From contig JAHWKU010000002.1 in assembly GCA_019347715.1 (NCBI GenBank), positions 1-64,000 of the forward strand: DNA of 64,000 bases, read 5' to 3'. A model generated the notes under the pieces. That model worked only from the letters and a program-made list of their open reading frames with translations, had not been told where the DNA came from and searched no databases. Both the position numbers and the translations under genes were made by a program. Shown here one piece after another: positions 1-64,000 of the stretch; within the stretch, counting starts at the first letter, position 1, and each line of letters opens with the position of its first letter. This DNA comes from Actinomycetota bacterium (GTDB lineage Bacteria; Actinomycetota; CADDZG01; JAHWKV01).

Positions 1-325
1 CGGTCGAGGTGTGCACCGTCTCGCCTGTGAGAACGTTTTCGCTCTCTACCCTGACCCCAACTTCCATCGAGGTCCTTCCCACCCCGTTCACCGAGGCTCT
101 TAGCGTTACGACGTCCCCCAGATTCACTGGCTCGATGAAGCTCATCTCGTCGATGGCTGCAGTCACAACGGGTCCGCCGGCGTGCTTGATCGCAGCTATC
201 CCCCCGGCCGTGTCGACCAGTTTCATGATCACGCCTCCGTGGACGGCCCCGGCCAAGTTGGCGTCGGTTATGCCCATCGATTGGGAGAGCTGCACCTGAG
301 AGTCCTGAACCTTTTTCGGCTCCAT
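1..325 (-). CDS. Acyl-CoA thioesterase, hotdog fold (3' end cut off by window edge)
   Basis: Reading leftward from ATG 325 gives a protein starting MEPKKVQDSQVQLSQSMG. It continues with the hotdog thioesterase block AGAVHGGVIMKLVDTAGGIA, then VTAAIDEMSFIEPV and GDVVTLRASVNGVGRTSMEV. The Asn-Ala/HGG-type start of the long helix and the following FIEPV-GD strand are typical of the YciA/BACH acyl-CoA thioesterases, which hydrolyse acyl-CoA to free acid and CoA in the cytoplasm. About 108 codons are visible and the C-terminus lies outside the window. It is transcribed away from the next gene. The family is clear; the acyl chain-length preference is not. Confidence 0.85.
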   Translation of the reverse strand, partial: MEPKKVQDSQVQLSQSMGITDANLAGAVHGGVIMKLVDTAGGIAAIKHAGGPVVTAAIDEMSFIEPVNLGDVVTLRASVNGVGRTSMEVGVRVESENVLTGETVHTST

Positions 326-412
326 CGTGGGTCGGAATGAAATAACAGACCTGTAGTTCTTTGCAAAGACGCGAAAAGCTGAAATCGCGCGCCGATAATC
401 GCGGCTCGGGAG

Positions 413-724
413 ATGGAATTGAGGCTGGGAATGTCGGTAGAACCACTGGTACAAGAGGAACATGGATCGTCCCTCTATCGAAAGATGAGAGTAAGTCAGG
501 GTGGGATCATGCTTCTGGTTAGGCTCCATGCCGATCTGAGCGAGCAGCCCGTCTCTTTGATCAGGGACCTGGTCAATCCGTCCGATGAAGACGACCTCAC
601 GGAATCTCTTACCCCGGGATCAAGACTTTCGATTACCTATCACTGGCTGGAACGTCAATTCGGCAGGGACAACGCAAATCGAGCCGTGGCCGAAACAGCA
701 TCCGAACTTCTTCGCTACTGCTGA
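413..724 (+). CDS. Hypothetical protein, 103 aa
   Basis: This is a short open frame between a divergent thioesterase and pepF. It shows no motif I recognise. The translation is mixed charged and hydrophobic, with no signal peptide or membrane segment, and ends in a probable helix (YHWLERQFGRDNANRAVAET). A GATAAT box at 394-399 lies 13 nt before the ATG, which fits a short-leader promoter, but there is no clear Shine-Dalgarno. A second ATG at 431 could be the true start. It may be a small lineage-specific gene; its reality rests only on the open frame and the upstream box. Confidence 0.45.
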   Translation: MELRLGMSVEPLVQEEHGSSLYRKMRVSQGGIMLLVRLHADLSEQPVSLIRDLVNPSDEDDLTESLTPGSRLSITYHWLERQFGRDNANRAVAETASELLRYC

Positions 725-780
725 TCTCGTCCTCTTCGCGTTAGATAGACTTCGGTGTTCACTACGAAGAGGAGGCCGGT

Positions 781-2583
781 TTGACCGCGACCGCACAGAA
801 GACAGGCGCAGAAGAGGTTCTGTTCGATCTAACGGATCTGTATTCCGGACCAGACGATCCAAAGATCGAATCCGATCTTAGCGAATCCCTCAAGGCGGCT
901 GAGGCGTTCCGAGACCGATATCACGGCAAGTTCGGAAAATTGGAAGCTAAGGAGCTGGCAGAGGCGGTCGCCGAGCTCGAGCGGATTTACTCCATTGTTT
1001 CCAGGGCGGGGATCTTTGCTTATCTCCGTTTTGCGACCGACACAGCCGATCCTGCCAGAGGTGCCCTTGTCCAGAGCATCCGTGAAAAGTCGGCAAAGCT
1101 GCAGACGGACCTGCTCTTCGCCGAGCTCGAGTGGCTCGCAGTCGAAGACGACAGGGCCGAAGAACTACTTTCGGATCCCGCACTGAAGCATTACCGGCAT
1201 TGGCTCGGCGCGCAGCGCAGGTTCCGCCCCTACGTTCTCACCGAACCTGAGGAGAAGATCCTCACCGAAAAGAGCGTCACCGGCGCAGGAGCCTGGACCA
1301 GGCTCTTTACGGAGCTGACGGCCGCCATGCGAGTCACAATCGACGGAGAGGAGCTCCCTCTCGAACAAGCAACGTCTCGCCTGCAGCGGCCCGACCGCGA
1401 TGAGAGAAAGCAGGCGGCGGAGGCCATTACTCGGGCTCTCGAAGAGGGATTGAGAACGAGAGCATTCATCTTCAATACCCTGTTGCTCGATAAGGCAACG
1501 ACAGATCGTTTGCGCGGCTATCCGAGCTGGATCTCCGAAAGGAACCTCTCCAATGAAGCCGCGGACGAATCGGTCGAAGCTCTGGTCGAAGCGGTGTCAT
1601 CAAGATTCGACATTCCCCAGCGCTACTACACCTTGAAGGCCAAGCTCCTTGGCCTTGATCGGATAGCCGATTACGACCGGATGGCCCCTCTCCACTCGGA
1701 CACGGTTTTCATTGAGTGGGACGAAGCTCAACGAACGGTTCAGGAGGCTTACGATTCGTTCTCACCTGTGACCGGAGACATCATCCGCAGGTTTTTCGAC
1801 GACAAGTGGATCGATGCTGCAGCTCTCCCCAATAAGGCCCCAGGCGCGTTTTGCATGACCACGGTCCCCGGCGTTCATCCGTATGTTCTGATGTCATACA
1901 CGGGGGACAAGGTTTCCGTTCTGACGCTTGCCCATGAGCTTGGGCACGGCCTTCACGGCGCACTTGCCCAGGACCTGGGGCTTCTCAACGCTTCGACGCC
2001 GCTAACCCTGGCAGAGACAGCTTCGGTCTTCGGAGAGACGATCACGTTCGGCAAACTTCTAGAGAAGGAAAGCGACCCAAAGAAGCGACTGGATCTGATC
2101 GCACATCGACTCGAAGATGCGATCGGCACCGTATTCCGCCAGATCGCTATGAATCGATTCGAAGACGCCGTTCACAACCGGCGCAGAAATGAAGGCGAGT
2201 TGTCGGTTGAATCAATTTCTGACGTGTGGATCGAAACCCAGAAGAAAATGCTCGGGGAAAGCGTGGAGATCACCGACAACTACAAGATTTGGTGGAGTCA
2301 TATCCCTCACTTCATCGGATCTCCCGGATACGTATATGCGTACGCGTTCGGTTTCTTGTTCTCTCTTGCGATATATCGAAGGTACGAGCAAGAGGGATCT
2401 TCGATGGTGGAGCCGTACCTCGAGCTGCTGCGTGCTGGAGGTTCGGACTCTCCGGAGAACTTGGCAGACATCGTCGGTCTCGACCTTGCGGATCCATCCT
2501 TTTGGGCGGGAGGGCTCGAAACGATCGACTCGATTCTTGGAGAAGCCGAAGAACTGGCGAGGGAGATTTCGAACGAGGAATAG
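781..2583 (+). CDS. pepF: Oligoendopeptidase F (M3 family zinc peptidase)
   Basis: This is a 600-residue M3B-type zinc metallopeptidase that cleaves short oligopeptides in the cytoplasm. The zinc-binding motif HELGHGLHG starts at H385 (H385, E386, H389), and the third ligand is probably E412 in LTLAETAS. The N-terminal half is the helical lid typical of the family, and the length matches the usual 560-620 residues. The start is TTG 781, set by a strong AGGAGG at 770-775 with 5-nt spacing. The next gene, also a putative zinc peptidase, begins 24 nt after the stop, so the two are probably co-transcribed. Confidence 0.93.
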   Translation: MTATAQKTGAEEVLFDLTDLYSGPDDPKIESDLSESLKAAEAFRDRYHGKFGKLEAKELAEAVAELERIYSIVSRAGIFAYLRFATDTADPARGALVQSIREKSAKLQTDLLFAELEWLAVEDDRAEELLSDPALKHYRHWLGAQRRFRPYVLTEPEEKILTEKSVTGAGAWTRLFTELTAAMRVTIDGEELPLEQATSRLQRPDRDERKQAAEAITRALEEGLRTRAFIFNTLLLDKATTDRLRGYPSWISERNLSNEAADESVEALVEAVSSRFDIPQRYYTLKAKLLGLDRIADYDRMAPLHSDTVFIEWDEAQRTVQEAYDSFSPVTGDIIRRFFDDKWIDAAALPNKAPGAFCMTTVPGVHPYVLMSYTGDKVSVLTLAHELGHGLHGALAQDLGLLNASTPLTLAETASVFGETITFGKLLEKESDPKKRLDLIAHRLEDAIGTVFRQIAMNRFEDAVHNRRRNEGELSVESISDVWIETQKKMLGESVEITDNYKIWWSHIPHFIGSPGYVYAYAFGFLFSLAIYRRYEQEGSSMVEPYLELLRAGGSDSPENLADIVGLDLADPSFWAGGLETIDSILGEAEELAREISNEE

Positions 2584-2607
2584 CCCGGCCCCCGGCCTCG
2601 TGCCGGC

Positions 2608-3948
2608 ATGACTCTTGCGAGCCGCGTGCAGTCCTGGGCGGTGTTTGTCGTTTCCATTGCCGTTATCACGATCGGCTTCGGCCTCATCGTGGAAAAAAAT
2701 AATCCGCGGACCATCAGGTGCGAGGTCATTTTCGACGGGCTCGTCGAACAGGCAAGCGAGCGGATGGGGGATCGCCTTCCGAACAATCTCGAGGAAGAAG
2801 TCGAGCTAATCGCAGAAACGGTTGCCGCGATCAGAGGTCTGGACTTCACCGAGGTCCCGAAGCCCACCTTTCTATCCCCGGCAGAGTTATCGCAGCGCGT
2901 CCACAGTCAAGTCACGGAGGAGTATCCCGACGAGCAGGCGGTCCTTGACGGAAGACTCCTGGCCGCCCTGGGGGCCGCACCCCGCGACATCGACATGAAG
3001 CAATTGATCGGGTCTGCTTACTCGGGCGCGGTGGGGGGTTACTACGATGACCGCACCGGAGAGATTGTGGTCGGTTCGAGAAATCCCGGAGAGGTCCTAA
3101 GCCCCGAGGACCGAGTGACCCTCGCCCACGAGCTCACCCACGCTCTCACCGATCAAACGCTTGGGCTTCCCGATCACGGACCAGACCCAAAGCCCGAAGA
3201 GGACGACAAACACTTTGCCGGGCAGGCTCTGATCGAGGGTGATGCGACTCTGGTTGGTTACGTTTACGGCCTCGCGGCGCTGGGGGACGAGGACCCAACA
3301 GCCCTCCTCGGGGGAGGCGAGGCTTCTGAAGAGACCCTTGTGTCTATTCCGCATTATCTCGAGAGGTCCATCGTCTTTCCGTATGTCGAAGGCGCGGAGT
3401 TCATCTGCCATCTATACGCGAAGGGGGGCTGGGATGCCGTTAACCGCGCATACTCCGATCTTCCGAAGTCCACTGCAGCCATCCTCTTCCCGGCAACCCA
3501 TTCGCCAGTGACCGCGCCTGCAAAGGTAAGCACTCCCGGCAGTCTCGCAGAGCCATGGCAGTTCAAAGAGACGAGAGTGTTCGGTGCAGTAGACGTTCTG
3601 TGGCTGTTCGAGGCGCCAGGCGGAGACACCTCCAAGGAGGTTGGGAATCCTTTTGAGCATGCACGAGATTGGGCGGGAGGAACCTTTTCGACTTGGACCA
3701 GGGAAGACAAAGTCGCTCTAGGAGTCTCCCTCGAGGAGAAACCGAACGGAAACGAGATGTGTGACGGAATGTCGACGTGGTACGAGCGTTCGTTCGACGA
3801 CGATGCCCCGGCCGAAAGGCTCGAAGGAGAGAATCTCGCCGTCTCCGGCCCCGTTCAGTCTGCAGTGCTTCGCTGCCGGGGAGGCTCCATCCTCATGGGG
3901 ATCGGGCCAGACCTAGAAACAGCTCGAGCTCTCGCTGCAGGGGGCTGA
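2608..3948 (+). CDS. Membrane-anchored putative zinc metallopeptidase, 446 aa
   Basis: The N-terminus has a single hydrophobic segment (about residues 10-28, WAVFVVSIAVITIGFGLIV), suggesting an anchored or exported protein. HELTHALTDQ at residues 174-183 is a zincin HExxH motif and is followed by LIEGDATLVGYVYG, where E or D could supply the third zinc ligand. Similar actinobacterial proteins carry HELTHALQDQ and are annotated only as hypothetical or DUF. Substrate and cleavage activity are unknown. It follows pepF on the same strand. The C-terminal 150 residues have no recognised domain. Confidence 0.75.
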   Translation: MTLASRVQSWAVFVVSIAVITIGFGLIVEKNNPRTIRCEVIFDGLVEQASERMGDRLPNNLEEEVELIAETVAAIRGLDFTEVPKPTFLSPAELSQRVHSQVTEEYPDEQAVLDGRLLAALGAAPRDIDMKQLIGSAYSGAVGGYYDDRTGEIVVGSRNPGEVLSPEDRVTLAHELTHALTDQTLGLPDHGPDPKPEEDDKHFAGQALIEGDATLVGYVYGLAALGDEDPTALLGGGEASEETLVSIPHYLERSIVFPYVEGAEFICHLYAKGGWDAVNRAYSDLPKSTAAILFPATHSPVTAPAKVSTPGSLAEPWQFKETRVFGAVDVLWLFEAPGGDTSKEVGNPFEHARDWAGGTFSTWTREDKVALGVSLEEKPNGNEMCDGMSTWYERSFDDDAPAERLEGENLAVSGPVQSAVLRCRGGSILMGIGPDLETARALAAGG

Positions 3949-4009
3949 GACACCGAAAACGACCTGGCAGTAGGATTCTTGGCAACACTTAAAGAAAAGG
4001 AGAAGCCTG

Positions 4010-5494
4010 ATGACTCAAGCCGTCCAGCTGATGCCAGAGGTCGAGAAGTTCCTCCAGGAGCCGCGAAAGCTGCTGATCGGCCCTGAGTGGGTGGAGGCCT
4101 CTTCGGGGAAGACCTTCGCCACTATCGATCCCGCGCGCGGTGACGAACTGACTGCCGTTGCCGAGGCCGGGGCGGAGGATGTGGACGCGGCCGTGACATT
4201 CGCCCGCAAGGTAGTTGAGAGCCGCAAATGGTCCGGTATGCGCCCGGCAGACCGGGGCCAGATCCTGTGGAAGATTGCAGACCTGATCGAAGGCCAGAAG
4301 TTCGAACTGGCCCAGCTGGAAGTGTTGGACCAGGGTAAGCCGATGTTCATGGCGCTGGCCGAGATGGACATAGCCATCTCGACCTTTCGTTACTACGCAG
4401 GCTGGGTCGACAAGCACTATGGGGAAACGATTCCAAGCGACGGGAACATGCTTCTCTATTCGCTCAGGGAACCGATGGGGGTTTGTGCAGGGATCATCCC
4501 GTGGAACTATCCGCTCATCATGGCCTCCTGGAAGGTTGCGCCTGCCCTTGCATTTGGAAACGCAATGATCCTGAAGCCAGCAGAGCAGACTCCTCTCACC
4601 GCCCTGAAGCTAGGAGAGATAGCGCTAGAGGCCGGTGCCCCCCCAGGGCTACTTCAGATCCTCACGGGCGCGGGTGAGACGGGGGCCGCGCTGGTCGAAC
4701 ACCCCGGCATCGACAAGATCGCGTTCACGGGATCGACCGAAGTGGGCCGCGAGATCATGCGAAATGCAGCCGAAAGCTTGAAGCGAGTGACCCTCGAGCT
4801 TGGAGGCAAATCCCCCAACATTGTTTTTTCCGACGCCGACCTGGGAACTGCTGCGAACATGTCGATGTACGGCGTCTTCCTAAACTCGGGACAGACCTGC
4901 ACCGCCGCCACCAGGCTGCTCGTCGAGGAGAAGATCCACGACGATTTCGTTGGATCTCTCGTCGAAGCTAGCGCCAAGATGAAGCTGGGACACGGCCTCG
5001 ATTCCGAAACGAGGATGGGACCCGTTGTGTCGGCCGAGCAGCTCGATCGAGTGATGGGATATGTGGAGACCGGAAAGAAAGAAGGAGCAAAAGTGATCTC
5101 CGGGGGAGAGCGCGGCAACGGAGATCTCTCCGATGGATTCTTTGTGAAGCCGACGGTCTTTACGGAAGTTACTCCCAAGATGAGGATCTTCCAGGAGGAG
5201 ATCTTCGGGCCGGTCCTCGCGGTAACTGCCGTCAAGGATGTCGAGGACGCCATCAACGTCGGAAATGATACGCAGTATGGGCTGGCTGCGGCTGTGTGGA
5301 CGAGCGATGTAAAGAAGGCCCATCGCGTAGCCGCAGGCTTGAAGGCGGGGACCGTTTGGGTCAATACCTACGGCATTTACGATCCTACGGTCAGCTTCGG
5401 AGGCTTCAAGCAGTCCGGATTCGGCCGCGAACTGGGTCGCCATGCAGTGGAGGCATACACACAGACCAAATCGGTCTGGGTGAACCTGGCCTGA
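4010..5494 (+). CDS. NAD(P)-dependent aldehyde dehydrogenase
   Basis: This 494-residue protein is a full-length ALDH-superfamily enzyme that oxidises an aldehyde to a carboxylic acid with NAD(P)+. The catalytic Cys is C297 in NSGQTCTAATR, the general base is E263 in LELGGKSPN, and the Rossmann loop FTGSTEVGR is intact. The overall pattern, including the C-terminal GGFKQSGFGRELG, resembles the betaine-aldehyde/phenylacetaldehyde dehydrogenase group. An AAAGGAG at about 3993-4000 precedes the ATG. Substrate cannot be decided from sequence. The next gene overlaps its stop codon. Confidence 0.93.
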   Translation: MTQAVQLMPEVEKFLQEPRKLLIGPEWVEASSGKTFATIDPARGDELTAVAEAGAEDVDAAVTFARKVVESRKWSGMRPADRGQILWKIADLIEGQKFELAQLEVLDQGKPMFMALAEMDIAISTFRYYAGWVDKHYGETIPSDGNMLLYSLREPMGVCAGIIPWNYPLIMASWKVAPALAFGNAMILKPAEQTPLTALKLGEIALEAGAPPGLLQILTGAGETGAALVEHPGIDKIAFTGSTEVGREIMRNAAESLKRVTLELGGKSPNIVFSDADLGTAANMSMYGVFLNSGQTCTAATRLLVEEKIHDDFVGSLVEASAKMKLGHGLDSETRMGPVVSAEQLDRVMGYVETGKKEGAKVISGGERGNGDLSDGFFVKPTVFTEVTPKMRIFQEEIFGPVLAVTAVKDVEDAINVGNDTQYGLAAAVWTSDVKKAHRVAAGLKAGTVWVNTYGIYDPTVSFGGFKQSGFGRELGRHAVEAYTQTKSVWVNLA

Positions 5495-6219
5495 CGGAAT
5501 CCCCAGAGCACCGAGGCCGGCTCCCGCGAAGAGCCGCCCTTGCGTTTCTGCTGCTGCTCGTCAGCCTGGCAGGCTGCAGCGGGGAGCAGCAAAAAAGCTC
5601 CGCTTACGGTCCGGTCACTTATGTTGCGATGGGCGCGTCCGATACCGTCGGAGTGGGAGCGGATGATCCCGAGACCGAAGCTTGGGTCGTCCGTCTGTTC
5701 GAACGCCTTCCAGAAGGAAGCGAGTTCGTGCGACTCGGTGTATCGGGCAGCACGGCGGCGCAGGCTATCGAAGAACAGCTCCCCCGTGCGGTGAAGGCGA
5801 AAGGAGATCTCGCCACCGTGTGGCTTGCAGTAAACGACTTCAACGCATTCCTCGACCTCGCGCAGTACGAAGAGGACCTCGAGGAAATATTGAAGGCGTT
5901 GTCGGGTTCATCCACGCGGGTCTTCGTCGGTAACCTGCCGGATCTCACCGGTGTGCCGATCTATTCCCAGATCCCCCGGGCGATACTCGCCGGCAAAGTG
6001 GATCAGTGGAACTCGGCCATCCGGGCGGTGGCGGAGCGCAACGGAGCGGTTTTGGTCGACCTGTTCCCTGCTTCGATGCGACTCCATCAGCAAGGAGGGT
6101 CCCTGATCGCCGCGGATGGGTTTCATCCTTCCACCCAGGGCTATCGGGTCGTGGCAGACGTCTTCTGGACGGCAATTCGAACGGACGAACAGATAGGCCC
6201 CCGTGTGTCGCAAGGATAG
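5491..6219 (+). CDS. SGNH/GDSL-type hydrolase lipoprotein
   Basis: The protein has a signal peptide ending in the lipobox LVSLAGC, then YVAMGASDTVGVGADDP (the GDSL-like block with a Ser nucleophile), VWLAVNDFNAF (the G/N-xND block) and DGFHPSTQGYRVVA (the catalytic Asp-His block). These are the blocks of SGNH esterases and lipases, here tethered to the outer face of the membrane. No ATG, GTG or TTG lies in frame between 5358 and the lipobox. I place the start at CTG 5491, which overlaps the aldehyde dehydrogenase stop as CTGA and gives about 30 residues before the lipid-bearing Cys. A start inside the dehydrogenase gene is the alternative. Confidence 0.8.
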   Translation: MTESPEHRGRLPRRAALAFLLLLVSLAGCSGEQQKSSAYGPVTYVAMGASDTVGVGADDPETEAWVVRLFERLPEGSEFVRLGVSGSTAAQAIEEQLPRAVKAKGDLATVWLAVNDFNAFLDLAQYEEDLEEILKALSGSSTRVFVGNLPDLTGVPIYSQIPRAILAGKVDQWNSAIRAVAERNGAVLVDLFPASMRLHQQGGSLIAADGFHPSTQGYRVVADVFWTAIRTDEQIGPRVSQG

Positions 6220-6265
6220 CGGCAATAGGAGAGGATGCACTCTCCCCGCTATTGGAGGAGGCGAT

Positions 6266-7876
6266 GTGAAAGGACTGATGCAGGATTTCCCCCTAACCAT
6301 CCAGCACATAATGTGGAGGGCGGAAAAGCTGTTCAGAGAAAAGGAAATCGTCTCCAAGCTGCCTTCAGGATTGCACCGCTATACCTACGCCGAATTCGCC
6401 GAGCGCGCCAGGAGATTGGCGGCGGCCCTGATCGATTCGGGTGTGAAGCCCGGCGATCGAGTGGCAACGTTTGCTTGGAACCACTATCGGCATCACGAGC
6501 TGTACTTTGCGGTTCCATGTATCGGTGCAGTGCTTCATACGCTCAACATTCGCCTATTTCCCGAACAGCTGATCTATATCGCAAACCATGCTGAAGATCG
6601 TTTCGTGTTCTTCGATGATTCGCTGGTTTCGGTGCTCGATCCGATCTCCGCTGAATTCACCACAGTCGAGCGGTTCATCAAGATGGGGGAGGGAGACTCG
6701 AAGACCGAGTCTGTCGACTACGAGGAGTTCATCCGCTCATACGATCCGATCGACCAGTGGCCCGCAGTTGACGAAAATGCCGCTGCCGGGATGTGTTACA
6801 CGTCTGGCACGACGGGCAATCCCAAGGGCGTGGTCTATTCCCACCGGTCTACCGTTCTTCATTCCTTCGGAGTCAACACCGGCAATGCCAACGGACTCAA
6901 AGAAGACGACGTTACCCTCGCGATAGTGCCGATGTTTCACGCAATGGCGTGGGGACAGCCTTATTCGGCGACGATGGCTGGATGCACCCAGGTCTACCCA
7001 GGACCTTTCCTGGATCCGGCATCCCTTCTCGATCTCATGCAGAGCCAGCGGGTCACAGTATCCGCAGGAGTTCCCACAATATGGATCGGAGTTCTCGATG
7101 AGCTGAGTAAGAATGGATATGACCTGTCATCAGTCCGGCTGTTGACCGCCGGCGGCGCGGCGGTTCCACGTTCGATGATCGAGAGCTTCGACTCCAACGG
7201 TCTCTCGCTCGTGCAGGGCTGGGGAATGACCGAGACTTCGCCGGTGTGCGCCCTCGGTCATTTGAAGTCGTCATTGCAGGCCGAGGACGATGAAACGAAG
7301 TTTCGCGTTAAAGCCAAGACTGGTTTTCTGATCCCCGGCGTCGAGCTGCGCATAGTCGATGACAAAGGCAAAGAACTACCGTGGGATGGAAAGTCATTTG
7401 GGGAAATACAAGTTAGGGGCCCTTGGATCGCATCGGACTACTACAACGACCCCCGCAGCGCAGATTCGTTCATGGATGGATGGCTGCGCACGGGGGACGT
7501 CGCGACTGTGGATGAACTTGGTTACCTCCAGATCGTCGATCGAACCAAGGACCTCGTGAAAAGCGGAGGTGAGTGGATCTCGTCGGTGGAGCTGGAGAAG
7601 GAGATCATGGGACACCCGGCCGTGCTGGAAGCCGCGGTTATCGGAATTCCCCACGCGAAGTGGACGGAGCGGCCTCTCGCATGCGTGGTGTTGAGGGAAA
7701 AAATGGAAGCAAGTTCGGACGAAATCATCGCCTTTCTCGAAGACAAGGTCGCAAAATGGTGGCTGCCGGACGATGTGGTCTTCATTGCCGAAGTCCCAAA
7801 GACCTCAGTGGGCAAATTCGACAAAAAGGTCCTTCGGGAGAAATTCGACGGACACAAGCTGCCAACGGACGTGTAA
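6266..7876 (+). CDS. Long-chain fatty-acid-type acyl-CoA synthetase (AMP-binding)
   Basis: This is an adenylate-forming enzyme that activates a carboxylic acid with ATP and CoA. The AMP-binding loop CYTSGTTGNPKGVVYSH, the A5 region GWGMTETSPV, the A7 region WLRTGDVATVDELGYLQIVDR and the C-terminal Lys region TSVGKFDKKVLRE are all present. The start GTG 6266 is favoured by GGAGGAG a few bases upstream and gives 536 residues, the usual length for medium/long-chain ligases. The upstream open frame without a ribosome site is ignored. Clustering with an aldehyde dehydrogenase and a lipase-like lipoprotein suggests fatty-acid or alkyl-chain catabolism. Confidence 0.93.
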   Translation: MKGLMQDFPLTIQHIMWRAEKLFREKEIVSKLPSGLHRYTYAEFAERARRLAAALIDSGVKPGDRVATFAWNHYRHHELYFAVPCIGAVLHTLNIRLFPEQLIYIANHAEDRFVFFDDSLVSVLDPISAEFTTVERFIKMGEGDSKTESVDYEEFIRSYDPIDQWPAVDENAAAGMCYTSGTTGNPKGVVYSHRSTVLHSFGVNTGNANGLKEDDVTLAIVPMFHAMAWGQPYSATMAGCTQVYPGPFLDPASLLDLMQSQRVTVSAGVPTIWIGVLDELSKNGYDLSSVRLLTAGGAAVPRSMIESFDSNGLSLVQGWGMTETSPVCALGHLKSSLQAEDDETKFRVKAKTGFLIPGVELRIVDDKGKELPWDGKSFGEIQVRGPWIASDYYNDPRSADSFMDGWLRTGDVATVDELGYLQIVDRTKDLVKSGGEWISSVELEKEIMGHPAVLEAAVIGIPHAKWTERPLACVVLREKMEASSDEIIAFLEDKVAKWWLPDDVVFIAEVPKTSVGKFDKKVLREKFDGHKLPTDV

Positions 7877-7880
7877 AAGG

Positions 7881-7909
7881 TTGACCCATCCGCGTTAGTG
7901 CCATAGGGT
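7881..7909 (+). promoter_or_regulatory. Sigma-70-type promoter of the CAP-domain gene
   Basis: TTGACC at 7881-7886 and TAGGGT at 7904-7909 are separated by exactly 17 nt. The expected transcription start is about 7916, only a few bases before the ATG at 7919, so the message would be nearly leaderless. Confidence 0.65.
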
Positions 7910-7918
7910 CACCCACCA

Positions 7919-8560
7919 ATGGCTGGGCGGCCAAGGGGCAGGCGCCTCTTGCTTGGCATAGGGCTGTGCTGGGCAATCACGATAAGTTTCATCGCTCCCT
8001 CGTTCTCGGCGAGCGGTGGGTCGGCACGCGCCCTTTCTCTCATCAACTCCTCCAGACAGAGCGCCGGTCTTGCTGGTGTGTCTGGGGACTCCAGTCTCAA
8101 CTCCATCGCTCAAAGGCATGCTGAGAGGATGGCCGCGGAGGGCAGGATCTTTCACAGCAGCTTTAGTGGTACATCGGACGCCAACTCTTGGGGCGAGAAC
8201 GTCGGCAGGGGGCCGGACGTTGATTCGGTTCACCGAGCCTTCATGTCGAGTTCCACTCATAGAGGAAACATCCTCAACAAGACCTTCACCCATGTTGGTA
8301 TTGGAGTGGCCGCATATTCAGGAGGCGTCATGGTGGTTCACGACTTCGTAGGCCGGGCCGGGTCCGTGGTACAACAAACCCAATCGAAGCCCAGGGTCCG
8401 TGTTGCCAACAGGACTCCAGCGGCTCCAGCCCCACCTCCTCCGCCGCCCCCTCCTCCTCCCGTTGCCGAGATGGTCGGGGGGCGCGTTGAAGTTGGAGGT
8501 GCCTTCTCTTGTGGGATAAGGGATATCGAAATCCCCCCGGAAGAGGGAGGGTCTCCCTAG
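7919..8560 (+). CDS. Secreted CAP-domain (SCP/PR-1-like) protein
   Basis: A signal peptide (positively charged start, then LLLGIGLCWAITISFIAPSFSA) is followed by a CAP domain: ALSLINSSRQSAGL, LNSIAQRHAERMAAEGRIFHS, NSWGENVGRG and HRGNILNKTFTHVGIGVA. The His and Glu residues of the CAP cavity are visible. After the domain comes a proline-rich stretch (PAPPPPPPPPPPVAE region) and a short tail. Bacterial CAP proteins are extracellular and poorly understood, with suggested lipid or sporulation roles. It is monocistronic, with a promoter in front and a bidirectional hairpin behind. Confidence 0.88.
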   Translation: MAGRPRGRRLLLGIGLCWAITISFIAPSFSASGGSARALSLINSSRQSAGLAGVSGDSSLNSIAQRHAERMAAEGRIFHSSFSGTSDANSWGENVGRGPDVDSVHRAFMSSSTHRGNILNKTFTHVGIGVAAYSGGVMVVHDFVGRAGSVVQQTQSKPRVRVANRTPAAPAPPPPPPPPPPVAEMVGGRVEVGGAFSCGIRDIEIPPEEGGSP

Positions 8561-8588
8561 CTGAAGCTATGCGCTAGAGGGCTTCAGC
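8560..8588. terminator. Hairpin between convergent genes, probable bidirectional terminator
   Basis: GCTGAAG (8560-8566) pairs perfectly with CTTCAGC (8582-8588) around a 15-nt loop, and GTTTTGG follows on the plus strand. It lies at the junction of the CAP gene and the convergent HD-GYP gene. Confidence 0.5.
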
Positions 8589-10757
8589 GTTTTGGTTGTC
8601 AGATTGGGCAACGGCCAGACTCCGGAACGCGCCGCGATCTGAACCGGCAAGTTCGATGGTTATCTCAACGAGAACGGGATCGAACATCCTGCTCTTCTGC
8701 CTCCGCAGTTCCTCGAGAGCTACATCGAGGGCCATTCCCTTGCGATATGGACGATCGGAGAGCATCGAAGTAAGAGTGTCCGCAATCGCGAGAACTCTTG
8801 CGGCATGGGGAATCTCTTCGGCAGTTTTCCCCTCGGGGTAGCCTTTTCCGTCCCAGCGCTCATGGTGTGCTCCAACAATCCTTCCGATCTCAGGGTCCAG
8901 GCCGATCGCATCAAGGATGCGGCGGCTTAGGGTGGGGTGCTGCTTCACCCGGTCGTACTCGTCATCGGTGAGTCGCACGGTCGAGTCGATGATTGTGTCT
9001 GGCGCGCCGATCTTGCCGAGATCGTGCAGGTGGGATGCAATACGGAGATTTTCGAGTTGTTTGACCGAGAGCCCTGCCGCCTTGCCGATGCGCCCTGCAA
9101 GGCTGGCGAGATGAGCGGGATGTTCACGACTGAAGTGATCGATCTCGTCGAGTAGTGCAGCCACTTCACTCAGGGCTTCAATAATCACTGCTTGAGCATG
9201 CCTGCGGGTCAATGTGGAGGCTTTAGAACCGAAGATCCTTGCGATTGCGCCGAGGAGGCGGAGTCTTCTTTCCGATAGCAGATGGCCCCTTCTGCGAAGA
9301 AGGATCGCGGTGCCAGCGTGTTGCGTCTGACCTGCTATTGGAATAAACACGACCTGTCCTTCATCGCGGTTGGCTTCAACCGGATCTCCCCCCGTCATGG
9401 CCTGTAGCAGGTGGTCGGGTATATCTCCCGTCTGCGCGGCCGTCGAAAGCCTGGAGCGCGTATGGGTCCAAACCCGCCCTGAATGTGCGAACGCGCCGAG
9501 CAAGAGGACTTCCAGGAGAGCTTCGAAGAACCTCCGAGTTGATGCTGCAGGAACATCGCCGGCGTTGCGGGCCGTTTTTCTGACCGTAGGCATGACGGCC
9601 AAGTGAAGACCGAGCACAAGAAAGATCGGAACGATGTCTACCCAGGTTCCTCCTTCAAACGCTATTCCGCTCAGAAACCACATAGCAAGCGCGACGATTG
9701 GCGGAAAGGCGAAATCCACAGCCGGTCGTTGTTCCGTCGCTCCGAGAGTCAGGGCCAGAGACACCGCCATAAGGGCGGCAACGACGATCCATATCGGTGC
9801 CCGCGTGATTCCTCTTCCCTGAATGAGAGCACTGGCGATTTGAGCGGTGATCTCGACATCGGTCATGGATCCCATGGGGGTCTTCCACAGCCTTGCCCGG
9901 TTTTCTGCGATCAGGCCGAGGAGGACCACCTTTCCACGCACGTCGACTTCCCCGGCCATTACATCTCTAAAACGGGGGTAGCTGGCACGATCCGGCCGCC
10001 GGTCGTATCTGATCAGCAGCCTAGGACCGGGCCCCAGCTGCTGATATTCACCGATCATCTGAGCCTGTCGCGGCAGCCTGACGTTGCGATCGGCGGCGGC
10101 TGCTGCCACAGCAAGACCCATCTCAACGCGGTCACCAATAAACGGGGTAAAGCGCCGAAGGACTCCGTCCGGCCCTGCGAGGCGATTTGTGAAACCAACC
10201 GCAGTTGACGCCAGCGTCAGATCACCGGGAAGCTCATCGCGCGCAGGCGGGACTCCTCCATCGAGGAGATCGCGCTCCTCGATGGGGCTGAATGCAAAAG
10301 AAAAGACGGCGCTGGTATCAGATACCGTTTCCGTCAATTCAGAAATGGCTTCGGGAGATCCATCGATCCGGTCGTTGAAGGCTACATCCGTCGCGCCGAG
10401 CTCCTTCACCTTGACGACGAAGCTCCCAAGCTTCTGTGGATCTGCTGGATAACCAAGTTCCTGGAGGTCGGTCTCATCGATGCCGACGATTACGATTCTG
10501 TCTGTCAGATGGCCTGCGGCAGTAGCCCGGATGCGCGAGTCGTATATCCGTTTTTCTAGAGGTTCCAATACTCCCGCGGTATAGAGAACGGCCGACAGCG
10601 CGCCAATCACAAACCCCCCGATGAGGACGCTTCGGCCTAACTGTCTCGTTGGCAAATCTGACCCCCGTATTCGTGGTGCCGTGTTGGGATTGTATTGAGG
10701 TACTCCTGTGATGAGGGGGATTCCCATGCAGGCCGAGTTGGAATAGCCTTCGCTCAT
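8574..10757 (-). CDS. CHASE2 sensor with HD-GYP domain (putative cyclic-di-GMP phosphodiesterase)
   Basis: The N-terminal part has a membrane segment followed by a CHASE2 extracellular sensor (RIYDSRIRATA, VIVGIDETDLQELGYP, VGFTNRLAGPDGVLRRFTPF, GKVVLLG). A membrane hairpin region and a GAF-like segment follow, then an HD-GYP domain with H578-D579 (HLHDLGKIGAPD) and G639-Y640-P641 in HHERWDGKGYPEG. HD-GYP domains hydrolyse cyclic-di-GMP, so this is likely a membrane receptor controlling that second messenger. The ATG 10757 overlaps the start codon of the divergent methyltransferase gene by two bases; an internal TTG near residue 36 (LPTRQLGRS) is a credible alternative start. Confidence 0.9.
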   Translation of the reverse strand: MSEGYSNSACMGIPLITGVPQYNPNTAPRIRGSDLPTRQLGRSVLIGGFVIGALSAVLYTAGVLEPLEKRIYDSRIRATAAGHLTDRIVIVGIDETDLQELGYPADPQKLGSFVVKVKELGATDVAFNDRIDGSPEAISELTETVSDTSAVFSFAFSPIEERDLLDGGVPPARDELPGDLTLASTAVGFTNRLAGPDGVLRRFTPFIGDRVEMGLAVAAAAADRNVRLPRQAQMIGEYQQLGPGPRLLIRYDRRPDRASYPRFRDVMAGEVDVRGKVVLLGLIAENRARLWKTPMGSMTDVEITAQIASALIQGRGITRAPIWIVVAALMAVSLALTLGATEQRPAVDFAFPPIVALAMWFLSGIAFEGGTWVDIVPIFLVLGLHLAVMPTVRKTARNAGDVPAASTRRFFEALLEVLLLGAFAHSGRVWTHTRSRLSTAAQTGDIPDHLLQAMTGGDPVEANRDEGQVVFIPIAGQTQHAGTAILLRRRGHLLSERRLRLLGAIARIFGSKASTLTRRHAQAVIIEALSEVAALLDEIDHFSREHPAHLASLAGRIGKAAGLSVKQLENLRIASHLHDLGKIGAPDTIIDSTVRLTDDEYDRVKQHPTLSRRILDAIGLDPEIGRIVGAHHERWDGKGYPEGKTAEEIPHAARVLAIADTLTSMLSDRPYRKGMALDVALEELRRQKSRMFDPVLVEITIELAGSDRGAFRSLAVAQSDNQNAEAL
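10721..10749 (+). promoter_or_regulatory. Possible promoter of the methyltransferase gene
   Basis: TTCCCA (10721-10726), a 17-nt gap and TAGCCT (10744-10749) lie 6 nt before ATG 10756, which would give a leaderless message. The -35 match is poor. If used, it lies inside the 5' end of the long HD-GYP frame. Confidence 0.35.
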
Positions 10758-11340
10758 GGTTCGTTCCGTCCAGGACTACGAGGAGCTCTATCGCACGAAG
10801 ACCTGGGCCTATGGAGACAAGCCTGACGTCGAGTTCGTGAGAGCACTCGCAGGCGCCCCGAGGGGAAAGGCGCTCGACGTGGGCGGCGGCCAGGGCCGGC
10901 ACGCTCTTGCATTGTCCGCTCTAGGGTTCGACGTGACGCTCGTAGACGTGGCGGGCGAGGGGCTTCGTCAGGCATCAGAGGCCTCTCAGGAAAAAAGTCT
11001 TCCTCTCCACATAGTCCAGTCCGACGTTTCCTCCCTCGATTTCGACGACGACTACCAGGTGATCGTCTGCGCGCTTTTCTTCCATCAGGTCAACAAGAAG
11101 ACAGCCCTGGATCTCACGAAGAGGATGGGGGTTTCGCTCAACTCCGGCGGGATCTTTTATCTCAGTCTCCCCGGTTACAACGCAGAAACCGAGGGGCTCG
11201 CCCGCGACCTTCTCGAACAAGCGGGGTGCCGCGAGGAGTGGCTCATCAAGAAGCTGGTGACGAAGAAGGATCGGCCGAAGCTTCAGGTCGCGCGTCGAAA
11301 CGAGACGATGGCGCTTGGAAAAGCGCTGAAACGGCGTTGA
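10756..11340 (+). CDS. SAM-dependent methyltransferase (class I, TehB-like)
   Basis: This 194-residue class I methyltransferase starts MVRSVQDYEELYRTKTWAYG. It has the SAM-binding motif I ALDVGGGQGRHALALS, the acidic end of strand 2 (VTLVDVAGEG) and motif IV DDYQVIVCALFFHQV. The N-terminal WAYGD-PD pattern resembles TehB/thiopurine-type small-molecule methyltransferases. Substrate is unknown. Its last codon overlaps the TTG start of udgB (TTGA), so the two are translationally coupled. Confidence 0.8.
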   Translation: MVRSVQDYEELYRTKTWAYGDKPDVEFVRALAGAPRGKALDVGGGQGRHALALSALGFDVTLVDVAGEGLRQASEASQEKSLPLHIVQSDVSSLDFDDDYQVIVCALFFHQVNKKTALDLTKRMGVSLNSGGIFYLSLPGYNAETEGLARDLLEQAGCREEWLIKKLVTKKDRPKLQVARRNETMALGKALKRR

Positions 11341-12020
11341 GTCCGCGGGATTCGATATCCCGCATCACCGCCGAGGTAGTCAGCTGCAGGAAGTGTCCTC
11401 GTCTGGTCGAGTGGCGAGAAGAGGCAGCCCGAAACCCTCCCGCCCGATTCGACGCGGAGACGTACTGGGCTCGTCCTCTTCCGGGATTTGGAGACCCCCG
11501 CGCCCGTGTGCTGGTCATCGGGCTGGCGCCGGCCGCGCACGGCGGCAATCGGACCGGAAGGATCTTTACAGGGGACCGTTCCGGAGATTGGCTTTTTCGG
11601 GCACTACACCGAGCCGGATTTGCGAACCAGCCAGAGTCCCTTCATCGTAAAGACGGTCTGCGTCTTTCTGATTGTTACGTCGCCGCGGCGGTGAGATGCG
11701 CTCCTCCCTCCAACAAGCCTGCCGTTGGAGAACGCGACAACTGTTTGCCCTATCTGCAGCGCGAACTGGCAGTTCTTCGAAATGTAAAGGTAATGGTTGC
11801 ACTGGGATCTTTTGCATGGGATTGCTCACTCAAGGTGCTGAAGGCCGCGGGAGAGCGGCCGGTTGTTCCAAGGCCTCGTTTCACTCATCTGGCCGAGGCA
11901 AGAGCAGGAAGGTATTTGCTGCTCGGTTCATACCACCCAAGTCAGCAAAACACTTTTACCGGTACCCTTACGGAGAAAGCATTCGACGCAGTCTTCGAAA
12001 GAGCCAGGAAGGAGATTTAA
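11337..12020 (+). CDS. Uracil-DNA glycosylase family 5 (UdgB-type)
   Basis: The protein excises uracil and related deaminated bases from DNA. The diagnostic motif A GLAPAAHGGNRTGRIFTGD and the motif B region LLGSYHPSQQNTFTG are present. Cysteines in CRKCPRL, in RCAPP and in ERDNC are placed as the [4Fe-4S] ligands of this family. In motif A, Ala rather than Asp/Glu follows GLAP, as usual for family 5. Start TTG 11337 overlaps the methyltransferase stop and gives 227 residues, the normal size. The longer upstream frame is rejected as overlapping coding sequence. Confidence 0.9.
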   Translation: MSPRDSISRITAEVVSCRKCPRLVEWREEAARNPPARFDAETYWARPLPGFGDPRARVLVIGLAPAAHGGNRTGRIFTGDRSGDWLFRALHRAGFANQPESLHRKDGLRLSDCYVAAAVRCAPPSNKPAVGERDNCLPYLQRELAVLRNVKVMVALGSFAWDCSLKVLKAAGERPVVPRPRFTHLAEARAGRYLLLGSYHPSQQNTFTGTLTEKAFDAVFERARKEI

Positions 12021-12448
12021 TGGACGAAAAGAAGATGATCGAGCTGTTGAACGGAGATATCCAGCACGAGATCGGGGCGGCCCTCACCTATCTGTACCAG
12101 CACGCGACGGCCCCTGGTCTGAAAGGCCAGGTACTAAGGGACATTCTTGCTCCAGAGATTCCGGGCGAGCTCCAGCACGCGATCATGCTCGCAGACAAGG
12201 TGGTGTCCCTCGGTGGAAAGCCCGACCTTGCAGTTCCGGCGGTCAAGACTCAGGAAACCGTCGAAGACATGATCACCTACGACATCGAACTGGAGATCGA
12301 GGCGGTCAAAAACTACACTGCAAGGGCGGATCAGGCGGAGGAACTGGGCGACCTCGGTCTCAAAGTTCAGCTCGAGAACCTCGCCGCGGAGGAGAGCGAG
12401 CACCGCGACATGCTCCAGCGGCTGGCCCGTAACATCGAAGCCCTTTAG
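12020..12448 (+). CDS. Ferritin-like (bacterioferritin/rubrerythrin-type) domain protein
   Basis: This 142-residue all-helical protein shows the paired carboxylate pattern of ferritin-like di-iron proteins: DIQHEIGAALTYLYQH on helix 1, EIPGELQHAIMLADKV on helix 2, IELEIEAVKNYTARADQAEE on helix 3 and AAEESEHRDMLQRL on helix 4. Such proteins store iron or detoxify peroxides. The ATG at 12020 overlaps the udgB stop by one base, so it ends a methyltransferase-udgB-ferritin operon. Metal binding is inferred from E/H placement. Confidence 0.82.
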   Translation: MDEKKMIELLNGDIQHEIGAALTYLYQHATAPGLKGQVLRDILAPEIPGELQHAIMLADKVVSLGGKPDLAVPAVKTQETVEDMITYDIELEIEAVKNYTARADQAEELGDLGLKVQLENLAAEESEHRDMLQRLARNIEAL

Positions 12449-12451
12449 GTT

Positions 12452-13732
12452 CTAGCGAAGACCGATCACGCCGGGCGCGAAGCGCCTCAGGATGTGTCCG
12501 GCGACGGCCAAAAGAAGCAGGAGCGCACTCCCGTAGTTGATCGCGCGCGTTGGCTCGCGACCCTCGGGTGAACTCAACGCAACCTCTCCAGAAAGCTCAG
12601 GTGGGGGATTGGAGCTCTCTTCGAGCGCGAGTGGCGAAGGCGACTCGACTGGAGCTTCGGGCGCCGGGGCGGGCGCAGTTGCCTGGGTTCTCGGCCGCTG
12701 GCTCCCCGAATTTCTCGAAGGAGCCGTTGGAGCCTGGGTGGGCTCGATCCGCTGAACTCCCAGGGCCGCGGCGGTGTCCAGCAGTCCCCAGCCGTGCTCG
12801 TTGTCGCGCCCGGGGGGACCCAGATCTCTTGCAGTCTTCAATATCCGGTCGGCAGCCTGAGTGTTCGACATCCCTTTCGACATCAAAAGAGATGCGGTGC
12901 CGGCCACGAAAGGCACCGATATGGATGTTCCGCTCGCGCTCCCATACACGTTGGCCCCATGTTCCCTGGACCACCAGGTGGACACGACATCGACTCCGGG
13001 GGCGATCAAGTCGAGTCCTGGTCCGTAGCTCGAGAACTGCCAGCGCCCGTCGTTGCGGTCGCTCGCTCCCACCACGAGGATGCCGGCGCGGTCCGCGTCG
13101 TAGCTCGTCGAGGCCTGCCCGGTGTTTCCTGCGGCGATGATGACCGCGGCCCCGGCATTTGCAGCGTTTTTGATCGCCGTGTCCACACGGGGGTCGGCCA
13201 GCGGAAGCGGAACGGGCGCGGGGTGGGAGCCCTGATCGTTGAGGCCGTCGAGGCTCAGATTGATAATTAGTTTCTTTCCCAGTTCCTGAGCTCTGCCGAC
13301 TGAATAATCGATGGCCTGCCTGACATCGTCGGGTTCCCCAACTCCATCTTGGTTGATGGCTCGTACAGGAAGGATCTGGGCTGCAGGGGCAACCGAGGCG
13401 ACTCCCTTCGAGTTGTTCGTGGCGGCTGCGGCTACCCCCGCCACAAGAGTGCCGTGCCCGTGCTCGTCGGAAGCATCGCCGTCACCGGAGACGAAGTCGT
13501 TTCCCGGCACGAGCTTGCTCTTGAGATCCTCGTGGTTCAGATCGACGCCCGTATCGATTACTGCGATCAGGACTCCTCCGCCGGTGGCTGAGGTCCAGGC
13601 GAACTCTGCCCCGACGCGGTGAAGTCCCCATTGCTGGGAAAAGCGCGGGTCGTTGGAGGCGGCAGAGACCGCGGAAGGCACGAGCAGTGCACCAATAAGC
13701 AAGGCAGCCGCAGCCCGCCGTCTCAGACCCAT
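12452..13732 (-). CDS. Secreted subtilisin-like serine protease (S8) with C-terminal membrane anchor
   Basis: From ATG 13732 the protein has a signal peptide (RRRAAAALLIGALLVPSAVSA) and a peptidase S8 domain with D60 (AVIDTGVD), H93 (HGHGTLVAG), N203 (IIAAGNTG) and S270 (SGTSISVPFVAG). A Pro/Ala/Ser-rich linker follows, then a C-terminal hydrophobic helix (SALLLLLAVAGHILRRF) with a basic tail. This layout resembles the mycosins (MycP) of mycobacteria, but no type VII secretion genes are nearby. The longer frame to 13840 overlaps the DinB gene; the chosen start overlaps it by only 10 nt, so the two are likely one operon. Confidence 0.9.
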   Translation of the reverse strand: MGLRRRAAAALLIGALLVPSAVSAASNDPRFSQQWGLHRVGAEFAWTSATGGGVLIAVIDTGVDLNHEDLKSKLVPGNDFVSGDGDASDEHGHGTLVAGVAAAATNNSKGVASVAPAAQILPVRAINQDGVGEPDDVRQAIDYSVGRAQELGKKLIINLSLDGLNDQGSHPAPVPLPLADPRVDTAIKNAANAGAAVIIAAGNTGQASTSYDADRAGILVVGASDRNDGRWQFSSYGPGLDLIAPGVDVVSTWWSREHGANVYGSASGTSISVPFVAGTASLLMSKGMSNTQAADRILKTARDLGPPGRDNEHGWGLLDTAAALGVQRIEPTQAPTAPSRNSGSQRPRTQATAPAPAPEAPVESPSPLALEESSNPPPELSGEVALSSPEGREPTRAINYGSALLLLLAVAGHILRRFAPGVIGLR

Positions 13733-14307
13733 CCGCTGACGCCGATCCTTCCTCGGATTGAATTCATCTCCCCGACGTGAATGAACCCATGGCTGATGAC
13801 GGTTCCTCCCAGCAAATACCCCGCGGTGCGTCCGGTCCAAAAAGATGTCGCGGTGGTGTTGTCGGCCCCGGCGATCATCGGCGGAATGGTGGCGAGGCGA
13901 GCCTCCATGTCCGGAACCTTATCGAGGTCCTCGGGAGAGATCGTCTTCAGCCATTCGGAAGTCTGACCGGCCACCGTCTTCCAGTACTCATCGCAGGCCT
14001 CGATATCTATGTTGCCGGAGATGGCCTCGACCTCGTCGTCGCCGAGGCCGGTGCCGATGTTGGTGGCGTCCACCCCTAGTTTGTCGATCCACTCGTCGGC
14101 AAGAAGAACCTGTCCCTCTCCGCGAATGATCGAGTTCACTATGGCATCTTCGGTTCGAGCGAGGTGCCACATGAGCCATACGACCGAATTCCCTACACCT
14201 CCGGGCCGCTCTCTCAGCTGCTCAGGAGACAGGACTGAATAGACGGAAGCCTCGAAGAAGCCTCGAACGCCGCGATGCTGTCCTCTGATCCATCTGATGA
14301 GATCCAC
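13723..14307 (-). CDS. DinB/YfiT-family protein
   Basis: This 194-residue protein has the four-helix DinB-like fold signature: an early helix with IRGQHRGVRGFFEA, the central WLMWHLARTEDAI (the first metal-ligand His region) and a late GGTVISHGFIHVGEMNSIRG (two further His). DinB proteins bind metal and include thiol-dependent transferases such as mycothiol-dependent isomerases and S-transferases. The catalytic role here is unknown. It lies upstream of the subtilase in the same direction. Confidence 0.75.
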   Translation of the reverse strand: MDLIRWIRGQHRGVRGFFEASVYSVLSPEQLRERPGGVGNSVVWLMWHLARTEDAIVNSIIRGEGQVLLADEWIDKLGVDATNIGTGLGDDEVEAISGNIDIEACDEYWKTVAGQTSEWLKTISPEDLDKVPDMEARLATIPPMIAGADNTTATSFWTGRTAGYLLGGTVISHGFIHVGEMNSIRGRIGVSGWV

Positions 14308-14340
14308 GATTGGCCCCCTATCTCGAAGCGTTGTGAGAGA

Positions 14341-14346
14341 TAGGGT
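14341..14346 (+). promoter_or_regulatory. Probable -10 box of the 14355 gene
   Basis: TAGGGT lies 8 nt before ATG 14355 and no Shine-Dalgarno is present, consistent with a leaderless message. No good -35 is visible. Confidence 0.4.
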
Positions 14347-14354
14347 ATCTCTCC

Positions 14355-15392
14355 ATGAAGATTGGATATGGACTGATTACCTGCCAAAGGTACCCTGGTG
14401 ATCAGCGAACGGCGGCCGATCTCTACCGCGAGGCCATCGACCTTGCGAGAGCCTGCGAGGCATCGGGGCTCGATAGCGTTTGGACCTCCGAACATCACTT
14501 CTGGGACGACGACTACATGCCGTCTCTGCTCGTGATGTCGGCGGCTTTTGCGGCCGCAACCACATCGATCACGATTGGGACCGCGGTGCTGCTTGCCCCG
14601 CTTTATCACCCCATTCGGCTTGCCGAGGACGCCGCCACGGTCGAGCTCATATCCGGCGGGCGTTTCGTCCTCGGGCTTGGCATTGGATGGCGACAGGAGG
14701 AATTCGACCGGCTGGGCATAGCCATGGAGAACCCCGGCAGAAGAATGAGCGAGATAGTGAAGCTGCTTCGGCTCTCCTGGAAGAACAAGGCATTCACGTT
14801 CGAGGGCAAGGTCTACTCATTCGACAAGACCAACGTCACCCCCAAGCCTTCGAAGCCGGTCCCGATTTGGATCGGCGGCTTCGCCGACGGCGCCCTGAAA
14901 AGGGCCGGAAGGATTGGCGACGGGTACCTCGGCTCCTCCAGCAGGAGAACCGCGCCGGTTGCAGACGAGATGAAGAGAAGGGTGAAGGTAGTCACCGAAG
15001 GAATGGAGAAGGCTGGGCGCGACTCTGGACAGTTCACGTTCGCTTTTCACGAGCCCGTGTGGGTGGCAGAGGATCCGGAGCGAGATGCCGAAGAGATCCT
15101 TCCCCATATCCACTACAGCCGCTGGAAGTACGCCGATATGGGGGCCGAGTTCGGCAGGGAGCCTGGGGCCGACCTTCCGTCACCCCCCTCACTCGACGAC
15201 GACGCCCGCAGAGCGATTCTGGACGGGCTCATCTTAGGAACTCCGCAGCAAGTAGCAGACCGGATCCGGGAATTGCAGGCCGCCGTCGGCGACGAACTGC
15301 ATCTGATCGCCCGCTCCTACTTCCCAGGCATACCTCACGAGAAGTCTCTTCGTCAGATCGAATTGCTGGGACAGGTGCGGAAGCTCCTCTAG
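14355..15392 (+). CDS. LLM-class flavin-dependent oxidoreductase (probably F420-dependent)
   Basis: This 345-residue TIM-barrel protein belongs to the luciferase-like monooxygenase family. It shows the early strand GYGLITCQRY, then LDSVWTSEHHF, the strand/loop ITIGTAVLLAPLYHPIRLAE, GRFVLGLGIGWRQEEFDRLG and PVPIWIGGFADGALKRAGRIGD. In Actinomycetota this subfamily usually uses coenzyme F420, though some members use FMN. Substrate is unknown. It overlaps the convergent DUF3891 gene by 4 nt at the stop codons. Confidence 0.87.
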   Translation: MKIGYGLITCQRYPGDQRTAADLYREAIDLARACEASGLDSVWTSEHHFWDDDYMPSLLVMSAAFAAATTSITIGTAVLLAPLYHPIRLAEDAATVELISGGRFVLGLGIGWRQEEFDRLGIAMENPGRRMSEIVKLLRLSWKNKAFTFEGKVYSFDKTNVTPKPSKPVPIWIGGFADGALKRAGRIGDGYLGSSSRRTAPVADEMKRRVKVVTEGMEKAGRDSGQFTFAFHEPVWVAEDPERDAEEILPHIHYSRWKYADMGAEFGREPGADLPSPPSLDDDARRAILDGLILGTPQQVADRIRELQAAVGDELHLIARSYFPGIPHEKSLRQIELLGQVRKLL

Positions 15393-16147
15393 GCCACCTC
15401 GAAGGAAAGCTCGACGCGTTCACCTGACGCGAGAGCCTCGCGGAAGGCCTTCGAGCTATGGAATTCTCCGACGCTCAGACTCACCGCCGGGATCGCGAAT
15501 TCGAATGGCCCACCGAATGGCGAAGGCTTGAACGTCGCCCTGCCCTCAGAAACTTCGATTGAGATAGGAAGGTCACTGCCGGGCACTCCTTCGATGGAAG
15601 TCGGATGCAGATCGGCGGGGGCAGTCATGCAAAAGTACAGAGACAACCGGTCGAATACTTGCAGGAGACGGTAATGCGGCATCGGGTCCACTCCCAGCTC
15701 CGAGCGCAGACGGTTCTGGCGCGCCGATTCTTCTTGTAGAAAGTTGTCGGCCATCCTCCGGTCTTCACCATCCAGGCCATCGACAAGCCGGGATGCACCG
15801 GGTTCGTAGCGGCCGAGAAATAGGCCGGTGAGGTGCATCGACACCAGAAGAATGGTCCAAGGATCTTCTCCAAGGACTGCCCTGATGCCTTCCTCGTAGA
15901 CCCCAAGGCGATCGGGAATCGGAAGAGTGATGAAATCGTATGGATTGCCGTCGGTATTGACGGTCGGCGCGGCATCCCAGCCGATCCAGCCGTCATCGTG
16001 CCGGTTGGTCGCGTTCACGACTCTGTCCCACGGGGCCGGCCGAAGATATGGCCCTTCATTCCAGTGTTTCGCGAACAGCCCCGAAAGGCGGGCGTGATCG
16101 GCCTGATCGATGGCGATCAACTGCGATTTGCTCCTCTGGAGGATCAC
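15389..16147 (-). CDS. DUF3891 family protein
   Basis: The 252-residue translation begins MILQRSKSQLIAIDQADHARLSG and contains RHDDGWIGWDAAPTV, the conserved HxxGW region of DUF3891. The family has no known function; its conserved His/Asp residues suggest a metal-dependent helical fold. It is transcribed leftward 6 nt after the histidine phosphatase gene, probably as one operon. Confidence 0.75.
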   Translation of the reverse strand: MILQRSKSQLIAIDQADHARLSGLFAKHWNEGPYLRPAPWDRVVNATNRHDDGWIGWDAAPTVNTDGNPYDFITLPIPDRLGVYEEGIRAVLGEDPWTILLVSMHLTGLFLGRYEPGASRLVDGLDGEDRRMADNFLQEESARQNRLRSELGVDPMPHYRLLQVFDRLSLYFCMTAPADLHPTSIEGVPGSDLPISIEVSEGRATFKPSPFGGPFEFAIPAVSLSVGEFHSSKAFREALASGERVELSFEVA

Positions 16148-16153
16148 GGTTTC

Positions 16154-16756
16154 TTATTCGACTCGGGTTCCAACATCAAGGTAGTCGCTCGTAAGTACGT
16201 GATCCCCTTCGAAGGTGAAAGTTGAGATCGATGCTCTGGCACACGGGTGACCCGATGCCCACGCTGGCCCCCGTCGATTTTCCAGACGCATGCGGGCGAC
16301 GATGATGGGAGTCATGTGAGAAACCGCGACCACTTCCTCTCCAGGGTGCTTCTCGCGCATGCGACGGATGGCCTCTAGCATGCGATTGCCAGTTGAGGCA
16401 TAGCTCTCTCCCCAGCTGGGCTTCAAGGGATTGATGAAGTGCAGGGCCCTAAATGGGTTGCGAAACAAGCGGGTATCGCCCGGTCTTCCTTGAAGCCGCG
16501 TTTCGCTCTCTATCAGGTCCATGTCCTCGATCACCTCCAGGGCATGCGGCCTCGCGATGGCAGAAGAGGTCTCTATTGCCCTTTCGAGTGGGCTGGAGTA
16601 AACGGCCGCGATCTCGCTCGAGGCGAAGTGCTTGGCCAGTGCCTCTGCCTGTCGGCGGCCCCTCTCGGAGAGAACGAAACCGGACAGGCGGCCGTACCAG
16701 ATGTTGTCGGGGTTCTCTACTTCGGCGTGACGAACGAGGTGGATTAACGTTGGCAT
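16154..16756 (-). CDS. Histidine phosphatase family protein
   Basis: This 200-residue phosphoglycerate-mutase-like protein has the phospho-acceptor His in IHLVRHAEVENP (RHA in place of the commoner RHG). SERGRRQAEALAKHF, VYSSPLERAIETSSAIA and the second catalytic His in VVAVSHMTPIIVARM follow. It should dephosphorylate a small molecule via a phosphohistidine intermediate. Close actinobacterial relatives of this size act on various sugar and isoprenoid phosphates, so the substrate stays open. Confidence 0.85.
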   Translation of the reverse strand: MPTLIHLVRHAEVENPDNIWYGRLSGFVLSERGRRQAEALAKHFASSEIAAVYSSPLERAIETSSAIARPHALEVIEDMDLIESETRLQGRPGDTRLFRNPFRALHFINPLKPSWGESYASTGNRMLEAIRRMREKHPGEEVVAVSHMTPIIVARMRLENRRGPAWASGHPCARASISTFTFEGDHVLTSDYLDVGTRVE

Positions 16757-16790
16757 GCGCAGAGCGTAACCGAGCGAAAGGAGTTTGAAG

Positions 16791-17279
16791 TTGAACCTTG
16801 CCGTCGCATTGCTTATTGCTGCCGTTGGTGGCCTGATCGGTGTGAAGATCGGTCTTCCTCAGGGGGCCTTGCTCGGATCTCTGATTGCAGTCAGCTTCGT
16901 GAACGCAACCGGTCTCCTCCCGGTGAAACGGCTTCCAGACCCAGTGGTGTTCGGCCTTTACGTCCTGATCTCTGTCGAGCTCGGATCCCAGGTGGATCGT
17001 TCGACGATCCTGACCCTTTCGAAAGCCTGGCTGCCAACCGTTGCCTTCGTAGTGGCGTTGATTGGCTTCACGGTGTTGGTCTCCGTCGTGATCACGAGGT
17101 TGTTCGACATCGACCTTGCGACGGCTCTGTACGGGACTGCCCCCGGCGCTCTGAGCGGAATCACTGCAGCGGGAGGTCAGGTGGGAGCCAATGTAGCTGT
17201 GATGATCGCCATGCATACGCTGAGAGTCACCGTGATTGTGGTGGCGATCCCGCTAATACATAGACTGATAGCTCGCTGA
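16791..17279 (+). CDS. AbrB-family membrane protein, single-repeat form
   Basis: This short hydrophobic protein (about 162 residues) has five or six membrane segments and the AbrB/ammonia-monooxygenase-like signature: GLIGVKIGLPQGALLGSL, TALYGTAPGALSGITAAGGQ and GANVAVMIAMHTLRV. Family members are usually about 350 residues with two such repeats; this one has only one. Start TTG 16791 sits 7 nt after AAAGGAG; TTG 16785 is too close to that site. It is followed 12 nt later by an SDR gene. Transport substrate is unknown. Confidence 0.78.
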   Translation: MNLAVALLIAAVGGLIGVKIGLPQGALLGSLIAVSFVNATGLLPVKRLPDPVVFGLYVLISVELGSQVDRSTILTLSKAWLPTVAFVVALIGFTVLVSVVITRLFDIDLATALYGTAPGALSGITAAGGQVGANVAVMIAMHTLRVTVIVVAIPLIHRLIAR

Positions 17280-17291
17280 CAAGGGGACTGC

Positions 17292-18086
17292 ATGGATTGG
17301 ACCGGAAAGATCTGCTTGATCACCGGAGCTTCGAGTGGCTTTGGCCGCGAGGCCGCCAAGTTACTCGCCCGGCGCGGCGCAACCGTCATCGTGGCGGCCA
17401 GACGCGAGGACAAGCTGCAGGAGCTCGTCGGCGAGCTGGAAGGCGACCACACCTACGTCACTTGTGATGTCTCCGACCTCGATTCGGTCAGAGCGATGGT
17501 GGAACAGGTTGGTGGCGCGTTCGGCCGTTTGGATGTCCTCATCAACAATGCCGGAATCGCAACGTCCGGCCCCCCGACGAAATCCACGTCTGAGGAGATG
17601 GAGAAGGTGATTCGCACCAACCTTCTTGGGACCATCTACTGCCAGACCGAGTTCTTGCCCCTGTTGGACGCGGCCCCCCGCAACGGCAAGACGCCTGTGA
17701 TCGTGAATGTGGCCTCGATGGGAGGGCGCATTCCCGTGCCGAACTCGGCCGATTACATCGCTTCGAAATTCGGCGTAGTCGGATTCACCGAAGCCGCGTG
17801 GCACGACTTTGCAGCCAGGGGGATTCGAGCGATGATGGTTCTGCCAGGGCTCGCGGACACCGAAGGATTTCCGATGGAAGAGATCAGGGCGAATCCTCTT
17901 TACGGATGGGCCGTCATGGGACCGAAAAGAGTTGCGGAGGCCCTGATACGCGGGATCGAAAAGGGTACATTCGAAGTCAGAGTGCAATGGTGGCTCGGTC
18001 CCGTCTATCACATGACTGTCATGCTCGGACCGCTTCGCCGGTATGTCGCAGGGGCCATCCGCAAGAAGGTGCCTACGGACCTCTAA
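17292..18086 (+). CDS. Short-chain dehydrogenase/reductase (SDR)
   Basis: This 264-residue classical SDR oxidoreductase has the nucleotide loop LITGASSGFGREAA, NNAGIA, the catalytic Ser in VNVASMGGRIP and YIASK (Tyr and Lys). VLPGLADTEG follows. It would use NAD(P)H to oxidise or reduce an alcohol/carbonyl. The C-terminal stretch (VQWWLGPVYHMTVMLGPLRR) is amphipathic and may touch membrane. It is co-directional with the AbrB-like gene. Its stop codon overlaps that of the convergent phosphoesterase. Confidence 0.92.
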   Translation: MDWTGKICLITGASSGFGREAAKLLARRGATVIVAARREDKLQELVGELEGDHTYVTCDVSDLDSVRAMVEQVGGAFGRLDVLINNAGIATSGPPTKSTSEEMEKVIRTNLLGTIYCQTEFLPLLDAAPRNGKTPVIVNVASMGGRIPVPNSADYIASKFGVVGFTEAAWHDFAARGIRAMMVLPGLADTEGFPMEEIRANPLYGWAVMGPKRVAEALIRGIEKGTFEVRVQWWLGPVYHMTVMLGPLRRYVAGAIRKKVPTDL

Positions 18087-19375
18087 GAGCCCTTTCTAAA
18101 GAAGACCGATGCACGAGCCTCATCGGGGCCGCGGGCATATCGGCGGAATAGAACGTTGGTTCGCGAGCTTCCCTCCTCCACCAATGAACGATCGGTGACC
18201 GGCTTCAAGTTGAATGCCCAGCCCTCATCCGATACATCGATGACGCCATAGGCAAACGGCCATTCCTTGGGACAGGGGACCTCGATCACAGGAACTCCCT
18301 TGAGATCGTAGAGCGCGCTTCGGTGGGTGTGGCCGCAGATGATCCCCCACGCGCCGGTTCGTTCGAGGAGGTCCGATAGGACTTGAGTGCTTTCCTCATC
18401 GAGCCCGAAGAGCACGGGCGGAAGGCCAAGATAAGGGTAGGGAGGATGGTGCAATGCGATGAAGGTTGGCCCGTCGGACTCCAGCGTCTGCACCCACTCC
18501 TTCACTTCGTCGGAGAAGCGTCCTCCTGGAACCGACTCGTTGGGTTCGTCGGTAAACCTTCCTGCAGTCATCTCGAATGGAGGGAAAGGAGAGGCCTGTG
18601 GGATCGCGGAGTTAAGAGCGATGAGGCGAACCCCGTTGCCTTCGATGACTTCGAACGGCTTTCTCGAGAAATGCCGAGTGAATCTCTCCAGGCCGGCAGG
18701 TTCGTCGCCGCCGCCCCACATGTCATGGTTGCCGAGAGTCAGCGCGACGGGATGATCGAAGCCGTCGAGAATCTTCTTTGCCGCTGCGAAGGAGGCGTCC
18801 TGGCCGTTCTGGGTAAGGTCGCCGATGGTGACGGACAGGTCCACATTCTCGCGGTTCAGGTCTTCGATGGCGGCGGGGATTAGCCGGTTGGCGAAATCGA
18901 GTCCGATATGGGGGTCCCCCAGGATGCCGATGCGAGCTATGACTTTGCCCGGTGGTGTTGCCTCTTTCACGGCAGGCCATTCCGGCGGCGGCGGAGTGGG
19001 GATGCCCTGGGAGGCCATTGCGTGGGCGACCGCCTCTTCGTCTGGAGCGGACAGTTCTCTCAGTCTGTTCGAGTCGGCTTCGTCGAGGAATACAGAGGAA
19101 TGAGCATCAACGAACATCCCGAGGCGCTGAAGGAAGAACCAACCCAGGGGCCCGGTCTCCTCCTCGGCGCCGGCCACCTCCGCCATCCATTCGGCGTGGC
19201 GGCTTGCAAGCCTCGGTTCGATCTTCTTTCCCGCATTGGTCGATCGGGATGCCAGCAGCCTGGCTCGCTCGGCCGCACGGACTCCTGCATCGCCGTGCCC
19301 TCGACCGCTCAAGACGGCGGCTCTCGCAGCTTCGGTGATCCAGGACGAGAAGAGAACCTCGGCAGCGCCTTCCAT
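18083..19375 (-). CDS. Calcineurin-like metallophosphoesterase with N-terminal helical extension
   Basis: The C-terminal two thirds hold all metallophosphoesterase blocks: GILGDPHIGLDF, VTIGDLTQNG, LGNHDMWGG, IALHHPPYPY and GHTHRSAL, which bind two metal ions. The first 150 or so residues are an Ala/Glu/Arg-rich helical segment of unknown role ending in a Pro-rich linker (PTPPPPEW). Substrate is unknown and may be a nucleotide or phosphoester. It is convergent with the SDR gene and diverges from the dCMP deaminase gene. Confidence 0.87.
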   Translation of the reverse strand: MEGAAEVLFSSWITEAARAAVLSGRGHGDAGVRAAERARLLASRSTNAGKKIEPRLASRHAEWMAEVAGAEEETGPLGWFFLQRLGMFVDAHSSVFLDEADSNRLRELSAPDEEAVAHAMASQGIPTPPPPEWPAVKEATPPGKVIARIGILGDPHIGLDFANRLIPAAIEDLNRENVDLSVTIGDLTQNGQDASFAAAKKILDGFDHPVALTLGNHDMWGGGDEPAGLERFTRHFSRKPFEVIEGNGVRLIALNSAIPQASPFPPFEMTAGRFTDEPNESVPGGRFSDEVKEWVQTLESDGPTFIALHHPPYPYLGLPPVLFGLDEESTQVLSDLLERTGAWGIICGHTHRSALYDLKGVPVIEVPCPKEWPFAYGVIDVSDEGWAFNLKPVTDRSLVEEGSSRTNVLFRRYARGPDEARASVFFRKGS

Positions 19376-19401
19376 CGGCGGGACGCTACCACTCCAATCG
19401 G

Positions 19402-19407
19402 TATGAT
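19402..19407 (+). promoter_or_regulatory. -10 box for the dCMP deaminase gene
   Basis: TATGAT lies 9 nt before ATG 19417 with no Shine-Dalgarno, suggesting leaderless transcription. Confidence 0.45.
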
Positions 19408-19416
19408 GCGCACCCG

Positions 19417-19866
19417 ATGAGTTCAGGACACCACAAGACCGACTGGGATACCTATTTCCTCGAGCTGGCGAGGCAAGCCGCCACCAGGTCTAGCTGCGTT
19501 TTGGACCAGCACGGCGCAGTGATCGTCCGGAACCGGCGGATTCTCTCCACGGGATACAACGGCACGCCATCGGGCTACGGCAACTGCGACCAGGGTGCAT
19601 GTCCAAGAGGAAAGAGCATGGATCGCTCCAAGCCGTGCGCCGGCCTTCATGCCGAGGCAAACGCCATTCTCTACGCCACACCGGAGGAGCGGCAGGGGGC
19701 CACTCTTTACATCACGGCTCCGCCCTGCTTCGAATGCGCCAAACTGATCTCCAACTCAGGTCTAGAGGAAATCGTGACTCTCGACGGTCAGGACCGAGCA
19801 GGTTTCGACAAGGTGAGGAAGTTTCTCCTGGACTGCAACGTCCGAGTCAGGATGCTGCGGTATTGA
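19417..19866 (+). CDS. Deoxycytidylate deaminase (ComEB-like)
   Basis: This 149-residue zinc-dependent cytidine/deoxycytidylate deaminase has the catalytic motif CAGLHAEANAILYA (zinc His and catalytic Glu) and APPCFECAKLI (two zinc Cys), plus the upstream TGYNGTPSGYGNC and CPRG segment typical of dCMP deaminase. The enzyme converts dCMP to dUMP and feeds dTTP synthesis. It overlaps the 3' end of the convergent radical SAM gene by 20 nt. Confidence 0.92.
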   Translation: MSSGHHKTDWDTYFLELARQAATRSSCVLDQHGAVIVRNRRILSTGYNGTPSGYGNCDQGACPRGKSMDRSKPCAGLHAEANAILYATPEERQGATLYITAPPCFECAKLISNSGLEEIVTLDGQDRAGFDKVRKFLLDCNVRVRMLRY

Positions 19867-20920
19867 GGTTTTCTTTGACCCACTTGGGAGCGCGCCTTGC
19901 TCCGAGGTCCAGATCGAGTGACAGCTGCGTCTCCGAGTCTTCGCGCGGCTCTTTCGGCTTCTCGACGGTTTCCTCGTAGCGCCCGCCACCGTACTTCCTC
20001 CGGTAGTTGGCAACCGTCTTGCCGATCCTCTCTTTTGTTTCCTTGGGGGCATTCGTGCGTTTGTACATCTCTTCATATGGCTTGATGAGGTTCGGATAGG
20101 CGTTTTCCAGCCACGGCAGGAACTCCTCCTTCACACCGGGCCTCAGGTGGAGAACGATCGGAGTGATGTGGGTAGCCCCGGATTCTGCAATGGCTTTTAC
20201 AGTTGCTTCTAACTGTTCGGGAGAGTCTGAGATTCCGGGAAGGATCGGAGCCATCAGAACCCCGCCAGGTATTCCGGCTTCGTTCAGCTTACCTACGACC
20301 TCTAGGCGCTTCATGGGGTGAGGCGTCCCGGGTTCGGTCTTTTTCCAGACGTCTTCGTCGACCGTCCCAACGGAGAAATTCGCGTGGACGTCCATGAGAG
20401 ACGCACCCTCTTGCAGCAGATCGATATCGCGCTGTATGAGAGTTCCCTTCGTGAGGATCGAGTAAGGGTTTCGAACCGCGTTCAGCTCTTTCAAGATCCC
20501 GCGAGTAAGTTTGTAGTGGCCCTCGGCGCGCTGGTATGGATCGGTGTTCGTTCCCATTGCGATGCTCTCGCCCGTCCAGGACTTCTTTCTAAGCTCGCGG
20601 GCCAGCAATTCGACTGCATTCACCTTGACGACGATCTTCGTATCGAAGTCGGTGCCCGCGTTGAGATCGAGGTAAGTGTGCGTCGGCCTAGCAAAGCAAA
20701 ACTTGCAACGATGACTGCATCCCCTGTACGGGTTGATCGTCCAGTTGAATCCGAAGCGGTCTCCGGGGACGTGGTTGATGATCGACTTGGCGAAGATCTC
20801 GTAGAAGGTCATCCCTCGAAATTCGGGAGTGTTGAAGCGTCGTACGAGCGCCTCGGTGTTTCCGAGCGGCAAGCGCTCGCCGGCATCCTGCCTGTCCACA
20901 AGCTGAGCTTCCCACCGCAT
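19847..20920 (-). CDS. Radical SAM protein, Rv2578c family (spore-photolyase-like)
   Basis: The cluster motif CSHRCKFCFARPTH binds a [4Fe-4S] cluster. It is preceded by FNWTINPYRG, the family hallmark, and followed by TDFDTKIVVKVN, TNTDPYQRAEG and ILTKGTLIQRDIDLL, all typical of the Rv2578c/SplB-like radical SAM family. The C-terminus (KYGGGRY region) matches actinobacterial members. The reaction is unknown. I prefer ATG 20920 (MRWEAQLVD), the usual family start, over the in-frame ATG at 20956. Confidence 0.9.
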   Translation of the reverse strand: MRWEAQLVDRQDAGERLPLGNTEALVRRFNTPEFRGMTFYEIFAKSIINHVPGDRFGFNWTINPYRGCSHRCKFCFARPTHTYLDLNAGTDFDTKIVVKVNAVELLARELRKKSWTGESIAMGTNTDPYQRAEGHYKLTRGILKELNAVRNPYSILTKGTLIQRDIDLLQEGASLMDVHANFSVGTVDEDVWKKTEPGTPHPMKRLEVVGKLNEAGIPGGVLMAPILPGISDSPEQLEATVKAIAESGATHITPIVLHLRPGVKEEFLPWLENAYPNLIKPYEEMYKRTNAPKETKERIGKTVANYRRKYGGGRYEETVEKPKEPREDSETQLSLDLDLGARRAPKWVKENLNTAAS

Positions 20921-20969
20921 CCTGTAAGGATAGAACATATGTTCGGTTAGGCGCAACGGCCTTCCCGAT

Positions 20970-20975
20970 TAGGCT
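20970..20975 (+). promoter_or_regulatory. -10 box for the second LLM-class gene
   Basis: TAGGCT lies 6 nt before ATG 20982 with no Shine-Dalgarno; TTAGGC 17 nt upstream could serve as a weak -35. Confidence 0.4.
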
Positions 20976-20981
20976 CGGTTC

Positions 20982-21986
20982 ATGCGGATCGCAATGATGG
21001 TTGGAGGCCCCCTTCAGAGCCTGGGAGCCGCCGCAAGGATGATCGAGGCCCACGGCTACGACTCGATCTGGACGGCTGAGACCGGCTCGAGCGCCTACAT
21101 CTCAGCGGCGATCGTCGCCGGTGAGACAGATCGGGCCCGCATCGGGACGGCCATTGCCACGGCCTTCACTCGCAGCCCTGGGGTAACCGCCATGAATGCC
21201 GTCGACATCGACGAGGTGTCGGGGGGCCGCTTCGTCCTCGGTCTTGGGAGCCAGGTAAAGCGCGTAAACGAACTGCGCTTCTCTACGCCGTTCGACCATC
21301 CGGCCCCCAGGATGCGCGAGTACATCCAGGCGGTAAGGGCCTTCATCGGAGGGTACTTCGGCGAAGAGCCCTCATTCGAAGGCAAGTTCTACAAGGTCAT
21401 GATGGCTCCATGGCCAAGGGTTCCGCCTCCGGTAAGGCGCGAGGTGCCTGTCTTTCTCGCCGCGGTGAACAAGCACATGCTTCGAGTTTCCGGAGAGGTT
21501 GCAGATGGGATCGTCGGCCATCCGATGACGTCGCTCGACTACATAGAAAAGGTTGTGAAGCCGAACATCGCGAACGGGGCCGAAAAGTCGGGGCGTGACC
21601 CACGAGATGTTGAGCTTGCCCAGCAGGTGATCTTCTCGATCGCAGAGGATCGGGAGGTCGCCAAGAGCGAAGTCAAACAGCAGATCGGTTTCTACGCGAC
21701 GACGCGCACCTATATCCCGGTTCTTGCATTGCATGGATTCGATGACATTGTGCCGATGCTGCGCGAGGCGTATCAACAGAAAGATATGAAGAAGCTCTCT
21801 TCGCTCGTCTCGGATGAGATGGCCGAAACTTTTGGTCTTTATGGAACTGCGGATGAGGTCAAAGAGAAGGCGGCCAAGTTCGACGGGGTAGTGGATGAGT
21901 TGATTCTCGCCGGACCGTGGTACCGCGTCGATCCATCGCGCTTGATGGAGAACTACCGCTCTCTGCTCTCGACGTTCGCGCGCTGA
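20982..21986 (+). CDS. LLM-class flavin-dependent oxidoreductase (F420-type), second copy
   Basis: This 334-residue TIM-barrel protein of the luciferase-like family shows YDSIWTAETGSSAYI, IGTAIATAFTRSPGVTAMNA, GGRFVLGLGSQVKRVNE and PVFLAAVNKHMLRVSGEVAD. It differs clearly from the protein at 14355 and resembles the TIGR03617-like F420-dependent group of actinobacteria. Substrate is unknown. Confidence 0.86.
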   Translation: MRIAMMVGGPLQSLGAAARMIEAHGYDSIWTAETGSSAYISAAIVAGETDRARIGTAIATAFTRSPGVTAMNAVDIDEVSGGRFVLGLGSQVKRVNELRFSTPFDHPAPRMREYIQAVRAFIGGYFGEEPSFEGKFYKVMMAPWPRVPPPVRREVPVFLAAVNKHMLRVSGEVADGIVGHPMTSLDYIEKVVKPNIANGAEKSGRDPRDVELAQQVIFSIAEDREVAKSEVKQQIGFYATTRTYIPVLALHGFDDIVPMLREAYQQKDMKKLSSLVSDEMAETFGLYGTADEVKEKAAKFDGVVDELILAGPWYRVDPSRLMENYRSLLSTFAR

Positions 21987-22014
21987 ATCCGCGTTGGCGC
22001 GCGCGCCGCTTCCT

Positions 22015-22020
22015 ATAATC
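22015..22020 (+). promoter_or_regulatory. Consensus -10 box for the YgjP-like gene
   Basis: A perfect TATAAT lies 24 nt before ATG 22045 and supports that start over the upstream in-frame ATG at 21994, which would precede the promoter. The nearest -35-like TTGGCG (21995-22000) is too close (14 nt). Confidence 0.5.
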
Positions 22021-22044
22021 CTCACAGCGAACAGCAACCAAGCC

Positions 22045-22590
22045 ATGGACAGCCAGCTCCAGCTTGCACTTCCCACCGGTGACACTGTCGGCCTGATCAA
22101 ATCGATCGAGGTCCGGCGCTCGGCGCGCCGGCGCAGGACGGTTGCCGCCAAGGTCGAGGAAGAAACTCTGATCGTCTATCTGCCACAGAGGATGTCGAAA
22201 GCCGAAGAGGCGCAATGGATAGAGAAGATGCGCCGCCGGCTGGAAGACCGAGACAGGCGCGAGAAGCTCAATTCATCCGGAGACCTCGGCAGACGCGCGA
22301 AGGACCTAAACGAACGCTACTTCGGCGGCAAACTGAAGTGGAGTTCTATCGAGTACGTGACCAACCAAAACAGCAGGTACGGTTCCTGCACCATTACAGA
22401 CGCAACCATCCGCATCTCCGACGTCCTTGCAACCATGCCGGGATGGGTGCGCGACTACGTGATCGTGCACGAGCTGGCTCATTTGATCGTGCCGGACCAT
22501 TCCACCCGCTTTTGGAAGCTCGTCGGTGCATATCCTCTGACAGAGCGCGCTCGTGGGTTTCTTATCGCTAAGGGAATGGACGAGAGCTAA
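22045..22590 (+). CDS. YgjP-like (DUF45) metallopeptidase
   Basis: This is a 181-residue zincin of the YgjP/WLM type. It has the family stretch NSRYGSCTITDATIRISD and the zinc motif VIVHELAHLIVPDHSTRFW with the third His downstream of HELAH. In this family the basic N-terminal beta domain (IEVRRSARRRRTVAAKV) precedes the peptidase core. The biological substrate is unknown. It overlaps the convergent rhodanese-like gene by 4 nt. Confidence 0.88.
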   Translation: MDSQLQLALPTGDTVGLIKSIEVRRSARRRRTVAAKVEEETLIVYLPQRMSKAEEAQWIEKMRRRLEDRDRREKLNSSGDLGRRAKDLNERYFGGKLKWSSIEYVTNQNSRYGSCTITDATIRISDVLATMPGWVRDYVIVHELAHLIVPDHSTRFWKLVGAYPLTERARGFLIAKGMDES

Positions 22591-23198
22591 CCAGGCCCCC
22601 CGACGCGAAACACTTCGGGGCCGGCGACTCTCGGCTTGGCGCCTTCTGGCCGGGTTTGGATTGCGACGATCTCCTTGAAGCCAAACTTCTCGAGGATGCC
22701 GACGGCCGTCGCAGCCCTTACGCCGAAACCGCAGAGGACCCCGATCCGGTAGGAGGTATTCAGCTCCGACAGTCCATCCCATAGCCTCTCTGTAGGAATC
22801 CGCAGGCAGCGTCCTTCATGGACGGTTCCTGGGTCGCCCACGTGAAGGAGATGAAGGCTTCCGGCATCTGCAATCGGAATCGACCGCGTCGGGATCAGCT
22901 TCCCAAGTTGACGCAAGTCCTCACTCGACAGATACCCCTCCACGTCGAAGCCCTTGCCTCGCAATCTCGAAGCGGCCTCGGAAAGCGGAGAGGACCCGTC
23001 CTCCAGAAGGATCAACCTTGCATTCAAAGGCAGAAGATCGCGGGCCCTGGTGGCGAATCCTGGCCCCTGTTCCCACATGATCGAAATGCTTCCCCGCAGG
23101 TGCTTCTCCAGGTACTCAGGTATCGGACGAAGATCAAGCGCGAGTCCTTCCTCGAGGATGCTGGCCGCCCGCTCAGCCAGGATTCTTGGTAACGACAT
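22587..23198 (-). CDS. Rhodanese-like domain protein, tandem
   Basis: This 203-residue protein appears to hold two rhodanese-like folds. The second carries a CX5R-type loop in IGVLCGFGVRAATAVGIL, whose Cys could carry persulfide sulfur. The first (LDLRPIPEYLEKHLRGSI) has LILLEDGSS where the active-site Cys would be, so it should be inactive. It begins 20 bp from the divergent fxsA start, so their promoters must overlap. Confidence 0.78.
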   Translation of the reverse strand: MSLPRILAERAASILEEGLALDLRPIPEYLEKHLRGSISIMWEQGPGFATRARDLLPLNARLILLEDGSSPLSEAASRLRGKGFDVEGYLSSEDLRQLGKLIPTRSIPIADAGSLHLLHVGDPGTVHEGRCLRIPTERLWDGLSELNTSYRIGVLCGFGVRAATAVGILEKFGFKEIVAIQTRPEGAKPRVAGPEVFRVGGPG

Positions 23199-23218
23199 GG
23201 TGTATGTACGCTATAACG

Positions 23219-23716
23219 ATGGGAACGGTACTGGCAGTCGTCTTCATAGTCGTCCCCATCGTCGAGCTGGCGGTCATCGTTGCCGTCGCCGACTGGATCG
23301 GGGGACTGGAGACGATCGCGCTGCTTCTAGCCGTCTCCTTGGCGGGGGCCGTCCTCGCCAAACGAGAAGGGTTGGGGGTCTATAGACGTTTCCGCTCGGC
23401 CCTTGGGAGGGGCGAAATCCCCTCAGCTGAGATCACCGACGGCTTTCTGGTCTTGTTCGGAGCGGCGCTCCTGCTCACCCCAGGCTTCGTCACCGATGCC
23501 CTTGGCCTGCTCTTGCTTGCTCCGCTGACCCGGTCCCATGTGAAGCGACACGTTTGGAAGGCAGCCTCGGGATGGGTTAGGCGCCGCAGTGGGATGTCGG
23601 GGAGGGGGAGGCGGGGCCGCCCGGCCCCTAAGCAAGCACAAGTGGTGCAGGTCCGGCCAATTCAGGCGGACAAGAGCGGTGGCGATGGGGAAAGCGGAGC
23701 AAGCGAAGACGGCTAA
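23219..23716 (+). CDS. fxsA: FxsA-family membrane protein
   Basis: This membrane protein of about 165 residues has FxsA features: an N-terminal hairpin (VFIVVPIVELAVIVAVAD), the middle LAGAVLAKREGLGVYRRF and the ITDGFLVLFGAALLLTPGF motif with TDALGLLLLAPLTR. The C-terminus is basic and disordered. FxsA in E. coli relieves phage-exclusion toxicity; the general role is unknown. Start ATG 23219 is chosen because TACGCT (23207-23212) lies 6 nt upstream, giving a leaderless start; in-frame ATG 23204 would lie upstream of that box. Confidence 0.85.
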   Translation: MGTVLAVVFIVVPIVELAVIVAVADWIGGLETIALLLAVSLAGAVLAKREGLGVYRRFRSALGRGEIPSAEITDGFLVLFGAALLLTPGFVTDALGLLLLAPLTRSHVKRHVWKAASGWVRRRSGMSGRGRRGRPAPKQAQVVQVRPIQADKSGGDGESGASEDG

Positions 23717-23732
23717 TTCATTTTTTGGGGGC

Positions 23733-23761
23733 TAGACCCGCGAGTTCTCAGGTGCTACGCT
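23733..23761 (+). promoter_or_regulatory. Promoter of the 56-codon gene
   Basis: TAGACC (23733-23738) and TACGCT (23756-23761) are 17 nt apart, with TG just before the -10. The ATG follows at 23788 after a purine-rich AGAGAGGGG ribosome site. Confidence 0.5.
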
Positions 23762-23787
23762 CAAATCTCCGTGAGAGAGGGGTTGCA

Positions 23788-23958
23788 ATGAGGCAACTTA
23801 ACGTACGTGATCCGTGGGTAGGGCTCGCCTATGAGGATGATCACAAGGCGGCAATTGCAGATCTCATTGCACGCATCCAAATCTTGGAAAATCGAGTACG
23901 CGAGCTCGAGAACTCGATCCGGGAAGCCGAGAAGGTTCGAGAGCCAGTAGTGGTATAG
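23788..23958 (+). CDS. Small coiled-coil protein, 56 aa, unknown
   Basis: The protein starts MRQLNVRDPWVGLAYEDDH. It then forms one long charged helix with heptad spacing (IADLIARIQILENRVREL and on), a probable coiled coil, with no membrane segment. It has its own promoter, a plausible ribosome site and two strong terminators immediately behind it, so it is a discrete short transcription unit. I do not recognise the family. Oligomerisation or partner binding through the coiled coil is inference. Confidence 0.75.
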   Translation: MRQLNVRDPWVGLAYEDDHKAAIADLIARIQILENRVRELENSIREAEKVREPVVV

Positions 23959-23960
23959 GG

Positions 23961-23982
23961 CCGGCGAAGAGCCGGTTTTTTT
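23961..23982 (+). terminator. Rho-independent terminator 1
   Basis: CCGGC-GAAGA-GCCGG stem-loop followed by seven T, starting 3 nt after the stop of the 56-codon gene. Confidence 0.85.
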
Positions 23983-23985
23983 GTG

Positions 23986-24011
23986 CCCCCGCCTGAAGTG
24001 CGGGGGTTTTT
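23986..24011 (+). terminator. Rho-independent terminator 2
   Basis: CCCCCGC (23986-23992) pairs with GCGGGGG (24000-24006) around a 7-nt loop and is followed by five T. It is a second, stronger hairpin directly behind the first. Confidence 0.8.
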
Positions 24012-24018
24012 CGCGCCG

Positions 24019-24312
24019 CTAGACCGAGGTCTCTCGGAAGCGCTCGGGATAGGGGGCCTCTGCCCAGTCCGAAGGGTCCCTCCGATACGAAGACACCTTT
24101 TGACGCAGACTATCGGGCCATCCCTCGTGAGCCTCGACCTTCAGGCCGGTGGCGATTCGTTGTGCGATCTCGGGAGATGAGACGACGAAGCGCAGCCATT
24201 CTCCGTTTCCTGCGACCAGGATCACCTGCGTCGTGTGGTATCCAATCCGCTCAATTACCGCCTCGACGTCGTCGCGGGTCTTTACGAATTCCAGGGCTTC
24301 TGTAACGTCCAT
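24019..24312 (-). CDS. Hypothetical protein, 97 aa
   Basis: A small soluble alpha/beta protein starting MDVTEALEFVKTRDDVEAVI. It contains a basic/aromatic C-terminus (YRRDPSDWAEAPYPERF) and no motif I recognise. It is followed by the methyltransferase and amidase genes on the same strand (read from right to left it comes last), so it may be the distal gene of an amidase-methyltransferase operon. Confidence 0.65.
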   Translation of the reverse strand: MDVTEALEFVKTRDDVEAVIERIGYHTTQVILVAGNGEWLRFVVSSPEIAQRIATGLKVEAHEGWPDSLRQKVSSYRRDPSDWAEAPYPERFRETSV

Positions 24313-24321
24313 GCCCCGATC

Positions 24322-25002
24322 CTAATCTCCTGCTGCGCTGCCCGGCAGTCCTTTGGTCGCAATCCCAAAGAAACCGGGGCCGGCCCGGCGACCCCAAGCG
24401 TCTTGCGCGCCGGCCTGCTCGAACCGCCCAGCGAGGGCGGGCCACGAAAGGGAAACCCATGGACCACCAAGCGACACAACGACGATAGCTCTTCCTCCTG
24501 GCTTCAATACGCGCATCATCTCCTCGATGTATGGGATGGAATTCTGCAGAATGACAAGATCGAAATAGTTGTCTGCGTACGGAAGGTCTGCAGCATCTCC
24601 CACCTCGAAAAGCACATCCACGCCGTCTGCGATCGCATCGTATCTGGCCACCGAAACCATCTCTTCACTGATGTCTACGCCGGTAACTTGAGACGCAGGA
24701 AACAGGCGCTTGAGCCGCCTGGCCGCGTAGCCGGTCCCGGTCGCGATATCGAGGATGTGGCCGGGGACAGTTCTTATCTCGTTGACTGCTTCGTCGAGGG
24801 CTTCTCCGTATCCCTCGACCTCCGTCCAGGTGTCGTAGAAGGCCGCCAGATACCCGAAGGCCTTGCCGTAGAGGCCAGAGACCCAGTTGAGCTTTTCAGG
24901 GAACTTGGCCCACGCCCACAGGCCCGGCGCGAGGAAAGCGGGCCCGTAGGTGAGGGCGGTTCGCCTCACCTCAGATTTCGAAGGAAGGGGGCCTGTGCTC
25001 AT
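24322..25002 (-). CDS. SAM-dependent methyltransferase (UbiE/Methyltransf_11 type)
   Basis: The class I methyltransferase signature is clear: HILDIATGTGYAARRL (motif I), VTGVDISEEMVSVAR (motif post-I), FEVGDAADLPYADNYFDLVI (motifs II/III) and MRVLKPGGRAIVVV. The start is placed at ATG 25002 (MSTGPLPSKSE); the longer frame to 25065 would overlap the amidase gene more deeply. It still overlaps the amidase 3' end by 32 nt. Substrate is unknown. Confidence 0.85.
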   Translation of the reverse strand: MSTGPLPSKSEVRRTALTYGPAFLAPGLWAWAKFPEKLNWVSGLYGKAFGYLAAFYDTWTEVEGYGEALDEAVNEIRTVPGHILDIATGTGYAARRLKRLFPASQVTGVDISEEMVSVARYDAIADGVDVLFEVGDAADLPYADNYFDLVILQNSIPYIEEMMRVLKPGGRAIVVVSLGGPWVSLSWPALAGRFEQAGAQDAWGRRAGPGFFGIATKGLPGSAAGD

Positions 25003-26239
25003 GCCAGGAAGTCTCGCGCTGGAAGGCCTCGGCGACCGAAAGGAGCACGTCCTCCTGCTTCCCAATCAGCTGAAGACCTACCGGCAGACCTTCCGATGTG
25101 AAGCCGCACGGAATGGAAACTGCCGCCAGCCCAGACAGGTTGACGGGGGAGGTAAGACGGCCGAGAACCGCAGCCACCGGACGTCGAATGCTTTTTTCTT
25201 CGACGTGAGCGGCTTGTTCGTGAGTGGGGGCCGGTATCGAACAGGTAGGGGTCGCAACGACGTCGAACTTCGAGACCTCATTGCGCATAGCGGAACCCAG
25301 ACGATCGATCTCTCGACGCCCGTCCTCGAACGACTGTGGTGTGAGGCGGGACTCGGTGAACTCGAGATAGCTGCGGATCTCTTCGGTGTAGTCGCTTGCC
25401 CTGTCGGGCCACCACCCAGCCGCGCGATGCACTTCCAATACCTCCGGCATGAAAGCGGCAGCGCGAGGGCCGTCGAAGTCCTGGAAGTGCGGCAGCTCTG
25501 CCGGCGCGACTTTGCCGAGCTTGCCGAGAGTGGCGAGAGCCTCTTCGAATGCGGCTGCTACTCCCGCATCGAGTTCGGGCATGGCCTGCTCGGAGGCGAA
25601 TCCAATCCGAAATGGTGGTTCCATCTGGGCTGACGCAGTGTCGGAGAGGACGTCCCACAAGACGCGCAGTTCTGCGGCCATGCGGGCTATTGGGCCGACC
25701 ACGTCGTAGCTGGGAGCGAGAGGGATGACGCCTTCGATGGGAATCGATCCAGCCTTCGGCTTGAGACCGGACACCCCGCAAAGAGCCGCAGGTACGCGCA
25801 CCGAGCCCCCGGTGTCGCTGCCGAGTGCAACAGCGCAGTGCGAAGCCGCCACCGCTGCGGCCGAGCCCCCAGAAGAGCCGCCGGGGATCCGATTGAGATC
25901 CCACGGATTAGCGGTGGGAGGAGAGACAAAACCGTAGGCGAATTCGTGAGTGTTGGTCTTTCCCAGAATGATCGCGCCGGCTTCTCTGAGCCTCGCGACG
26001 GCAGGAGCATCGGTGGCTGCGAGGTTGCCTCTCAGCACCCGTGAGGCAGCGGTGGTTGGCATTCGAGCGACGTCGAATATGTCTTTGATTCCGGCGGGAA
26101 CCCCGGCCAGGGGGCCCCGGTCGTCCGGCGAGATGGCTTGCGCTCGATCTCGCGCCTCGTTCTCATCGAGGAACAGCCAGGCCTTCAAAGAGCCGTCCGT
26201 GGCCTTGATGTGCTGGAGACATCGCTCAATCATTTCCAT
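24971..26239 (-). CDS. Amidase signature family enzyme
   Basis: This is a 422-residue amidase (GatA-like fold) with the Lys of PAGIKDIFDV, the Gly/Ser-rich signature GGSSGGSAAAVAA and the nucleophile region LGSDTGGSVRVPAALCG, which together give the Ser-cisSer-Lys triad. It hydrolyses an amide of unknown identity; no GatB/GatC genes are nearby, so a tRNA amidotransferase role is unlikely. ATG 26239 (MEMIERCLQH) is preferred to the in-frame ATG 26422 because the longer frame would run through the divergent greA gene. Confidence 0.9.
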   Translation of the reverse strand: MEMIERCLQHIKATDGSLKAWLFLDENEARDRAQAISPDDRGPLAGVPAGIKDIFDVARMPTTAASRVLRGNLAATDAPAVARLREAGAIILGKTNTHEFAYGFVSPPTANPWDLNRIPGGSSGGSAAAVAASHCAVALGSDTGGSVRVPAALCGVSGLKPKAGSIPIEGVIPLAPSYDVVGPIARMAAELRVLWDVLSDTASAQMEPPFRIGFASEQAMPELDAGVAAAFEEALATLGKLGKVAPAELPHFQDFDGPRAAAFMPEVLEVHRAAGWWPDRASDYTEEIRSYLEFTESRLTPQSFEDGRREIDRLGSAMRNEVSKFDVVATPTCSIPAPTHEQAAHVEEKSIRRPVAAVLGRLTSPVNLSGLAAVSIPCGFTSEGLPVGLQLIGKQEDVLLSVAEAFQRETSWHEHRPPSFEI

Positions 26240-26275
26240 TGGGTGTCCCGGATGATATCGACCGGCTGCGTTCGG

Positions 26276-26281
26276 TAAGCT
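26276..26281 (+). promoter_or_regulatory. Possible -10 box for greA
   Basis: TAAGCT lies 7 nt before ATG 26289; GGGAG also lies there, so a leaderless or a very short leader message is possible. Confidence 0.3.
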
Positions 26282-26288
26282 CGGGAGT

Positions 26289-26771
26289 ATGAGCGACGAA
26301 GGCAAGATACCTATCAGCGCCGATTCTCTCGAGAGGATGAAAGCAGAGTTGGAAGATCTCAAAACGAGAGGACGAACCGAGATGGGGGCGCGGCTGAAGC
26401 GAGCTCGCGAGCATGGGGACATCCGCGAGAACGCCGACTACGACGCCGCCAAAGACGATCAGGGGCTCATGGAGGCCCGTATCCGTACGTTGGAAGAGAC
26501 GATCAAGGACTCGGTTGTGAGAGAGGAAAGCCGTGAGGCGGACGAGGCTGCGCCTGGTGTGATCGTCACCGTGAAGGAAGAGGGGCTCGATGAGCCCGAG
26601 GAGTACTTCCTTGCCGCCTCGCCAGAGGATCGCGTGGAAGGGATGCGCACGATCACGTTGTCATCGCCGCTAGGGAAGGCAATCGAGGGCAAAAGGCCGG
26701 GAGAGACGGTGCAGGTGGAAGCGCCGGGCGGAAGTTTTACGGTCGAAGTAGTGAGCCTCAGGCCCGGTTAA
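26289..26771 (+). CDS. greA: Transcription elongation factor GreA
   Basis: This 160-residue protein has the GreA N-terminal coiled coil (RMKAELEDLKTRGR...EMGARLKRAREHGDIRENADYDAAKDDQ) with the acidic tip DIRENADY that enters the RNA polymerase secondary channel. A C-terminal FKBP-like domain follows (ITLSSPLGKAIEGKRPGETV). GreA stimulates transcript cleavage in backtracked polymerase. Its stop overlaps the convergent GNAT gene by 4 nt. Confidence 0.95.
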   Translation: MSDEGKIPISADSLERMKAELEDLKTRGRTEMGARLKRAREHGDIRENADYDAAKDDQGLMEARIRTLEETIKDSVVREESREADEAAPGVIVTVKEEGLDEPEEYFLAASPEDRVEGMRTITLSSPLGKAIEGKRPGETVQVEAPGGSFTVEVVSLRPG

Positions 26772-27295
26772 CCCGGCCGCAGATGCTTGGCCATGGCAAG
26801 GACAGGTGGCTCTGCGAAATCGTCTAGATAGGCAAATCCCATCCTTTCGTACATCGACCTGGCCGTTCTCATGAACTCCATCGTTCGCAAAGCCAGGGTG
26901 GGCGACTCGAGACTCATTGCTCGATCGATACATCCCTCCACTAGGAGTCTTCCGATCCCACGTCCACGGAGGTCCGGAGCAACGGCGACTTTTCGAAGGA
27001 CCGCCCAGTTGTCTGGCCACCGATTTCTCTGGGGATCACTCCCCGGATGAAGAGTCGCAGTTCCCACCGGAATGCCTTCCGTCCGGGCCACCATGATCAC
27101 TCCACCTCCGGCTCGTGCCTCAACCGCTTCGAGTCTCTCCACTACGAGCGGCCACCGGTCCCCCCAAAGGGATTCAAACTCGCGGTAGGCCTGGACCGAC
27201 AGCCTGGCAATGGTCTCGTATTCTTGGGGCCGCGCCTCATCTATTGTGATCTCCGTCGCGCTGGGGCGCGCAGGGGTATTGGTAGTCCGGCTCAT
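26768..27295 (-). CDS. GNAT-family N-acetyltransferase
   Basis: The acetyl-CoA binding motif is VAVAPDLRGRGIGRLLVEG, preceded by WAVLRKV and followed by ALRTMEFMRTARSMYERMGF, the usual GNAT C-terminal block. The protein is 175 residues, the family's normal size. Substrate is unknown. Its start codon overlaps the stop of the upstream HesB-like gene (ATGA), so the two are translationally coupled. Confidence 0.9.
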   Translation of the reverse strand: MSRTTNTPARPSATEITIDEARPQEYETIARLSVQAYREFESLWGDRWPLVVERLEAVEARAGGGVIMVARTEGIPVGTATLHPGSDPQRNRWPDNWAVLRKVAVAPDLRGRGIGRLLVEGCIDRAMSLESPTLALRTMEFMRTARSMYERMGFAYLDDFAEPPVLAMAKHLRPG

Positions 27296-27552
27296 GCCTC
27301 TGCTCTTTTCAAGATGAGCCGGTCGTGTTCTTCGGATGTGTCCAGGATCGCATCCCCAACATCGCGCGCTACATAGAGCGTCATCTCTTCGAGCGGATGT
27401 ACTTCATCGTCTTGCTCCGCTCGGTCAACAAACGAGGTTTCCAGCTCATCGCCTCTTAGATCAAGGCGGATCTTGGCTTCGGGGTTAACGCGGACGGCAG
27501 CACTGTGGGCGCGCTTCAGTACTTCCATGGCGTCTTCGGTTATCTCGAGCAT
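27292..27552 (-). CDS. HesB/IscA-like protein lacking cysteines
   Basis: This 86-residue protein has the HesB/IscA-like beginning MLEITEDAMEVLKRAHSA and beta-strand pattern, ending VGDAILDTSEEHDRLILKRA. It has no cysteine at all, so it cannot hold an iron-sulfur cluster as IscA does. Such Cys-free members are seen in actinobacteria. The function is unknown. It is coupled to the GNAT gene. Confidence 0.7.
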   Translation of the reverse strand: MLEITEDAMEVLKRAHSAAVRVNPEAKIRLDLRGDELETSFVDRAEQDDEVHPLEEMTLYVARDVGDAILDTSEEHDRLILKRAEA

Positions 27553-27560
27553 CGCTCAAT

Positions 27561-27566
27561 TATGCT
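27561..27566 (+). promoter_or_regulatory. -10 box for the YchF-like gene
   Basis: TATGCT lies 9 nt before ATG 27576 and no Shine-Dalgarno is present, fitting leaderless transcription. Confidence 0.4.
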
Positions 27567-27575
27567 GGCTAATCG

Positions 27576-28544
27576 ATGAAACGCGTAGGGGTGACCGGTC
27601 CTCCCGGCAGCGGTAAGAGCACGCTGGTGAGAGCAATCGGCAGAGGTACGGCGAAGGGGGATGTGACGACCGTCTCGGTGCCGGACGAGAGATTGGAGGC
27701 TCTGGTCGAGATGCACTCGTCGAGGAAGACGGTGCCGGCCCAGATCGAGGTCGTAGATGTCCACGCCGCCGCGAGAACCCACGCTTCTGCGATCGCCAAG
27801 CTGAGAGAGATGGATGCCATCCTGCTTGTAACGCCATCCTTTTCGGCGCAGGATCCTGCACTTCATGTGAGCGCTTCGATCGAGGATCTGATACTCGCCG
27901 ACCTACAGCCAGTCGAGACGAGATTGGAGCGCGCCAAAAAGGATGCTTCTGCGAAAAGGGAGCTCCCCGCTCTCGAAAGAGCCAAACGAACCTTGGAGGA
28001 AGGAAGGTGCCTGTCGCAGGAAACCTGGACCTCGGATGAATTGAGTACCTTTTCGTCGCTTGCGCTCGTGACCCAGAGGCCAATCGTGGTGGTCTTCAAC
28101 GTTGATGAACACGGCCTAGAGCAGGCTCCTCCTCCACTCGAATTCCCATCGTTCCTCGCCAGCGCGTCGCTCGAAGCCGAGGTGGCAGGGATGGGTGCCG
28201 AAGAGGCCGGGGAGCTGCTCGGAGTTTATGGAATCAAGCGAAGCGTTTTAGGCAAGGTGATCGACGCGGTTTATCGGTCTTTGGACCTGATCTCTTTTTT
28301 CACCACAAGCGACAAGGAGTCACGAGCCTGGGAGGTAAGAAGCGGAGCAAAGGCTCCAGAAGCGGCCGGAGTCATCCACTCGGATATGCAGAGAGGCTTT
28401 ATCCGCGCGGAAGTGATCTCCTTCGATGAGCTAAAAGGATTCGGCCAATGGGACACGGCGAAAGCGCAGGGGAAGATCCGGGTTGAGGGAAAGGACTACG
28501 AGTTCAAAGAGGGAGACGTCACCCATTTCCGCTTTGCGGTGTGA
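27576..28544 (+). CDS. Short YchF/OLA1-like P-loop NTPase with TGS-like C-terminus
   Basis: The P-loop is GPPGSGKST near residue 8. A YchF-type N/TxxE-like element, VVFNVDE, stands where NKxD occurs in GTPases, a feature linked to ATP rather than GTP use. The C-terminal 80 residues match the YchF DUF933/TGS-like domain (DLISFFTTSDKESRAWEVRSG, MQRGFIRAEVISFDEL, YEFKEGDVTHFRFAV). The protein is 322 residues against about 363 in canonical YchF and its middle coiled-coil part is divergent. It may be a paralogue rather than the main YchF. Confidence 0.82.
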   Translation: MKRVGVTGPPGSGKSTLVRAIGRGTAKGDVTTVSVPDERLEALVEMHSSRKTVPAQIEVVDVHAAARTHASAIAKLREMDAILLVTPSFSAQDPALHVSASIEDLILADLQPVETRLERAKKDASAKRELPALERAKRTLEEGRCLSQETWTSDELSTFSSLALVTQRPIVVVFNVDEHGLEQAPPPLEFPSFLASASLEAEVAGMGAEEAGELLGVYGIKRSVLGKVIDAVYRSLDLISFFTTSDKESRAWEVRSGAKAPEAAGVIHSDMQRGFIRAEVISFDELKGFGQWDTAKAQGKIRVEGKDYEFKEGDVTHFRFAV

Positions 28545-28878
28545 GTGCTTTCTCGATCTTGGCTGCCATGATGAAGTCGTTGTCTGTAAGGCCCTTCGCG
28601 GCATGCGTGGTTAGTTTGATCTCTAAATAGCCCCAGCCGATCTTCATATCCGGATGGTGGCCTTCCTGCTCCGACAGCAGCGCGACGCGGGTGGCGGCGC
28701 CAAATGCTTCGGCAAAGTCTTTGAACTTCAGTCTCGTCGAGACCCCGACATTTGCATCGCGCGCCCAGTCACCGTGAAGCTGTGAATGCAATTCCTTTGC
28801 CCTGTCCTCCGAGACCGGAGGAGTGCCCGGCGCGCAGACCTCGCACTTTCGTTCCGCTAAAGAGGCGGTTTCGCTCAG
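28519..28878 (-). CDS. 4a-hydroxytetrahydrobiopterin dehydratase (pterin-4a-carbinolamine dehydratase)
   Basis: This small protein has the PCD core: WARDANVGVSTRLKFKDFAE, the conserved EQEGHHPDMKIGWGYLEIKL with paired His, and THAAKGLTDNDFIMAAKIE. It dehydrates 4a-hydroxytetrahydropterin to regenerate the pterin cofactor, or acts as a transcription cofactor. I place the start at CTG 28878, which overlaps the upstream gene's TGA as CTGA and gives SETASLAERKCEVCAPG as N-terminus, the family's usual beginning. The only in-frame ATG is 28920, which adds 14 unrelated residues. It is convergent with the YchF-like gene. Confidence 0.85.
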   Translation of the reverse strand: MSETASLAERKCEVCAPGTPPVSEDRAKELHSQLHGDWARDANVGVSTRLKFKDFAEAFGAATRVALLSEQEGHHPDMKIGWGYLEIKLTTHAAKGLTDNDFIMAAKIEKALTPQSGNG

Positions 28879-29846
28879 GGGAGAAGGGCTTCCTCGTCCA
28901 GCCGCCGCTTGCGCTTCCACAGGAAGAAGAACGCAGCGAGGGCGAATCCCAAAGTGAGCAGCCCGATGGTTGCCGGGATGAGGGGATTCAACCTAGTTTG
29001 ACGCTCTTCCTCTGCGGCCAGGAGAGTCGACAGTTCCTGATCCGTCAAAGTCCCATCGTCGCCAGGCACCTTGATGATATCAACCGACTCGGGCTGTCCT
29101 TCCCCATCCGTTGCGCCGGTTCCCAATCCTGCCGGCCGGCCGGAGCCGGAAGAACCGGTCCCCGCCGAACCCGAGCCGGAGCCAGAGCCGTATTCCGGCC
29201 GGACAAAGGGTTTGTCGAAGAAAGCCTGCTCCAGGTATTCCAGCTTGACCCGGTAGCCGCTGTTGAAGCCGGAGTAGTTAACGATGGTGAGCCAGTACTT
29301 CGCCAGTTCGCCTTCTTTCTTCTGGTGTTCAGAGGGCGGCTCACCCAGGATCACTACCTCAGGGTGCTTATCGCGGGTGGTGGAAGAACCGTAGGCGGGG
29401 CCCAAGCAGCAGTTCGTTCTGCTGTCTTCGACGTCGTTCTGCCATACCCACAGGTCCATGTCGTTGCCTTTCGGGTCACTCCAAAACAGGCTGATACGAA
29501 CCAGGTATAGCTCGGGTTGAACTTGAGGGAGATCGATCGACCATTGAATCACGTCGCAGTATTTGGACCCGCTCCCGTTAGTCCGGCATGCCTCCTGACG
29601 AACGGTGGCGAAATAGGTGCGACAAACGTCGCCGGCGCAGTTAGGGGGGTATCGCGCAGGAATCGCAGGGTACGACTGCTCCAAGACAGGATTCTCAGGT
29701 GAGAGGGTACCGATGACGCCCCTCGTTTCGGCTACCGCCGGGTTCCCCGAGGGGGAAAGGAGAGCCGGAAAGAGCGCGAGGGCGACAAGGACCGCCAATA
29801 TCCGAAGATTACTTCTGCTGGCCTTACGCCTACTGGTTGTCCTCAC
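28875..29846 (-). CDS. PPC-like extracellular protein with C-terminal membrane anchor, copy A
   Basis: After a basic N-terminus and signal segment (ILAVLVALALFPALLSP), the protein has a domain with LYLVRISLFWSDPKGNDMDL and KYWLTIVNYSGFNSGYRVKL. The pairing of a DxDL beta strand with a late Y-x-V strand is that of the bacterial pre-peptidase C-terminal (PPC) fold. A Gly/Ser-rich linker follows, then a C-terminal helix (IPATIGLLTLGFALAAFFFLW) and a KRKRR tail, so it is anchored in the membrane facing outward. GTG 29846 is the likely start; ATG 29885 is also in frame. The paralogue is at 47582. It follows the binding-protein gene. Confidence 0.75.
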   Translation of the reverse strand: MRTTSRRKASRSNLRILAVLVALALFPALLSPSGNPAVAETRGVIGTLSPENPVLEQSYPAIPARYPPNCAGDVCRTYFATVRQEACRTNGSGSKYCDVIQWSIDLPQVQPELYLVRISLFWSDPKGNDMDLWVWQNDVEDSRTNCCLGPAYGSSTTRDKHPEVVILGEPPSEHQKKEGELAKYWLTIVNYSGFNSGYRVKLEYLEQAFFDKPFVRPEYGSGSGSGSAGTGSSGSGRPAGLGTGATDGEGQPESVDIIKVPGDDGTLTDQELSTLLAAEEERQTRLNPLIPATIGLLTLGFALAAFFFLWKRKRRLDEEALLP

Positions 29847-29911
29847 CTGTTCGTGTCCTTTCCTATTTCTGCCATCTTCGCCCACTCAGTTTAGTGGGTC
29901 ACGCCAGCTAT

Positions 29912-31840
29912 CTACCCTTCGGGCCCGTATGGATTGATGTCGACCGAGTTACCCTGATTGTCGCAGGGATCGTTGGGATTCTGGAAAGCATATGACTTGC
30001 TGTCCCATCGGTTCGCCAAATAGCGTTTCCCTCCGTTGGTGAGTCTCCAGCAACCTAACTCATCTGGGTCGCCATCGGGATCGGGCGCGTTGGGATCCCA
30101 CCAGGCTTCCCTGGCGTCCTTTACGCAGGTGTAGTCGTTGGGATCGAAGAAACAAGCGGCCACATAGGGGCTCGTGCTCTCCTGGACCGGGATGGCGTGC
30201 TGACCCTGATCGACGGTATCGGGCCCCAGAATTGGACCTGCAACCTGAATGGCTTTGAAGAGCATGAAGAAGTCGTGGTAGACCTCGCAGGCTCTTCCGT
30301 AGAAGGTGCCATTTGGATCGGCCTCACGGTAAGCCTGACGGCAAGGCGCAGTCTCCTCTTTGTCTTCCAGCAGATCGTTGCTCATGAGGACCGCGTTACT
30401 CCATACCCGCTGGTTCTGGAAGCGGGCCTTGGATATCTCCCCATGCCACTGATCATGGACCACGAAGATCTCGGGGAAATAGTTCTTCCTCTCCATGGCC
30501 TTTCCATGTTCGACTTCATATCCGGCAGCCCAGATGATGGTCGTTATTCCCTTTCCCTTGATCCTAGCGACGTTTTCCTCTGACTCCGTGAAGGCGTCGG
30601 GATGGGTGTCAACCGAGTATTGATGCCGGGAGAACTTGATCTCGTCAGCGTAGGTTATTCCGCACTGTTGAGTCCCGGTCTTCACCAAGTCCGCAAAGTA
30701 TTTGAACTGCGGGAATCGGTCGTCGGTCGTTCGCATAAAGGCATATTTGCGTGGCTGGCCAACGAGAGAGCGGCCGTCGATAGAGGGGGGATTCGATCTG
30801 CTGCCCTGAACCGTACCTGAGGCCGCTTTAACCCGCGAACAGATGTAGCCAACGTACTGGTCGGCCCAATGCTCGACGTCGGGCCAGAAGTTCCAGATCA
30901 TCCCTCCTGGGAACTTAGGGGGGGCATAGGTTCGGTAGTAGACGTTCGGACGTGGAGGCAGCGCACCGAACGACATCGTCCGGCGCTTGACCATGGCGTC
31001 GGTGTATACATCGTCGAAGCCCCCGAACTGCGGCCGCTGGAGAACCGCGAACGGCTTCAGGCGATCCCAGTTATCTGCCGCTTCCGCTCGTCTGGACGCG
31101 GCGCTCCTGGCCGGGCTCCAGTAGATGATGAAATGGACGTGGCGGTCGTAGGTCTGAAAGCGCTGGTTGAAGTACTTCGAGTAGGCCCTGTAGACCATGA
31201 CGTCCTGCCAGTCGTACCTCAAGCTCTCGCCGCTCCCGTAGTCTCTGGCATGGCAGGTACGGTTGTTGGGATCGTCCTGCGGTGTTTCGACATCGCAGTA
31301 GGTATTGCGGTCGGGAGTGCACTCCACGTTGTTGCTTCTACCTCCCGTAGTGCAGTAGGTATCTGCATAAATAAGAACCATGATTTCTTGCCCTGTAACC
31401 CCCTGCCAAGTCTCGCCACCATTGTCTCCTTCAAAGAACGGCACGCAGGGGGGGGCATTGGGGTCCTCGGTCTGACGCGGGGGATTTCCGACACACCTTT
31501 TGGCAACCGGCTTTTCTCCCTTTGAAGGTCCCGCCGAAGTCCCACCGACCTCGCCGCCCAGGCCCTGTCTCAGCGTCCCGGAAGAACCGAGACCCAGCGC
31601 CGATATGCTGCCCTCGGACGTCGGAGGAGGGGAATCGTCCTCAGGTGGAATGGGAGCGTATTCGAGGACCTGCGAAGGGTTTGCCTGCGGAAGGTTCAGT
31701 GCCGACGGGAGTACTAGGACGACGATGAGCAGCGCTACGACCATCGCTACGAGTGGGGGATAATTCTTGAGCGCTGTCGAGCTCGGTCTCGGGACTTCGC
31801 GCTCGTCGCTCTCGCTGATGGTTCTTTCTTCGTCGGCCAT
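29912..31840 (-). CDS. Membrane-anchored LivJ-like substrate-binding protein, copy A
   Basis: This 642-residue protein has a short cytoplasmic N-terminus, one membrane segment (PPLVAMVVALLIVVLVLPSAL) and a Pro/Gly-rich linker with SALGLGSSG. A periplasmic-binding-protein type 1 fold follows, recognised by TWQGVTGQEIMVLIYAD, DRLKPFAVLQRPQFGG and the late AIQVAGPILGPDTVDQG. It lacks a lipobox, so the receptor is held by a helix. CVGNPPRQTEDPNAPPC precedes the fold and recurs in copy B. As the binding protein diverging from the LivHM/LivFG operon, it is inferred to deliver the substrate. A GGAGGAG lies upstream of ATG 31840. The substrate is unknown. Confidence 0.8.
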   Translation of the reverse strand: MADEERTISESDEREVPRPSSTALKNYPPLVAMVVALLIVVLVLPSALNLPQANPSQVLEYAPIPPEDDSPPPTSEGSISALGLGSSGTLRQGLGGEVGGTSAGPSKGEKPVAKRCVGNPPRQTEDPNAPPCVPFFEGDNGGETWQGVTGQEIMVLIYADTYCTTGGRSNNVECTPDRNTYCDVETPQDDPNNRTCHARDYGSGESLRYDWQDVMVYRAYSKYFNQRFQTYDRHVHFIIYWSPARSAASRRAEAADNWDRLKPFAVLQRPQFGGFDDVYTDAMVKRRTMSFGALPPRPNVYYRTYAPPKFPGGMIWNFWPDVEHWADQYVGYICSRVKAASGTVQGSRSNPPSIDGRSLVGQPRKYAFMRTTDDRFPQFKYFADLVKTGTQQCGITYADEIKFSRHQYSVDTHPDAFTESEENVARIKGKGITTIIWAAGYEVEHGKAMERKNYFPEIFVVHDQWHGEISKARFQNQRVWSNAVLMSNDLLEDKEETAPCRQAYREADPNGTFYGRACEVYHDFFMLFKAIQVAGPILGPDTVDQGQHAIPVQESTSPYVAACFFDPNDYTCVKDAREAWWDPNAPDPDGDPDELGCWRLTNGGKRYLANRWDSKSYAFQNPNDPCDNQGNSVDINPYGPEG

Positions 31841-32099
31841 CGCTGCCCCGTTTCTCCTCCGGGAGACGGATCATGGAATCCGCCTCAGCCACCGCTTTTC
31901 CTATACTGCTTTTCCGCCGAACCCAAGAATTGGTATATCGTGATAGGAGCGAATGTCGGTCATGCTCGGCAGGTGGGAAGTAGTACTGATCTTGTTAGGA
32001 ATTGCCTTAAAACCCATTCTGCCGCGCCTCGGCCTTCCCATCGCCCCTTAGTGTAGCAATACTTCGGAACAAAGGACTAGTGGACAGGAGGCCCCATAA
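31841..32099. promoter_or_regulatory. Divergent intergenic region of copy A
   Basis: This 259-bp AT-richer gap separates the leftward binding-protein gene and the rightward MoxR operon and must hold both promoters. GGAGGAG (minus, 31854-31860) and AGGAGG before ATG 32100 are visible. A minus-strand TATAGG (31910-31915) could be a -10. I cannot assign -35 elements with confidence. Confidence 0.4.
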
Positions 32100-33164
32100 A
32101 TGAGCACTACGAAGTCCAGAAGGCAGGCTGCCCAGACCAGCCAACGAGCGTCGATTGCCACATACGACGCGGGCAACATGAACGCAAAGAAGTTCAAGGA
32201 TCGTTTCGACGCAATCATCGACAACATCGAAACCGTCATCAAAGGAAAGACCGATGTTGTGAGGCTCTCGATGGTAGCCATCATCTGTGAGGGCCACATC
32301 TTGTTCGAGGACGTACCCGGGACCGGCAAGACCATGCTGGCGCGTGCCATTGCTCAATCTATGGACGCCTCCGTCAACCGAGTTTCCTGCACTCCCGACA
32401 TGCTTCCCGCTGATATCACCGGCGCGTCGATCTATGACCAAAAGAGGGGAGTATTCGAATTCAAAGAAGGGCCGGTGTTCTGCAACATCCTTCTTGCGGA
32501 CGAGGTAAACCGCGCGGCCCCCAAGACGCAGTCTGCACTCCTCGAGGCAATGGGAGAAAGAAAAGTATCGGCGGACGGAGTAACTCATTTGCTTCCCCGT
32601 CCGTTCTTCGTTCTTTGCACTCAGAACCCGATCGAGCAAGCCGGAACATTCCCGCTTCCTGAAGCCCAGCTCGACCGTTTCCTCTTCAAGCTCACAATGG
32701 GTTACATGGCGCGCGATGCCGAGTACGAGGTCATGTTCGATAACTCGGTACAGCTCTCGATCGAAGAATTGGCCTCAGTGGTTTCGCCGGATGTGATCAG
32801 TCAGATGATCGCTTACGCGGCTGCCAAGGTGAACGTCGCTAAGGAGATCGGCTATTACATCGTCGACCTGGTCAACGCTTCGCGGCAGGATCCGGCTTTG
32901 GCGCTGGGCGCGAGCCCCCGTGCGTCTATCGCTTTGCTGAGGGCGTCCCGAGCGCTCGCCGCGAGCGACGGGCGGGACCACGTATATCCCGACGATGTGA
33001 GGGCTGTTCTCAAGCCGATTCTTTCTCACCGAGTGATTCTGAATCCCGATGCCATATTGAGAGGCGAGACGATCGATGCAGTAATCGAACGCATCGTTAC
33101 AAAGGTGAAGCCGCCTACCGGGGCCATGAAGGGTTCGAGTCAACCGGCGACGGTGGCGGGTTGA
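32100..33164 (+). CDS. MoxR-family AAA+ ATPase
   Basis: This 354-residue MoxR-type ATPase has Walker A DVPGTGKT at residues 71-78, Walker B ILLADEVNRA with D134-E135, and sensor 1 FFVLCTQNPIEQAGTFPLPE. The C-terminal lid holds QDPALALGASPRASIALLRASRA, the classical MoxR block. MoxR proteins remodel or activate partner complexes, usually with DUF58/VWA proteins encoded beside them. It opens the rightward operon of copy A and has no counterpart in copy B, so it may serve both copies. A strong AGGAGG precedes the ATG. Confidence 0.93.
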   Translation: MSTTKSRRQAAQTSQRASIATYDAGNMNAKKFKDRFDAIIDNIETVIKGKTDVVRLSMVAIICEGHILFEDVPGTGKTMLARAIAQSMDASVNRVSCTPDMLPADITGASIYDQKRGVFEFKEGPVFCNILLADEVNRAAPKTQSALLEAMGERKVSADGVTHLLPRPFFVLCTQNPIEQAGTFPLPEAQLDRFLFKLTMGYMARDAEYEVMFDNSVQLSIEELASVVSPDVISQMIAYAAAKVNVAKEIGYYIVDLVNASRQDPALALGASPRASIALLRASRALAASDGRDHVYPDDVRAVLKPILSHRVILNPDAILRGETIDAVIERIVTKVKPPTGAMKGSSQPATVAG

Positions 33165-33206
33165 TCGAAGGCAATCGGGGAATAGGCGCTCGGCAGGGGG
33201 CCTCTA

Positions 33207-34550
33207 ATGGCATTCGCAGCAACTAAGAGACCGACAAAATCGAAATACGAAAAAATGTCCGTTAGGAGTCGCGTCCTGGCGTGGTTCGACCGTGTGCGTG
33301 AGTCTCTGGCCGCCGAGCGGATCAGGCAGGTATCCAAAGAGCTCGAACGAAAGATCGGCCTCACACGGTCGGGTCAGATTGCGGTGGTGGCTTTCGTTCT
33401 TCTGTGGATGACGGCCTTCATCGTCGCCGGGACCGCTCTTTACATCGTGGCTTACGGCTGCCTATTCCTTGTGATGGCTTCTTACGCTCTGGCCCGCAGA
33501 AAGATGTCCCTTGAGGCTACTAGAGAAGGGCTATTCCCTCGGGCACACGAGGGCGACCGTCTCGACGTGGAGATGCAACTGACCGCAAAAAAGAGAGTGT
33601 CTACCTTCATCCTCGAAGAGCGGGTTCCCGAACGACTGGGCGCCACTGTGAAAGTGCCGATTCCCAGCCTAGCGGGAGGAAAGACCGTCTCGCACCGTTA
33701 CAGCCTTCGGTGCGCGAGACGCGGCGTTTACGAAGTCGGTCCATTGGTTGCCGTTACGAGCGACCCGCTAGGGCTTACGCAGCGGGAAACGATCGTTGCC
33801 GAAAAGTTCGAGCTGCTCGTTCACCCGAGAATCGAATTCGTCTCCGACCGGCCTCTTACTCGCCAGTATGAAGATCCGCCTATCCGGCCGCCGGTTTCGA
33901 AGCCATGGCCATCTGGGCTGGAGTTCTACGGAATGCGAGAGTACGTTCCCGGCGACGACCTCAGAAGAATTGTTTGGAGGGCGTCCGCGCGAGTAGGAAC
34001 TCTTATGGTTAGAGAGGCCGAACAGGGAATCACCGACCACGTAACGATCGTGCTCGATACCGACCGTACCTTTCACAGTCGCGATGGCTTCGAGTTTTCT
34101 GAGTCATTCGAGATGGGGGTTCGCGCCGCGGCCTCACTGGCCGTTCGACATCTCCGAGAGGGATATGAGGTGCGCTGCGAGTCGAATGCAGGGGCAGTTA
34201 CCAGGCCCGCCAGAGGGCCACAAGCTCAGATGCAGGTGCTCGATGCATTCACTCGCATAGAGCAGAGCCGCGAACCCCTGACGAAAGTGATCATGAGACT
34301 CATTACCGATCCCAAGCGCGACGCACACAACATTTTCATTACTCCGAGACTTGGAGACATCGAAGCGGCACAGTTGAGAATCCTTTTGAACCGCGGGGTT
34401 TCGGTCATGGTGGTCGCGCTCTTATGGGACGAGGAAAACGCAGAAACACTGAATACTGCGGCAGCACTCGGGTGCCAGGTTGCCGGGATCCATCCGGGAC
34501 AAGACTTGGCAACTGCGCTGTACCATGACATCGGAGCAGGAAACCGGTGA
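33207..34550 (+). CDS. DUF58 domain membrane protein
   Basis: This 447-residue protein has a membrane hairpin near residues 55-95 (IAVVAFVLLWMTAFIVAGTA) followed by an extracellular beta region. The DUF58 signature FYGMREYVPGDDLRRIVWRA precedes a vWA-like segment (HVTIVLDTDRTF with the DxD variant of the metal site). DUF58 proteins are the standard partners of MoxR ATPases and of TgpA-type transglutaminases. Its position between MoxR and the pseudotransglutaminase matches that triad. Only copy A has it. Confidence 0.92.
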   Translation: MAFAATKRPTKSKYEKMSVRSRVLAWFDRVRESLAAERIRQVSKELERKIGLTRSGQIAVVAFVLLWMTAFIVAGTALYIVAYGCLFLVMASYALARRKMSLEATREGLFPRAHEGDRLDVEMQLTAKKRVSTFILEERVPERLGATVKVPIPSLAGGKTVSHRYSLRCARRGVYEVGPLVAVTSDPLGLTQRETIVAEKFELLVHPRIEFVSDRPLTRQYEDPPIRPPVSKPWPSGLEFYGMREYVPGDDLRRIVWRASARVGTLMVREAEQGITDHVTIVLDTDRTFHSRDGFEFSESFEMGVRAAASLAVRHLREGYEVRCESNAGAVTRPARGPQAQMQVLDAFTRIEQSREPLTKVIMRLITDPKRDAHNIFITPRLGDIEAAQLRILLNRGVSVMVVALLWDEENAETLNTAAALGCQVAGIHPGQDLATALYHDIGAGNR

Positions 34551-34566
34551 GGAGGTTCAGCCCTTA

Positions 34567-36837
34567 ATGGCGTCCACCCGCGAGGAGACTTCAGAGCTCC
34601 TCGAACTAGAGGAGCACGCCCTCGAACACCTCGAGGAAGACCGGCTCACAGAACCAGTCGAGGCTCCGGAGCCGGAAGAGGTAGAGCCGCCGGTACCAGT
34701 AGGAAGGCTCAGCTTCGTAATCGCGTTTTCGGTTATGGCCGCGGCGGTGATGGTTGGGGGGGTATTCCAGGGCATCGGTGCGAGACCATGGGCGGCATTG
34801 GCCGGGGTACTGGGAATAGTCCTAGCCGCTCGAGTCCACAACCTGAAGAATCCGATTTTTGTCAACCTCTTGATAGTGATCGGAATATTTGGGATAGGCA
34901 TTCTTCTCACGGTCCCGGCAGGGTCTTTCGATGATGTGATCAACCTCGGCCCATTCGTCCGAGATGCAGTTACCTCAGGAGACGTTCAGAGACCACCAGT
35001 CCCATTCGAACTTGGCTGGAGAGCCATTGTTGGCTGGCTAATGGGTGGCCTTGGCTTCGCCGCCGCTTGGATCGCGATCCAGTTGCGCAAGCCCTCCCTC
35101 GGGCTGCTATCGACGCTTCCTGTCATAGCCATCACCGCGATCAGTGTCTCCGACGACACCAAGATCCTCTCGGGACTTTTGTCCATGGTCTTTTTCGCGA
35201 TCGGACTCGGAATCCTCTCCGGAGTCGAGATGGGTGAGGGGGAACAGAGGTCGCTCGGCTATGAACTCAGAAGAGCCATTCGCGCCGTTCCACTGCTGGC
35301 CGTGATTACAGTCGCCCTGTACTTCATGGCCGTGAACAACTTTCTCTTCCCTCAGCCGCGATTCGATCCGACCCAAGAGGCGCAGAGGCCAAAGACGGTC
35401 CCGCTCTCCGAGGTGCCGGACCGGGTCCTCTTCTTGGTGCGTTCTTCCATTACTGGTCCCTGGAAGATGGGCGGTCTCGACGTTTATCAGGACAACCAAT
35501 GGCTCCTGCCGCCGTTCGCCGAAAATCAAATCCGCGAAGTTCCGCAATCTGGAATAGTGGATCCAGAGCTTCAAGCCGGGATTACCGCGACCTTCTCCAT
35601 TCGCGGGCTCGATGGGGCGATCTTGCCCGGTCTTCCCAATCTGGTAGCAATGGTCGCCGAAGGGCCGAGGCTCGCATTTGACTCTCGGACGGGAAACATA
35701 AGGCTTTCTGAAGGCACGATCCAAGCCGGACTGGAATACTCCGTTACTGCCGCCCGGGTTCCGGAGATCGACGAGATTGAGGCTGCTTCCGGCCGAATTC
35801 CCGATAACATTCGGCAGTTTCTCGAGATACCTCCCGCACCTCCGCAAGTTCAGCAGTTACTGGCTCAAGCCCCTACCAACCTCTGGCAGCGCCTGGATTT
35901 CGTCAGACAGAGTCTGCTCCAAAACGCCGTTGCCGCTGGTGCGGGAACTCCGATCGCAGTGCCGCCTGAAAGGGTGGCCGAGATCATCGCCACGAAAACC
36001 GAGGCGACTCCATTCGAGATCGTGGCCGCCCAAGCCATGCTCGCCCGGTGGGCTGGGATTCCCAGCCGTATTGGTTATGGCTTCGACGGGGGAGAGCCCT
36101 CAGGTGAACTTTTGGAGATCCGTCCACGGCACGGAGCTACCTGGCTCGAGGTCTATTTCCCAGGATTCAAGTGGGTTCCGATCATCGGCACCCCATTGAT
36201 CGCGAAGTCCTCCGTAGGTGGCGAACAGACTCAGCAAAACGAGAGTGTTCTCGCTTCCGATGACATCGCCGTAAAGATATTCGTTCCTGTCCAGACGGAT
36301 CCCCGAAGATACCTTTTCGAACAACTCCGCCGAGTAGTTTTTATAGTTGCGCCGATCCTGCTGGCGATCCTGCTGATCTACTACTCCTGGCCGTTTTTCA
36401 GGAAGGCTCAGCTGCGCGCAAGAAGACGTTCTTGGGCTCAAAGCCAGGGTCCGCATGAGCGAGTAGCCGTCGCCTATGCTGACTGGCGAGATCTAGCCAC
36501 CGATTTCGGATACAGCTATACGACTGACACTCCTCTCATGTTCCTGGACCGCGTGGTCGAGGATGCCGAACACACCGAATTCGCCTGGTTGGCTACCCGC
36601 GGCTTATGGGGCGATCTCAGTGGATACTTGACTGATGACGATGCTACCGCGGCCGAGGAGCTCTCGAGGTCGCTGATAAAGAGGATGAACCAGGCTCATG
36701 CATGGACACTGCGATTGATAGCTGCCGTTTCGAGGCTTTCCCTGAGGCATCCCTATGCCCCGGCTCTCGGACGCGAACTTCGCAGGACAGGCAAGCAGGG
36801 GAGAGGGAAAGGACAATATGAAGTCAAAGCGGCTTAG
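34567..36837 (+). CDS. TgpA-like membrane protein with inactive transglutaminase fold and DUF4129-like tail, copy A
   Basis: From ATG 34567 (MASTREETSELLELEEH) the protein has an acidic coiled-coil N-terminus, about seven membrane segments, a large extracellular part, one more membrane helix (IVAPILLAILLIYYSWPFF) and a cytoplasmic DUF4129-like domain. The extracellular core aligns with transglutaminases (AAQAMLARWAGIPSRIGYGF; WLEVYFPGFKWVPIIGTP). The catalytic Cys aligns to P482, the catalytic His to A524 and the catalytic Asp to Ile, so no triad remains. I infer a structural or binding role. A GAGGAGG about 12 nt upstream supports this start over ATG 34525. Copy B (50531) has the same substitutions. 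Confidence 0.85.
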   Translation: MASTREETSELLELEEHALEHLEEDRLTEPVEAPEPEEVEPPVPVGRLSFVIAFSVMAAAVMVGGVFQGIGARPWAALAGVLGIVLAARVHNLKNPIFVNLLIVIGIFGIGILLTVPAGSFDDVINLGPFVRDAVTSGDVQRPPVPFELGWRAIVGWLMGGLGFAAAWIAIQLRKPSLGLLSTLPVIAITAISVSDDTKILSGLLSMVFFAIGLGILSGVEMGEGEQRSLGYELRRAIRAVPLLAVITVALYFMAVNNFLFPQPRFDPTQEAQRPKTVPLSEVPDRVLFLVRSSITGPWKMGGLDVYQDNQWLLPPFAENQIREVPQSGIVDPELQAGITATFSIRGLDGAILPGLPNLVAMVAEGPRLAFDSRTGNIRLSEGTIQAGLEYSVTAARVPEIDEIEAASGRIPDNIRQFLEIPPAPPQVQQLLAQAPTNLWQRLDFVRQSLLQNAVAAGAGTPIAVPPERVAEIIATKTEATPFEIVAAQAMLARWAGIPSRIGYGFDGGEPSGELLEIRPRHGATWLEVYFPGFKWVPIIGTPLIAKSSVGGEQTQQNESVLASDDIAVKIFVPVQTDPRRYLFEQLRRVVFIVAPILLAILLIYYSWPFFRKAQLRARRRSWAQSQGPHERVAVAYADWRDLATDFGYSYTTDTPLMFLDRVVEDAEHTEFAWLATRGLWGDLSGYLTDDDATAAEELSRSLIKRMNQAHAWTLRLIAAVSRLSLRHPYAPALGRELRRTGKQGRGKGQYEVKAA

Positions 36838-37864
36838 GGCTGAACGAACAGGAGTGCGCCTGGTCGCTCTCGTCTGCCTAATAATCGTAGCGACGGGATG
36901 CGCACGCAGGCCCCAATCGGGAGTGAACGTCAGGGCCCTTACCGCTGACTTGGTCTTTGGTATCCCGCCCGTCGCCGAACCCGCAGCGCCTCCCGATCTG
37001 GACCCAGCGGAACCTCCTCCAATCAGGCATACGGGCGGTTCCACCCGGCCTTTCGAAAGCAACACGACCCCATTTGTTGCTCCTGGTGCCGAGCCCTGCC
37101 CCGAAGCGGCTCCCGACGAATTTGCTGATGAGGTGGCCACCGTCGATGTTCCCGTCCTCCCCAAGGAGGGGAAGTATCGCTGGGTGACCGCCGGCACGCA
37201 GAAACTCCCAAGTGGAGACACCTATACCCTGGCCAAATTCTCTACGCGCACGATTCAAAATGTCGAAAAGCGCGGATTCGGCCACAGTTTTGAAACCGTT
37301 CAAACCGCTTTGACCGGAGGAGGCGGTGACAAGGTCACCCAGTTCTGGCAGGTGCGCACCGTGCCCCCGGCGAACCCATTGCTGCACAACACCGACGCGG
37401 ACGATCGCGGAATTTATCTCAAGGCCATCGAAGAGGACCGCGGGGGGCAGGTTTCATCGTTTGTCGCAAGCCCTCCACTCCTCTTTTTGAGGCTACCCGT
37501 TGAAACGGGCTATCGCGCGACCGCCGGCACCGACCCCAGGGGAGAGTTCGACACTACTGCACAGGACGAAAACGGGTCCGGTGCGACTCTGAGACACAAA
37601 GGCGTCAGCCTGAACCAAGTAGACATTGATGCTTGTGGCACCAAGATAAGAGGTTGGTTCATGGACGCGGACCAGGAATTCGTCAGGCCGGCGGTGGGGA
37701 GTCCTGAACGCTATCTGAGGAACTACGACTACGTGATTGCCACCCAGATGGGCGGAATCCTGATCATGGAGCACGTGGAGAGGACTGTTCCTCCGGCCCA
37801 AGAGCCGGACTTGGTGTATGACACCAGGATCGGGCAAGTCGAACCGGATGATTCCGAGAGCTGA
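36818..37864 (+). CDS. Lipoprotein 1, copy A
   Basis: The 348-residue product has a signal peptide ending in LIIVATGC, then GVNVRALTADLVFGIPPV, a conserved N-terminal block shared with the copy B protein at 52779. A Pro-rich linker and a domain with WVTAGTQKLPSGDTYTLAKF follow. No known family. The ATG at 36818 overlaps the pseudotransglutaminase stop by 20 nt. It is anchored on the outside of the membrane, probably near the permease. Confidence 0.8.
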   Translation: MKSKRLRAERTGVRLVALVCLIIVATGCARRPQSGVNVRALTADLVFGIPPVAEPAAPPDLDPAEPPPIRHTGGSTRPFESNTTPFVAPGAEPCPEAAPDEFADEVATVDVPVLPKEGKYRWVTAGTQKLPSGDTYTLAKFSTRTIQNVEKRGFGHSFETVQTALTGGGGDKVTQFWQVRTVPPANPLLHNTDADDRGIYLKAIEEDRGGQVSSFVASPPLLFLRLPVETGYRATAGTDPRGEFDTTAQDENGSGATLRHKGVSLNQVDIDACGTKIRGWFMDADQEFVRPAVGSPERYLRNYDYVIATQMGGILIMEHVERTVPPAQEPDLVYDTRIGQVEPDDSES

Positions 37865-37882
37865 TATCGGCGAGGTAATTTT

Positions 37883-40225
37883 TTGAAGAGCATTCCGGCT
37901 GGCATTAAAGCGACTATATTTGGCATTGCCTCGGTCGTTGTCCTTTTTTCGATAACTCAGTTCATTTTGCCCGGCAGCGGAGACGGCGGAGGTACGCCGG
38001 GAGCAATCCTATTCAGCGGGACCGTTCTAGGTCTCTTGAATGCCCTGATCACTATGGGTGTGATTCTCATTTATCGGAACATCCGAATCATCAATTTCGC
38101 TCAGGCTGCTATCGGATCCATCGGGGGGGTGTTCACGTACAACTTCACCGTCCTTAACGACTGGCCTTTCCTATTGGCTGCCGTCGCAGGTTTGATCGTT
38201 TCTATCGGCGTAGCTTTGCTCATCGAGCTGGCATTCATACGCAGATTTTTCAATGCCCCCAGGCTTGTGTTAACGGTCATTACCATCGCGTTCATTGCCT
38301 TTCTCACGGGGGCAGCTCAGTACGTGAGCAATCTGCCCATATTCGGACGCGTGGAGGACAGGACCGCTGAGGAACTGGCAGGATCCGAAGTCCTGACTTT
38401 GCCGTTTGCGGACTTTCAATTCACGGTCGGCAGGCTTCCTCTCGACTTTGGGTTTGGACACATTCTCGCCATCGGCGTGTCCTTGGCTGCGATGGTCGGA
38501 GTGGCGTTATACCTGCGTTTTTCCAAGTCGGGAACGGCCATTCGGGCCGTTTCGGAAAATGCTGAGCGGGCTCCTCTTCTCGGCATCAGCATCGGCAAGC
38601 TGTCTCTGCTGGTGTGGGGAATAGCGGGGCTTCTGTCTGGGCTAGCGGTCATTCTGAATGGAGCTGTACTCGGAAGGATCACTCGGGGAGAGGCGCCCCC
38701 CGAGGTACTCCTGACCAGTTTCGCGGCGGCGGTTATCGCGAGGATGCGAAACTTCACGACAGGAATCCTGGCCGCGGTCGGTATCACGATTCTCAGGACC
38801 GCTACTTCCTATAGTTACCGCGAACAGCTTGCCCTATTGGACGTTGGCCTTTTCCTGCTGATCGTCGTTGGTTTGCTCGTGCAGCGAAGAGAGAGAACTC
38901 GCAGTGAGTACGCGGAGGCGTCCAGCTGGAAAGCGGTTGAGGAATACCGTTCAATCCCAAGGGAGATGATGGAGGTTCCGGGGGTCAGGCTTTGGAAGCG
39001 CGGGGCCATCATTGTCGGAGTACTTGCCCTTCTCTCATATCCGTGGCTGGTATCTGTTCGCCAAATTCAACTGGCCGGCTACTTCTTTCTGGTAGGGATG
39101 GTTGTGCTGTCCCTCGTTGTACTCACGGGCTGGGCGGGTCAGGTGAGCATCGGGCAGTTCGCACTGGTGGCCGTAGGAGCTGTAGCCGGGGGGGCCATGA
39201 CCTCACGCGCTGGGCTCTCGTTCTGGATAGCCATCATCGCAGTTCCCCTGCTGGTAGCGGGGCTGGCTGTGCTGGTAGGACTCCCAGCTCTTCGTATAAG
39301 AGGTCTCTTTCTAGGTATCGCAACTTTCGCTCTGGCGATCGCGGTTCATTCTGCTCTTTTCAATGAGCGGTATTTCGGCTGGCTCCTCCCAGAGCGAGTC
39401 GATCGTCCGCAACTTCTGTTACTCAACTTCGAAGAGGAACGGAGCATGTACTACCTCGTACTGGTGGGGGCTATGTTGATGCTCCTGACTGTCGTCGTTC
39501 TGAGGCGATCTCGCACCGGCCGTGTCCTGATCGCTCTTAGGGAGAACGAGACGAATGTTCAATCCTTTGGTGTGAACTTGCTCAGGACTCGTCTGCTTGC
39601 CTTCGCAGTATCCGGTTTCATATGCGGGTTCGCCGGCGTCCTGCTAGCCCACCACCAGAGAGCAGTCACGGAGAGCTCTTTCGAGGCCCAGCTCAGTTTG
39701 GATATCTTCCTCTTCGCCGTAATCGGCGGCGTCGGTTCGATCTCCGGTGCGATGTTGGGAACTGCGTATTTTGCAGGCAGCCAATTGCTCAGTGGCGCGG
39801 AACCGTGGAACTTCATAGTAGGCCCGGTGATGATCCTCACGATTCTCTATGTTGCTCCGGGGGGTTTGGCCGGGCTCTTCTTCGGGCTAAGGGATGGGGT
39901 TCTCCGGATTGTGGCCCAACGGCGGCAAATGCTTGTGCCCGCGCTCTTTTCGGACATGGACCCAGAGGCGATGCGAAACCGGCTCATCCCTCTGGCCGAG
40001 CCCATCCCCAGCGCCGGCCTCAACGCTCTGCCGCTTGACAGGCGGTATCGAGTCTCCTCCGAGGTTTATGGATCCGAAGGCTGGCTACTGGGCTTTGGCC
40101 GAAGGAAGCCACCGAAGGTTAGCGAAGATGAGACCGCACTGAGAGCCGCCGGTGCAGGGACAGAAGAAGTGACCCCGCCGCTCGAGGCTGTTGCTCCGGC
40201 GCCACGAACTGAAGGAGCGTCATGA
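37883..40225 (+). CDS. LivH-LivM fused ABC permease, copy A
   Basis: This 780-residue protein joins the two permease subunits of a branched-chain-amino-acid-type importer. The LivH half (about residues 30-345) has NALITMGVILIYRNIRIINF and the loop ENAERAPLLGISIGKL. The LivM half (about 375-690) has GWAGQVSIGQFALVAVGAVA, LRENETNVQSFGVNLLRTRL and IGGVGSISGAMLGTAYFAG. A cytoplasmic tail of about 90 residues follows. The start is TTG 37883. Its 3' end overlaps the next gene by ATGA, so stoichiometry with the ATPase fusion is likely fixed. Confidence 0.92.
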   Translation: MKSIPAGIKATIFGIASVVVLFSITQFILPGSGDGGGTPGAILFSGTVLGLLNALITMGVILIYRNIRIINFAQAAIGSIGGVFTYNFTVLNDWPFLLAAVAGLIVSIGVALLIELAFIRRFFNAPRLVLTVITIAFIAFLTGAAQYVSNLPIFGRVEDRTAEELAGSEVLTLPFADFQFTVGRLPLDFGFGHILAIGVSLAAMVGVALYLRFSKSGTAIRAVSENAERAPLLGISIGKLSLLVWGIAGLLSGLAVILNGAVLGRITRGEAPPEVLLTSFAAAVIARMRNFTTGILAAVGITILRTATSYSYREQLALLDVGLFLLIVVGLLVQRRERTRSEYAEASSWKAVEEYRSIPREMMEVPGVRLWKRGAIIVGVLALLSYPWLVSVRQIQLAGYFFLVGMVVLSLVVLTGWAGQVSIGQFALVAVGAVAGGAMTSRAGLSFWIAIIAVPLLVAGLAVLVGLPALRIRGLFLGIATFALAIAVHSALFNERYFGWLLPERVDRPQLLLLNFEEERSMYYLVLVGAMLMLLTVVVLRRSRTGRVLIALRENETNVQSFGVNLLRTRLLAFAVSGFICGFAGVLLAHHQRAVTESSFEAQLSLDIFLFAVIGGVGSISGAMLGTAYFAGSQLLSGAEPWNFIVGPVMILTILYVAPGGLAGLFFGLRDGVLRIVAQRRQMLVPALFSDMDPEAMRNRLIPLAEPIPSAGLNALPLDRRYRVSSEVYGSEGWLLGFGRRKPPKVSEDETALRAAGAGTEEVTPPLEAVAPAPRTEGAS

Positions 40226-43200
40226 GCCAGAGCCCTCCGGGTCCCATCGAAGAATCGGCCTTACCTCAATCAGATCAGCGGAGTGACTTGGCGCAACCCA
40301 AATTCATCGAGCGTGGGAAGCTCCAATTCAAGCAGACGATTCGGGAGGCTGCCAACTATAAGGAACTCCGCAAGACTCCGTATGGCTTGAAGCCGGCGAT
40401 CATCTTCATGCTCATTGGAGCTGTCGCGTCATTTGATGCCCGCGTATTCGGGGCTGCAGGCCCGGAAATCCTTCAGGATCTGGACATCCTCGTCACTCCG
40501 GTATTCCAGGCCGGTGCCATAGTCGGGTTTTTCCTCATCCTGTTCGTTCTGGCGCTTGGCTGGCTGGCGGATCGCGTAAAGCGCGTGCCGATCATCGCCA
40601 TAGGCACCATCATTCAGGGCCTCGGCTCTTTTCTCTCCACCCGGGCCGCCGGGGTGGCGAGTTTTGTGATTCCCAGGTCCGTGGACCAAGTGGGGGATAC
40701 CGCAAGGGATGTTCCCTCTACGGCCCTACTCGCGGATTACTACCCGCCGGATCAGCGAGGAAAGGTCTACGCGCTATTCGGAGTGGTGGGAAGAGCCCTA
40801 GGGGTGGCAACACCTTTGATCGTTGCGGTGATGGTCGTGCGGTGGGGATGGAGGCTTCCATACCTCATCTCTGGCCCAATTCTTGTCCTCCTCGGGATCC
40901 TCGCGTGGGTGGTGCTCAAGGAACCAACTCGTGGGTACATGGAGCGAAAGGCCCAAGGACTCCCCGAAGAGGAAGCTCAGGAACCGGAGGAGCCTCCTTC
41001 TTTTGGTGAAAGCTGGAGAACGATATGGGCGATCAGAACCCTTAGGCGGCTGTTCCTAGCCAACATTCCGGGAAGCGCTGCGGATATCGCATATGGATTT
41101 GTGATCGCATTCTTTCTCTTTGAAGTCTATGGGCTTGATGTAACTGAAAGGGCATGGATAGGGGTGGGAATTGCCCTCACCACTTTGCCCTTTGGATTCC
41201 TCGCAGGTGGACTCATCGACGTCCTCCTGAGACGCCGTCCTCAGCGCGTTCTGGTCTTAACAGGAACCCTCACTCTGGTCGCGGCTGTTTTCATTGGAGG
41301 AATGTCGCTGCGTCCTCCGCTTTGGATTCTCATTCTGGCGTTCTTCGGATTCGGGGCGGCAGGAGCGCTCTTGGGTCCGGCCCGCAGCGTACTCATCATT
41401 CAGATACTGCCTGCTCATATCAGGACGACTGGGACGGCCATCTTTACCTTGGCGACAATCCCAGCACAGGTGATTCGTTTCTTCTTAATTGCGTACCTCC
41501 TGAATGTCTACGGTACCGTCGGAGGCCTCTATGCGGCTGCCCCCCTCCTTTTTCTTTCCGGTTTGATAGAGCTATCGGCTGCCGGTTTCTTCGAGCGTGA
41601 TGTTCGAGCCGCAATAGCCTCCCAAGTTGCATCTCAGGAATGGCGGCGTGCTCGCGACGCTGGAAAGGCCAAGCTCCTTGTTTGCCGGGACATCGATGTG
41701 GAATACGACGGAGTACAGGTACTCTTCGGCGTCGATTTCGACGTCGATGAAGGTGAGGTCATTGCTCTCCTTGGTACGAACGGCGCGGGCAAGTCCACTC
41801 TCCTCAAGGCCATCGCCGGTCTTCAGGAGGCATCCTCTGGGGCCGTCGTCTACGACGGACGCGACATCACTCATATCCCTCCGCACGAGATAGCGCCTAG
41901 GGGAGTTGTGTTCATGCCTGGCGGCCGGGGCGTTTTCCCTGGGCTGTCGGTTTCGGACAACCTGATGCTCGGCAACTGGATGAACGATGACAAGGAGGCA
42001 AAGAGAAAGCTCAATGAGGTCTATGAGATTTTCCCAATATTGAAGGAGAGGTCGAGCGCGAAGGCCGGTACGTTGTCGGGAGGCGAGCAGCAGATGCTTT
42101 CCCTGGCTCAATGCTTCCTGTCTACCCCGAGACTACTGATGATTGACGAGCTGTCTATGGGACTTGCGCCCGCCGTCGTGGAACAGCTCATAGCGATCGT
42201 CAAGAAGATCAACGAGCGGGGCGCCACCATTATTTTGGTCGAGCAGTCCGTCAACGTAGCTCTGACGGTGGCCGAGAGAGCTATCTTCATGGAGAAGGGT
42301 GAAGTCAAGTTTGTTGGTAGGACCAATGAACTGCTGGATAGAGCGGACATCCTAAGGGCGGTATACGTCAAGGGAACGGGAGCTCTTACCGCAGGCGCTC
42401 CGGCCGCGGCGCTCAAGACGGAGCGGGAGCTCCGCAGTTACGAGCTTGGTCAGGCGCGGCCAATTCTGCAGGTTCAGCATCTCAGCAAGAAGTTTGGCGG
42501 AATAGTTGCGGTGGACGACGTGAGCTTCGACTTGAGAGAAGGTGAAATCCTGGGATTGATCGGACCCAACGGGGCAGGAAAAACTACCGTTTTTGACTTA
42601 GTAGCGGGCTACCAGGCACCTGATTCGGGGAGGATCATCTACGACGGTGCCGATGTGACTCGGCTTGGACCCGATGAGCGGGCCAAACGAAGGCTGATCC
42701 GGAGATTCCAAGACGCAAGGCTCTTCCCTGCTCTGACGGTATATGAAAACTTACTAGTCGCCCTCGAGCGCAAGCTCGATGTGCGGAATGTTGCGGTCAC
42801 CGCTCTTCAGCTTCCTCAGGCCCGACAGGCCGAGCGCCGCGTACGCCGACGGGCGGATAGACTCATCGAGCTCCTGGAGCTCGGAGGATACCGAGACAAG
42901 TTCGTGAGGGAGCTATCCACAGGTCTCAGACGCATCACTGACCTCGCGTGCGTCCTTGCAACCGAGCCAAAGGTACTCCTTCTCGATGAACCGTCCACTG
43001 GGATTGCTCAGGCAGAGGCCGAGATGCTCGCGCCGCTCCTACGGAGGATCCGGTTCGAGACTGGGTGCAGCATTTTGATCATCGAGCACGACATGTCACT
43101 GATCTCGTCGATTTCAGACGAGCTTCTTGCGATGGACCAAGGAAGCGTTCTTCTCAGGGGCGATCCAACTGAGGTCCTGGACGATGAGCGGGTCATCGAA

Positions 43201-43254
43201 TCCTATCTTGGGACCTCGCAGGACATCATTCAGCGATCTGGGGTGAGGACATGA
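40222..43254 (+). CDS. MFS transporter fused to LivF-like and LivG-like ABC ATPases, copy A
   Basis: This 1010-residue protein has three parts. Residues about 55-460 form a 12-helix major facilitator domain with two motif-A loops (GWLADRVKRVP; GGLIDVLLRRRPQRV). ATPase 1 is LivF-like: Walker A GTNGAGKST 518-526, signature LSGGEQQ 618-624, Walker B LLMIDE 638-643. ATPase 2 is LivG-like: Walker A GPNGAGKTT 781-789, signature LSTGLRR 898-904, Walker B VLLLDE 918-923. The ATPases should drive the LivHM fusion in the preceding gene; what the MFS part carries is unknown. A sequencing join is unlikely because copy B has the same fusion. Confidence 0.93.
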   Translation: MSQSPPGPIEESALPQSDQRSDLAQPKFIERGKLQFKQTIREAANYKELRKTPYGLKPAIIFMLIGAVASFDARVFGAAGPEILQDLDILVTPVFQAGAIVGFFLILFVLALGWLADRVKRVPIIAIGTIIQGLGSFLSTRAAGVASFVIPRSVDQVGDTARDVPSTALLADYYPPDQRGKVYALFGVVGRALGVATPLIVAVMVVRWGWRLPYLISGPILVLLGILAWVVLKEPTRGYMERKAQGLPEEEAQEPEEPPSFGESWRTIWAIRTLRRLFLANIPGSAADIAYGFVIAFFLFEVYGLDVTERAWIGVGIALTTLPFGFLAGGLIDVLLRRRPQRVLVLTGTLTLVAAVFIGGMSLRPPLWILILAFFGFGAAGALLGPARSVLIIQILPAHIRTTGTAIFTLATIPAQVIRFFLIAYLLNVYGTVGGLYAAAPLLFLSGLIELSAAGFFERDVRAAIASQVASQEWRRARDAGKAKLLVCRDIDVEYDGVQVLFGVDFDVDEGEVIALLGTNGAGKSTLLKAIAGLQEASSGAVVYDGRDITHIPPHEIAPRGVVFMPGGRGVFPGLSVSDNLMLGNWMNDDKEAKRKLNEVYEIFPILKERSSAKAGTLSGGEQQMLSLAQCFLSTPRLLMIDELSMGLAPAVVEQLIAIVKKINERGATIILVEQSVNVALTVAERAIFMEKGEVKFVGRTNELLDRADILRAVYVKGTGALTAGAPAAALKTERELRSYELGQARPILQVQHLSKKFGGIVAVDDVSFDLREGEILGLIGPNGAGKTTVFDLVAGYQAPDSGRIIYDGADVTRLGPDERAKRRLIRRFQDARLFPALTVYENLLVALERKLDVRNVAVTALQLPQARQAERRVRRRADRLIELLELGGYRDKFVRELSTGLRRITDLACVLATEPKVLLLDEPSTGIAQAEAEMLAPLLRRIRFETGCSILIIEHDMSLISSISDELLAMDQGSVLLRGDPTEVLDDERVIESYLGTSQDIIQRSGVRT

Positions 43255-43781
43255 TCGGAAAGAAGGCGCCTGCACTTCTTATCGTCCTTTGGATCGTTCT
43301 TTTGCTGACGAGCGCTTGCGGGAAACCCAACAAGGTTGGGAGCGAGAAGCTTCTGGACATCGAGCAAGAGATCGCGGAGTGCCGTTTGGGGGAGAGATGC
43401 CCGACCCCCAGTCCGCTCGCGGATGAAGGCCAGGGGGAAGGAAATAAGGGCGCCATTACGAACCCTCAGCCCCCGCAAGAGCCGCCGCCGCCGCCGCCCC
43501 CTCCTCAGGAGCAGTTCTTCGACGTAACCCTGGTTGAGTACAGTCCCTATTACGAACCCGGTAACGCCCTTACGATGCACCGCAGCCTTACTTTGAGAGT
43601 CACTAACAAGGACACGTGCGCGTGCCGGTCGTGGAGAACTTTTACCGCAGAGGATGGTTCCTTTAGTTCTCCCAGGCTCGCTCCGGGGGAATCTTGGACG
43701 ATCAGGCTCGGCGCTGGAGCGTGGACTATCGTGGATCAATCAGCCGGGTTCATCCGAGCATCCTTGGAGGTAACCGCATAG
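43251..43781 (+). CDS. Lipoprotein 2, cupredoxin-like fold, copy A
   Basis: A lipobox LLLTSAC is followed by GKPNKVGSEKLLDIEQE, a low-complexity Pro stretch and a C-terminal beta domain (FFDVTLVEYSPYYEPGN, then FTAEDGSFSSPRLAPGESW). The latter resembles the cupredoxin pattern of a late strand after PGxxW. The Cys, His and Met copper ligands are absent from the expected C-terminal loop. It overlaps the MFS-ABC stop by 4 nt (ATGA). Copy B counterpart: 59092. Confidence 0.72.
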   Translation: MIGKKAPALLIVLWIVLLLTSACGKPNKVGSEKLLDIEQEIAECRLGERCPTPSPLADEGQGEGNKGAITNPQPPQEPPPPPPPPQEQFFDVTLVEYSPYYEPGNALTMHRSLTLRVTNKDTCACRSWRTFTAEDGSFSSPRLAPGESWTIRLGAGAWTIVDQSAGFIRASLEVTA

Positions 43782-43783
43782 AG

Positions 43784-44290
43784 ATGGGCCGGCCTCTAGC
43801 GGCATTACTAACCTGCGCTTTTTTTCTGCTCCCGGCATGTGGAGGTGGGCTCCGAAGCACGATCACAGGCACGGGTCCGGTAGAGGCCCCCAGGATCCAG
43901 ATTCCGGATCAGGTGATGGGTTTGGTCGTACAGCAAGAACCCGTTGCGAGCGATGTCGAGGAGGTCGAGAGGCCCTATCTGGACGCGGTGTCAATCTTCA
44001 GTCTGCGCGAGGGCGACCTTCTTAGGGCATCGTTCCAAGTCAGTCGATTCAATCGAATCGCTAGACCAAACAGTACTTCCTTTAGGAGGCTGGTTACCTC
44101 TCAGCTCGGGGGCAGCGTGCCGGAGGAGTTGGAAGTCGGCGACGTGACCGTCTACTCAACGTCTGGCAACGAGCAGAGGGTATATGCGTGGATTGAGGAC
44201 AGAGGGTTCTTCGTTCTGCAAGTCCATCAAGATTTCGAGTTTCCCAGAACGTTGCTGCGCAGATTGATCGACCTGGAGATAGACCTATGA
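43784..44290 (+). CDS. Lipoprotein 3, copy A
   Basis: From ATG 43784 the 168-residue product starts MGRPLAALLTCAFFLLPACG, a short lipoprotein signal. It contains PDQVMGLVVQQEP, SIFSLREGDLLRASFQVSRF and the ending FEFPRTLLRRLIDLEIDL. These blocks match the copy B protein (59627) throughout. No known family. It starts 2 nt after lipoprotein 2 ends. Confidence 0.8.
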   Translation: MGRPLAALLTCAFFLLPACGGGLRSTITGTGPVEAPRIQIPDQVMGLVVQQEPVASDVEEVERPYLDAVSIFSLREGDLLRASFQVSRFNRIARPNSTSFRRLVTSQLGGSVPEELEVGDVTVYSTSGNEQRVYAWIEDRGFFVLQVHQDFEFPRTLLRRLIDLEIDL

Positions 44291-45411
44291 GTGGAAGGCT
44301 CTTTAGTGCAAAGTTGTGGGTCCCGATTCTTCTCGCTTCGCTGGTCACCGCGACGACCGGCTGTGCCAGAGCAGCAAGGCCCGAGCAAAAAGTCAATCGG
44401 TATCTGAACAATCTCTTGGAAGAGAGCAGAATCTACACTTATGAGGAGGTTCCCGAGGATGGACCCGAGCTATTGGTCCGGGTCAGATGGGAGGATGACC
44501 TCCGTTACTACGAGAAGCTCGCAGTAGAGGGCGCCGACGCTGCAGAAATCGTAGTCAGCGAAGATGCGTTGGCTCTTCGTGTCATCGACCCTCCCCGAAT
44601 CCCCGCGTTCCAGGGTGGGGCCCCAAACGTCGCAGGCAGTCAGGTCATCGGCCAGGAGCTGATGTCAGGCAAGTGGGTGCTCGACTATCAAGCCGCCCCT
44701 CCTACATCCCCTCCGAGAACCGATACGGGAGCCATCATCGTGGGCCAAGATCCTTTTTTGGATGCGTCCTATGTTTTCGACTATCTCATTGAAGCCGTTC
44801 GGAGCGCCTCGTTGGTCTGGGAGTTCAATCCCGAGGATTTGACCGTTTACAGAAAGTCTGAGGACCCTTTTCCTCCTCCTAACGAAAACCTAGGGGAGAA
44901 ACGGATAGATGCTTTTCCCCAGCCCCTTCCTGGGAGAGGAGCTAGAGGAACGGAAGCTGCGGTCGCTCGAACAGCCAATTTCAGGAGGATCGCCTTCTAC
45001 ATCCGAGGGGAACAGATAGTACGGGTGCGCGAGCAGATCACCGTGGAGCAAAACCCACAAATACTCAGGGCCCAAAGAGGAGGGGGTGCTGAACATCACC
45101 TTCAAATACTCGAGCAGCATCGGGCAGGGGAACTACCCGAGCCAATTCGGGTGCGTGAAATGACCATAGAGATCGAGGAAGCGGGCGAGGATGTGGAGAG
45201 CGTCAGCCTTCCCCAAGACACAGTCCTTGCTGCTGATATGTCGGGCGTGCTGGGATCGCTCGGATTTGCAACAACTGAGACAGGCCAGGGCAGTGGCCTT
45301 CCCCCAGGCTTTCCCGCCTCCGGGGAAGGGGCTCCCCCCGAGGAGGAGGGGAGTCCGATGCCCGAAGAGGGAGGGGAGGCCCAAACTGAGGAAACGTCCA
45401 CCGTTCCTTAA
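44287..45411 (+). CDS. Lipoprotein 4, copy A
   Basis: This 374-residue protein has a signal peptide ending in LVTATTGC. It is rich in acidic residues, with RVRWEDDLRYYEKLAVEG, QVIGQELMSGKWVLDYQA and ARTANFRRIAFYIRGEQIVR. The last 60 residues are Pro/Glu/Gly-rich and disordered. No known family. The ATG overlaps the stop of lipoprotein 3 (ATGA); the copy B pair at 60169 has the same overlap. Confidence 0.8.
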   Translation: MSGRLFSAKLWVPILLASLVTATTGCARAARPEQKVNRYLNNLLEESRIYTYEEVPEDGPELLVRVRWEDDLRYYEKLAVEGADAAEIVVSEDALALRVIDPPRIPAFQGGAPNVAGSQVIGQELMSGKWVLDYQAAPPTSPPRTDTGAIIVGQDPFLDASYVFDYLIEAVRSASLVWEFNPEDLTVYRKSEDPFPPPNENLGEKRIDAFPQPLPGRGARGTEAAVARTANFRRIAFYIRGEQIVRVREQITVEQNPQILRAQRGGGAEHHLQILEQHRAGELPEPIRVREMTIEIEEAGEDVESVSLPQDTVLAADMSGVLGSLGFATTETGQGSGLPPGFPASGEGAPPEEEGSPMPEEGGEAQTEETSTVP

Positions 45412-45925
45412 GCGCGTCTTTTTCCAACGAAACGTTTGCGTTTTCCTCGTCATTTTCTTCCTGGCCGCCTGTGGGCCTGACGAGCCTGAATCAGTGCTGG
45501 ATCAGGGACCCAGATCTCCTGACGCTGCAGGAGTTGTCACCGACATCAGCTTTCATCAGGTTCAGATCGATGGATCCGAAACCTTCGCCATCGATCCGGA
45601 GATCGAGAGCTTCACCAGCAGAGAGCATGCTGTCACGGCATTGCTTCGCTGGAAAGACCGCTGGTATGTCCACATTGGCTTGGAAGACAACGTCGCGGTA
45701 TGGATAGCCGGAATCGGCATAGTAGTGGAAGGATCGAACCAGGTAACCTACCCCGGCACGTTCCTTCGAGCCGATGGGAACCGAGTGATCTTCGAGGACG
45801 GCACAGTTTTTAGAATGGCTGAAGACGTCAATACCGATCCGTTCCGAGAAGGCAGGCTGGTCGCCGCGGTGGTCGATGTCGAGAGGGATCTTTTGGTGGA
45901 GCTGCGGCCGCAAGGAGCCGGCTAG
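45386..45925 (+). CDS. Lipoprotein 5, copy A (probable CTG start)
   Basis: The product has a basic N-terminus, a hydrophobic segment and lipobox FFLAAC, then a small beta-rich domain (VVTDISFHQVQIDGSETFAI, WYVHIGLEDNVAVWIAGIGI). It matches copy B at 61196. No ATG, GTG or TTG lies in frame between GTG 45293 and the lipobox. CTG 45386 has GAGGGGAGG ending 6 nt upstream and gives a signal peptide of normal length (27 residues before Cys), so I choose it. The gene overlaps the lipoprotein 4 tail by 26 nt. Confidence 0.75.
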   Translation: MRKRPPFLKRVFFQRNVCVFLVIFFLAACGPDEPESVLDQGPRSPDAAGVVTDISFHQVQIDGSETFAIDPEIESFTSREHAVTALLRWKDRWYVHIGLEDNVAVWIAGIGIVVEGSNQVTYPGTFLRADGNRVIFEDGTVFRMAEDVNTDPFREGRLVAAVVDVERDLLVELRPQGAG

Positions 45926-45936
45926 CTCACAGTCGT

Positions 45937-46737
45937 TCAGGTGTGGCGGCACTCGGGGGGTGTGCCCGAGCTGGTGTCGCTCTTGGGAAGGTCTAAGACG
46001 TCGGTCGGATTCAACTCGTCAACCAGCATTAGGGTTGGTGCTCCTTCGCGGGTGCACCTGATCGACAGGTGACCGTAACCGTCTCCATCGCCAATCATCT
46101 GAGGCGATCCTAAGATCGACAAAACTTCGTTGTGATGAAAGCGGAATGTAGGGATGGATCCGTTGGGCTCTCTCAATTCATCTCTGCAGCGGTCAACAAC
46201 GTTGTACCTTAGAGAGACTTCCTTTCCGACAGGCCAATAAGGAGTGACGGAAGAATGGACCGGCCCCGACGGAGCGAATCTGTGACGCCACTCTGTACGC
46301 AGTTCGCCCTCTGTCGTTTCGCCGGGAGCGATAGCCAGCTGGGCAGAGCCGCCGCTGAGTACCTGTAGCCGCTCCGTGCATCCATCCAGTACTCCGACGC
46401 TGTAAAAGCCCGGCGGAAGGTCCATCGTGACTCTCCCGCCTGAATCGGTTGTCTTCACTTCTTGTATAGGCCCGTCAATTGATACCGGGATTCCCTCAGG
46501 TCCGCTTCCGGACTGATCGCGAACTGTTAGGGCCAGGATTCCATCGCCTGCGGGGGGAGCTTGTTGAGCAGAACCTCCTACTACCGTTTCGGTCTGGAGC
46601 CTCTCCGGAAGAGTTGTGTGGATGATTTCAAGGGGGCTTTGGTTCCTCGATCTGAGGGAACAGGACACCGCCGTCAGAAGGATCAATGCAGTCGATCCGA
46701 GAACTAGCAGCCGTCGCTTCCACCGCTTCACGATCAA
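45937..46737 (-). CDS. Ig-like/carboxypeptidase-regulatory-like lipoprotein
   Basis: A signal peptide ends in LLTAVSC. It is followed by a beta-sandwich segment (ILALTVRDQSGSGPEGIPVS, TTDSGGRVTMDLPPGFYSVG) of the carboxypeptidase-regulatory/Ig-like type. A second domain of unknown type contains FRFHHNEVLSILGSPQMIG and HLSIRCTREGAPTLMLV. Two Cys in the C-terminal part may pair. It has no copy A counterpart. Its start overlaps the stop of the protease gene to its right (ATGA). Confidence 0.75.
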   Translation of the reverse strand: MIVKRWKRRLLVLGSTALILLTAVSCSLRSRNQSPLEIIHTTLPERLQTETVVGGSAQQAPPAGDGILALTVRDQSGSGPEGIPVSIDGPIQEVKTTDSGGRVTMDLPPGFYSVGVLDGCTERLQVLSGGSAQLAIAPGETTEGELRTEWRHRFAPSGPVHSSVTPYWPVGKEVSLRYNVVDRCRDELREPNGSIPTFRFHHNEVLSILGSPQMIGDGDGYGHLSIRCTREGAPTLMLVDELNPTDVLDLPKSDTSSGTPPECRHT

Positions 46738-47585
46738 AGGCTCCCGTTCGCCAGCCCGCGCAGATCTGCCAGGTCATCCTCGTCGAAGGTCATCGGCAGG
46801 TCATCCGACCAAGAAGCTGCCTCGACCGACCAATGCATCACGGACCCTCGGTTGATCGAATGGCCGGGATACTTAGGATCCTCTCGGCGGCGCGGGCTGG
46901 TGTAACCGATATTGATCAAGCCCAGCAGGTGTCCCATCTCGTGCACCAGAGTAGCGGCCTCGAGCACGTCGCCCTCGCCGCCGGATTCTCTCAAACGATC
47001 CGGGAAAATGGCCATGACGGTCCCTGAGATCGCTGCACCCGCAGCGCGTCGGTTGGCTGCCAGACTTCCGTCGAGATAAACGATCCAAATCGCTGCGACA
47101 GATCCGCCCGAGGAGCGATCTCTTCTCTCGGCAAGGGCCCTGATCTGGCTGGGGTAATACGGGCCGCTCTGACGGGGAAGCTCGTTTCCTCCTCTAACGC
47201 TCACGGGTTTGCCTATCGAAGTCCGAAGCACGGTGATCAGGTGATCGACCGCCGAAGAATCTGGAGGATGGCTCGTTACCCAGTCGATCTCGACGACGAG
47301 CTCCCGGTACGGACTTGGTTGCAGCAATGGTCTGGCTGCAGCCCCCACCTGACTCAACGCGTCCAGAGGTTGCTGGTCCGGCAGGTCAGGTGTAGGGACT
47401 ATCGGAGGTAACTTTCTTGCTTCGGCCTGTGGTCCAGGCTCAGGCATCGGTGCGGGGGAGGCTTCCGCTTGGGAGGAAGCGGATGGCGCATCAACTCTGG
47501 GAGTAAGCCGACATGCGGGGGCCAAAAGAAAAATACCGACCAGTACGCCGCCAGCGATTCGAAAACCTTTCGTCGGCCCTCTCAG
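46734..47585 (-). CDS. Metzincin-like zinc protease lipoprotein (probable CTG start)
   Basis: A signal peptide with lipobox LLAPAC is followed by a Pro-rich linker and a zincin domain with VHEMGHLLGLINIGYTS. Asn (N of GLIN) stands where metzincins have the third His/Asp. SVMHW after it resembles the metzincin Met-turn, and the nearby GHSINRG offers a His. Archaeal and bacterial proteins with HExGHxxGLxN are known, so Asn may be normal for this branch. No ATG, GTG or TTG start gives a usable signal peptide; CTG 47585 overlaps the upstream TGA (CTGA). Substrate is unknown. Confidence 0.75.
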   Translation of the reverse strand: MRGPTKGFRIAGGVLVGIFLLAPACRLTPRVDAPSASSQAEASPAPMPEPGPQAEARKLPPIVPTPDLPDQQPLDALSQVGAAARPLLQPSPYRELVVEIDWVTSHPPDSSAVDHLITVLRTSIGKPVSVRGGNELPRQSGPYYPSQIRALAERRDRSSGGSVAAIWIVYLDGSLAANRRAAGAAISGTVMAIFPDRLRESGGEGDVLEAATLVHEMGHLLGLINIGYTSPRRREDPKYPGHSINRGSVMHWSVEAASWSDDLPMTFDEDDLADLRGLANGSL

Positions 47586-48433
47586 GGTGAAAGCGCTTCT
47601 TCGATCCTCTGCCGGCGAGATCGACGGTAAAAGAAAGCGGCTGCCAAGATCCCAAGAATTCCAGCGATTATCGCCGCGGGGACCAGCAGGTTGGGGCCAG
47701 ATTGGTTTGCTTGTTCGGACTCTACGTAAACAGGGAGATCCATCTCGATGAGCTCCCCGTCCGGACCGGGAACCATCACGGGGGTGGTCGTGACTTGGGG
47801 CTCGGCGCCTTCCTGAAATTCTCCAAAATCCCCGAATGCTCGAGGGCTTCTTCCCGATGAGGCCGAGGAAGATCCGAAGCTGCCTCTTCCGCCGGGACGC
47901 TTGTCGATGTCGAGCGGAGGTAACGAATCCAGTTGCCAACTGACCCGGACTTCATACCCGCCAGCGTTGGTCCCGTCGTAGTTCACGACCGTCAACCATA
48001 TGTGTTCCGATTCGGCCTCTATCTTGATGATCTCGGTTCCAGAGGTATCTCGGTTGGCTCCCTGCGCCACCGGGCCACCAAAGACGGGATCATCGTCCGG
48101 CCAGGTATATATGTCGAGATCGTTGTTTGGGGCGGTCCAGGTCACCTGGATCTCCACGTATGCGAGTTGCGCATAATCATCTGGCTTCTTGATGTCGAAC
48201 TCGAGCGCATCACAGTACCGGTCGGCGCGACAACGAGGCGGCCTTCGGTAAGTGAAGAACTGGCCGCCTTGCTTATGTGGATAGCGAAGAAGGATCTGAG
48301 GGTATTTGCCGGACAAGCTCTTGGTCGGAGTGACCTCCCCCATGTATCCGCGATCTTCCGAGGCCGCGGGAACCACCATTGGCCCGAACATTAAAAGGCT
48401 GAGGAGAGCAACCGAAAGCAATTTCCGGCCCAT
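47582..48433 (-). CDS. PPC-like extracellular protein with C-terminal membrane anchor, copy B
   Basis: Paralogue of the 28875 gene. From ATG 48433 it has a signal peptide (LLSVALLSLLMFGPMVVPAA) and a PPC-like domain (YVEIQVTWTAPNNDLDIYTW, IWLTVVNYDGTNAGGYEVRV). A Ser/Gly-rich linker, a membrane helix (LVPAAIIAGILGILAAAFF) and a YRRSRRQR tail complete it. It ends in the same CCC-TGA context as copy A, where the next gene overlaps by a CTG. An in-frame ATG at 48529 would overlap the binding-protein gene and is not favoured. Confidence 0.75.
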   Translation of the reverse strand: MGRKLLSVALLSLLMFGPMVVPAASEDRGYMGEVTPTKSLSGKYPQILLRYPHKQGGQFFTYRRPPRCRADRYCDALEFDIKKPDDYAQLAYVEIQVTWTAPNNDLDIYTWPDDDPVFGGPVAQGANRDTSGTEIIKIEAESEHIWLTVVNYDGTNAGGYEVRVSWQLDSLPPLDIDKRPGGRGSFGSSSASSGRSPRAFGDFGEFQEGAEPQVTTTPVMVPGPDGELIEMDLPVYVESEQANQSGPNLLVPAAIIAGILGILAAAFFYRRSRRQRIEEALSP

Positions 48434-48455
48434 CACGGCAAGCGCCCGATTTTCT

Positions 48456-50336
48456 TCATGCTGGATAGTTGTGGCTGACTCCCTTGACCCCATTACAGGG
48501 TGCCTGCCTGGGATCGCCGAAAACGTCATGGCCGCCCTCCCAGGTTCCCGCGAGATAGCGCTTTCCCCCTCTCACCATCCGATAACACCCCATGACTCCC
48601 TGTTCGCCATTCGGGTCGGGAGCGTCTGGGTCCCACCAAGCTTCATGGGAATCCTTTACGCATGAGTAGTCCCCAGGATCGTAGAAGCACGCTGCCACCC
48701 TGGGGTCGGTGCTGGATTGGCGTGGGATGGCATGCTGACCTTGATCTACGGTGTCAGGAGAGAGGTAAGGACCTGCCACCTGGATCGCTTTGAAGAGCGA
48801 GAAATATTCCCGGTACAGCGTGGTGGCCCAGTATTCGTGGATACGTCGCCCGCGTGGTTCGGCTTCCCTGAACGCTTGTCGAGCCGGGGACTCCTCGAAT
48901 CGGCCCTCTCTCAGTTGCTGGCTGACTACCCACGCGTGGCGCCACGCCCGCTGATTCTGGGCGCGGCCGTTCAATAGGTCGTCTATCGTCCTGTCCCCGG
49001 CTACCACCCATTCGGGGTACCACCCGGCTTTGTCGGCAGCATCGGTGGTTCTGGACTCCATGCCTCCCAGCCAAAGCACTGTGTTCACCTTGGCATCTCT
49101 CATCTCCGCGACGTTTTGCACGGCGAAGGTGCAATCAGGCGCGCACCGGTTATCGATATTTGCGCCGGCGTAGGGGAAGTCAACCTCAGCAACGACATTC
49201 GCTCCGCACTTCTTGATCCCTTGTTCGACCAGCTTCTTGAAGTACTGCAGCCCGGGATGAGAGGAGTCGGAGGTGTACATGAGTCCGTACCTTCGGTCCT
49301 GGCCGTTCATCGGTTGACCGTCTTTGTCGGGCCCTCCCGCATTGGACACCTTGTACGGCACAACTTTCTGACACACATAGCTCGTGTAGAGGTCGGCCCA
49401 GTGCTCGACGTCTGGCCAGAACGAGTACGCCATCGGGGCCAGTCGCCGGAAGAAAGACGCGTCCAGTTCCCCGAAAGAGCCAAAGACCATGGTTCGCCTC
49501 TTGGCCATCGCTTCGGCATAGGCTTCGTTGTAACCTCCGAAAGTGGCCCGATCTAGAACGGCGAAAGGCTTGAGAGCTTCCCAATTCGCCCGCGCGTGAG
49601 CCTTCCTGCCCGACGCCGTGCTTGCGCTTCCCCAATAAAAGTAGATCCTCACGTAGCGGTTGTATGTCTGGTACCGCGAGTTGAAGTATTTAGAGAGGGC
49701 TCTTCCTGCTGCCACCAAAGAGAGCTCCTTCCCGTCGTCGTTTGAGTCTCGGCACCCCGTCTGCTCCGAAGTGGGACGGCCCAGGTCGCAGTACTGTCCG
49801 GTGCGAGTCCCTTCCCCGGCGCTGGTATCTCCTCCCTCGGTCTCGTTTTGGTCGCTGATGAAACTGGAGTGATAGATGATGACCGTGACCTCGTCGCGGG
49901 TGACTCCCTGCCAGGTCTTGCCGCCATTATCTCCTTCGAAGAACGGTTGACATGGAGGAGCGTTCGGATCTTCGGACTGCCTGGGCGGGTCGCCAACGCA
50001 CTTCTTTACCGTCGCTTGCTCGGCCTTGGTTAGTGTCGGCCCAGTCTCTGCTGCAGGGGCATCCGAGGGCAGACTGCTGGTGCTGCCGAGCCCAAGAGAA
50101 GAGATCGCTCCTTCGACCTGTTGTGGCGGCGACTCGTCCTCGGGGGGTACAGGGGCATATTCGAGGACCGTCGAAGGGTTTGACTGGGGAAGATTGAGGC
50201 TCGAGGGAAGAGCCAGGACGGCCAGCAACATCGTTACGATCACCGCGCCAAGAGGGGGATACTGCATTGCCCAGCCCCGACGTGCGGCAGGAGCCGGATT
50301 AGGATCTCTCTCTAAGGAGTCTTCGACTTTTGACAC
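48456..50336 (-). CDS. Membrane-anchored LivJ-like substrate-binding protein, copy B
   Basis: This 626-residue paralogue of the 29912 protein has an N-terminal membrane segment (LGAVIVTMLLAVLALPSSL), the shared linker CVGDPPRQSEDPNAPPC, then TWQGVTRDEVTVIIY, LKPFAVLDRATFGGYNEAYA and AIQVAGPYLSPDTVDQGQHA. The binding fold is intact but the ligand-pocket regions differ from copy A, so a different substrate is plausible. It diverges from the copy B operon. Confidence 0.8.
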   Translation of the reverse strand: MSKVEDSLERDPNPAPAARRGWAMQYPPLGAVIVTMLLAVLALPSSLNLPQSNPSTVLEYAPVPPEDESPPQQVEGAISSLGLGSTSSLPSDAPAAETGPTLTKAEQATVKKCVGDPPRQSEDPNAPPCQPFFEGDNGGKTWQGVTRDEVTVIIYHSSFISDQNETEGGDTSAGEGTRTGQYCDLGRPTSEQTGCRDSNDDGKELSLVAAGRALSKYFNSRYQTYNRYVRIYFYWGSASTASGRKAHARANWEALKPFAVLDRATFGGYNEAYAEAMAKRRTMVFGSFGELDASFFRRLAPMAYSFWPDVEHWADLYTSYVCQKVVPYKVSNAGGPDKDGQPMNGQDRRYGLMYTSDSSHPGLQYFKKLVEQGIKKCGANVVAEVDFPYAGANIDNRCAPDCTFAVQNVAEMRDAKVNTVLWLGGMESRTTDAADKAGWYPEWVVAGDRTIDDLLNGRAQNQRAWRHAWVVSQQLREGRFEESPARQAFREAEPRGRRIHEYWATTLYREYFSLFKAIQVAGPYLSPDTVDQGQHAIPRQSSTDPRVAACFYDPGDYSCVKDSHEAWWDPDAPDPNGEQGVMGCYRMVRGGKRYLAGTWEGGHDVFGDPRQAPCNGVKGVSHNYPA

Positions 50337-50530
50337 CTGACTTGTGACCTCCCCGCCTTAGTCTGGCCGCCGCTTGTGGCTCACATTGTAGGACCGATCA
50401 AGGGGGAACGCATCAGGGGCTTGGCCGAACTGGTGTATATTTTCTCGCCGCACGTTTCATCTTCGATTCTTATGGCGACAATCGGGACTAGGGAGGCAGC
50501 CTTGGGGGATCGCCACGAGTTCATAGACTG
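50337..50530. promoter_or_regulatory. Divergent intergenic region of copy B
   Basis: This 194-bp gap separates the leftward binding-protein gene and the rightward operon. It ends with AGGGAGGCAGCC and an ATG at 50531. It must hold two promoters, but no element can be assigned with confidence. Confidence 0.35.
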
Positions 50531-52825
50531 ATGGCTGCCCCGAAACCACCTTCTTCTCAGCTGCTAGAACTGGAAGAACACGCGCTCGAACAGCTCGAGG
50601 CGGAGGCCAATGCGACGCCCGCGACCGAAGAGCCTGACCAACGGTACGAGGTTCCTCTTCCGGTCGGACGGTTGGCCGGGGTCGTGGCTTTCTCGACAAT
50701 AGCTGGGGCTGTAATGGTAGGGGGAGTATTCCGAGGTTTTGGAGCTCGGCCCTGGGGAGCTGTGGCCGGAGTTCTTGGAATACTTCTCGCGGTCTGGGTC
50801 TTCAATCTCAAGAATCCCTGGACCCTGAATGCTGCAGTCTTGGTCGGGATCTTCCTTATCGGGGTCGTGCTTACCATCCCAGGAGGATCATTCGAGGACA
50901 TCGTCAATCTGGGGCCATTCGTTAGGGAGGCAATCACCTCGGGAGATGTCTTGAGACCGCCCGTTCCATTCACGCTGGGATGGCGCGCCATCCTGGGCTG
51001 GCTCATGGGGGGCCTGGGCTTCACCGCCGGGTGGGTCGCCATTCAATTCCGAAGGCCGGCTCTCGGCCTTGTCGTTCCGCTTCCCATCGTGGCTTTGGGG
51101 GCCATCAGTCTCCCCGACACGGCGAAAATCCCGAGTGGATTGGCTGCCCTCGTGCTGTTAGCGCTCGGCTTGGGTCTCTTGTCGGGGGTGGAAATAGGGG
51201 AGGAGGAGCAAAGGTCTCTTCGGTATGAGGCTCGAAGGGCTATCAGAGCGCTTCCCATGGTCGGAGTGATCGTGCTGTTGCTTTACTTCATGGCGACCCG
51301 AAATATCCTTTTCCCGGCTCCGCGCTACGACCCAACGCAGGAGGCCCAGCAACCGAGGACGGTTCCGCTCTCGGAAGTACAAGACCGAGTCCTTTTCACC
51401 GTGGAGTCTGGAGTCACAGGGCCGTGGAGGATGGGAGCACTCGACATCTATAAGGAGGATGAGTGGCTCCTTCCCCCATTCGCGGACAATCGGATCGAGG
51501 AGGTGCCTGCGGATGGAATCATCGATAGCGAACTACAGCCTGGGCAGCGAGCGACGTTTGTAATTAAGGATCTGGGAGGAGCCGTTCTTCCCGGCCTTCC
51601 TGACCTCGTTGGTCTCATCGCCGAAGGGCCCAGTCTCGCCTATGACTATCGCACCGGGAATATCCGGTTAGCTGAAGGACAGATCCAGCCCGGTCTCGAA
51701 TACACGGTCACGGCTGGGCGAATCCCGAGCGTTGAGGATCTAAAGGTGATCTCGACGAATCCCAGCGCCCTCGAGTGCACCGTTGGCGTTCGGTGTTCCG
51801 AGTACATGAGCATCCCGGATCCTCCGCCCGCGGTCAGTGATCTGCTGAGGCGTGCCCCTATCGATAGCCTCTGGTCCAAGTACGACTTCATCCGAAACGA
51901 GTTTCTGTTAACTGTAGTGGCTGCCGGAGAGGGTACTCCAGTCCCGGTTCCGGTTGAGAAAGTGCAGGACATGCTGGCGGGAAGCAAGGAAGGTACTCCG
52001 TACGAGATCGTTGCTGCTCAAGCCATGCTGGCGCGGTGGGCAGGTATCCCCTCCAGGATCGGATACGGCTTCGATGGAGGAGATCCAGCGGGAGAGCTTG
52101 TGGAAGTCCGTCCCAGGCATGGAGCTTCTTTCGTCGAGGTTTACTTCCCCGGATACAAGTGGTTGCCAATTATCGGAACTCCGTTGCAAGCCCGCTCGGA
52201 TGTATCGAGCGAGAACACCCAACTAAGCGATGAGGTTCTTGCAAGCGACGATATTTCGGTTCAAGTGTGGGTGCCCTTCCAGACCGATCCGAGAACTTTC
52301 CTTTTCGAACAGATCAGGGCAGTCATGGCCGTTTTGGTTCCGATCATCCTTGGTTTGGTGCTCCTCTATTACCTCTGGCCCGGGCTCTACAAGACGGCGT
52401 ACCGGGCCAGGAGGCGAAGCTGGGCGGCAAACAAGGGGCCGAGGGAGCGCATCGCGGTCGCTTATGCGGATTGGCGAGACGTGGCAACCGATTTCGGATA
52501 TCAATATCCCGCAGATACTCCGTTGATGTTTCTGGATCGGGCCACCGAGGATGAAGAGCATACCGAGCTTGCTTGGTTGGTCACGCGTTGCCTCTGGGGA
52601 GATTTCCAGGAGGATCTGTCGGACAACGATGCCCTGACCGCAGAAGAGCTCTCGAGAAGCATCCGAAGAAGGATGAGTCAGGCGCATACATTGAGTCTTA
52701 GGTTCATCGCCGGATTGTCTCGGCTGTCCCTCAGGCGACCCTTCTCACCTGCTTTGAGTCCCCTCGTAGCAAAGGCCATTGAGCAAAGGGAGAGAGAGGC
52801 AAAGGTTCTTGCGACGCGCAGCTGA
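50531..52825 (+). CDS. TgpA-like membrane protein with inactive transglutaminase fold, copy B
   Basis: This 764-residue paralogue of the 34567 protein starts MAAPKPPSSQLLELEEHALE. It has about seven N-terminal membrane helices, an extracellular transglutaminase-like core (AAQAMLARWAGIPSRIGYGF; VEVYFPGYKWLPIIGTP) and a DUF4129-like cytoplasmic tail (ERIAVAYADWRDVATDFGY). The catalytic Cys aligns to P490, the His to Ala and the Asp to Ile. Because both copies lost the same three residues but kept the fold, the loss pre-dates the duplication. Confidence 0.85.
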   Translation: MAAPKPPSSQLLELEEHALEQLEAEANATPATEEPDQRYEVPLPVGRLAGVVAFSTIAGAVMVGGVFRGFGARPWGAVAGVLGILLAVWVFNLKNPWTLNAAVLVGIFLIGVVLTIPGGSFEDIVNLGPFVREAITSGDVLRPPVPFTLGWRAILGWLMGGLGFTAGWVAIQFRRPALGLVVPLPIVALGAISLPDTAKIPSGLAALVLLALGLGLLSGVEIGEEEQRSLRYEARRAIRALPMVGVIVLLLYFMATRNILFPAPRYDPTQEAQQPRTVPLSEVQDRVLFTVESGVTGPWRMGALDIYKEDEWLLPPFADNRIEEVPADGIIDSELQPGQRATFVIKDLGGAVLPGLPDLVGLIAEGPSLAYDYRTGNIRLAEGQIQPGLEYTVTAGRIPSVEDLKVISTNPSALECTVGVRCSEYMSIPDPPPAVSDLLRRAPIDSLWSKYDFIRNEFLLTVVAAGEGTPVPVPVEKVQDMLAGSKEGTPYEIVAAQAMLARWAGIPSRIGYGFDGGDPAGELVEVRPRHGASFVEVYFPGYKWLPIIGTPLQARSDVSSENTQLSDEVLASDDISVQVWVPFQTDPRTFLFEQIRAVMAVLVPIILGLVLLYYLWPGLYKTAYRARRRSWAANKGPRERIAVAYADWRDVATDFGYQYPADTPLMFLDRATEDEEHTELAWLVTRCLWGDFQEDLSDNDALTAEELSRSIRRRMSQAHTLSLRFIAGLSRLSLRRPFSPALSPLVAKAIEQREREAKVLATRS

Positions 52826-53738
52826 TCGATCGTCCAAATGGACCGCGGCCGTTCTCTTCCTACTCGTGCTTCTGCCCGCATGCGTTGAGCGATCCAGGAC
52901 TGGGGTAAACGTCAAAGGACTTTCCGCAGATCTTGTCTTTGGTATACCCCCAGTAGAAGAGCCGGCCGCGCCGGCCAACATAAATCCAGAGCCCGAGAAC
53001 CCCTTACCGGTGTTGTCCTCATCCGAAAGACCGAGGTTTGCGTCCCCTCCGACAGAAGATCTTGACAGGTGTCCCAAAGCAGAGGCAACAGACTTCCCAC
53101 AGGAAGAGGCGTCTACGAGCGTCAATAGTTTGCCGAAAGAGGGGCTGTACCTTTGGGTTATCTCCGGACAGCAGAAGACTTCCTTAGGAGTTGTGGCTCT
53201 TCCGCAGTTCGTGAACCGCCGGATCGTAAATGCTCGGACCAATGAGGCCACCGGAACGCGAACGTTCACAACTCGCGAACAAGAACTGGTTTTCGGATCG
53301 GAAAGAATCCTCGAGCAGACCTTCGAGATCGTTCAAGACGATGGGATTTACCTCACGTCTCATAGATTCAAGGATGCTGAGGATCGCACCGTTGCCGTAT
53401 TCAATCCCTCGCCAGATATTTTGTTCCTTCGGCTGCCAGCCCTGGCCGGTGCTGAAATGGACACAACCGGAATCGACCCCACCACACAAGAGAGCCTTAC
53501 CCATTCCGGCTTCATTAGGGGCCGGCAGCGAATCGATGCTTGTGGTGAGGTGATAGACAGCTGGCAGGTGGAAGCCAGACAAGAGTTCATCTCACTTCGG
53601 GGGGACGATTACACCCGGAAGTATCACTATTCGATCGCTACTCAGTTCGGGGGATTCATCGTCTCCGAGCACGTCGAGGCGCCGGAGGACGAGCCCACTT
53701 TCAACATGGATGCCAGAGTTGGGCAGGTTGAGCCTTAG
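52779..53738 (+). CDS. Lipoprotein 1, copy B
   Basis: This 319-residue product has a lipobox LVLLPAC followed by GVNVKGLSADLVFGIPPVEE, the same block as the copy A lipoprotein. It continues with LWVISGQQKTSLGVVALPQF and a C-terminal QEFISLRGDDYTRKYHYSIA. ATG 52779 overlaps the pseudotransglutaminase gene by 47 nt; TTG 52809 is an alternative with less overlap and gives a normal signal peptide. The stop is immediately followed by the LivHM ATG. Confidence 0.78.
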   Translation: MSKGRERQRFLRRAADRSSKWTAAVLFLLVLLPACVERSRTGVNVKGLSADLVFGIPPVEEPAAPANINPEPENPLPVLSSSERPRFASPPTEDLDRCPKAEATDFPQEEASTSVNSLPKEGLYLWVISGQQKTSLGVVALPQFVNRRIVNARTNEATGTRTFTTREQELVFGSERILEQTFEIVQDDGIYLTSHRFKDAEDRTVAVFNPSPDILFLRLPALAGAEMDTTGIDPTTQESLTHSGFIRGRQRIDACGEVIDSWQVEARQEFISLRGDDYTRKYHYSIATQFGGFIVSEHVEAPEDEPTFNMDARVGQVEP

Positions 53739-56057
53739 ATGAATCCCTCTTTGCGTCCCAGGATTATTGGAGCCGTTGTCGCTACGGGAGCTTTCACGGC
53801 CCTCTTGATGATCACGCAGTTTGTCCTTCCAGGAACCTCCGGCCGGGGAACGCCAGGAGCAATCCTGTTCAGTGGTCTCGTCCAGGGCCTATTACAAGCG
53901 TTAGTGGCCGCCGGCATCGTACTTATCTACCGCAGCAGTAACATCATCAACTTTGCCCAGAGCGCGCTGGGGGCTGTTGGGGGCGTCTTCACCTACAACT
54001 TCGCAGTTCTCAATGGGTGGCCGTTCATTCTCAGCTTCATTGGCGGCCTGATTGTTGCCACCGGACTTGGAGTCGCCGTTGAAATGGCAATCATTCGCCG
54101 ATTTTCTAAAGCTCCAAGGCTGGTCTTGACCGTTCTCACGATTGCACTGATCTCGGTTCTGACCGGAGCAGCCTCGTTCGTCTCTTCCATCCCCGGAATC
54201 TTTCCGGACGTTCAGGACCGAACGATCGAGCAGATCTCCGGACAAGCCCCGGTTCCGATCCCATTCTCCGAGTTCGGCTTTCAGGTCGGCGGATTCCCGC
54301 TCTCCTTTACCTTCGCGCATGTATTGGCAGTAGTGCTATCGGTGTTTGCCCTATTAGGAATGGCTCTCTTCCTGAAGTTCTCGCGCTCGGGGATGGCCAT
54401 CAGAGCGGTGGCAGAGAACATTGAGCGTGCCCCTCTTCTCGGCATTAGGGTGAGCAATCTTTCAATGATCGTATGGGGCATCGCAGGTTTTCTTTCCGGA
54501 TTGGGCATCATCCTTTCAGGGCTGGTTACGGGAAGTTTCTCGGTAGGAGGAGATTCGCCTTATCTCCTTCTAACGCCACTCGCTGCGGCCGTTGCCGCTC
54601 GGATGAGAAGTATCTCGGGAGCTGCTGTTACTGCTGTTGGGATCAGCATCCTTCGAGAAGCCGTTGGGTTCAGTTTTGAGAACCAGCTCCCGTTGATGGA
54701 TCTTGGGATGCTCCTTCTGATCGTTATTGCCCTGCTATTCCAGAGGTCCAGGGCCCGTAGCGAAGCGCTGGAAGTTTCGAGTTGGAAGGCCACTGAGGAA
54801 TACCGGGGGATTCCCAAGGAGATGATGGAGATTCCGGCCGTCCGCTTCTGGAAGTACGCTCTTATCGGCGTTGGGCTGATCGTCGTTCTCGCTTTTCCTT
54901 GGGTGACCAACGCCGGGCAGCAGGCACTTGCAGGCTATATCGCGATCGTTGCCATGGTCATGTTGTCTCTCGTGGTCCTGACGGGATGGGCCGGGCAAGT
55001 CAGTCTCGGCCAGTTTGGATTGGTTGCACTTGGGGCGGCCCTTGGAGGGTTTCTCACTTCCAAAGCGGGAGTATCCTTCTGGCTCGCCATTTTCATCGTC
55101 CCGGTGATCACGGCAGGTTTCTCGTTTCTACTGGGCGTCCCTTCCTTGCGGATCAGAGGACTCTTTCTTGCCGTCAGCACTTTTGCTTTTGCTTTTGCTA
55201 TTCGTTCCAACCTGTTCAACGAGAATTATTTTTCATGGCTTCTCTCTCCGCGTGTGGAGCGTCCATCGCTGCTTGTTCTCGATTTCGGCGAGGAGCGCAG
55301 CATGTACTACCTGGTACTTCTTTCGCTCGTTCTGGTTATCCTCATGGTTACCGCTCTGCGAAGGAGCAGAGTCGGGCGAGTGTTGATAGCCCTTCGCGAA
55401 AACGAACCCAACGCTCAATCGTTTGGAGTCAGCGCAGTGAAATCAAAGCTGGCTGCCTTTGCAATTTCCGGTTTCATCTGCGGGTTCGCCGGAATCCTGC
55501 TGGCGCACCATCAGCAGGCAGTTCAAGCGGTTGACTTCGAGCCGGTTCTGAGCCTTCAGGTTTTCCTGTACGCGGTGGTTGGGGGGGTGGGCTCGGTAGC
55601 CGGAGTCCTCATGGGGGCAGCTTTCTTCGCAGTCCGTTCGTTTATGAGCAGTGAGCCTCTCCTAGCTTTCTGGGTGGGTGACTTTGGGCTCCTTTTCATC
55701 CTCTTCATGTCACCGGGGGGCCTAGCCGCCATCGTCTTCGGATTGCGTGACTCGATACTCCGCATTGTGGCTCAACGTCGTCACTTGCTCGTGCCGAGCC
55801 TGTTTGCGGACTTCGACCCGGAAGCGGTAGAGAGAAAACTAATTCCCTTCTCGGAGCCCATCCCCAACACTGGTCTGGCGGCGGCGTCACGGGGCCGCCG
55901 ATACCGCCAGGTTTCCGAGCTTTATGGGTCGGGGTCGCGAGGCCTGGAGAGGGACGCGGGTTCAACCGATGAGGCAGTTGCCCTCGGGGCTGCGACCGAA
56001 GGGTTGCAGGAACAGCCCAGCCAAGCAACGGCAACTCAACCGGGAGTACGCCAATGA
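53739..56057 (+). CDS. LivH-LivM fused ABC permease, copy B
   Basis: This 772-residue paralogue of the 37883 protein has the LivH half with LQALVAAGIVLIYRSSNIIN and ENIERAPLLGIRVSNLSMIV. The LivM half has GWAGQVSLGQFGLVALGAAL, LRENEPNAQSFGVSAVKSKL and VGGVGSVAGVLMGAAFFAVR. A soluble tail follows. It forms the membrane channel of the importer. The last codons overlap the MFS-ABC start (ATGA). Confidence 0.92.
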   Translation: MNPSLRPRIIGAVVATGAFTALLMITQFVLPGTSGRGTPGAILFSGLVQGLLQALVAAGIVLIYRSSNIINFAQSALGAVGGVFTYNFAVLNGWPFILSFIGGLIVATGLGVAVEMAIIRRFSKAPRLVLTVLTIALISVLTGAASFVSSIPGIFPDVQDRTIEQISGQAPVPIPFSEFGFQVGGFPLSFTFAHVLAVVLSVFALLGMALFLKFSRSGMAIRAVAENIERAPLLGIRVSNLSMIVWGIAGFLSGLGIILSGLVTGSFSVGGDSPYLLLTPLAAAVAARMRSISGAAVTAVGISILREAVGFSFENQLPLMDLGMLLLIVIALLFQRSRARSEALEVSSWKATEEYRGIPKEMMEIPAVRFWKYALIGVGLIVVLAFPWVTNAGQQALAGYIAIVAMVMLSLVVLTGWAGQVSLGQFGLVALGAALGGFLTSKAGVSFWLAIFIVPVITAGFSFLLGVPSLRIRGLFLAVSTFAFAFAIRSNLFNENYFSWLLSPRVERPSLLVLDFGEERSMYYLVLLSLVLVILMVTALRRSRVGRVLIALRENEPNAQSFGVSAVKSKLAAFAISGFICGFAGILLAHHQQAVQAVDFEPVLSLQVFLYAVVGGVGSVAGVLMGAAFFAVRSFMSSEPLLAFWVGDFGLLFILFMSPGGLAAIVFGLRDSILRIVAQRRHLLVPSLFADFDPEAVERKLIPFSEPIPNTGLAAASRGRRYRQVSELYGSGSRGLERDAGSTDEAVALGAATEGLQEQPSQATATQPGVRQ

Positions 56058-59000
56058 GTATCGAAGATCTGGAATCAGACCCGAGCACCGGATCTAGGGT
56101 AAAGGGAGGCCTCGAACCGAAGTTCATGGTCGGAGGACGTGCCTCGCTGGGAAGCATCTTCAAGGAAGCAGCCAACTGGAGTCTTTTGAAAAAGACACCA
56201 TACGGTCTCGTCCCCGCAGTGGTCCTTGCAGTGGCTGGCCTTTTCCAGGCCTTTGACTCGGTCGCCTTCGGGATCGTCGGACCGGATATTGTCCGCGACC
56301 TCGAACTCGATCTTCCGAAGGTATTGATCGCCCTCAACATTGTCGGTTTCTTCATGATCTTCGGGACTCTTTTGCTGGGGTGGCTTTTGGATCGGACGCA
56401 CAGGGTCCGGCTTGTCAGCCTTGCCACGATTTTGTCGGGGGCTTTTTCGTTGATTACGACGCGTGCCCGAACCGAGCCGATGCTGGGAGTGGCTAGGGCG
56501 GGGGATGCCGTAAGCGAAACGGCTGCGGACATCCCCAGGTTTTCTTTGCTGACCGATTACTATCCTCCCGAAGTACGCGGCCGGCTGTTCGCTCTGATGG
56601 GCACTCTTAGAAAAGCGGCCACTCTGGCGGCCCCCTTGTTTATAGGCTACGTGGTCGTCGCTACGACCTCCGATCCTAATCATCCGAACTGGCGTCTGCC
56701 CTTTTTCGTTACCGCACCCGGACTGATTCTGGTTGGGTTTTTGATGATGTTCATTCTGAAAGAACCGATTCGCGGTTACATGGAGCGAAGAGCAATCGGG
56801 TTGTCTGAGGAGGACTCCAAGAAGGCTGAACAACCACCAAGTTTTGGGGAGGCTTGGAGAACGATTTGGTCCATCCGCACGTTGCGTCGTTTCTTTATTG
56901 CTGCCGCCATCTCCGGAGTTGGATCCCTGATCTATCTCCGGCTGTTCCAGTTCTTTCTCGCCGAGCGGTACGGGCTCGACACGTTCCAGCGTGGAATCTT
57001 GAGCGCTATAGCCGCTCTTTTTGTTGTCTTCGGCGGTTACCTGGGTGGTGGGGTCGTGGATGCCTTGACGAGAAGAAGGCCACAACGGGTCCTCATTTTT
57101 TATGGAATGCTCGGCATCGTTTCGAGCTTATTCCTTTTCGTGCAGGCAGCCGGTCCCCCGATAGTCATACTCGCAGGCGGGCTTGCGATGTTCGCCTTCT
57201 TTGGCGCCCTCCTTGGACCTGCCGGTGCAGTGATCATTGCTCAGATACTTCCTGCGCATATTCGGTCGCAAGGTCTCGCAGTCTTCGTCCTCACCGACAT
57301 CCCTGCGACGATCTTATTCTTCGTGGTTACGGGCCAACTCAATGATTGGGGCCTGCAGGGAGTCCTATTCGCGGGCGCGCCATTTGTCCTTCTGGGCTCG
57401 ATCGTCGCCTTGACTGCGGCCGATGTGTTCGAAAGGGATATGAGAGCGGCTATTGCTTCCCAGGCGGCCTCTCAGGAATACCGCAGCGCTAGGGAGTCAG
57501 GACGGGCCAAGCTCTTGGTTTGCCGGGACATCGACGTCGAGTACGACGGAGTCCAGGTCCTGTTCGGCGTTGACTTCGACGTGGACGAGGGGGAGATCAT
57601 CGCACTACTGGGAACCAATGGGGCGGGAAAGTCCACTCTCTTGAAGGCGATTGCCGGCTCTCAGGAAGCTTCTTCCGGAGCTATCGTTGCGGACGGGCGC
57701 GACATCACTCACATGCCTCCAGATGAGATCGCCCGCCGTGGCATTTCGCTCATGCCGGGCGGAAAGGGGATCTTCCCCGGTTTATCTGTTACGGAAAACC
57801 TCATCCTTGGCCAGTGGGCTTTCGATTCCGAAGAGGCCAGAGACAGAATGCAGGAGATTTACCGCATCTTCCCAGTGTTGAAGGAGAGGGGCAAGGAGCA
57901 GGCCGGGCTCTTATCGGGCGGGGAGCAGCAAATGCTCAGTCTCGCTCAGGCTTTCTTGTCCAATCCGAGGTTGCTGATGATCGATGAATTATCCCTCGGG
58001 CTTTCGCCGGCGGTCACTCAGCAACTAATCGAAATCGTGAAGGCGTTCCACGAGAGAGGGACGACCGTAATCCTGGTGGAACAGTCGGTCAACGTGGCCC
58101 TCACGGTGGCCAAGAAAGCGATCTTCATGGAGAAGGGTGAGGTCAAATTCGTTGGGAACACAGAAGATCTTCTCTCCCGGCCGGAGATTCTGCGAGCGGT
58201 TTACGTGAAGGGAACCGGAGGCCTAACGGACTCGCATTCGTCATCTCGAACGCTCAAGAGCCAGAGAGAAGTTCGCAAACACGAGTTGGACTCTGCACGT
58301 GCGGTGCTGGAAGTGAAAGACCTGACCAAGAGGTTCGGCGGGATAACTGCGGTTAGCAACGTGTCTTTCAGCTTGCGCGAGGGAGAGATTCTGGGCCTTA
58401 TCGGTCCCAACGGGGCGGGAAAGACAACGGTGTTCGACCTGATTGCCGGCTATCAGTTCCCAGATTCGGGTCGCATCGTTTACGACGGAACGGATGTGAC
58501 CGCCATGGGTCCGGATGAGAGGGCGAGGCTCGGGTTGATCAGGCGCTTCCAAGACGCCCGGCTGTTTCCGTCCTTGTCAGTCTTCGAGAATATCTTGATG
58601 GCACTCGATTTAAAGATCGACGTACGCAGTATGGCTCTTACCGCGGTTCAGGTTCCTCAAGTACGCGCTGCTGAAAGGAGGGTACGCCTTAGGGCCGAGA
58701 GACTGGTGGAAGTACTGGATCTTCAGGCTTATCGTGACAAATTCGTACGCGAACTCTCGACCGGCCTCAGAAGGATCACCGATCTAGCTTGTGTACTCGC
58801 TTCAGAGCCGAAGGTTCTGTTGTTGGACGAGCCGTCGACTGGTATCGCCCAAGCTGAGGCGGAGATGCTGGCCCCCCTGCTCCGTAGGATCAGGTTCGAA
58901 ACAGGGTGCAGTATTCTCATGATCGAGCACGACATGCCACTTATCACATCGGTTTCGGACGAATTGCTGGCGATGGACCAGGGACAGACGGTGGTCCGCG

Positions 59001-59095
59001 CGGATCCTGCCGAAGTTCTCAACAACGAGCAGGTGATCCAGTCCTACCTCGGTACATCTGAAGACGTCATTCAAAGAAGCGGGATCAGAAAATGA
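56054..59095 (+). CDS. MFS transporter fused to LivF-like and LivG-like ABC ATPases, copy B
   Basis: This 1013-residue paralogue of the 40222 protein has an MFS domain in the first 450 or so residues (GWLLDRTHRVR; GGVVDALTRRRPQRV). A LivF-like ATPase with Walker A GTNGAGKST at 520-528, LLSGGEQQ and LLMIDE follows, then a LivG-like ATPase with GPNGAGKTT, signature LSTGLRR and VLLLDE. All ATP-binding and hydrolysis residues are intact. MPGGKGIFPGLSV replaces the usual LivF PEGR-type Q-loop-proximal block, as in copy A. This protein and LivHM together make a complete importer, with an MFS carrier added. Confidence 0.93.
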   Translation: MSIEDLESDPSTGSRVKGGLEPKFMVGGRASLGSIFKEAANWSLLKKTPYGLVPAVVLAVAGLFQAFDSVAFGIVGPDIVRDLELDLPKVLIALNIVGFFMIFGTLLLGWLLDRTHRVRLVSLATILSGAFSLITTRARTEPMLGVARAGDAVSETAADIPRFSLLTDYYPPEVRGRLFALMGTLRKAATLAAPLFIGYVVVATTSDPNHPNWRLPFFVTAPGLILVGFLMMFILKEPIRGYMERRAIGLSEEDSKKAEQPPSFGEAWRTIWSIRTLRRFFIAAAISGVGSLIYLRLFQFFLAERYGLDTFQRGILSAIAALFVVFGGYLGGGVVDALTRRRPQRVLIFYGMLGIVSSLFLFVQAAGPPIVILAGGLAMFAFFGALLGPAGAVIIAQILPAHIRSQGLAVFVLTDIPATILFFVVTGQLNDWGLQGVLFAGAPFVLLGSIVALTAADVFERDMRAAIASQAASQEYRSARESGRAKLLVCRDIDVEYDGVQVLFGVDFDVDEGEIIALLGTNGAGKSTLLKAIAGSQEASSGAIVADGRDITHMPPDEIARRGISLMPGGKGIFPGLSVTENLILGQWAFDSEEARDRMQEIYRIFPVLKERGKEQAGLLSGGEQQMLSLAQAFLSNPRLLMIDELSLGLSPAVTQQLIEIVKAFHERGTTVILVEQSVNVALTVAKKAIFMEKGEVKFVGNTEDLLSRPEILRAVYVKGTGGLTDSHSSSRTLKSQREVRKHELDSARAVLEVKDLTKRFGGITAVSNVSFSLREGEILGLIGPNGAGKTTVFDLIAGYQFPDSGRIVYDGTDVTAMGPDERARLGLIRRFQDARLFPSLSVFENILMALDLKIDVRSMALTAVQVPQVRAAERRVRLRAERLVEVLDLQAYRDKFVRELSTGLRRITDLACVLASEPKVLLLDEPSTGIAQAEAEMLAPLLRRIRFETGCSILMIEHDMPLITSVSDELLAMDQGQTVVRADPAEVLNNEQVIQSYLGTSEDVIQRSGIRK

Positions 59096-59625
59096 GTTTT
59101 TACAAAAATCCTCAAGGCCGATCGACCCTGGTCGTTCTGATTCTCGGTCTTGCCCTACTGGTTGCTTGCGGTCAGAGTCAGAAAGTCGGCTCCGAGAATC
59201 TGCTCGATTTCGAAGAGCAGGAGGGAGCAAAGAGGCTTGGTGAACGCGAGAAGGCATCTCCCGAACCTCCTCCCGAACAGGAAAAAGTGACGCTCGGAGG
59301 CGGGCCTTCGCCTTCACCTGAGGCTCCTAAATCCGAGGAAGTCAAATACTTCGACGTGGCGCTCGTACCGGATAGCCCCTATTACGAGCCCGGCAATGAA
59401 CTCACCATGACGGTGAACCTCACTCTTCGTGTCACCAACCGCGATGCGACTGCGGAGCGACCCAAGCGGTCCTTCACCGCTCGCGACGGGTCGTTTTCTT
59501 CAGGGCCGCTGGTCCCCGGCCAGGTTTGGACATTCAAGTTCCCTACGACGGGGGCATGGGAGCTTCAGGATGATTTCGCTCCATTCATCTTTGGGACGAT
59601 CCAGGTCATTCCTCCTCGGGAATAA
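59092..59625 (+). CDS. Lipoprotein 2, cupredoxin-like fold, copy B
   Basis: This 177-residue product has a lipobox LALLVAC followed by GQSQKVGSENLLDFEEQEG, a Pro/Glu linker and the domain YFDVALVPDSPYYEPGN, FTARDGSFSSGPLVPGQVW and PFIFGTIQVI. The fold pattern matches the cupredoxins, but the copper-ligand Cys/His/Met positions are not present. Start overlaps the MFS-ABC stop (ATGA). Confidence 0.72.
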   Translation: MSFYKNPQGRSTLVVLILGLALLVACGQSQKVGSENLLDFEEQEGAKRLGEREKASPEPPPEQEKVTLGGGPSPSPEAPKSEEVKYFDVALVPDSPYYEPGNELTMTVNLTLRVTNRDATAERPKRSFTARDGSFSSGPLVPGQVWTFKFPTTGAWELQDDFAPFIFGTIQVIPPRE

Positions 59626-59626
59626 C

Positions 59627-60172
59627 ATGCCTAAAGGTCTAGCGCGAGTTTTGGCGGTTCTAGTGTTCCTCCTTGCACCCGCTTTGCTCCTTGCTTGTTC
59701 GCGGGAGGCGAGCGTCGCCAGGTCAGTGTCGTCGACAGGCGCCGCAAGAGTATCTATCCCATCCCAGGTACTGGGTCTACAAGTCAGTCAGGAAGATGTG
59801 AGAGGCAAGATCGAGGAAGTGCAGCGTTCTTACTTGAGCGCTGCGGGATTGTTCAGTCTGCGAGAAGGCGACCTCCTGAGGGCCACGCTCCAGGTGGGGC
59901 GATTCAATCGCTCTGCCCGGCCGAGCGAACCGAGTTTCCAGCGCTCCATCATCGGGTTGATGGGGGCAAGCGTTCCGGAAGAGATCACCATCCATCAGGT
60001 CGGCGGGGATCGTACGCTCATCGAGACCACGGTCTATGCCACTTCCGGCACGGACCAGAATGTTTTCGTATGGTTTGGCGAGAGGACCATGTACGTGCTG
60101 AGCGTTCACCAGGACTATCTATTCCCGCGGACCCTCTTGAGGAGGCTCGTCCAACTGGACGTTCAGTTATGA
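59627..60172 (+). CDS. Lipoprotein 3, copy B
   Basis: This 181-residue product from ATG 59627 has lipobox ALLLAC and PSQVLGLQVSQEDV. GLFSLREGDLLRATLQVGRF and FPRTLLRRLVQLDVQL follow, matching the copy A lipoprotein 3. Function is unknown. It begins 1 nt after the preceding stop. Confidence 0.8.
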   Translation: MPKGLARVLAVLVFLLAPALLLACSREASVARSVSSTGAARVSIPSQVLGLQVSQEDVRGKIEEVQRSYLSAAGLFSLREGDLLRATLQVGRFNRSARPSEPSFQRSIIGLMGASVPEEITIHQVGGDRTLIETTVYATSGTDQNVFVWFGERTMYVLSVHQDYLFPRTLLRRLVQLDVQL

Positions 60173-61188
60173 AGTCTTGCAAGATGACTGTTCTTCTCCT
60201 GTTGCTTCTTACGACGATTGCGTCCGGATGCTCGAGGGATGTCACCGCAGAGCAGGAGCTTCGGAGGTTACTCGATCAAACCGAGAAGTCATCGAGAGAG
60301 TTCGTCTACAGGGAGACAGTCGAGGATCGGACGATTAACGTCGTCGGCCGCGTACAAGATGACCTCAGATATTCCGAGGTACTAAATCTCGATGGTACTG
60401 ATGTTGTAGAGACAGTCGTAGCCGATGATGCTCTTGCGTTGAGGGTACTTAGCCCAGAGAAGGCATCTGATGTTTCTTCGATAGCCGCCTTTACTTCTAA
60501 TCAGATCATCGGCCAGGCTCTCGTTTCAGGGCAATGGGTTTTGGACCATTCAGCCGCCCCTCCGCTTTCGGCACCGAACCCGCGTGAAGGCCAGGCTCCC
60601 GTAGGAGGGAATGCCTTGCTGGACGCGGCGTATCTATTCCAATACTTGGAGAGAGCGATCGCCGAAGGGCGCGACGTCTGGGAGTTCAACGAAGATGACA
60701 TCAGTTACAAGCCAAGTGAGGATCCATTCGAAAAGCCGAGTCGAGAGGCCGGTATCAAGAGGTATGACGTCCGACCTCCCGTTTTGCCCCGAAGAAGCGC
60801 TAGGGGCACCGCGAGCGCTCTTCCCACCACTGCGCATTTCAGAAAGCTTTCCTTCTATGTGAGGGGGAACAACCTGATCAAGGTAGAGGAGATGATCGAC
60901 TTCGAGAGTCATCCCGAGTTTCTCAGGGCGAAGCGGGGAGAAGGCAGTGACTTCCTCAGGCAACAACTGGAAGGAGTAAGGCAGGGTCGGACTCGTGACC
61001 CCCTCCGCTTGCGGAGAATGACGACTGTTCTAACCAAAATCGGGACCCCCATAGTTATTGACCTGCCCCAGGAAAACGTTCTCATTGCCAGTCTTGGAGG
61101 CTTCTTTGGATCCGAGGCTCAAGCCAATGCCGACGGTGAGCCGATCGCGGAGAATGAAGCGGATACATCTGCGGAACCTGAAGGCTAG
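60169..61188 (+). CDS. Lipoprotein 4, copy B
   Basis: This 339-residue product has a signal peptide ending in TTIASGC. It has VGRVQDDLRYSEVLNLDG, QIIGQALVSGQWVLDHSA and TAHFRKLSFYVRGNNLIKVE, matching copy A lipoprotein 4. An acidic tail follows. Start overlaps the preceding stop (ATGA). Longer frames upstream are shadows of the lipoprotein 3 gene. Confidence 0.8.
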   Translation: MKSCKMTVLLLLLLTTIASGCSRDVTAEQELRRLLDQTEKSSREFVYRETVEDRTINVVGRVQDDLRYSEVLNLDGTDVVETVVADDALALRVLSPEKASDVSSIAAFTSNQIIGQALVSGQWVLDHSAAPPLSAPNPREGQAPVGGNALLDAAYLFQYLERAIAEGRDVWEFNEDDISYKPSEDPFEKPSREAGIKRYDVRPPVLPRRSARGTASALPTTAHFRKLSFYVRGNNLIKVEEMIDFESHPEFLRAKRGEGSDFLRQQLEGVRQGRTRDPLRLRRMTTVLTKIGTPIVIDLPQENVLIASLGGFFGSEAQANADGEPIAENEADTSAEPEG

Positions 61189-61195
61189 TCTCCAG

Positions 61196-61687
61196 ATGAC
61201 GAGGGGGATCACAGTTGGATCTGCCGTGGTTCTTCTAGTTCTAGTGGCGTGCCAGACTTCCCCTCCATCGGCGACCGATCTGGAGGCAAGACTCCCTGAT
61301 GACGCTGGCGTTGTGACGCTTGTAAGTCTCGAACAGATAGAAGTAGACGGGGAGAAGTCCTACCCGGTGAGCGAGGATCTAGAGAGTTTCACGACCGGCG
61401 ACCATACCGTCAGGCCCATTCTTAGCTGGAAGGATCGTTATGTTCATCTTGGAGTCGAAGACGGGGTCGTCCAATGGGTAGCCGGAATCGGGATAGTCGC
61501 AAGTGATCCCCCGAGGGTGCTGTATGCAGGCGTATTCGAGAGGCTGGAGGAGGAACGAAGAGCAGTGTTTCGCGATGGGACCGTTCTCGCACTCGCCGAA
61601 GGCGTGTCACCGCCTTCAAAGGGCAGCGAGGCCCTGGCTACTATCGATCCATCTAACGATCTGGTGATAAGCCTCAAAGTCCAGTAA
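61196..61687 (+). CDS. Lipoprotein 5, copy B
   Basis: From ATG 61196 this 163-residue product has a signal segment with lipobox LLVLVAC. The small domain holds VVTLVSLEQIEVDGEKSYPV and YVHLGVEDGVVQWVAGIGIV, matching copy A lipoprotein 5. Function is unknown. It is the last gene of the copy B operon and converges on the DUF2089 gene. Confidence 0.8.
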   Translation: MTRGITVGSAVVLLVLVACQTSPPSATDLEARLPDDAGVVTLVSLEQIEVDGEKSYPVSEDLESFTTGDHTVRPILSWKDRYVHLGVEDGVVQWVAGIGIVASDPPRVLYAGVFERLEEERRAVFRDGTVLALAEGVSPPSKGSEALATIDPSNDLVISLKVQ

Positions 61688-61706
61688 TTCCTGCCGGGGA
61701 CTCGGG

Positions 61707-62102
61707 TCAAGAGAGACGCTTGAGTGCTTCTTCGACCCCGATGTCTCCCTTGGCAAGGGAATCGAGAACGTCGAGAGATGACGCCGCGGGCTCTTTTTCT
61801 GAATTCCCTTCGCCCTCCTCGGGAGCCGCTTCGAATCCAAGCCTCGTCAAGATGGTGTCGAACCGCGCCCTGGCTGTGGGGTAGCTGACTCCGAGATGTC
61901 TCTCGAGCTCCTTCATATTGCCTCTCGAAGATAGAAAGACTCTCAGCGTCTCTCGGTCATCTGCCTCGAGCGAGCAGTAATCACAGGTAGGGAAGTGCCC
62001 CCCCAATTCGGTTCCACACTCGTCGCAGGATAGTCGGGTGAGCGCAAGAATCTCCCCGCAGACTGGACAGTTCCTTGGAGCCTGTTTGGCTCGAGGGTTC
62101 AC
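61707..62102 (-). CDS. DUF2089 family zinc-ribbon/HTH putative regulator
   Basis: This 131-residue protein has the DUF2089 layout. There are two CxxC-type knuckles (CPVCGEILAL, SCDECGTELGG and CDYCSLEADD), then the helix-turn-helix ETLRVFLSSRGNMKELERHL and GVSYPTARARFDTILTRLGF. It is acidic at the end. The family is thought to bind DNA through the HTH. It is the last gene of a three-gene leftward operon whose promoter sits in palindromes. Confidence 0.85.
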   Translation of the reverse strand: MNPRAKQAPRNCPVCGEILALTRLSCDECGTELGGHFPTCDYCSLEADDRETLRVFLSSRGNMKELERHLGVSYPTARARFDTILTRLGFEAAPEEGEGNSEKEPAASSLDVLDSLAKGDIGVEEALKRLS

Positions 62103-62932
62103 TTCTCCTCCACGACGGTCACTAAGCCGGTAGTTGCCTCTACGTCTAGCTTAGCCTTCCCGCCGCCGACGGTGACTTCTTTCATCCCGCCTCCCAGTCC
62201 GGCCCATTGCTCTCCGGATGGAAGCAGGATCTTGCCGAGGGTTGCCCTCGCCGTGATGCGGACGCTGGATCCACGACGAAGGGAAACGTGCACTTTGCCC
62301 GCAGTGCACCGGATCTCTGATTCGCCTTCATCGAAGATGCCGCTCACTTTTACGGAACCGGCATCGGCCGAGAGTCGAATTGGGCCCCGGACTCCATCGA
62401 AGTGGCCACTGCCTGCGGCCAGAGTTGCAGTGATCGGTCCAACGATGTCTCGGACTCGGACCGAACCTGCGGTCATATCCACTTCGAGGGGCAGGTTGGG
62501 ATTCATCCTGATCTTCAGCACCGGGGGAGCGAGCTCGCGATCCCACCTGAAGCTTCGGCCCCCGACGTCGACGTTGATCCTTGCCTTGCGGCGGGACCCG
62601 GACGAGGCCGGTCCGAACAAAACGAATCCCGGGCTTTCAGGGTCATATTCCTCTTCGAAGACGAGGGTGCCGTCGTCATTGCGGGCCTTGTGAGGGCCAC
62701 GGGCGATTGCACCGGCAACAGAGGAATCTCCTTCGATCTTGAGGGCCCTGAAGGTCCCGACCACCCTGACTGCTGTGACCCCCGTATGAGTTGTGGTCAG
62801 CTCACTTGTTTCCTCGTCCGCGGGCTCTCGGGAAAGAGCATCGAGAAGCTCAGCTGCCTCGGATGGGGAGATTGCCCCATCCTTCACTAGCTCGAGGATC
62901 CTGCGGCGCTCCTGGTGGCCGGCCGTGGTCAC
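62099..62932 (-). CDS. DUF4097-type beta-strand repeat protein with SHOCT-like N-terminus
   Basis: The first 40 residues form a SHOCT-like helical hairpin (ILELVKDGAISPSEAAELLD). It is followed by a right-handed beta-solenoid-like region with repeating short strands (VDMTAGSVRVRDIVGPITAT; SADAGSVKVSG), which is the DUF4097/adhesin-like pattern. Family members occur beside DUF2089 regulators. Start GTG 62932 overlaps the preceding stop (GTGA), and its stop overlaps the DUF2089 ATG. Role unknown. Confidence 0.82.
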   Translation of the reverse strand: MTTAGHQERRRILELVKDGAISPSEAAELLDALSREPADEETSELTTTHTGVTAVRVVGTFRALKIEGDSSVAGAIARGPHKARNDDGTLVFEEEYDPESPGFVLFGPASSGSRRKARINVDVGGRSFRWDRELAPPVLKIRMNPNLPLEVDMTAGSVRVRDIVGPITATLAAGSGHFDGVRGPIRLSADAGSVKVSGIFDEGESEIRCTAGKVHVSLRRGSSVRITARATLGKILLPSGEQWAGLGGGMKEVTVGGGKAKLDVEATTGLVTVVEEK

Positions 62933-63078
62933 GAGACCCCCTTCTCGCCTTCTTTGTGCTCGGGCCGGTAGACGGGATAAACGACCCCGCCGTACCTGAT
63001 GAAGGTGGTCTGCCCCGGGACGACGTGCCTCAGTGCCTCCCGCTTCTTACTGTCGAACTTGCTCTTGGATTTACCCAT
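62929..63078 (-). CDS. Small basic protein, 49 aa
   Basis: An AAGGAGG (63084-63090) lies 5 nt before ATG 63078. The product begins MGKSKSKFDSKKREALRH and ends VYRPEHKEGEKGVS, with a short middle beta segment (TTFIRYGGVVYPV) and eight or so Lys. It overlaps the next gene by GTGA, so all three genes of the operon are translationally coupled. It is too short for a standard ORF cutoff but has excellent signals. Function is unknown. Confidence 0.8.
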   Translation of the reverse strand: MGKSKSKFDSKKREALRHVVPGQTTFIRYGGVVYPVYRPEHKEGEKGVS

Positions 63079-63102
63079 CCGATCCTCCTTGCTCTCGAGG
63101 GC

Positions 63103-63131
63103 AGTTTAAGGAGGATTTACCAAAATAGCAA
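63103..63131 (-). promoter_or_regulatory. Promoter of the small-protein/SHOCT/DUF2089 operon
   Basis: On the minus strand TTGCTA (63131-63126), 17 nt and TAAACT (63108-63103) precede a ribosome site and ATG 63078. The -35 is inside the palindrome at 63126-63144. Confidence 0.55.
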
Positions 63132-63144
63132 GAGAAACTTGCTA
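63126..63144. promoter_or_regulatory. Palindrome, probable operator or weak terminator
   Basis: TAGCAAG (63126-63132) and CTTGCTA (63138-63144) are perfect 7-bp arms around AGAAA. On the minus strand it is followed by TTTT, so it could also terminate upstream transcription. It covers the -35 of the promoter above. Confidence 0.5.
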
Positions 63145-63151
63145 AATATTC

Positions 63152-63169
63152 AATTTACTGAGGTAAATT
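63152..63169. promoter_or_regulatory. Second palindrome with GTAAAT half-sites
   Basis: AATTTAC (63152-63158) and GTAAATT (63163-63169) are perfect arms around TGAG. The same half-site recurs as GGATTTACC at 63113-63121, in the promoter spacer. This spacing suggests a repeated binding site for a regulator, perhaps DUF2089 itself. Confidence 0.45.
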
Positions 63170-63965
63170 AGACCTCTTTCCGGTTCACGAGGAAGATCGT
63201 TGCGAGAACCATTGCTGCCAGGTAAGCGACAGCCCAGATCACGACGCCCGCTGAGTTCCCTCCGAAGAAGCTTCTCATCTCTGCGGGCACCGTGGCCGGG
63301 TCCACTGGGGCGTTCAGGAACTTGGGGGTGATGTAGTAGAGAGCCTCGAGAACCTTTGAGAACCATCCCGAGAGACCACCAGCCTCTATGGCTCGATGGC
63401 CTGCCATCAGGCCACCGATGATCAACTGGGCGAAGTAGCCCACGATGGCCACGAGTATGGGAACCGGAATGACTGCGGAAAGCAGCGAGGCGATTGCAAC
63501 CAGGACCGAGAAATTGAAAATTGCGACCCCCCATTGAGCCCACAGCAGTCCTGGGTCCGATGATTTGGCGACGATTTGCACGATCTGAACCTCGGCCGCA
63601 AAGATGATGCAAAGGCCTGCTGCGATCCCAACGCTGGCCAGGAGGCGCCCAAGGGTGTACTGCCACCTTCCAACGGGTCTGGACAGAACGATCGTGGCCT
63701 CGCCTTCTTTGAAGGACTGGTTGAAGTTGCCCATCGAGACGGTCAGTACCGCGATAGTTGCGAAGAATGAGAGAAAGCCCTGCACGATCCCGGCGAGAGG
63801 CAGGGGGCCGAAAATCATTTCGGCTTCGCTCTGAATGGCTTCGAGGGCGATTCCGCCGGCAGTGATGACTGCAGATCCGATCAGGAAGAACGCGATCAGT
63901 TTTCTGCGCGAGTGCTGCAGGAGGGTGAAGCCGGAAACGACCAGGATGGGTCTCAGGACACTCAT
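63168..63965 (-). CDS. ABC-2 type transporter permease
   Basis: This 265-residue protein has six membrane segments in the ABC-2/NosY-like arrangement: an N-terminal helix (LIAFFLIGSAVITAGGIALE), then VLTVSMGNFNQSFKEGEATI and VLSRPVGRWQYTLGRLL, a conserved cytoplasmic block. A C-terminal pair of helices follows. It would form the membrane channel of an exporter. ATG 63965 overlaps the stop of the gene to the right (ATGA), as is usual for an ATPase-permease pair. Confidence 0.88.
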   Translation of the reverse strand: MSVLRPILVVSGFTLLQHSRRKLIAFFLIGSAVITAGGIALEAIQSEAEMIFGPLPLAGIVQGFLSFFATIAVLTVSMGNFNQSFKEGEATIVLSRPVGRWQYTLGRLLASVGIAAGLCIIFAAEVQIVQIVAKSSDPGLLWAQWGVAIFNFSVLVAIASLLSAVIPVPILVAIVGYFAQLIIGGLMAGHRAIEAGGLSGWFSKVLEALYYITPKFLNAPVDPATVPAEMRSFFGGNSAGVVIWAVAYLAAMVLATIFLVNRKEV

Positions 63966-64000
63966 CCGGCAGCCCGTCGAGCTTTGGCTTGTTGGACCAG
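63962..64000 (-). CDS. Probable ABC transporter ATPase (C-terminus only)
   Basis: Only 12 codons and the stop are in the window (LVQQAKARRAAG). The stop overlaps the ABC-2 permease start, the place where the partner ATPase is normally encoded. This is inference from position; the residues themselves carry no motif. Confidence 0.45.
   Translation of the reverse strand: MVQQAKARRAAG

Follow-up and report, generated by a model that had tools for sequence, protein, structure and literature searches.

Introduction

The ABC and MFS superfamilies, the two largest among transporters, are treated as separate energy classes, the former being powered by ATP and the latter by ion gradients or by none. 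Among ABC importers, the Liv/HAAT family (LivFGHM, UrtBCDE; TC 3.A.1.4) takes up branched-chain amino acids and urea. The Spns/spinster lipid transporters (HnSpns, SPNS1, SPNS2; TC 2.A.1.49) have the MFS fold. An extra N-terminal membrane domain is found on some ABC transporters, namely the TMD0 of SUR, TAP, and TAPL, which possibly serves docking or regulation, and ArsAB and ECF/BioY illustrate that secondary carriers are able to work with ATPases. The mechanism of HnSpns depends on D41 in TM1, on R122 and E129 in TM4, and on a charge relay in motif A formed by D87, R91, and D142 (PMC9440201). Here we describe a window of 64,000 nucleotides from an actinobacterial genome, in which a single chain has both an MFS domain and ABC ATPases.

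Results

One reading frame joins an MFS domain to LivF and LivG

The gene termed copy A (Table 1) was read as 1010 codons with zero internal stops. A first-pass annotation of the window had described it as a single frame of MFS, LivF, and LivG with intact Walker A and B motifs; its coordinates were exact, and the ORF, Pfam, NCBIfam, and the motifs all agreed with this description. Pfam matched MFS_1 (1.3e-31, starting at residue 63) and ABC_tran twice (5e-62), and NCBIfam placed LivF/UrtE first (residues ~485-716) and LivG/UrtD second (~746-998). No family among the best 25 NCBIfam matches spanned the MFS part or the entire chain. A chance ORF or an overlapping gene on the opposite strand was ruled out by the many in-frame stops of the reverse strand and by the Pfam E-values.

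Table 1. Positions of the fusion genes, their domains, and neighbouring genes in the window
Feature	Position	Strand	Description
Membrane-anchored extracellular solute-binding protein, copy A side	29912..31840	-	642 aa; 48% identical to 48456-50336
MoxR AAA ATPase	32100..33164	+	AAA_3 3.7e-60; conserved neighbour in the type I subclade of the copies, 7/17 type I loci
DUF58 protein	33207..34550	+	Conserved neighbour, 7/17 type I loci
TgpA-like transglutaminase-fold membrane protein	34480..36837	+	Start codon uncertain; conserved neighbour, 6/17 type I loci
LivH-LivM permease fusion, partner of copy A	37883..40225	+	780 aa; BPD_transp_2 x2, 4.9e-49
MFS-LivF-LivG fusion gene, copy A	40222..43254	+	1010 aa, ATG start; ORF, Pfam, AF2
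MFS (Spns-like) domain	40390..41601	+	Residues 57-460, 12 TM helices; Pfam MFS_1, HnSpns 6e8j, Foldseek HnSpns/SPNS2
MFS-LivF linker	41602..41670	+	Residues 461-483; helix continuous with TM12, length nearly constant in the family
LivF-type ATPase	41671..42369	+	Residues 484-716; NCBIfam UrtE/LivF, PDB 1ji0 1.2e-59
LivF-LivG linker	42370..42453	+	Residues 717-744; start disordered (pLDDT <50 at 716-727), length variable
LivG-type ATPase	42454..43230	+	Residues 745-1003; NCBIfam LivG/UrtD, PDB 1g6h, 1gaj
Membrane-anchored extracellular solute-binding protein, copy B side	48456..50336	-	626 aa; hhalign to Peripla_BP_6 proteins
Second TgpA-like protein, copy B side	50531..52825	+	TgpA_N and Transglut_core; homologue of 34480-36837
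LivH-LivM permease fusion, partner of copy B	53739..56057	+	57% identical to partner of copy A
MFS-LivF-LivG fusion, copy B	56054..59095	+	1013 aa; behind its own LivHM gene, layout as copy A

The LivHM gene upstream ends within copy A, the two overlapping by 4 nt. The window contains the same fusion a second time (copy B), as the first-pass annotation had also stated, and both copies belong to a cluster that is duplicated and also encodes an anchored binding protein, TgpA-like proteins, and lipoproteins. The MFS domains of type I (defined below) diverge fast, those of copies A and B being 45% identical, against 77% for LivF and 77% for LivG. The source genome, a 2.43 Mb MAG, has five such loci in all; besides copies A and B, these are three more-distant relatives, one with MFS-LivF-LivG (C22:144190) and two with an MFS-LivF gene (contigs C44 and C13), each of the latter adjoining a LivH-LivM-LivG gene.

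The fusion recurs in independent assemblies

A frameshift or assembly join at residues 460-490 would have produced a spurious fusion, and the evidence is against it. Independent assemblies share the junction, which was present in about 78 distinct homologous genes, among them loci inspected in six single-contig genomes (G038, G052, G333, G414, G547, and G571) and in many Actinomycetota/Acidimicrobiia MAGs of a named genome collection. HemE on the window contig was 57-63% identical to that of the genome's own order versus 46% to that of sampled members of the class of G052, indicating that the contig was correctly binned. On these grounds a sequencing or assembly artefact was rejected, the chance of one being negligible.

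In the actinobacterial class of G052, the MFS subfamily, counted at E<=1e-50, was found in 118 of 395 genomes (~30%) and 75 of 184 genera. In the class of the source genome itself the distribution is patchy, the subfamily occurring in 1 of 24 genomes, the source genome alone (1e-75). MFS domains scoring at least 188 bits against the family profile were fused in nearly every case, and unfused MFS proteins from 247 genomes of the phylum scored at most 148 bits, one derived stand-alone protein excepted. Nine short frames from the 395-genome list were inspected and were mostly explained by contig ends or an N-run; one was an ordinary MFS-LivF gene and one a clear stand-alone MFS (L160/L173). With a second from G028 (L139/L174), just two clear stand-alone derivatives were seen. 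As judged from sequence, the MFS-ABC weld is a real hybrid transporter gene that is common to a large group of related bacteria.

Two layouts probably descend from one fusion

The fused genes occur in two layouts. Type I, to which copies A and B belong, consists of LivHM and MFS-LivF-LivG; type II consists of MFS-LivF and LivHM-LivG, with the genes in either order. The MFS domain is N-terminal to LivF essentially always, and LivG follows LivF in type I or LivHM in type II. A LivHM partner adjoined 73 of the 78 distinct fused genes, with a 4-nt overlap in 34, so that the partner seen on the first pass is near-universal; the remaining five lay at contig or locus ends or had a partner fragment too short to score. 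Fusions of LivH with LivM and of LivM with LivG also occur in the lineage.

Phylogenies were inferred from quick searches, with SH-aLRT branch supports. In the LivF tree, types I and II were sister clades within a larger Liv clade, and in the MFS tree the two types separated, with 60 fused rows grouped at a support of 99. Since both trees group the same two types, MFS and LivF were probably joined once and have been inherited as a unit ever since. One ancient fusion followed by divergence is the simplest reading of the two trees, and independent fusions in type I and type II are not favoured by them. The most divergent fused row, L146, fell outside the fused group in the trees and might have originated separately. 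Two LivF-LivG genes that lack the MFS (L038 and L039) nested inside type I in the LivF tree and retained LivHM, which suggests secondary loss of the MFS. The ABC core can thus apparently exist without it.

The MFS domain resembles Spns carriers and is under purifying selection

When the MFS family profile was compared with PDB sequences, HnSpns was the best match (6e8j, 8.6e-39), followed by SPNS1. Foldseek searches with the whole chain were swamped by ABC matches, and the MFS part was therefore modelled and searched separately. The resulting model (pLDDT 88, pTM 0.84) best matched HnSpns and SPNS2, with a TM-score of 0.81 to inward-open SPNS2 (8ex4). By phmmer and the family alignment, the mechanistic residues of HnSpns correspond in copy A to D72, R152, and D159 and to a relay of D117, R121, and D172, the pairing of D72 with D41 resting on the motif, as the phmmer alignment begins downstream of D72. 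The Gly of the RxxxG motif is replaced in copy A by Gln156. The relay was nearly invariant over 77 fused members (D117 in 71, R121 in 77, and D172 in 76). Equivalents of D72 and R152 were each present in 27 of 29 type I members, and in 24 and 33, respectively, of 48 type II members.

At the positions of D41, R122, and E129, copies A and B have an acid, an Arg, and an acid (the last being D159 in copy A and Glu in copy B), and hence an ordinary proton-driven carrier is possible there. The E129 position was acidic in 8 of the 77 fused members, with mostly neutral or basic residues in its place. Because this switch is not conserved across the family, many members may not be proton-driven. Its loss was not attributed to the fusion, since unfused MFS relatives mostly lacked the acid too (2 of 7 had it).

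In close pairs, dN/dS of the MFS was mostly 0.03-0.2, similar to that of LivF. The MFS is under purifying selection, which argues against a degenerate passenger. The most conserved MFS residues (P81, D117, R121, D172, P235, R237, P397, and R401) lie at the cytoplasmic side or at helix ends, and the central cavity varies across the family. Three residues, R310, P340, and R401, show a conservation among fused members that is mostly missing among unfused relatives. Selection and sequence pattern together make it probable that the MFS is a working carrier whose pocket has diversified.

A predicted helix of nearly fixed length connects the MFS domain to LivF

The full-chain AlphaFold2 model of copy A contained three domains (mean pLDDT 83, pTM 0.64); models were of single chains, and the placement of the domains carries no inter-domain error estimate. 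One modelled helix, spanning residues 412-479, leads from TM12 into the linker and stops just before strand 1 of LivF, with pLDDT of 83-94 over 441-480; DSSP does not split TM11 from TM12 within it. In 67 of 71 proteins, 56-58 residues separate the end of the MFS from the Walker A motif of LivF (range 52-59). Between LivF and LivG the spacing varied from 53 to 89, and that linker was disordered in the model. That the placement of the MFS is important is hinted at most strongly by the near-constant spacing; the conserved length of the helix that joins it to LivF speaks for a defined geometry and against a floppy tether.

In copy A the two ATPases have the Walker A motifs GTNGAGKST and GPNGAGKTT, the Walker B motifs MIDE and LLDE, and the signatures LSGGEQQ and LSTGLRR, that of LivG being non-consensus. 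The H-loop residue of LivF is Gln (VEQ). Free-standing LivF and LivG proteins in the comparison set share the H-loop Gln and the deviating LivG signature, so these features reflect normal Liv asymmetry and not decay. The pair is expected to have one consensus and one degenerate site, as is normal for the Liv family.

Neighbouring genes give weak clues to the substrate

Most loci had a gene for a binding protein nearby. Such a gene, of the Peripla_BP_6 type, accompanied 24 of 28 loci of type II; for type I the count was 9 of 17 loci, several of which were too short to judge. The type II binding proteins matched Pfam directly and those of the window type solely by profile-profile comparison. Pfam alone gave no match for the binding protein on the copy B side, and hhalign linked its family to Peripla_BP_6 proteins at 96.6%, as distant members. 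Acyl-CoA ligases were encoded at 7 of the 28 type II loci and CoA-transferases at 4, and 2-enoate reductases likewise neighboured a minority of loci. Around the type I fusion of one closed genome (L140) lie genes for two ligases and an enoyl-CoA hydratase as well as a thiolase-like gene. Where such neighbours occur, lipophilic or hydrophobic carboxylic acids are a reasonable guess for the substrate. The neighbours in the window are MoxR, DUF58, and TgpA genes and not CoA enzymes. A single substrate was not assigned from the neighbours, as CoA enzymes accompany a minority of loci and the window subclade has MoxR, DUF58, and TgpA.

Discussion

We give about an even chance to the reading that the fusion gene and its partner encode a Liv-type, binding-protein-dependent ABC importer with a permanently tethered, Spns-like second carrier, as sequence and models suggest. 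The fusion chain would pair with LivHM and form the usual LivF/LivG dimer beneath LivH and LivM, with ATP powering binding-protein-dependent uptake through LivHM. In the membrane, the MFS domain would neighbour LivHM, with the helix that runs from TM12 to LivF strand 1 keeping it in place. It would give a hydrophobic or anionic compound a second route across, this compound being either the one taken up through LivHM or one linked to it in metabolism. This path might serve as a second mode of uptake, for exchange, or for export of a product, and would probably be energised separately from LivHM, plausibly by protons in copies A and B. The fusion would set a 1:1 stoichiometry and the position of the two parts, and mechanical coupling to ATP hydrolysis is possible.

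The MFS domain might instead not transport at all, and serve, in the manner of TMD0, as a membrane domain for docking or sensing by which the LivF/LivG motor is positioned or regulated. Conservation that peaks at the cytoplasmic side and helix ends around a variable cavity is in keeping with such a role, as are the missing D72 and R152 equivalents in some type II members, the helical link of nearly fixed length, and the three residues conserved in fused members and mostly not in unfused relatives. We nevertheless consider this role rather unlikely, since the elements that gate alternating access, motif A and the charge relay, hardly vary, type I retains D72 and R152 almost throughout, and conserved gates with a variable cavity would also fit a working carrier whose substrates have diversified. 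A mere fusion of convenience, by which two independent transporters of the same pathway are produced 1:1 with no functional contact, is more improbable still and is given little weight. Pathway partners are often joined by gene fusion, and LivH-LivM and LivM-LivG fusions occur in the same lineage; however, the MFS has kept its place at one and the same terminus of LivF despite deep divergence, and is joined to it by a linker of nearly constant length, whereas LivG moves between chains on loose linkers, and stand-alone derivatives are limited to the two described above.

Direct gating or driving of the MFS by ATP hydrolysis, with the motion of LivF transmitted through a rigid linker helix and one ATPase dimer serving both LivHM and the MFS, is also improbable, if slightly less so than a fusion of convenience. 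The near-constant spacing and the continuous helix would allow it, and carriers that gained ATPases have precedents in ArsB/ArsA and BioY/ECF. The non-acidic E129 position of most members would moreover remove the known energy input of Spns carriers (PMC9440201). Yet this residue is mostly lacking in the unfused relatives as well, which leaves its loss untied to the fusion, and copies A and B retain D72, R152, and D/E159. Both ATPases, furthermore, already own a cognate permease in LivHM. ABC ATPases also contact their permease by coupling helices and not by the N-terminus. If ATP did drive the MFS, the protein would be a primary-secondary hybrid transporter in which one ATPase dimer powers two membrane pathways.

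The first-pass interpretation is supported in part: an MFS domain is indeed covalently joined to the ATPases of a Liv-type importer in both copies, and the two functions proposed for it, regulation of the MFS by ATP and two-step transport with a counter-solute, are putative. On the first pass it was stated that MFS carriers normally have no ATPase. This holds for the known families, in which such a fusion is unusual, but the fusion described here is ancient and common in its lineage and is no local oddity. It apparently arose once, long ago, and selection has since maintained it across many genera of an actinobacterial lineage that is widespread and mostly uncultured. The fusion offers a natural system for asking whether an ATP-driven importer gates, or exchanges with, a secondary carrier. 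Many genes in these bacteria would be misread under a single-domain annotation such as 'MFS transporter' or 'ABC ATP-binding protein'. We found no description of the MFS-LivF(-LivG) architecture in the open-access literature; subscription papers and TCDB were outside the scope of this search, and prior notice there is possible.

Among known systems, ArsAB and ECF/BioY likewise represent carriers that acquired ATPase partners, but these carriers are not of the MFS, are not fused as in copy A, and have no second permease such as LivHM. TMD0, a small bundle of helices, belongs to the permease side, whereas here a whole carrier fold sits on an importer ATPase. With the Spns/spinster family the MFS domain shares its fold, the D117/R121/D172 relay of motif A, EPxRG after TM6, for most members the Asp of TM1 and the Arg of TM4, and the acid at the E129 position in copies A and B; it differs in that identity in structure alignments is ~14-19%, the E129 proton switch is usually lost, and the domain is fused to an ABC ATPase. 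The Liv/HAAT importers share the LivH/LivM pair, LivF and LivG with asymmetric motifs, and the Peripla_BP_6-type binding protein. They differ from the present system in that LivH and LivM, and LivF and LivG (or LivHM and LivG), are fused here, and that LivF bears an N-terminal 12-TM MFS domain that is absent from the family, which makes the system a variant and not a plain member. From these likenesses and differences in sequence, the MFS-LivF chain would be best filed as a variant Liv-type ABC importer bearing a Spns-like MFS domain.

Sequence features of the fused clade

Four positions of the MFS domain (P198, R310, P340, and R401, numbered as in copy A, window 40222-43254) were kept in the fused members, in which a Spns-like MFS lies N-terminal to LivF, and mostly not in their unfused relatives. 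R310 was predicted to lie where TM8 ends on the outer side, and R401 where TM11 begins on the inner side; the four positions are possible contact sites. The LivF of the fused clade carried DELS in place of DEPS after Walker B (window 42139-42165 in copy A) and PGG in place of PEG near the Q-loop, and both are markers of this clade.

Distribution and variant loci

Five fused loci were found in the window's own genome versus none in 23 genomes of the same class (E<=1e-75), a patchy presence that may reflect either lateral gain or repeated loss. In the window the whole cluster was present twice in tandem, with MoxR and DUF58 on the copy A side only. Separately, Acidimicrobiia-type loci (L041, L043, L052, L056, and L061) came from several public MAGs titled Bifidobacterium breve, which are presumably mislabelled.

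Duplicated cluster and variant loci
Feature	Location
Tandem cluster (secreted protein, binding protein, TgpA-like protein, lipoprotein, LivHM, MFS-LivF-LivG, lipoproteins)	window 28875-59095
LivHM + MFS-LivF	L152:2069-5539
LivHM + LivF-LivG fusions, MFS absent	L038:1307-5271
LivHM + LivF-LivG fusions, MFS absent	L039:5729-9701

Two MFS genes of the fused subfamily were apparently stand-alone (L139/L174 in genome G028 and L160/L173 in G448), with neither LivF nor LivHM nearby. At L152 no LivG was recognisable within the 14 kb examined, and this locus is possibly a variant with a single ATPase type. L038 and L039 were positioned inside the type I clade (LivHM with MFS-LivF-LivG); they are probably natural losses of the MFS, and are of use as controls.
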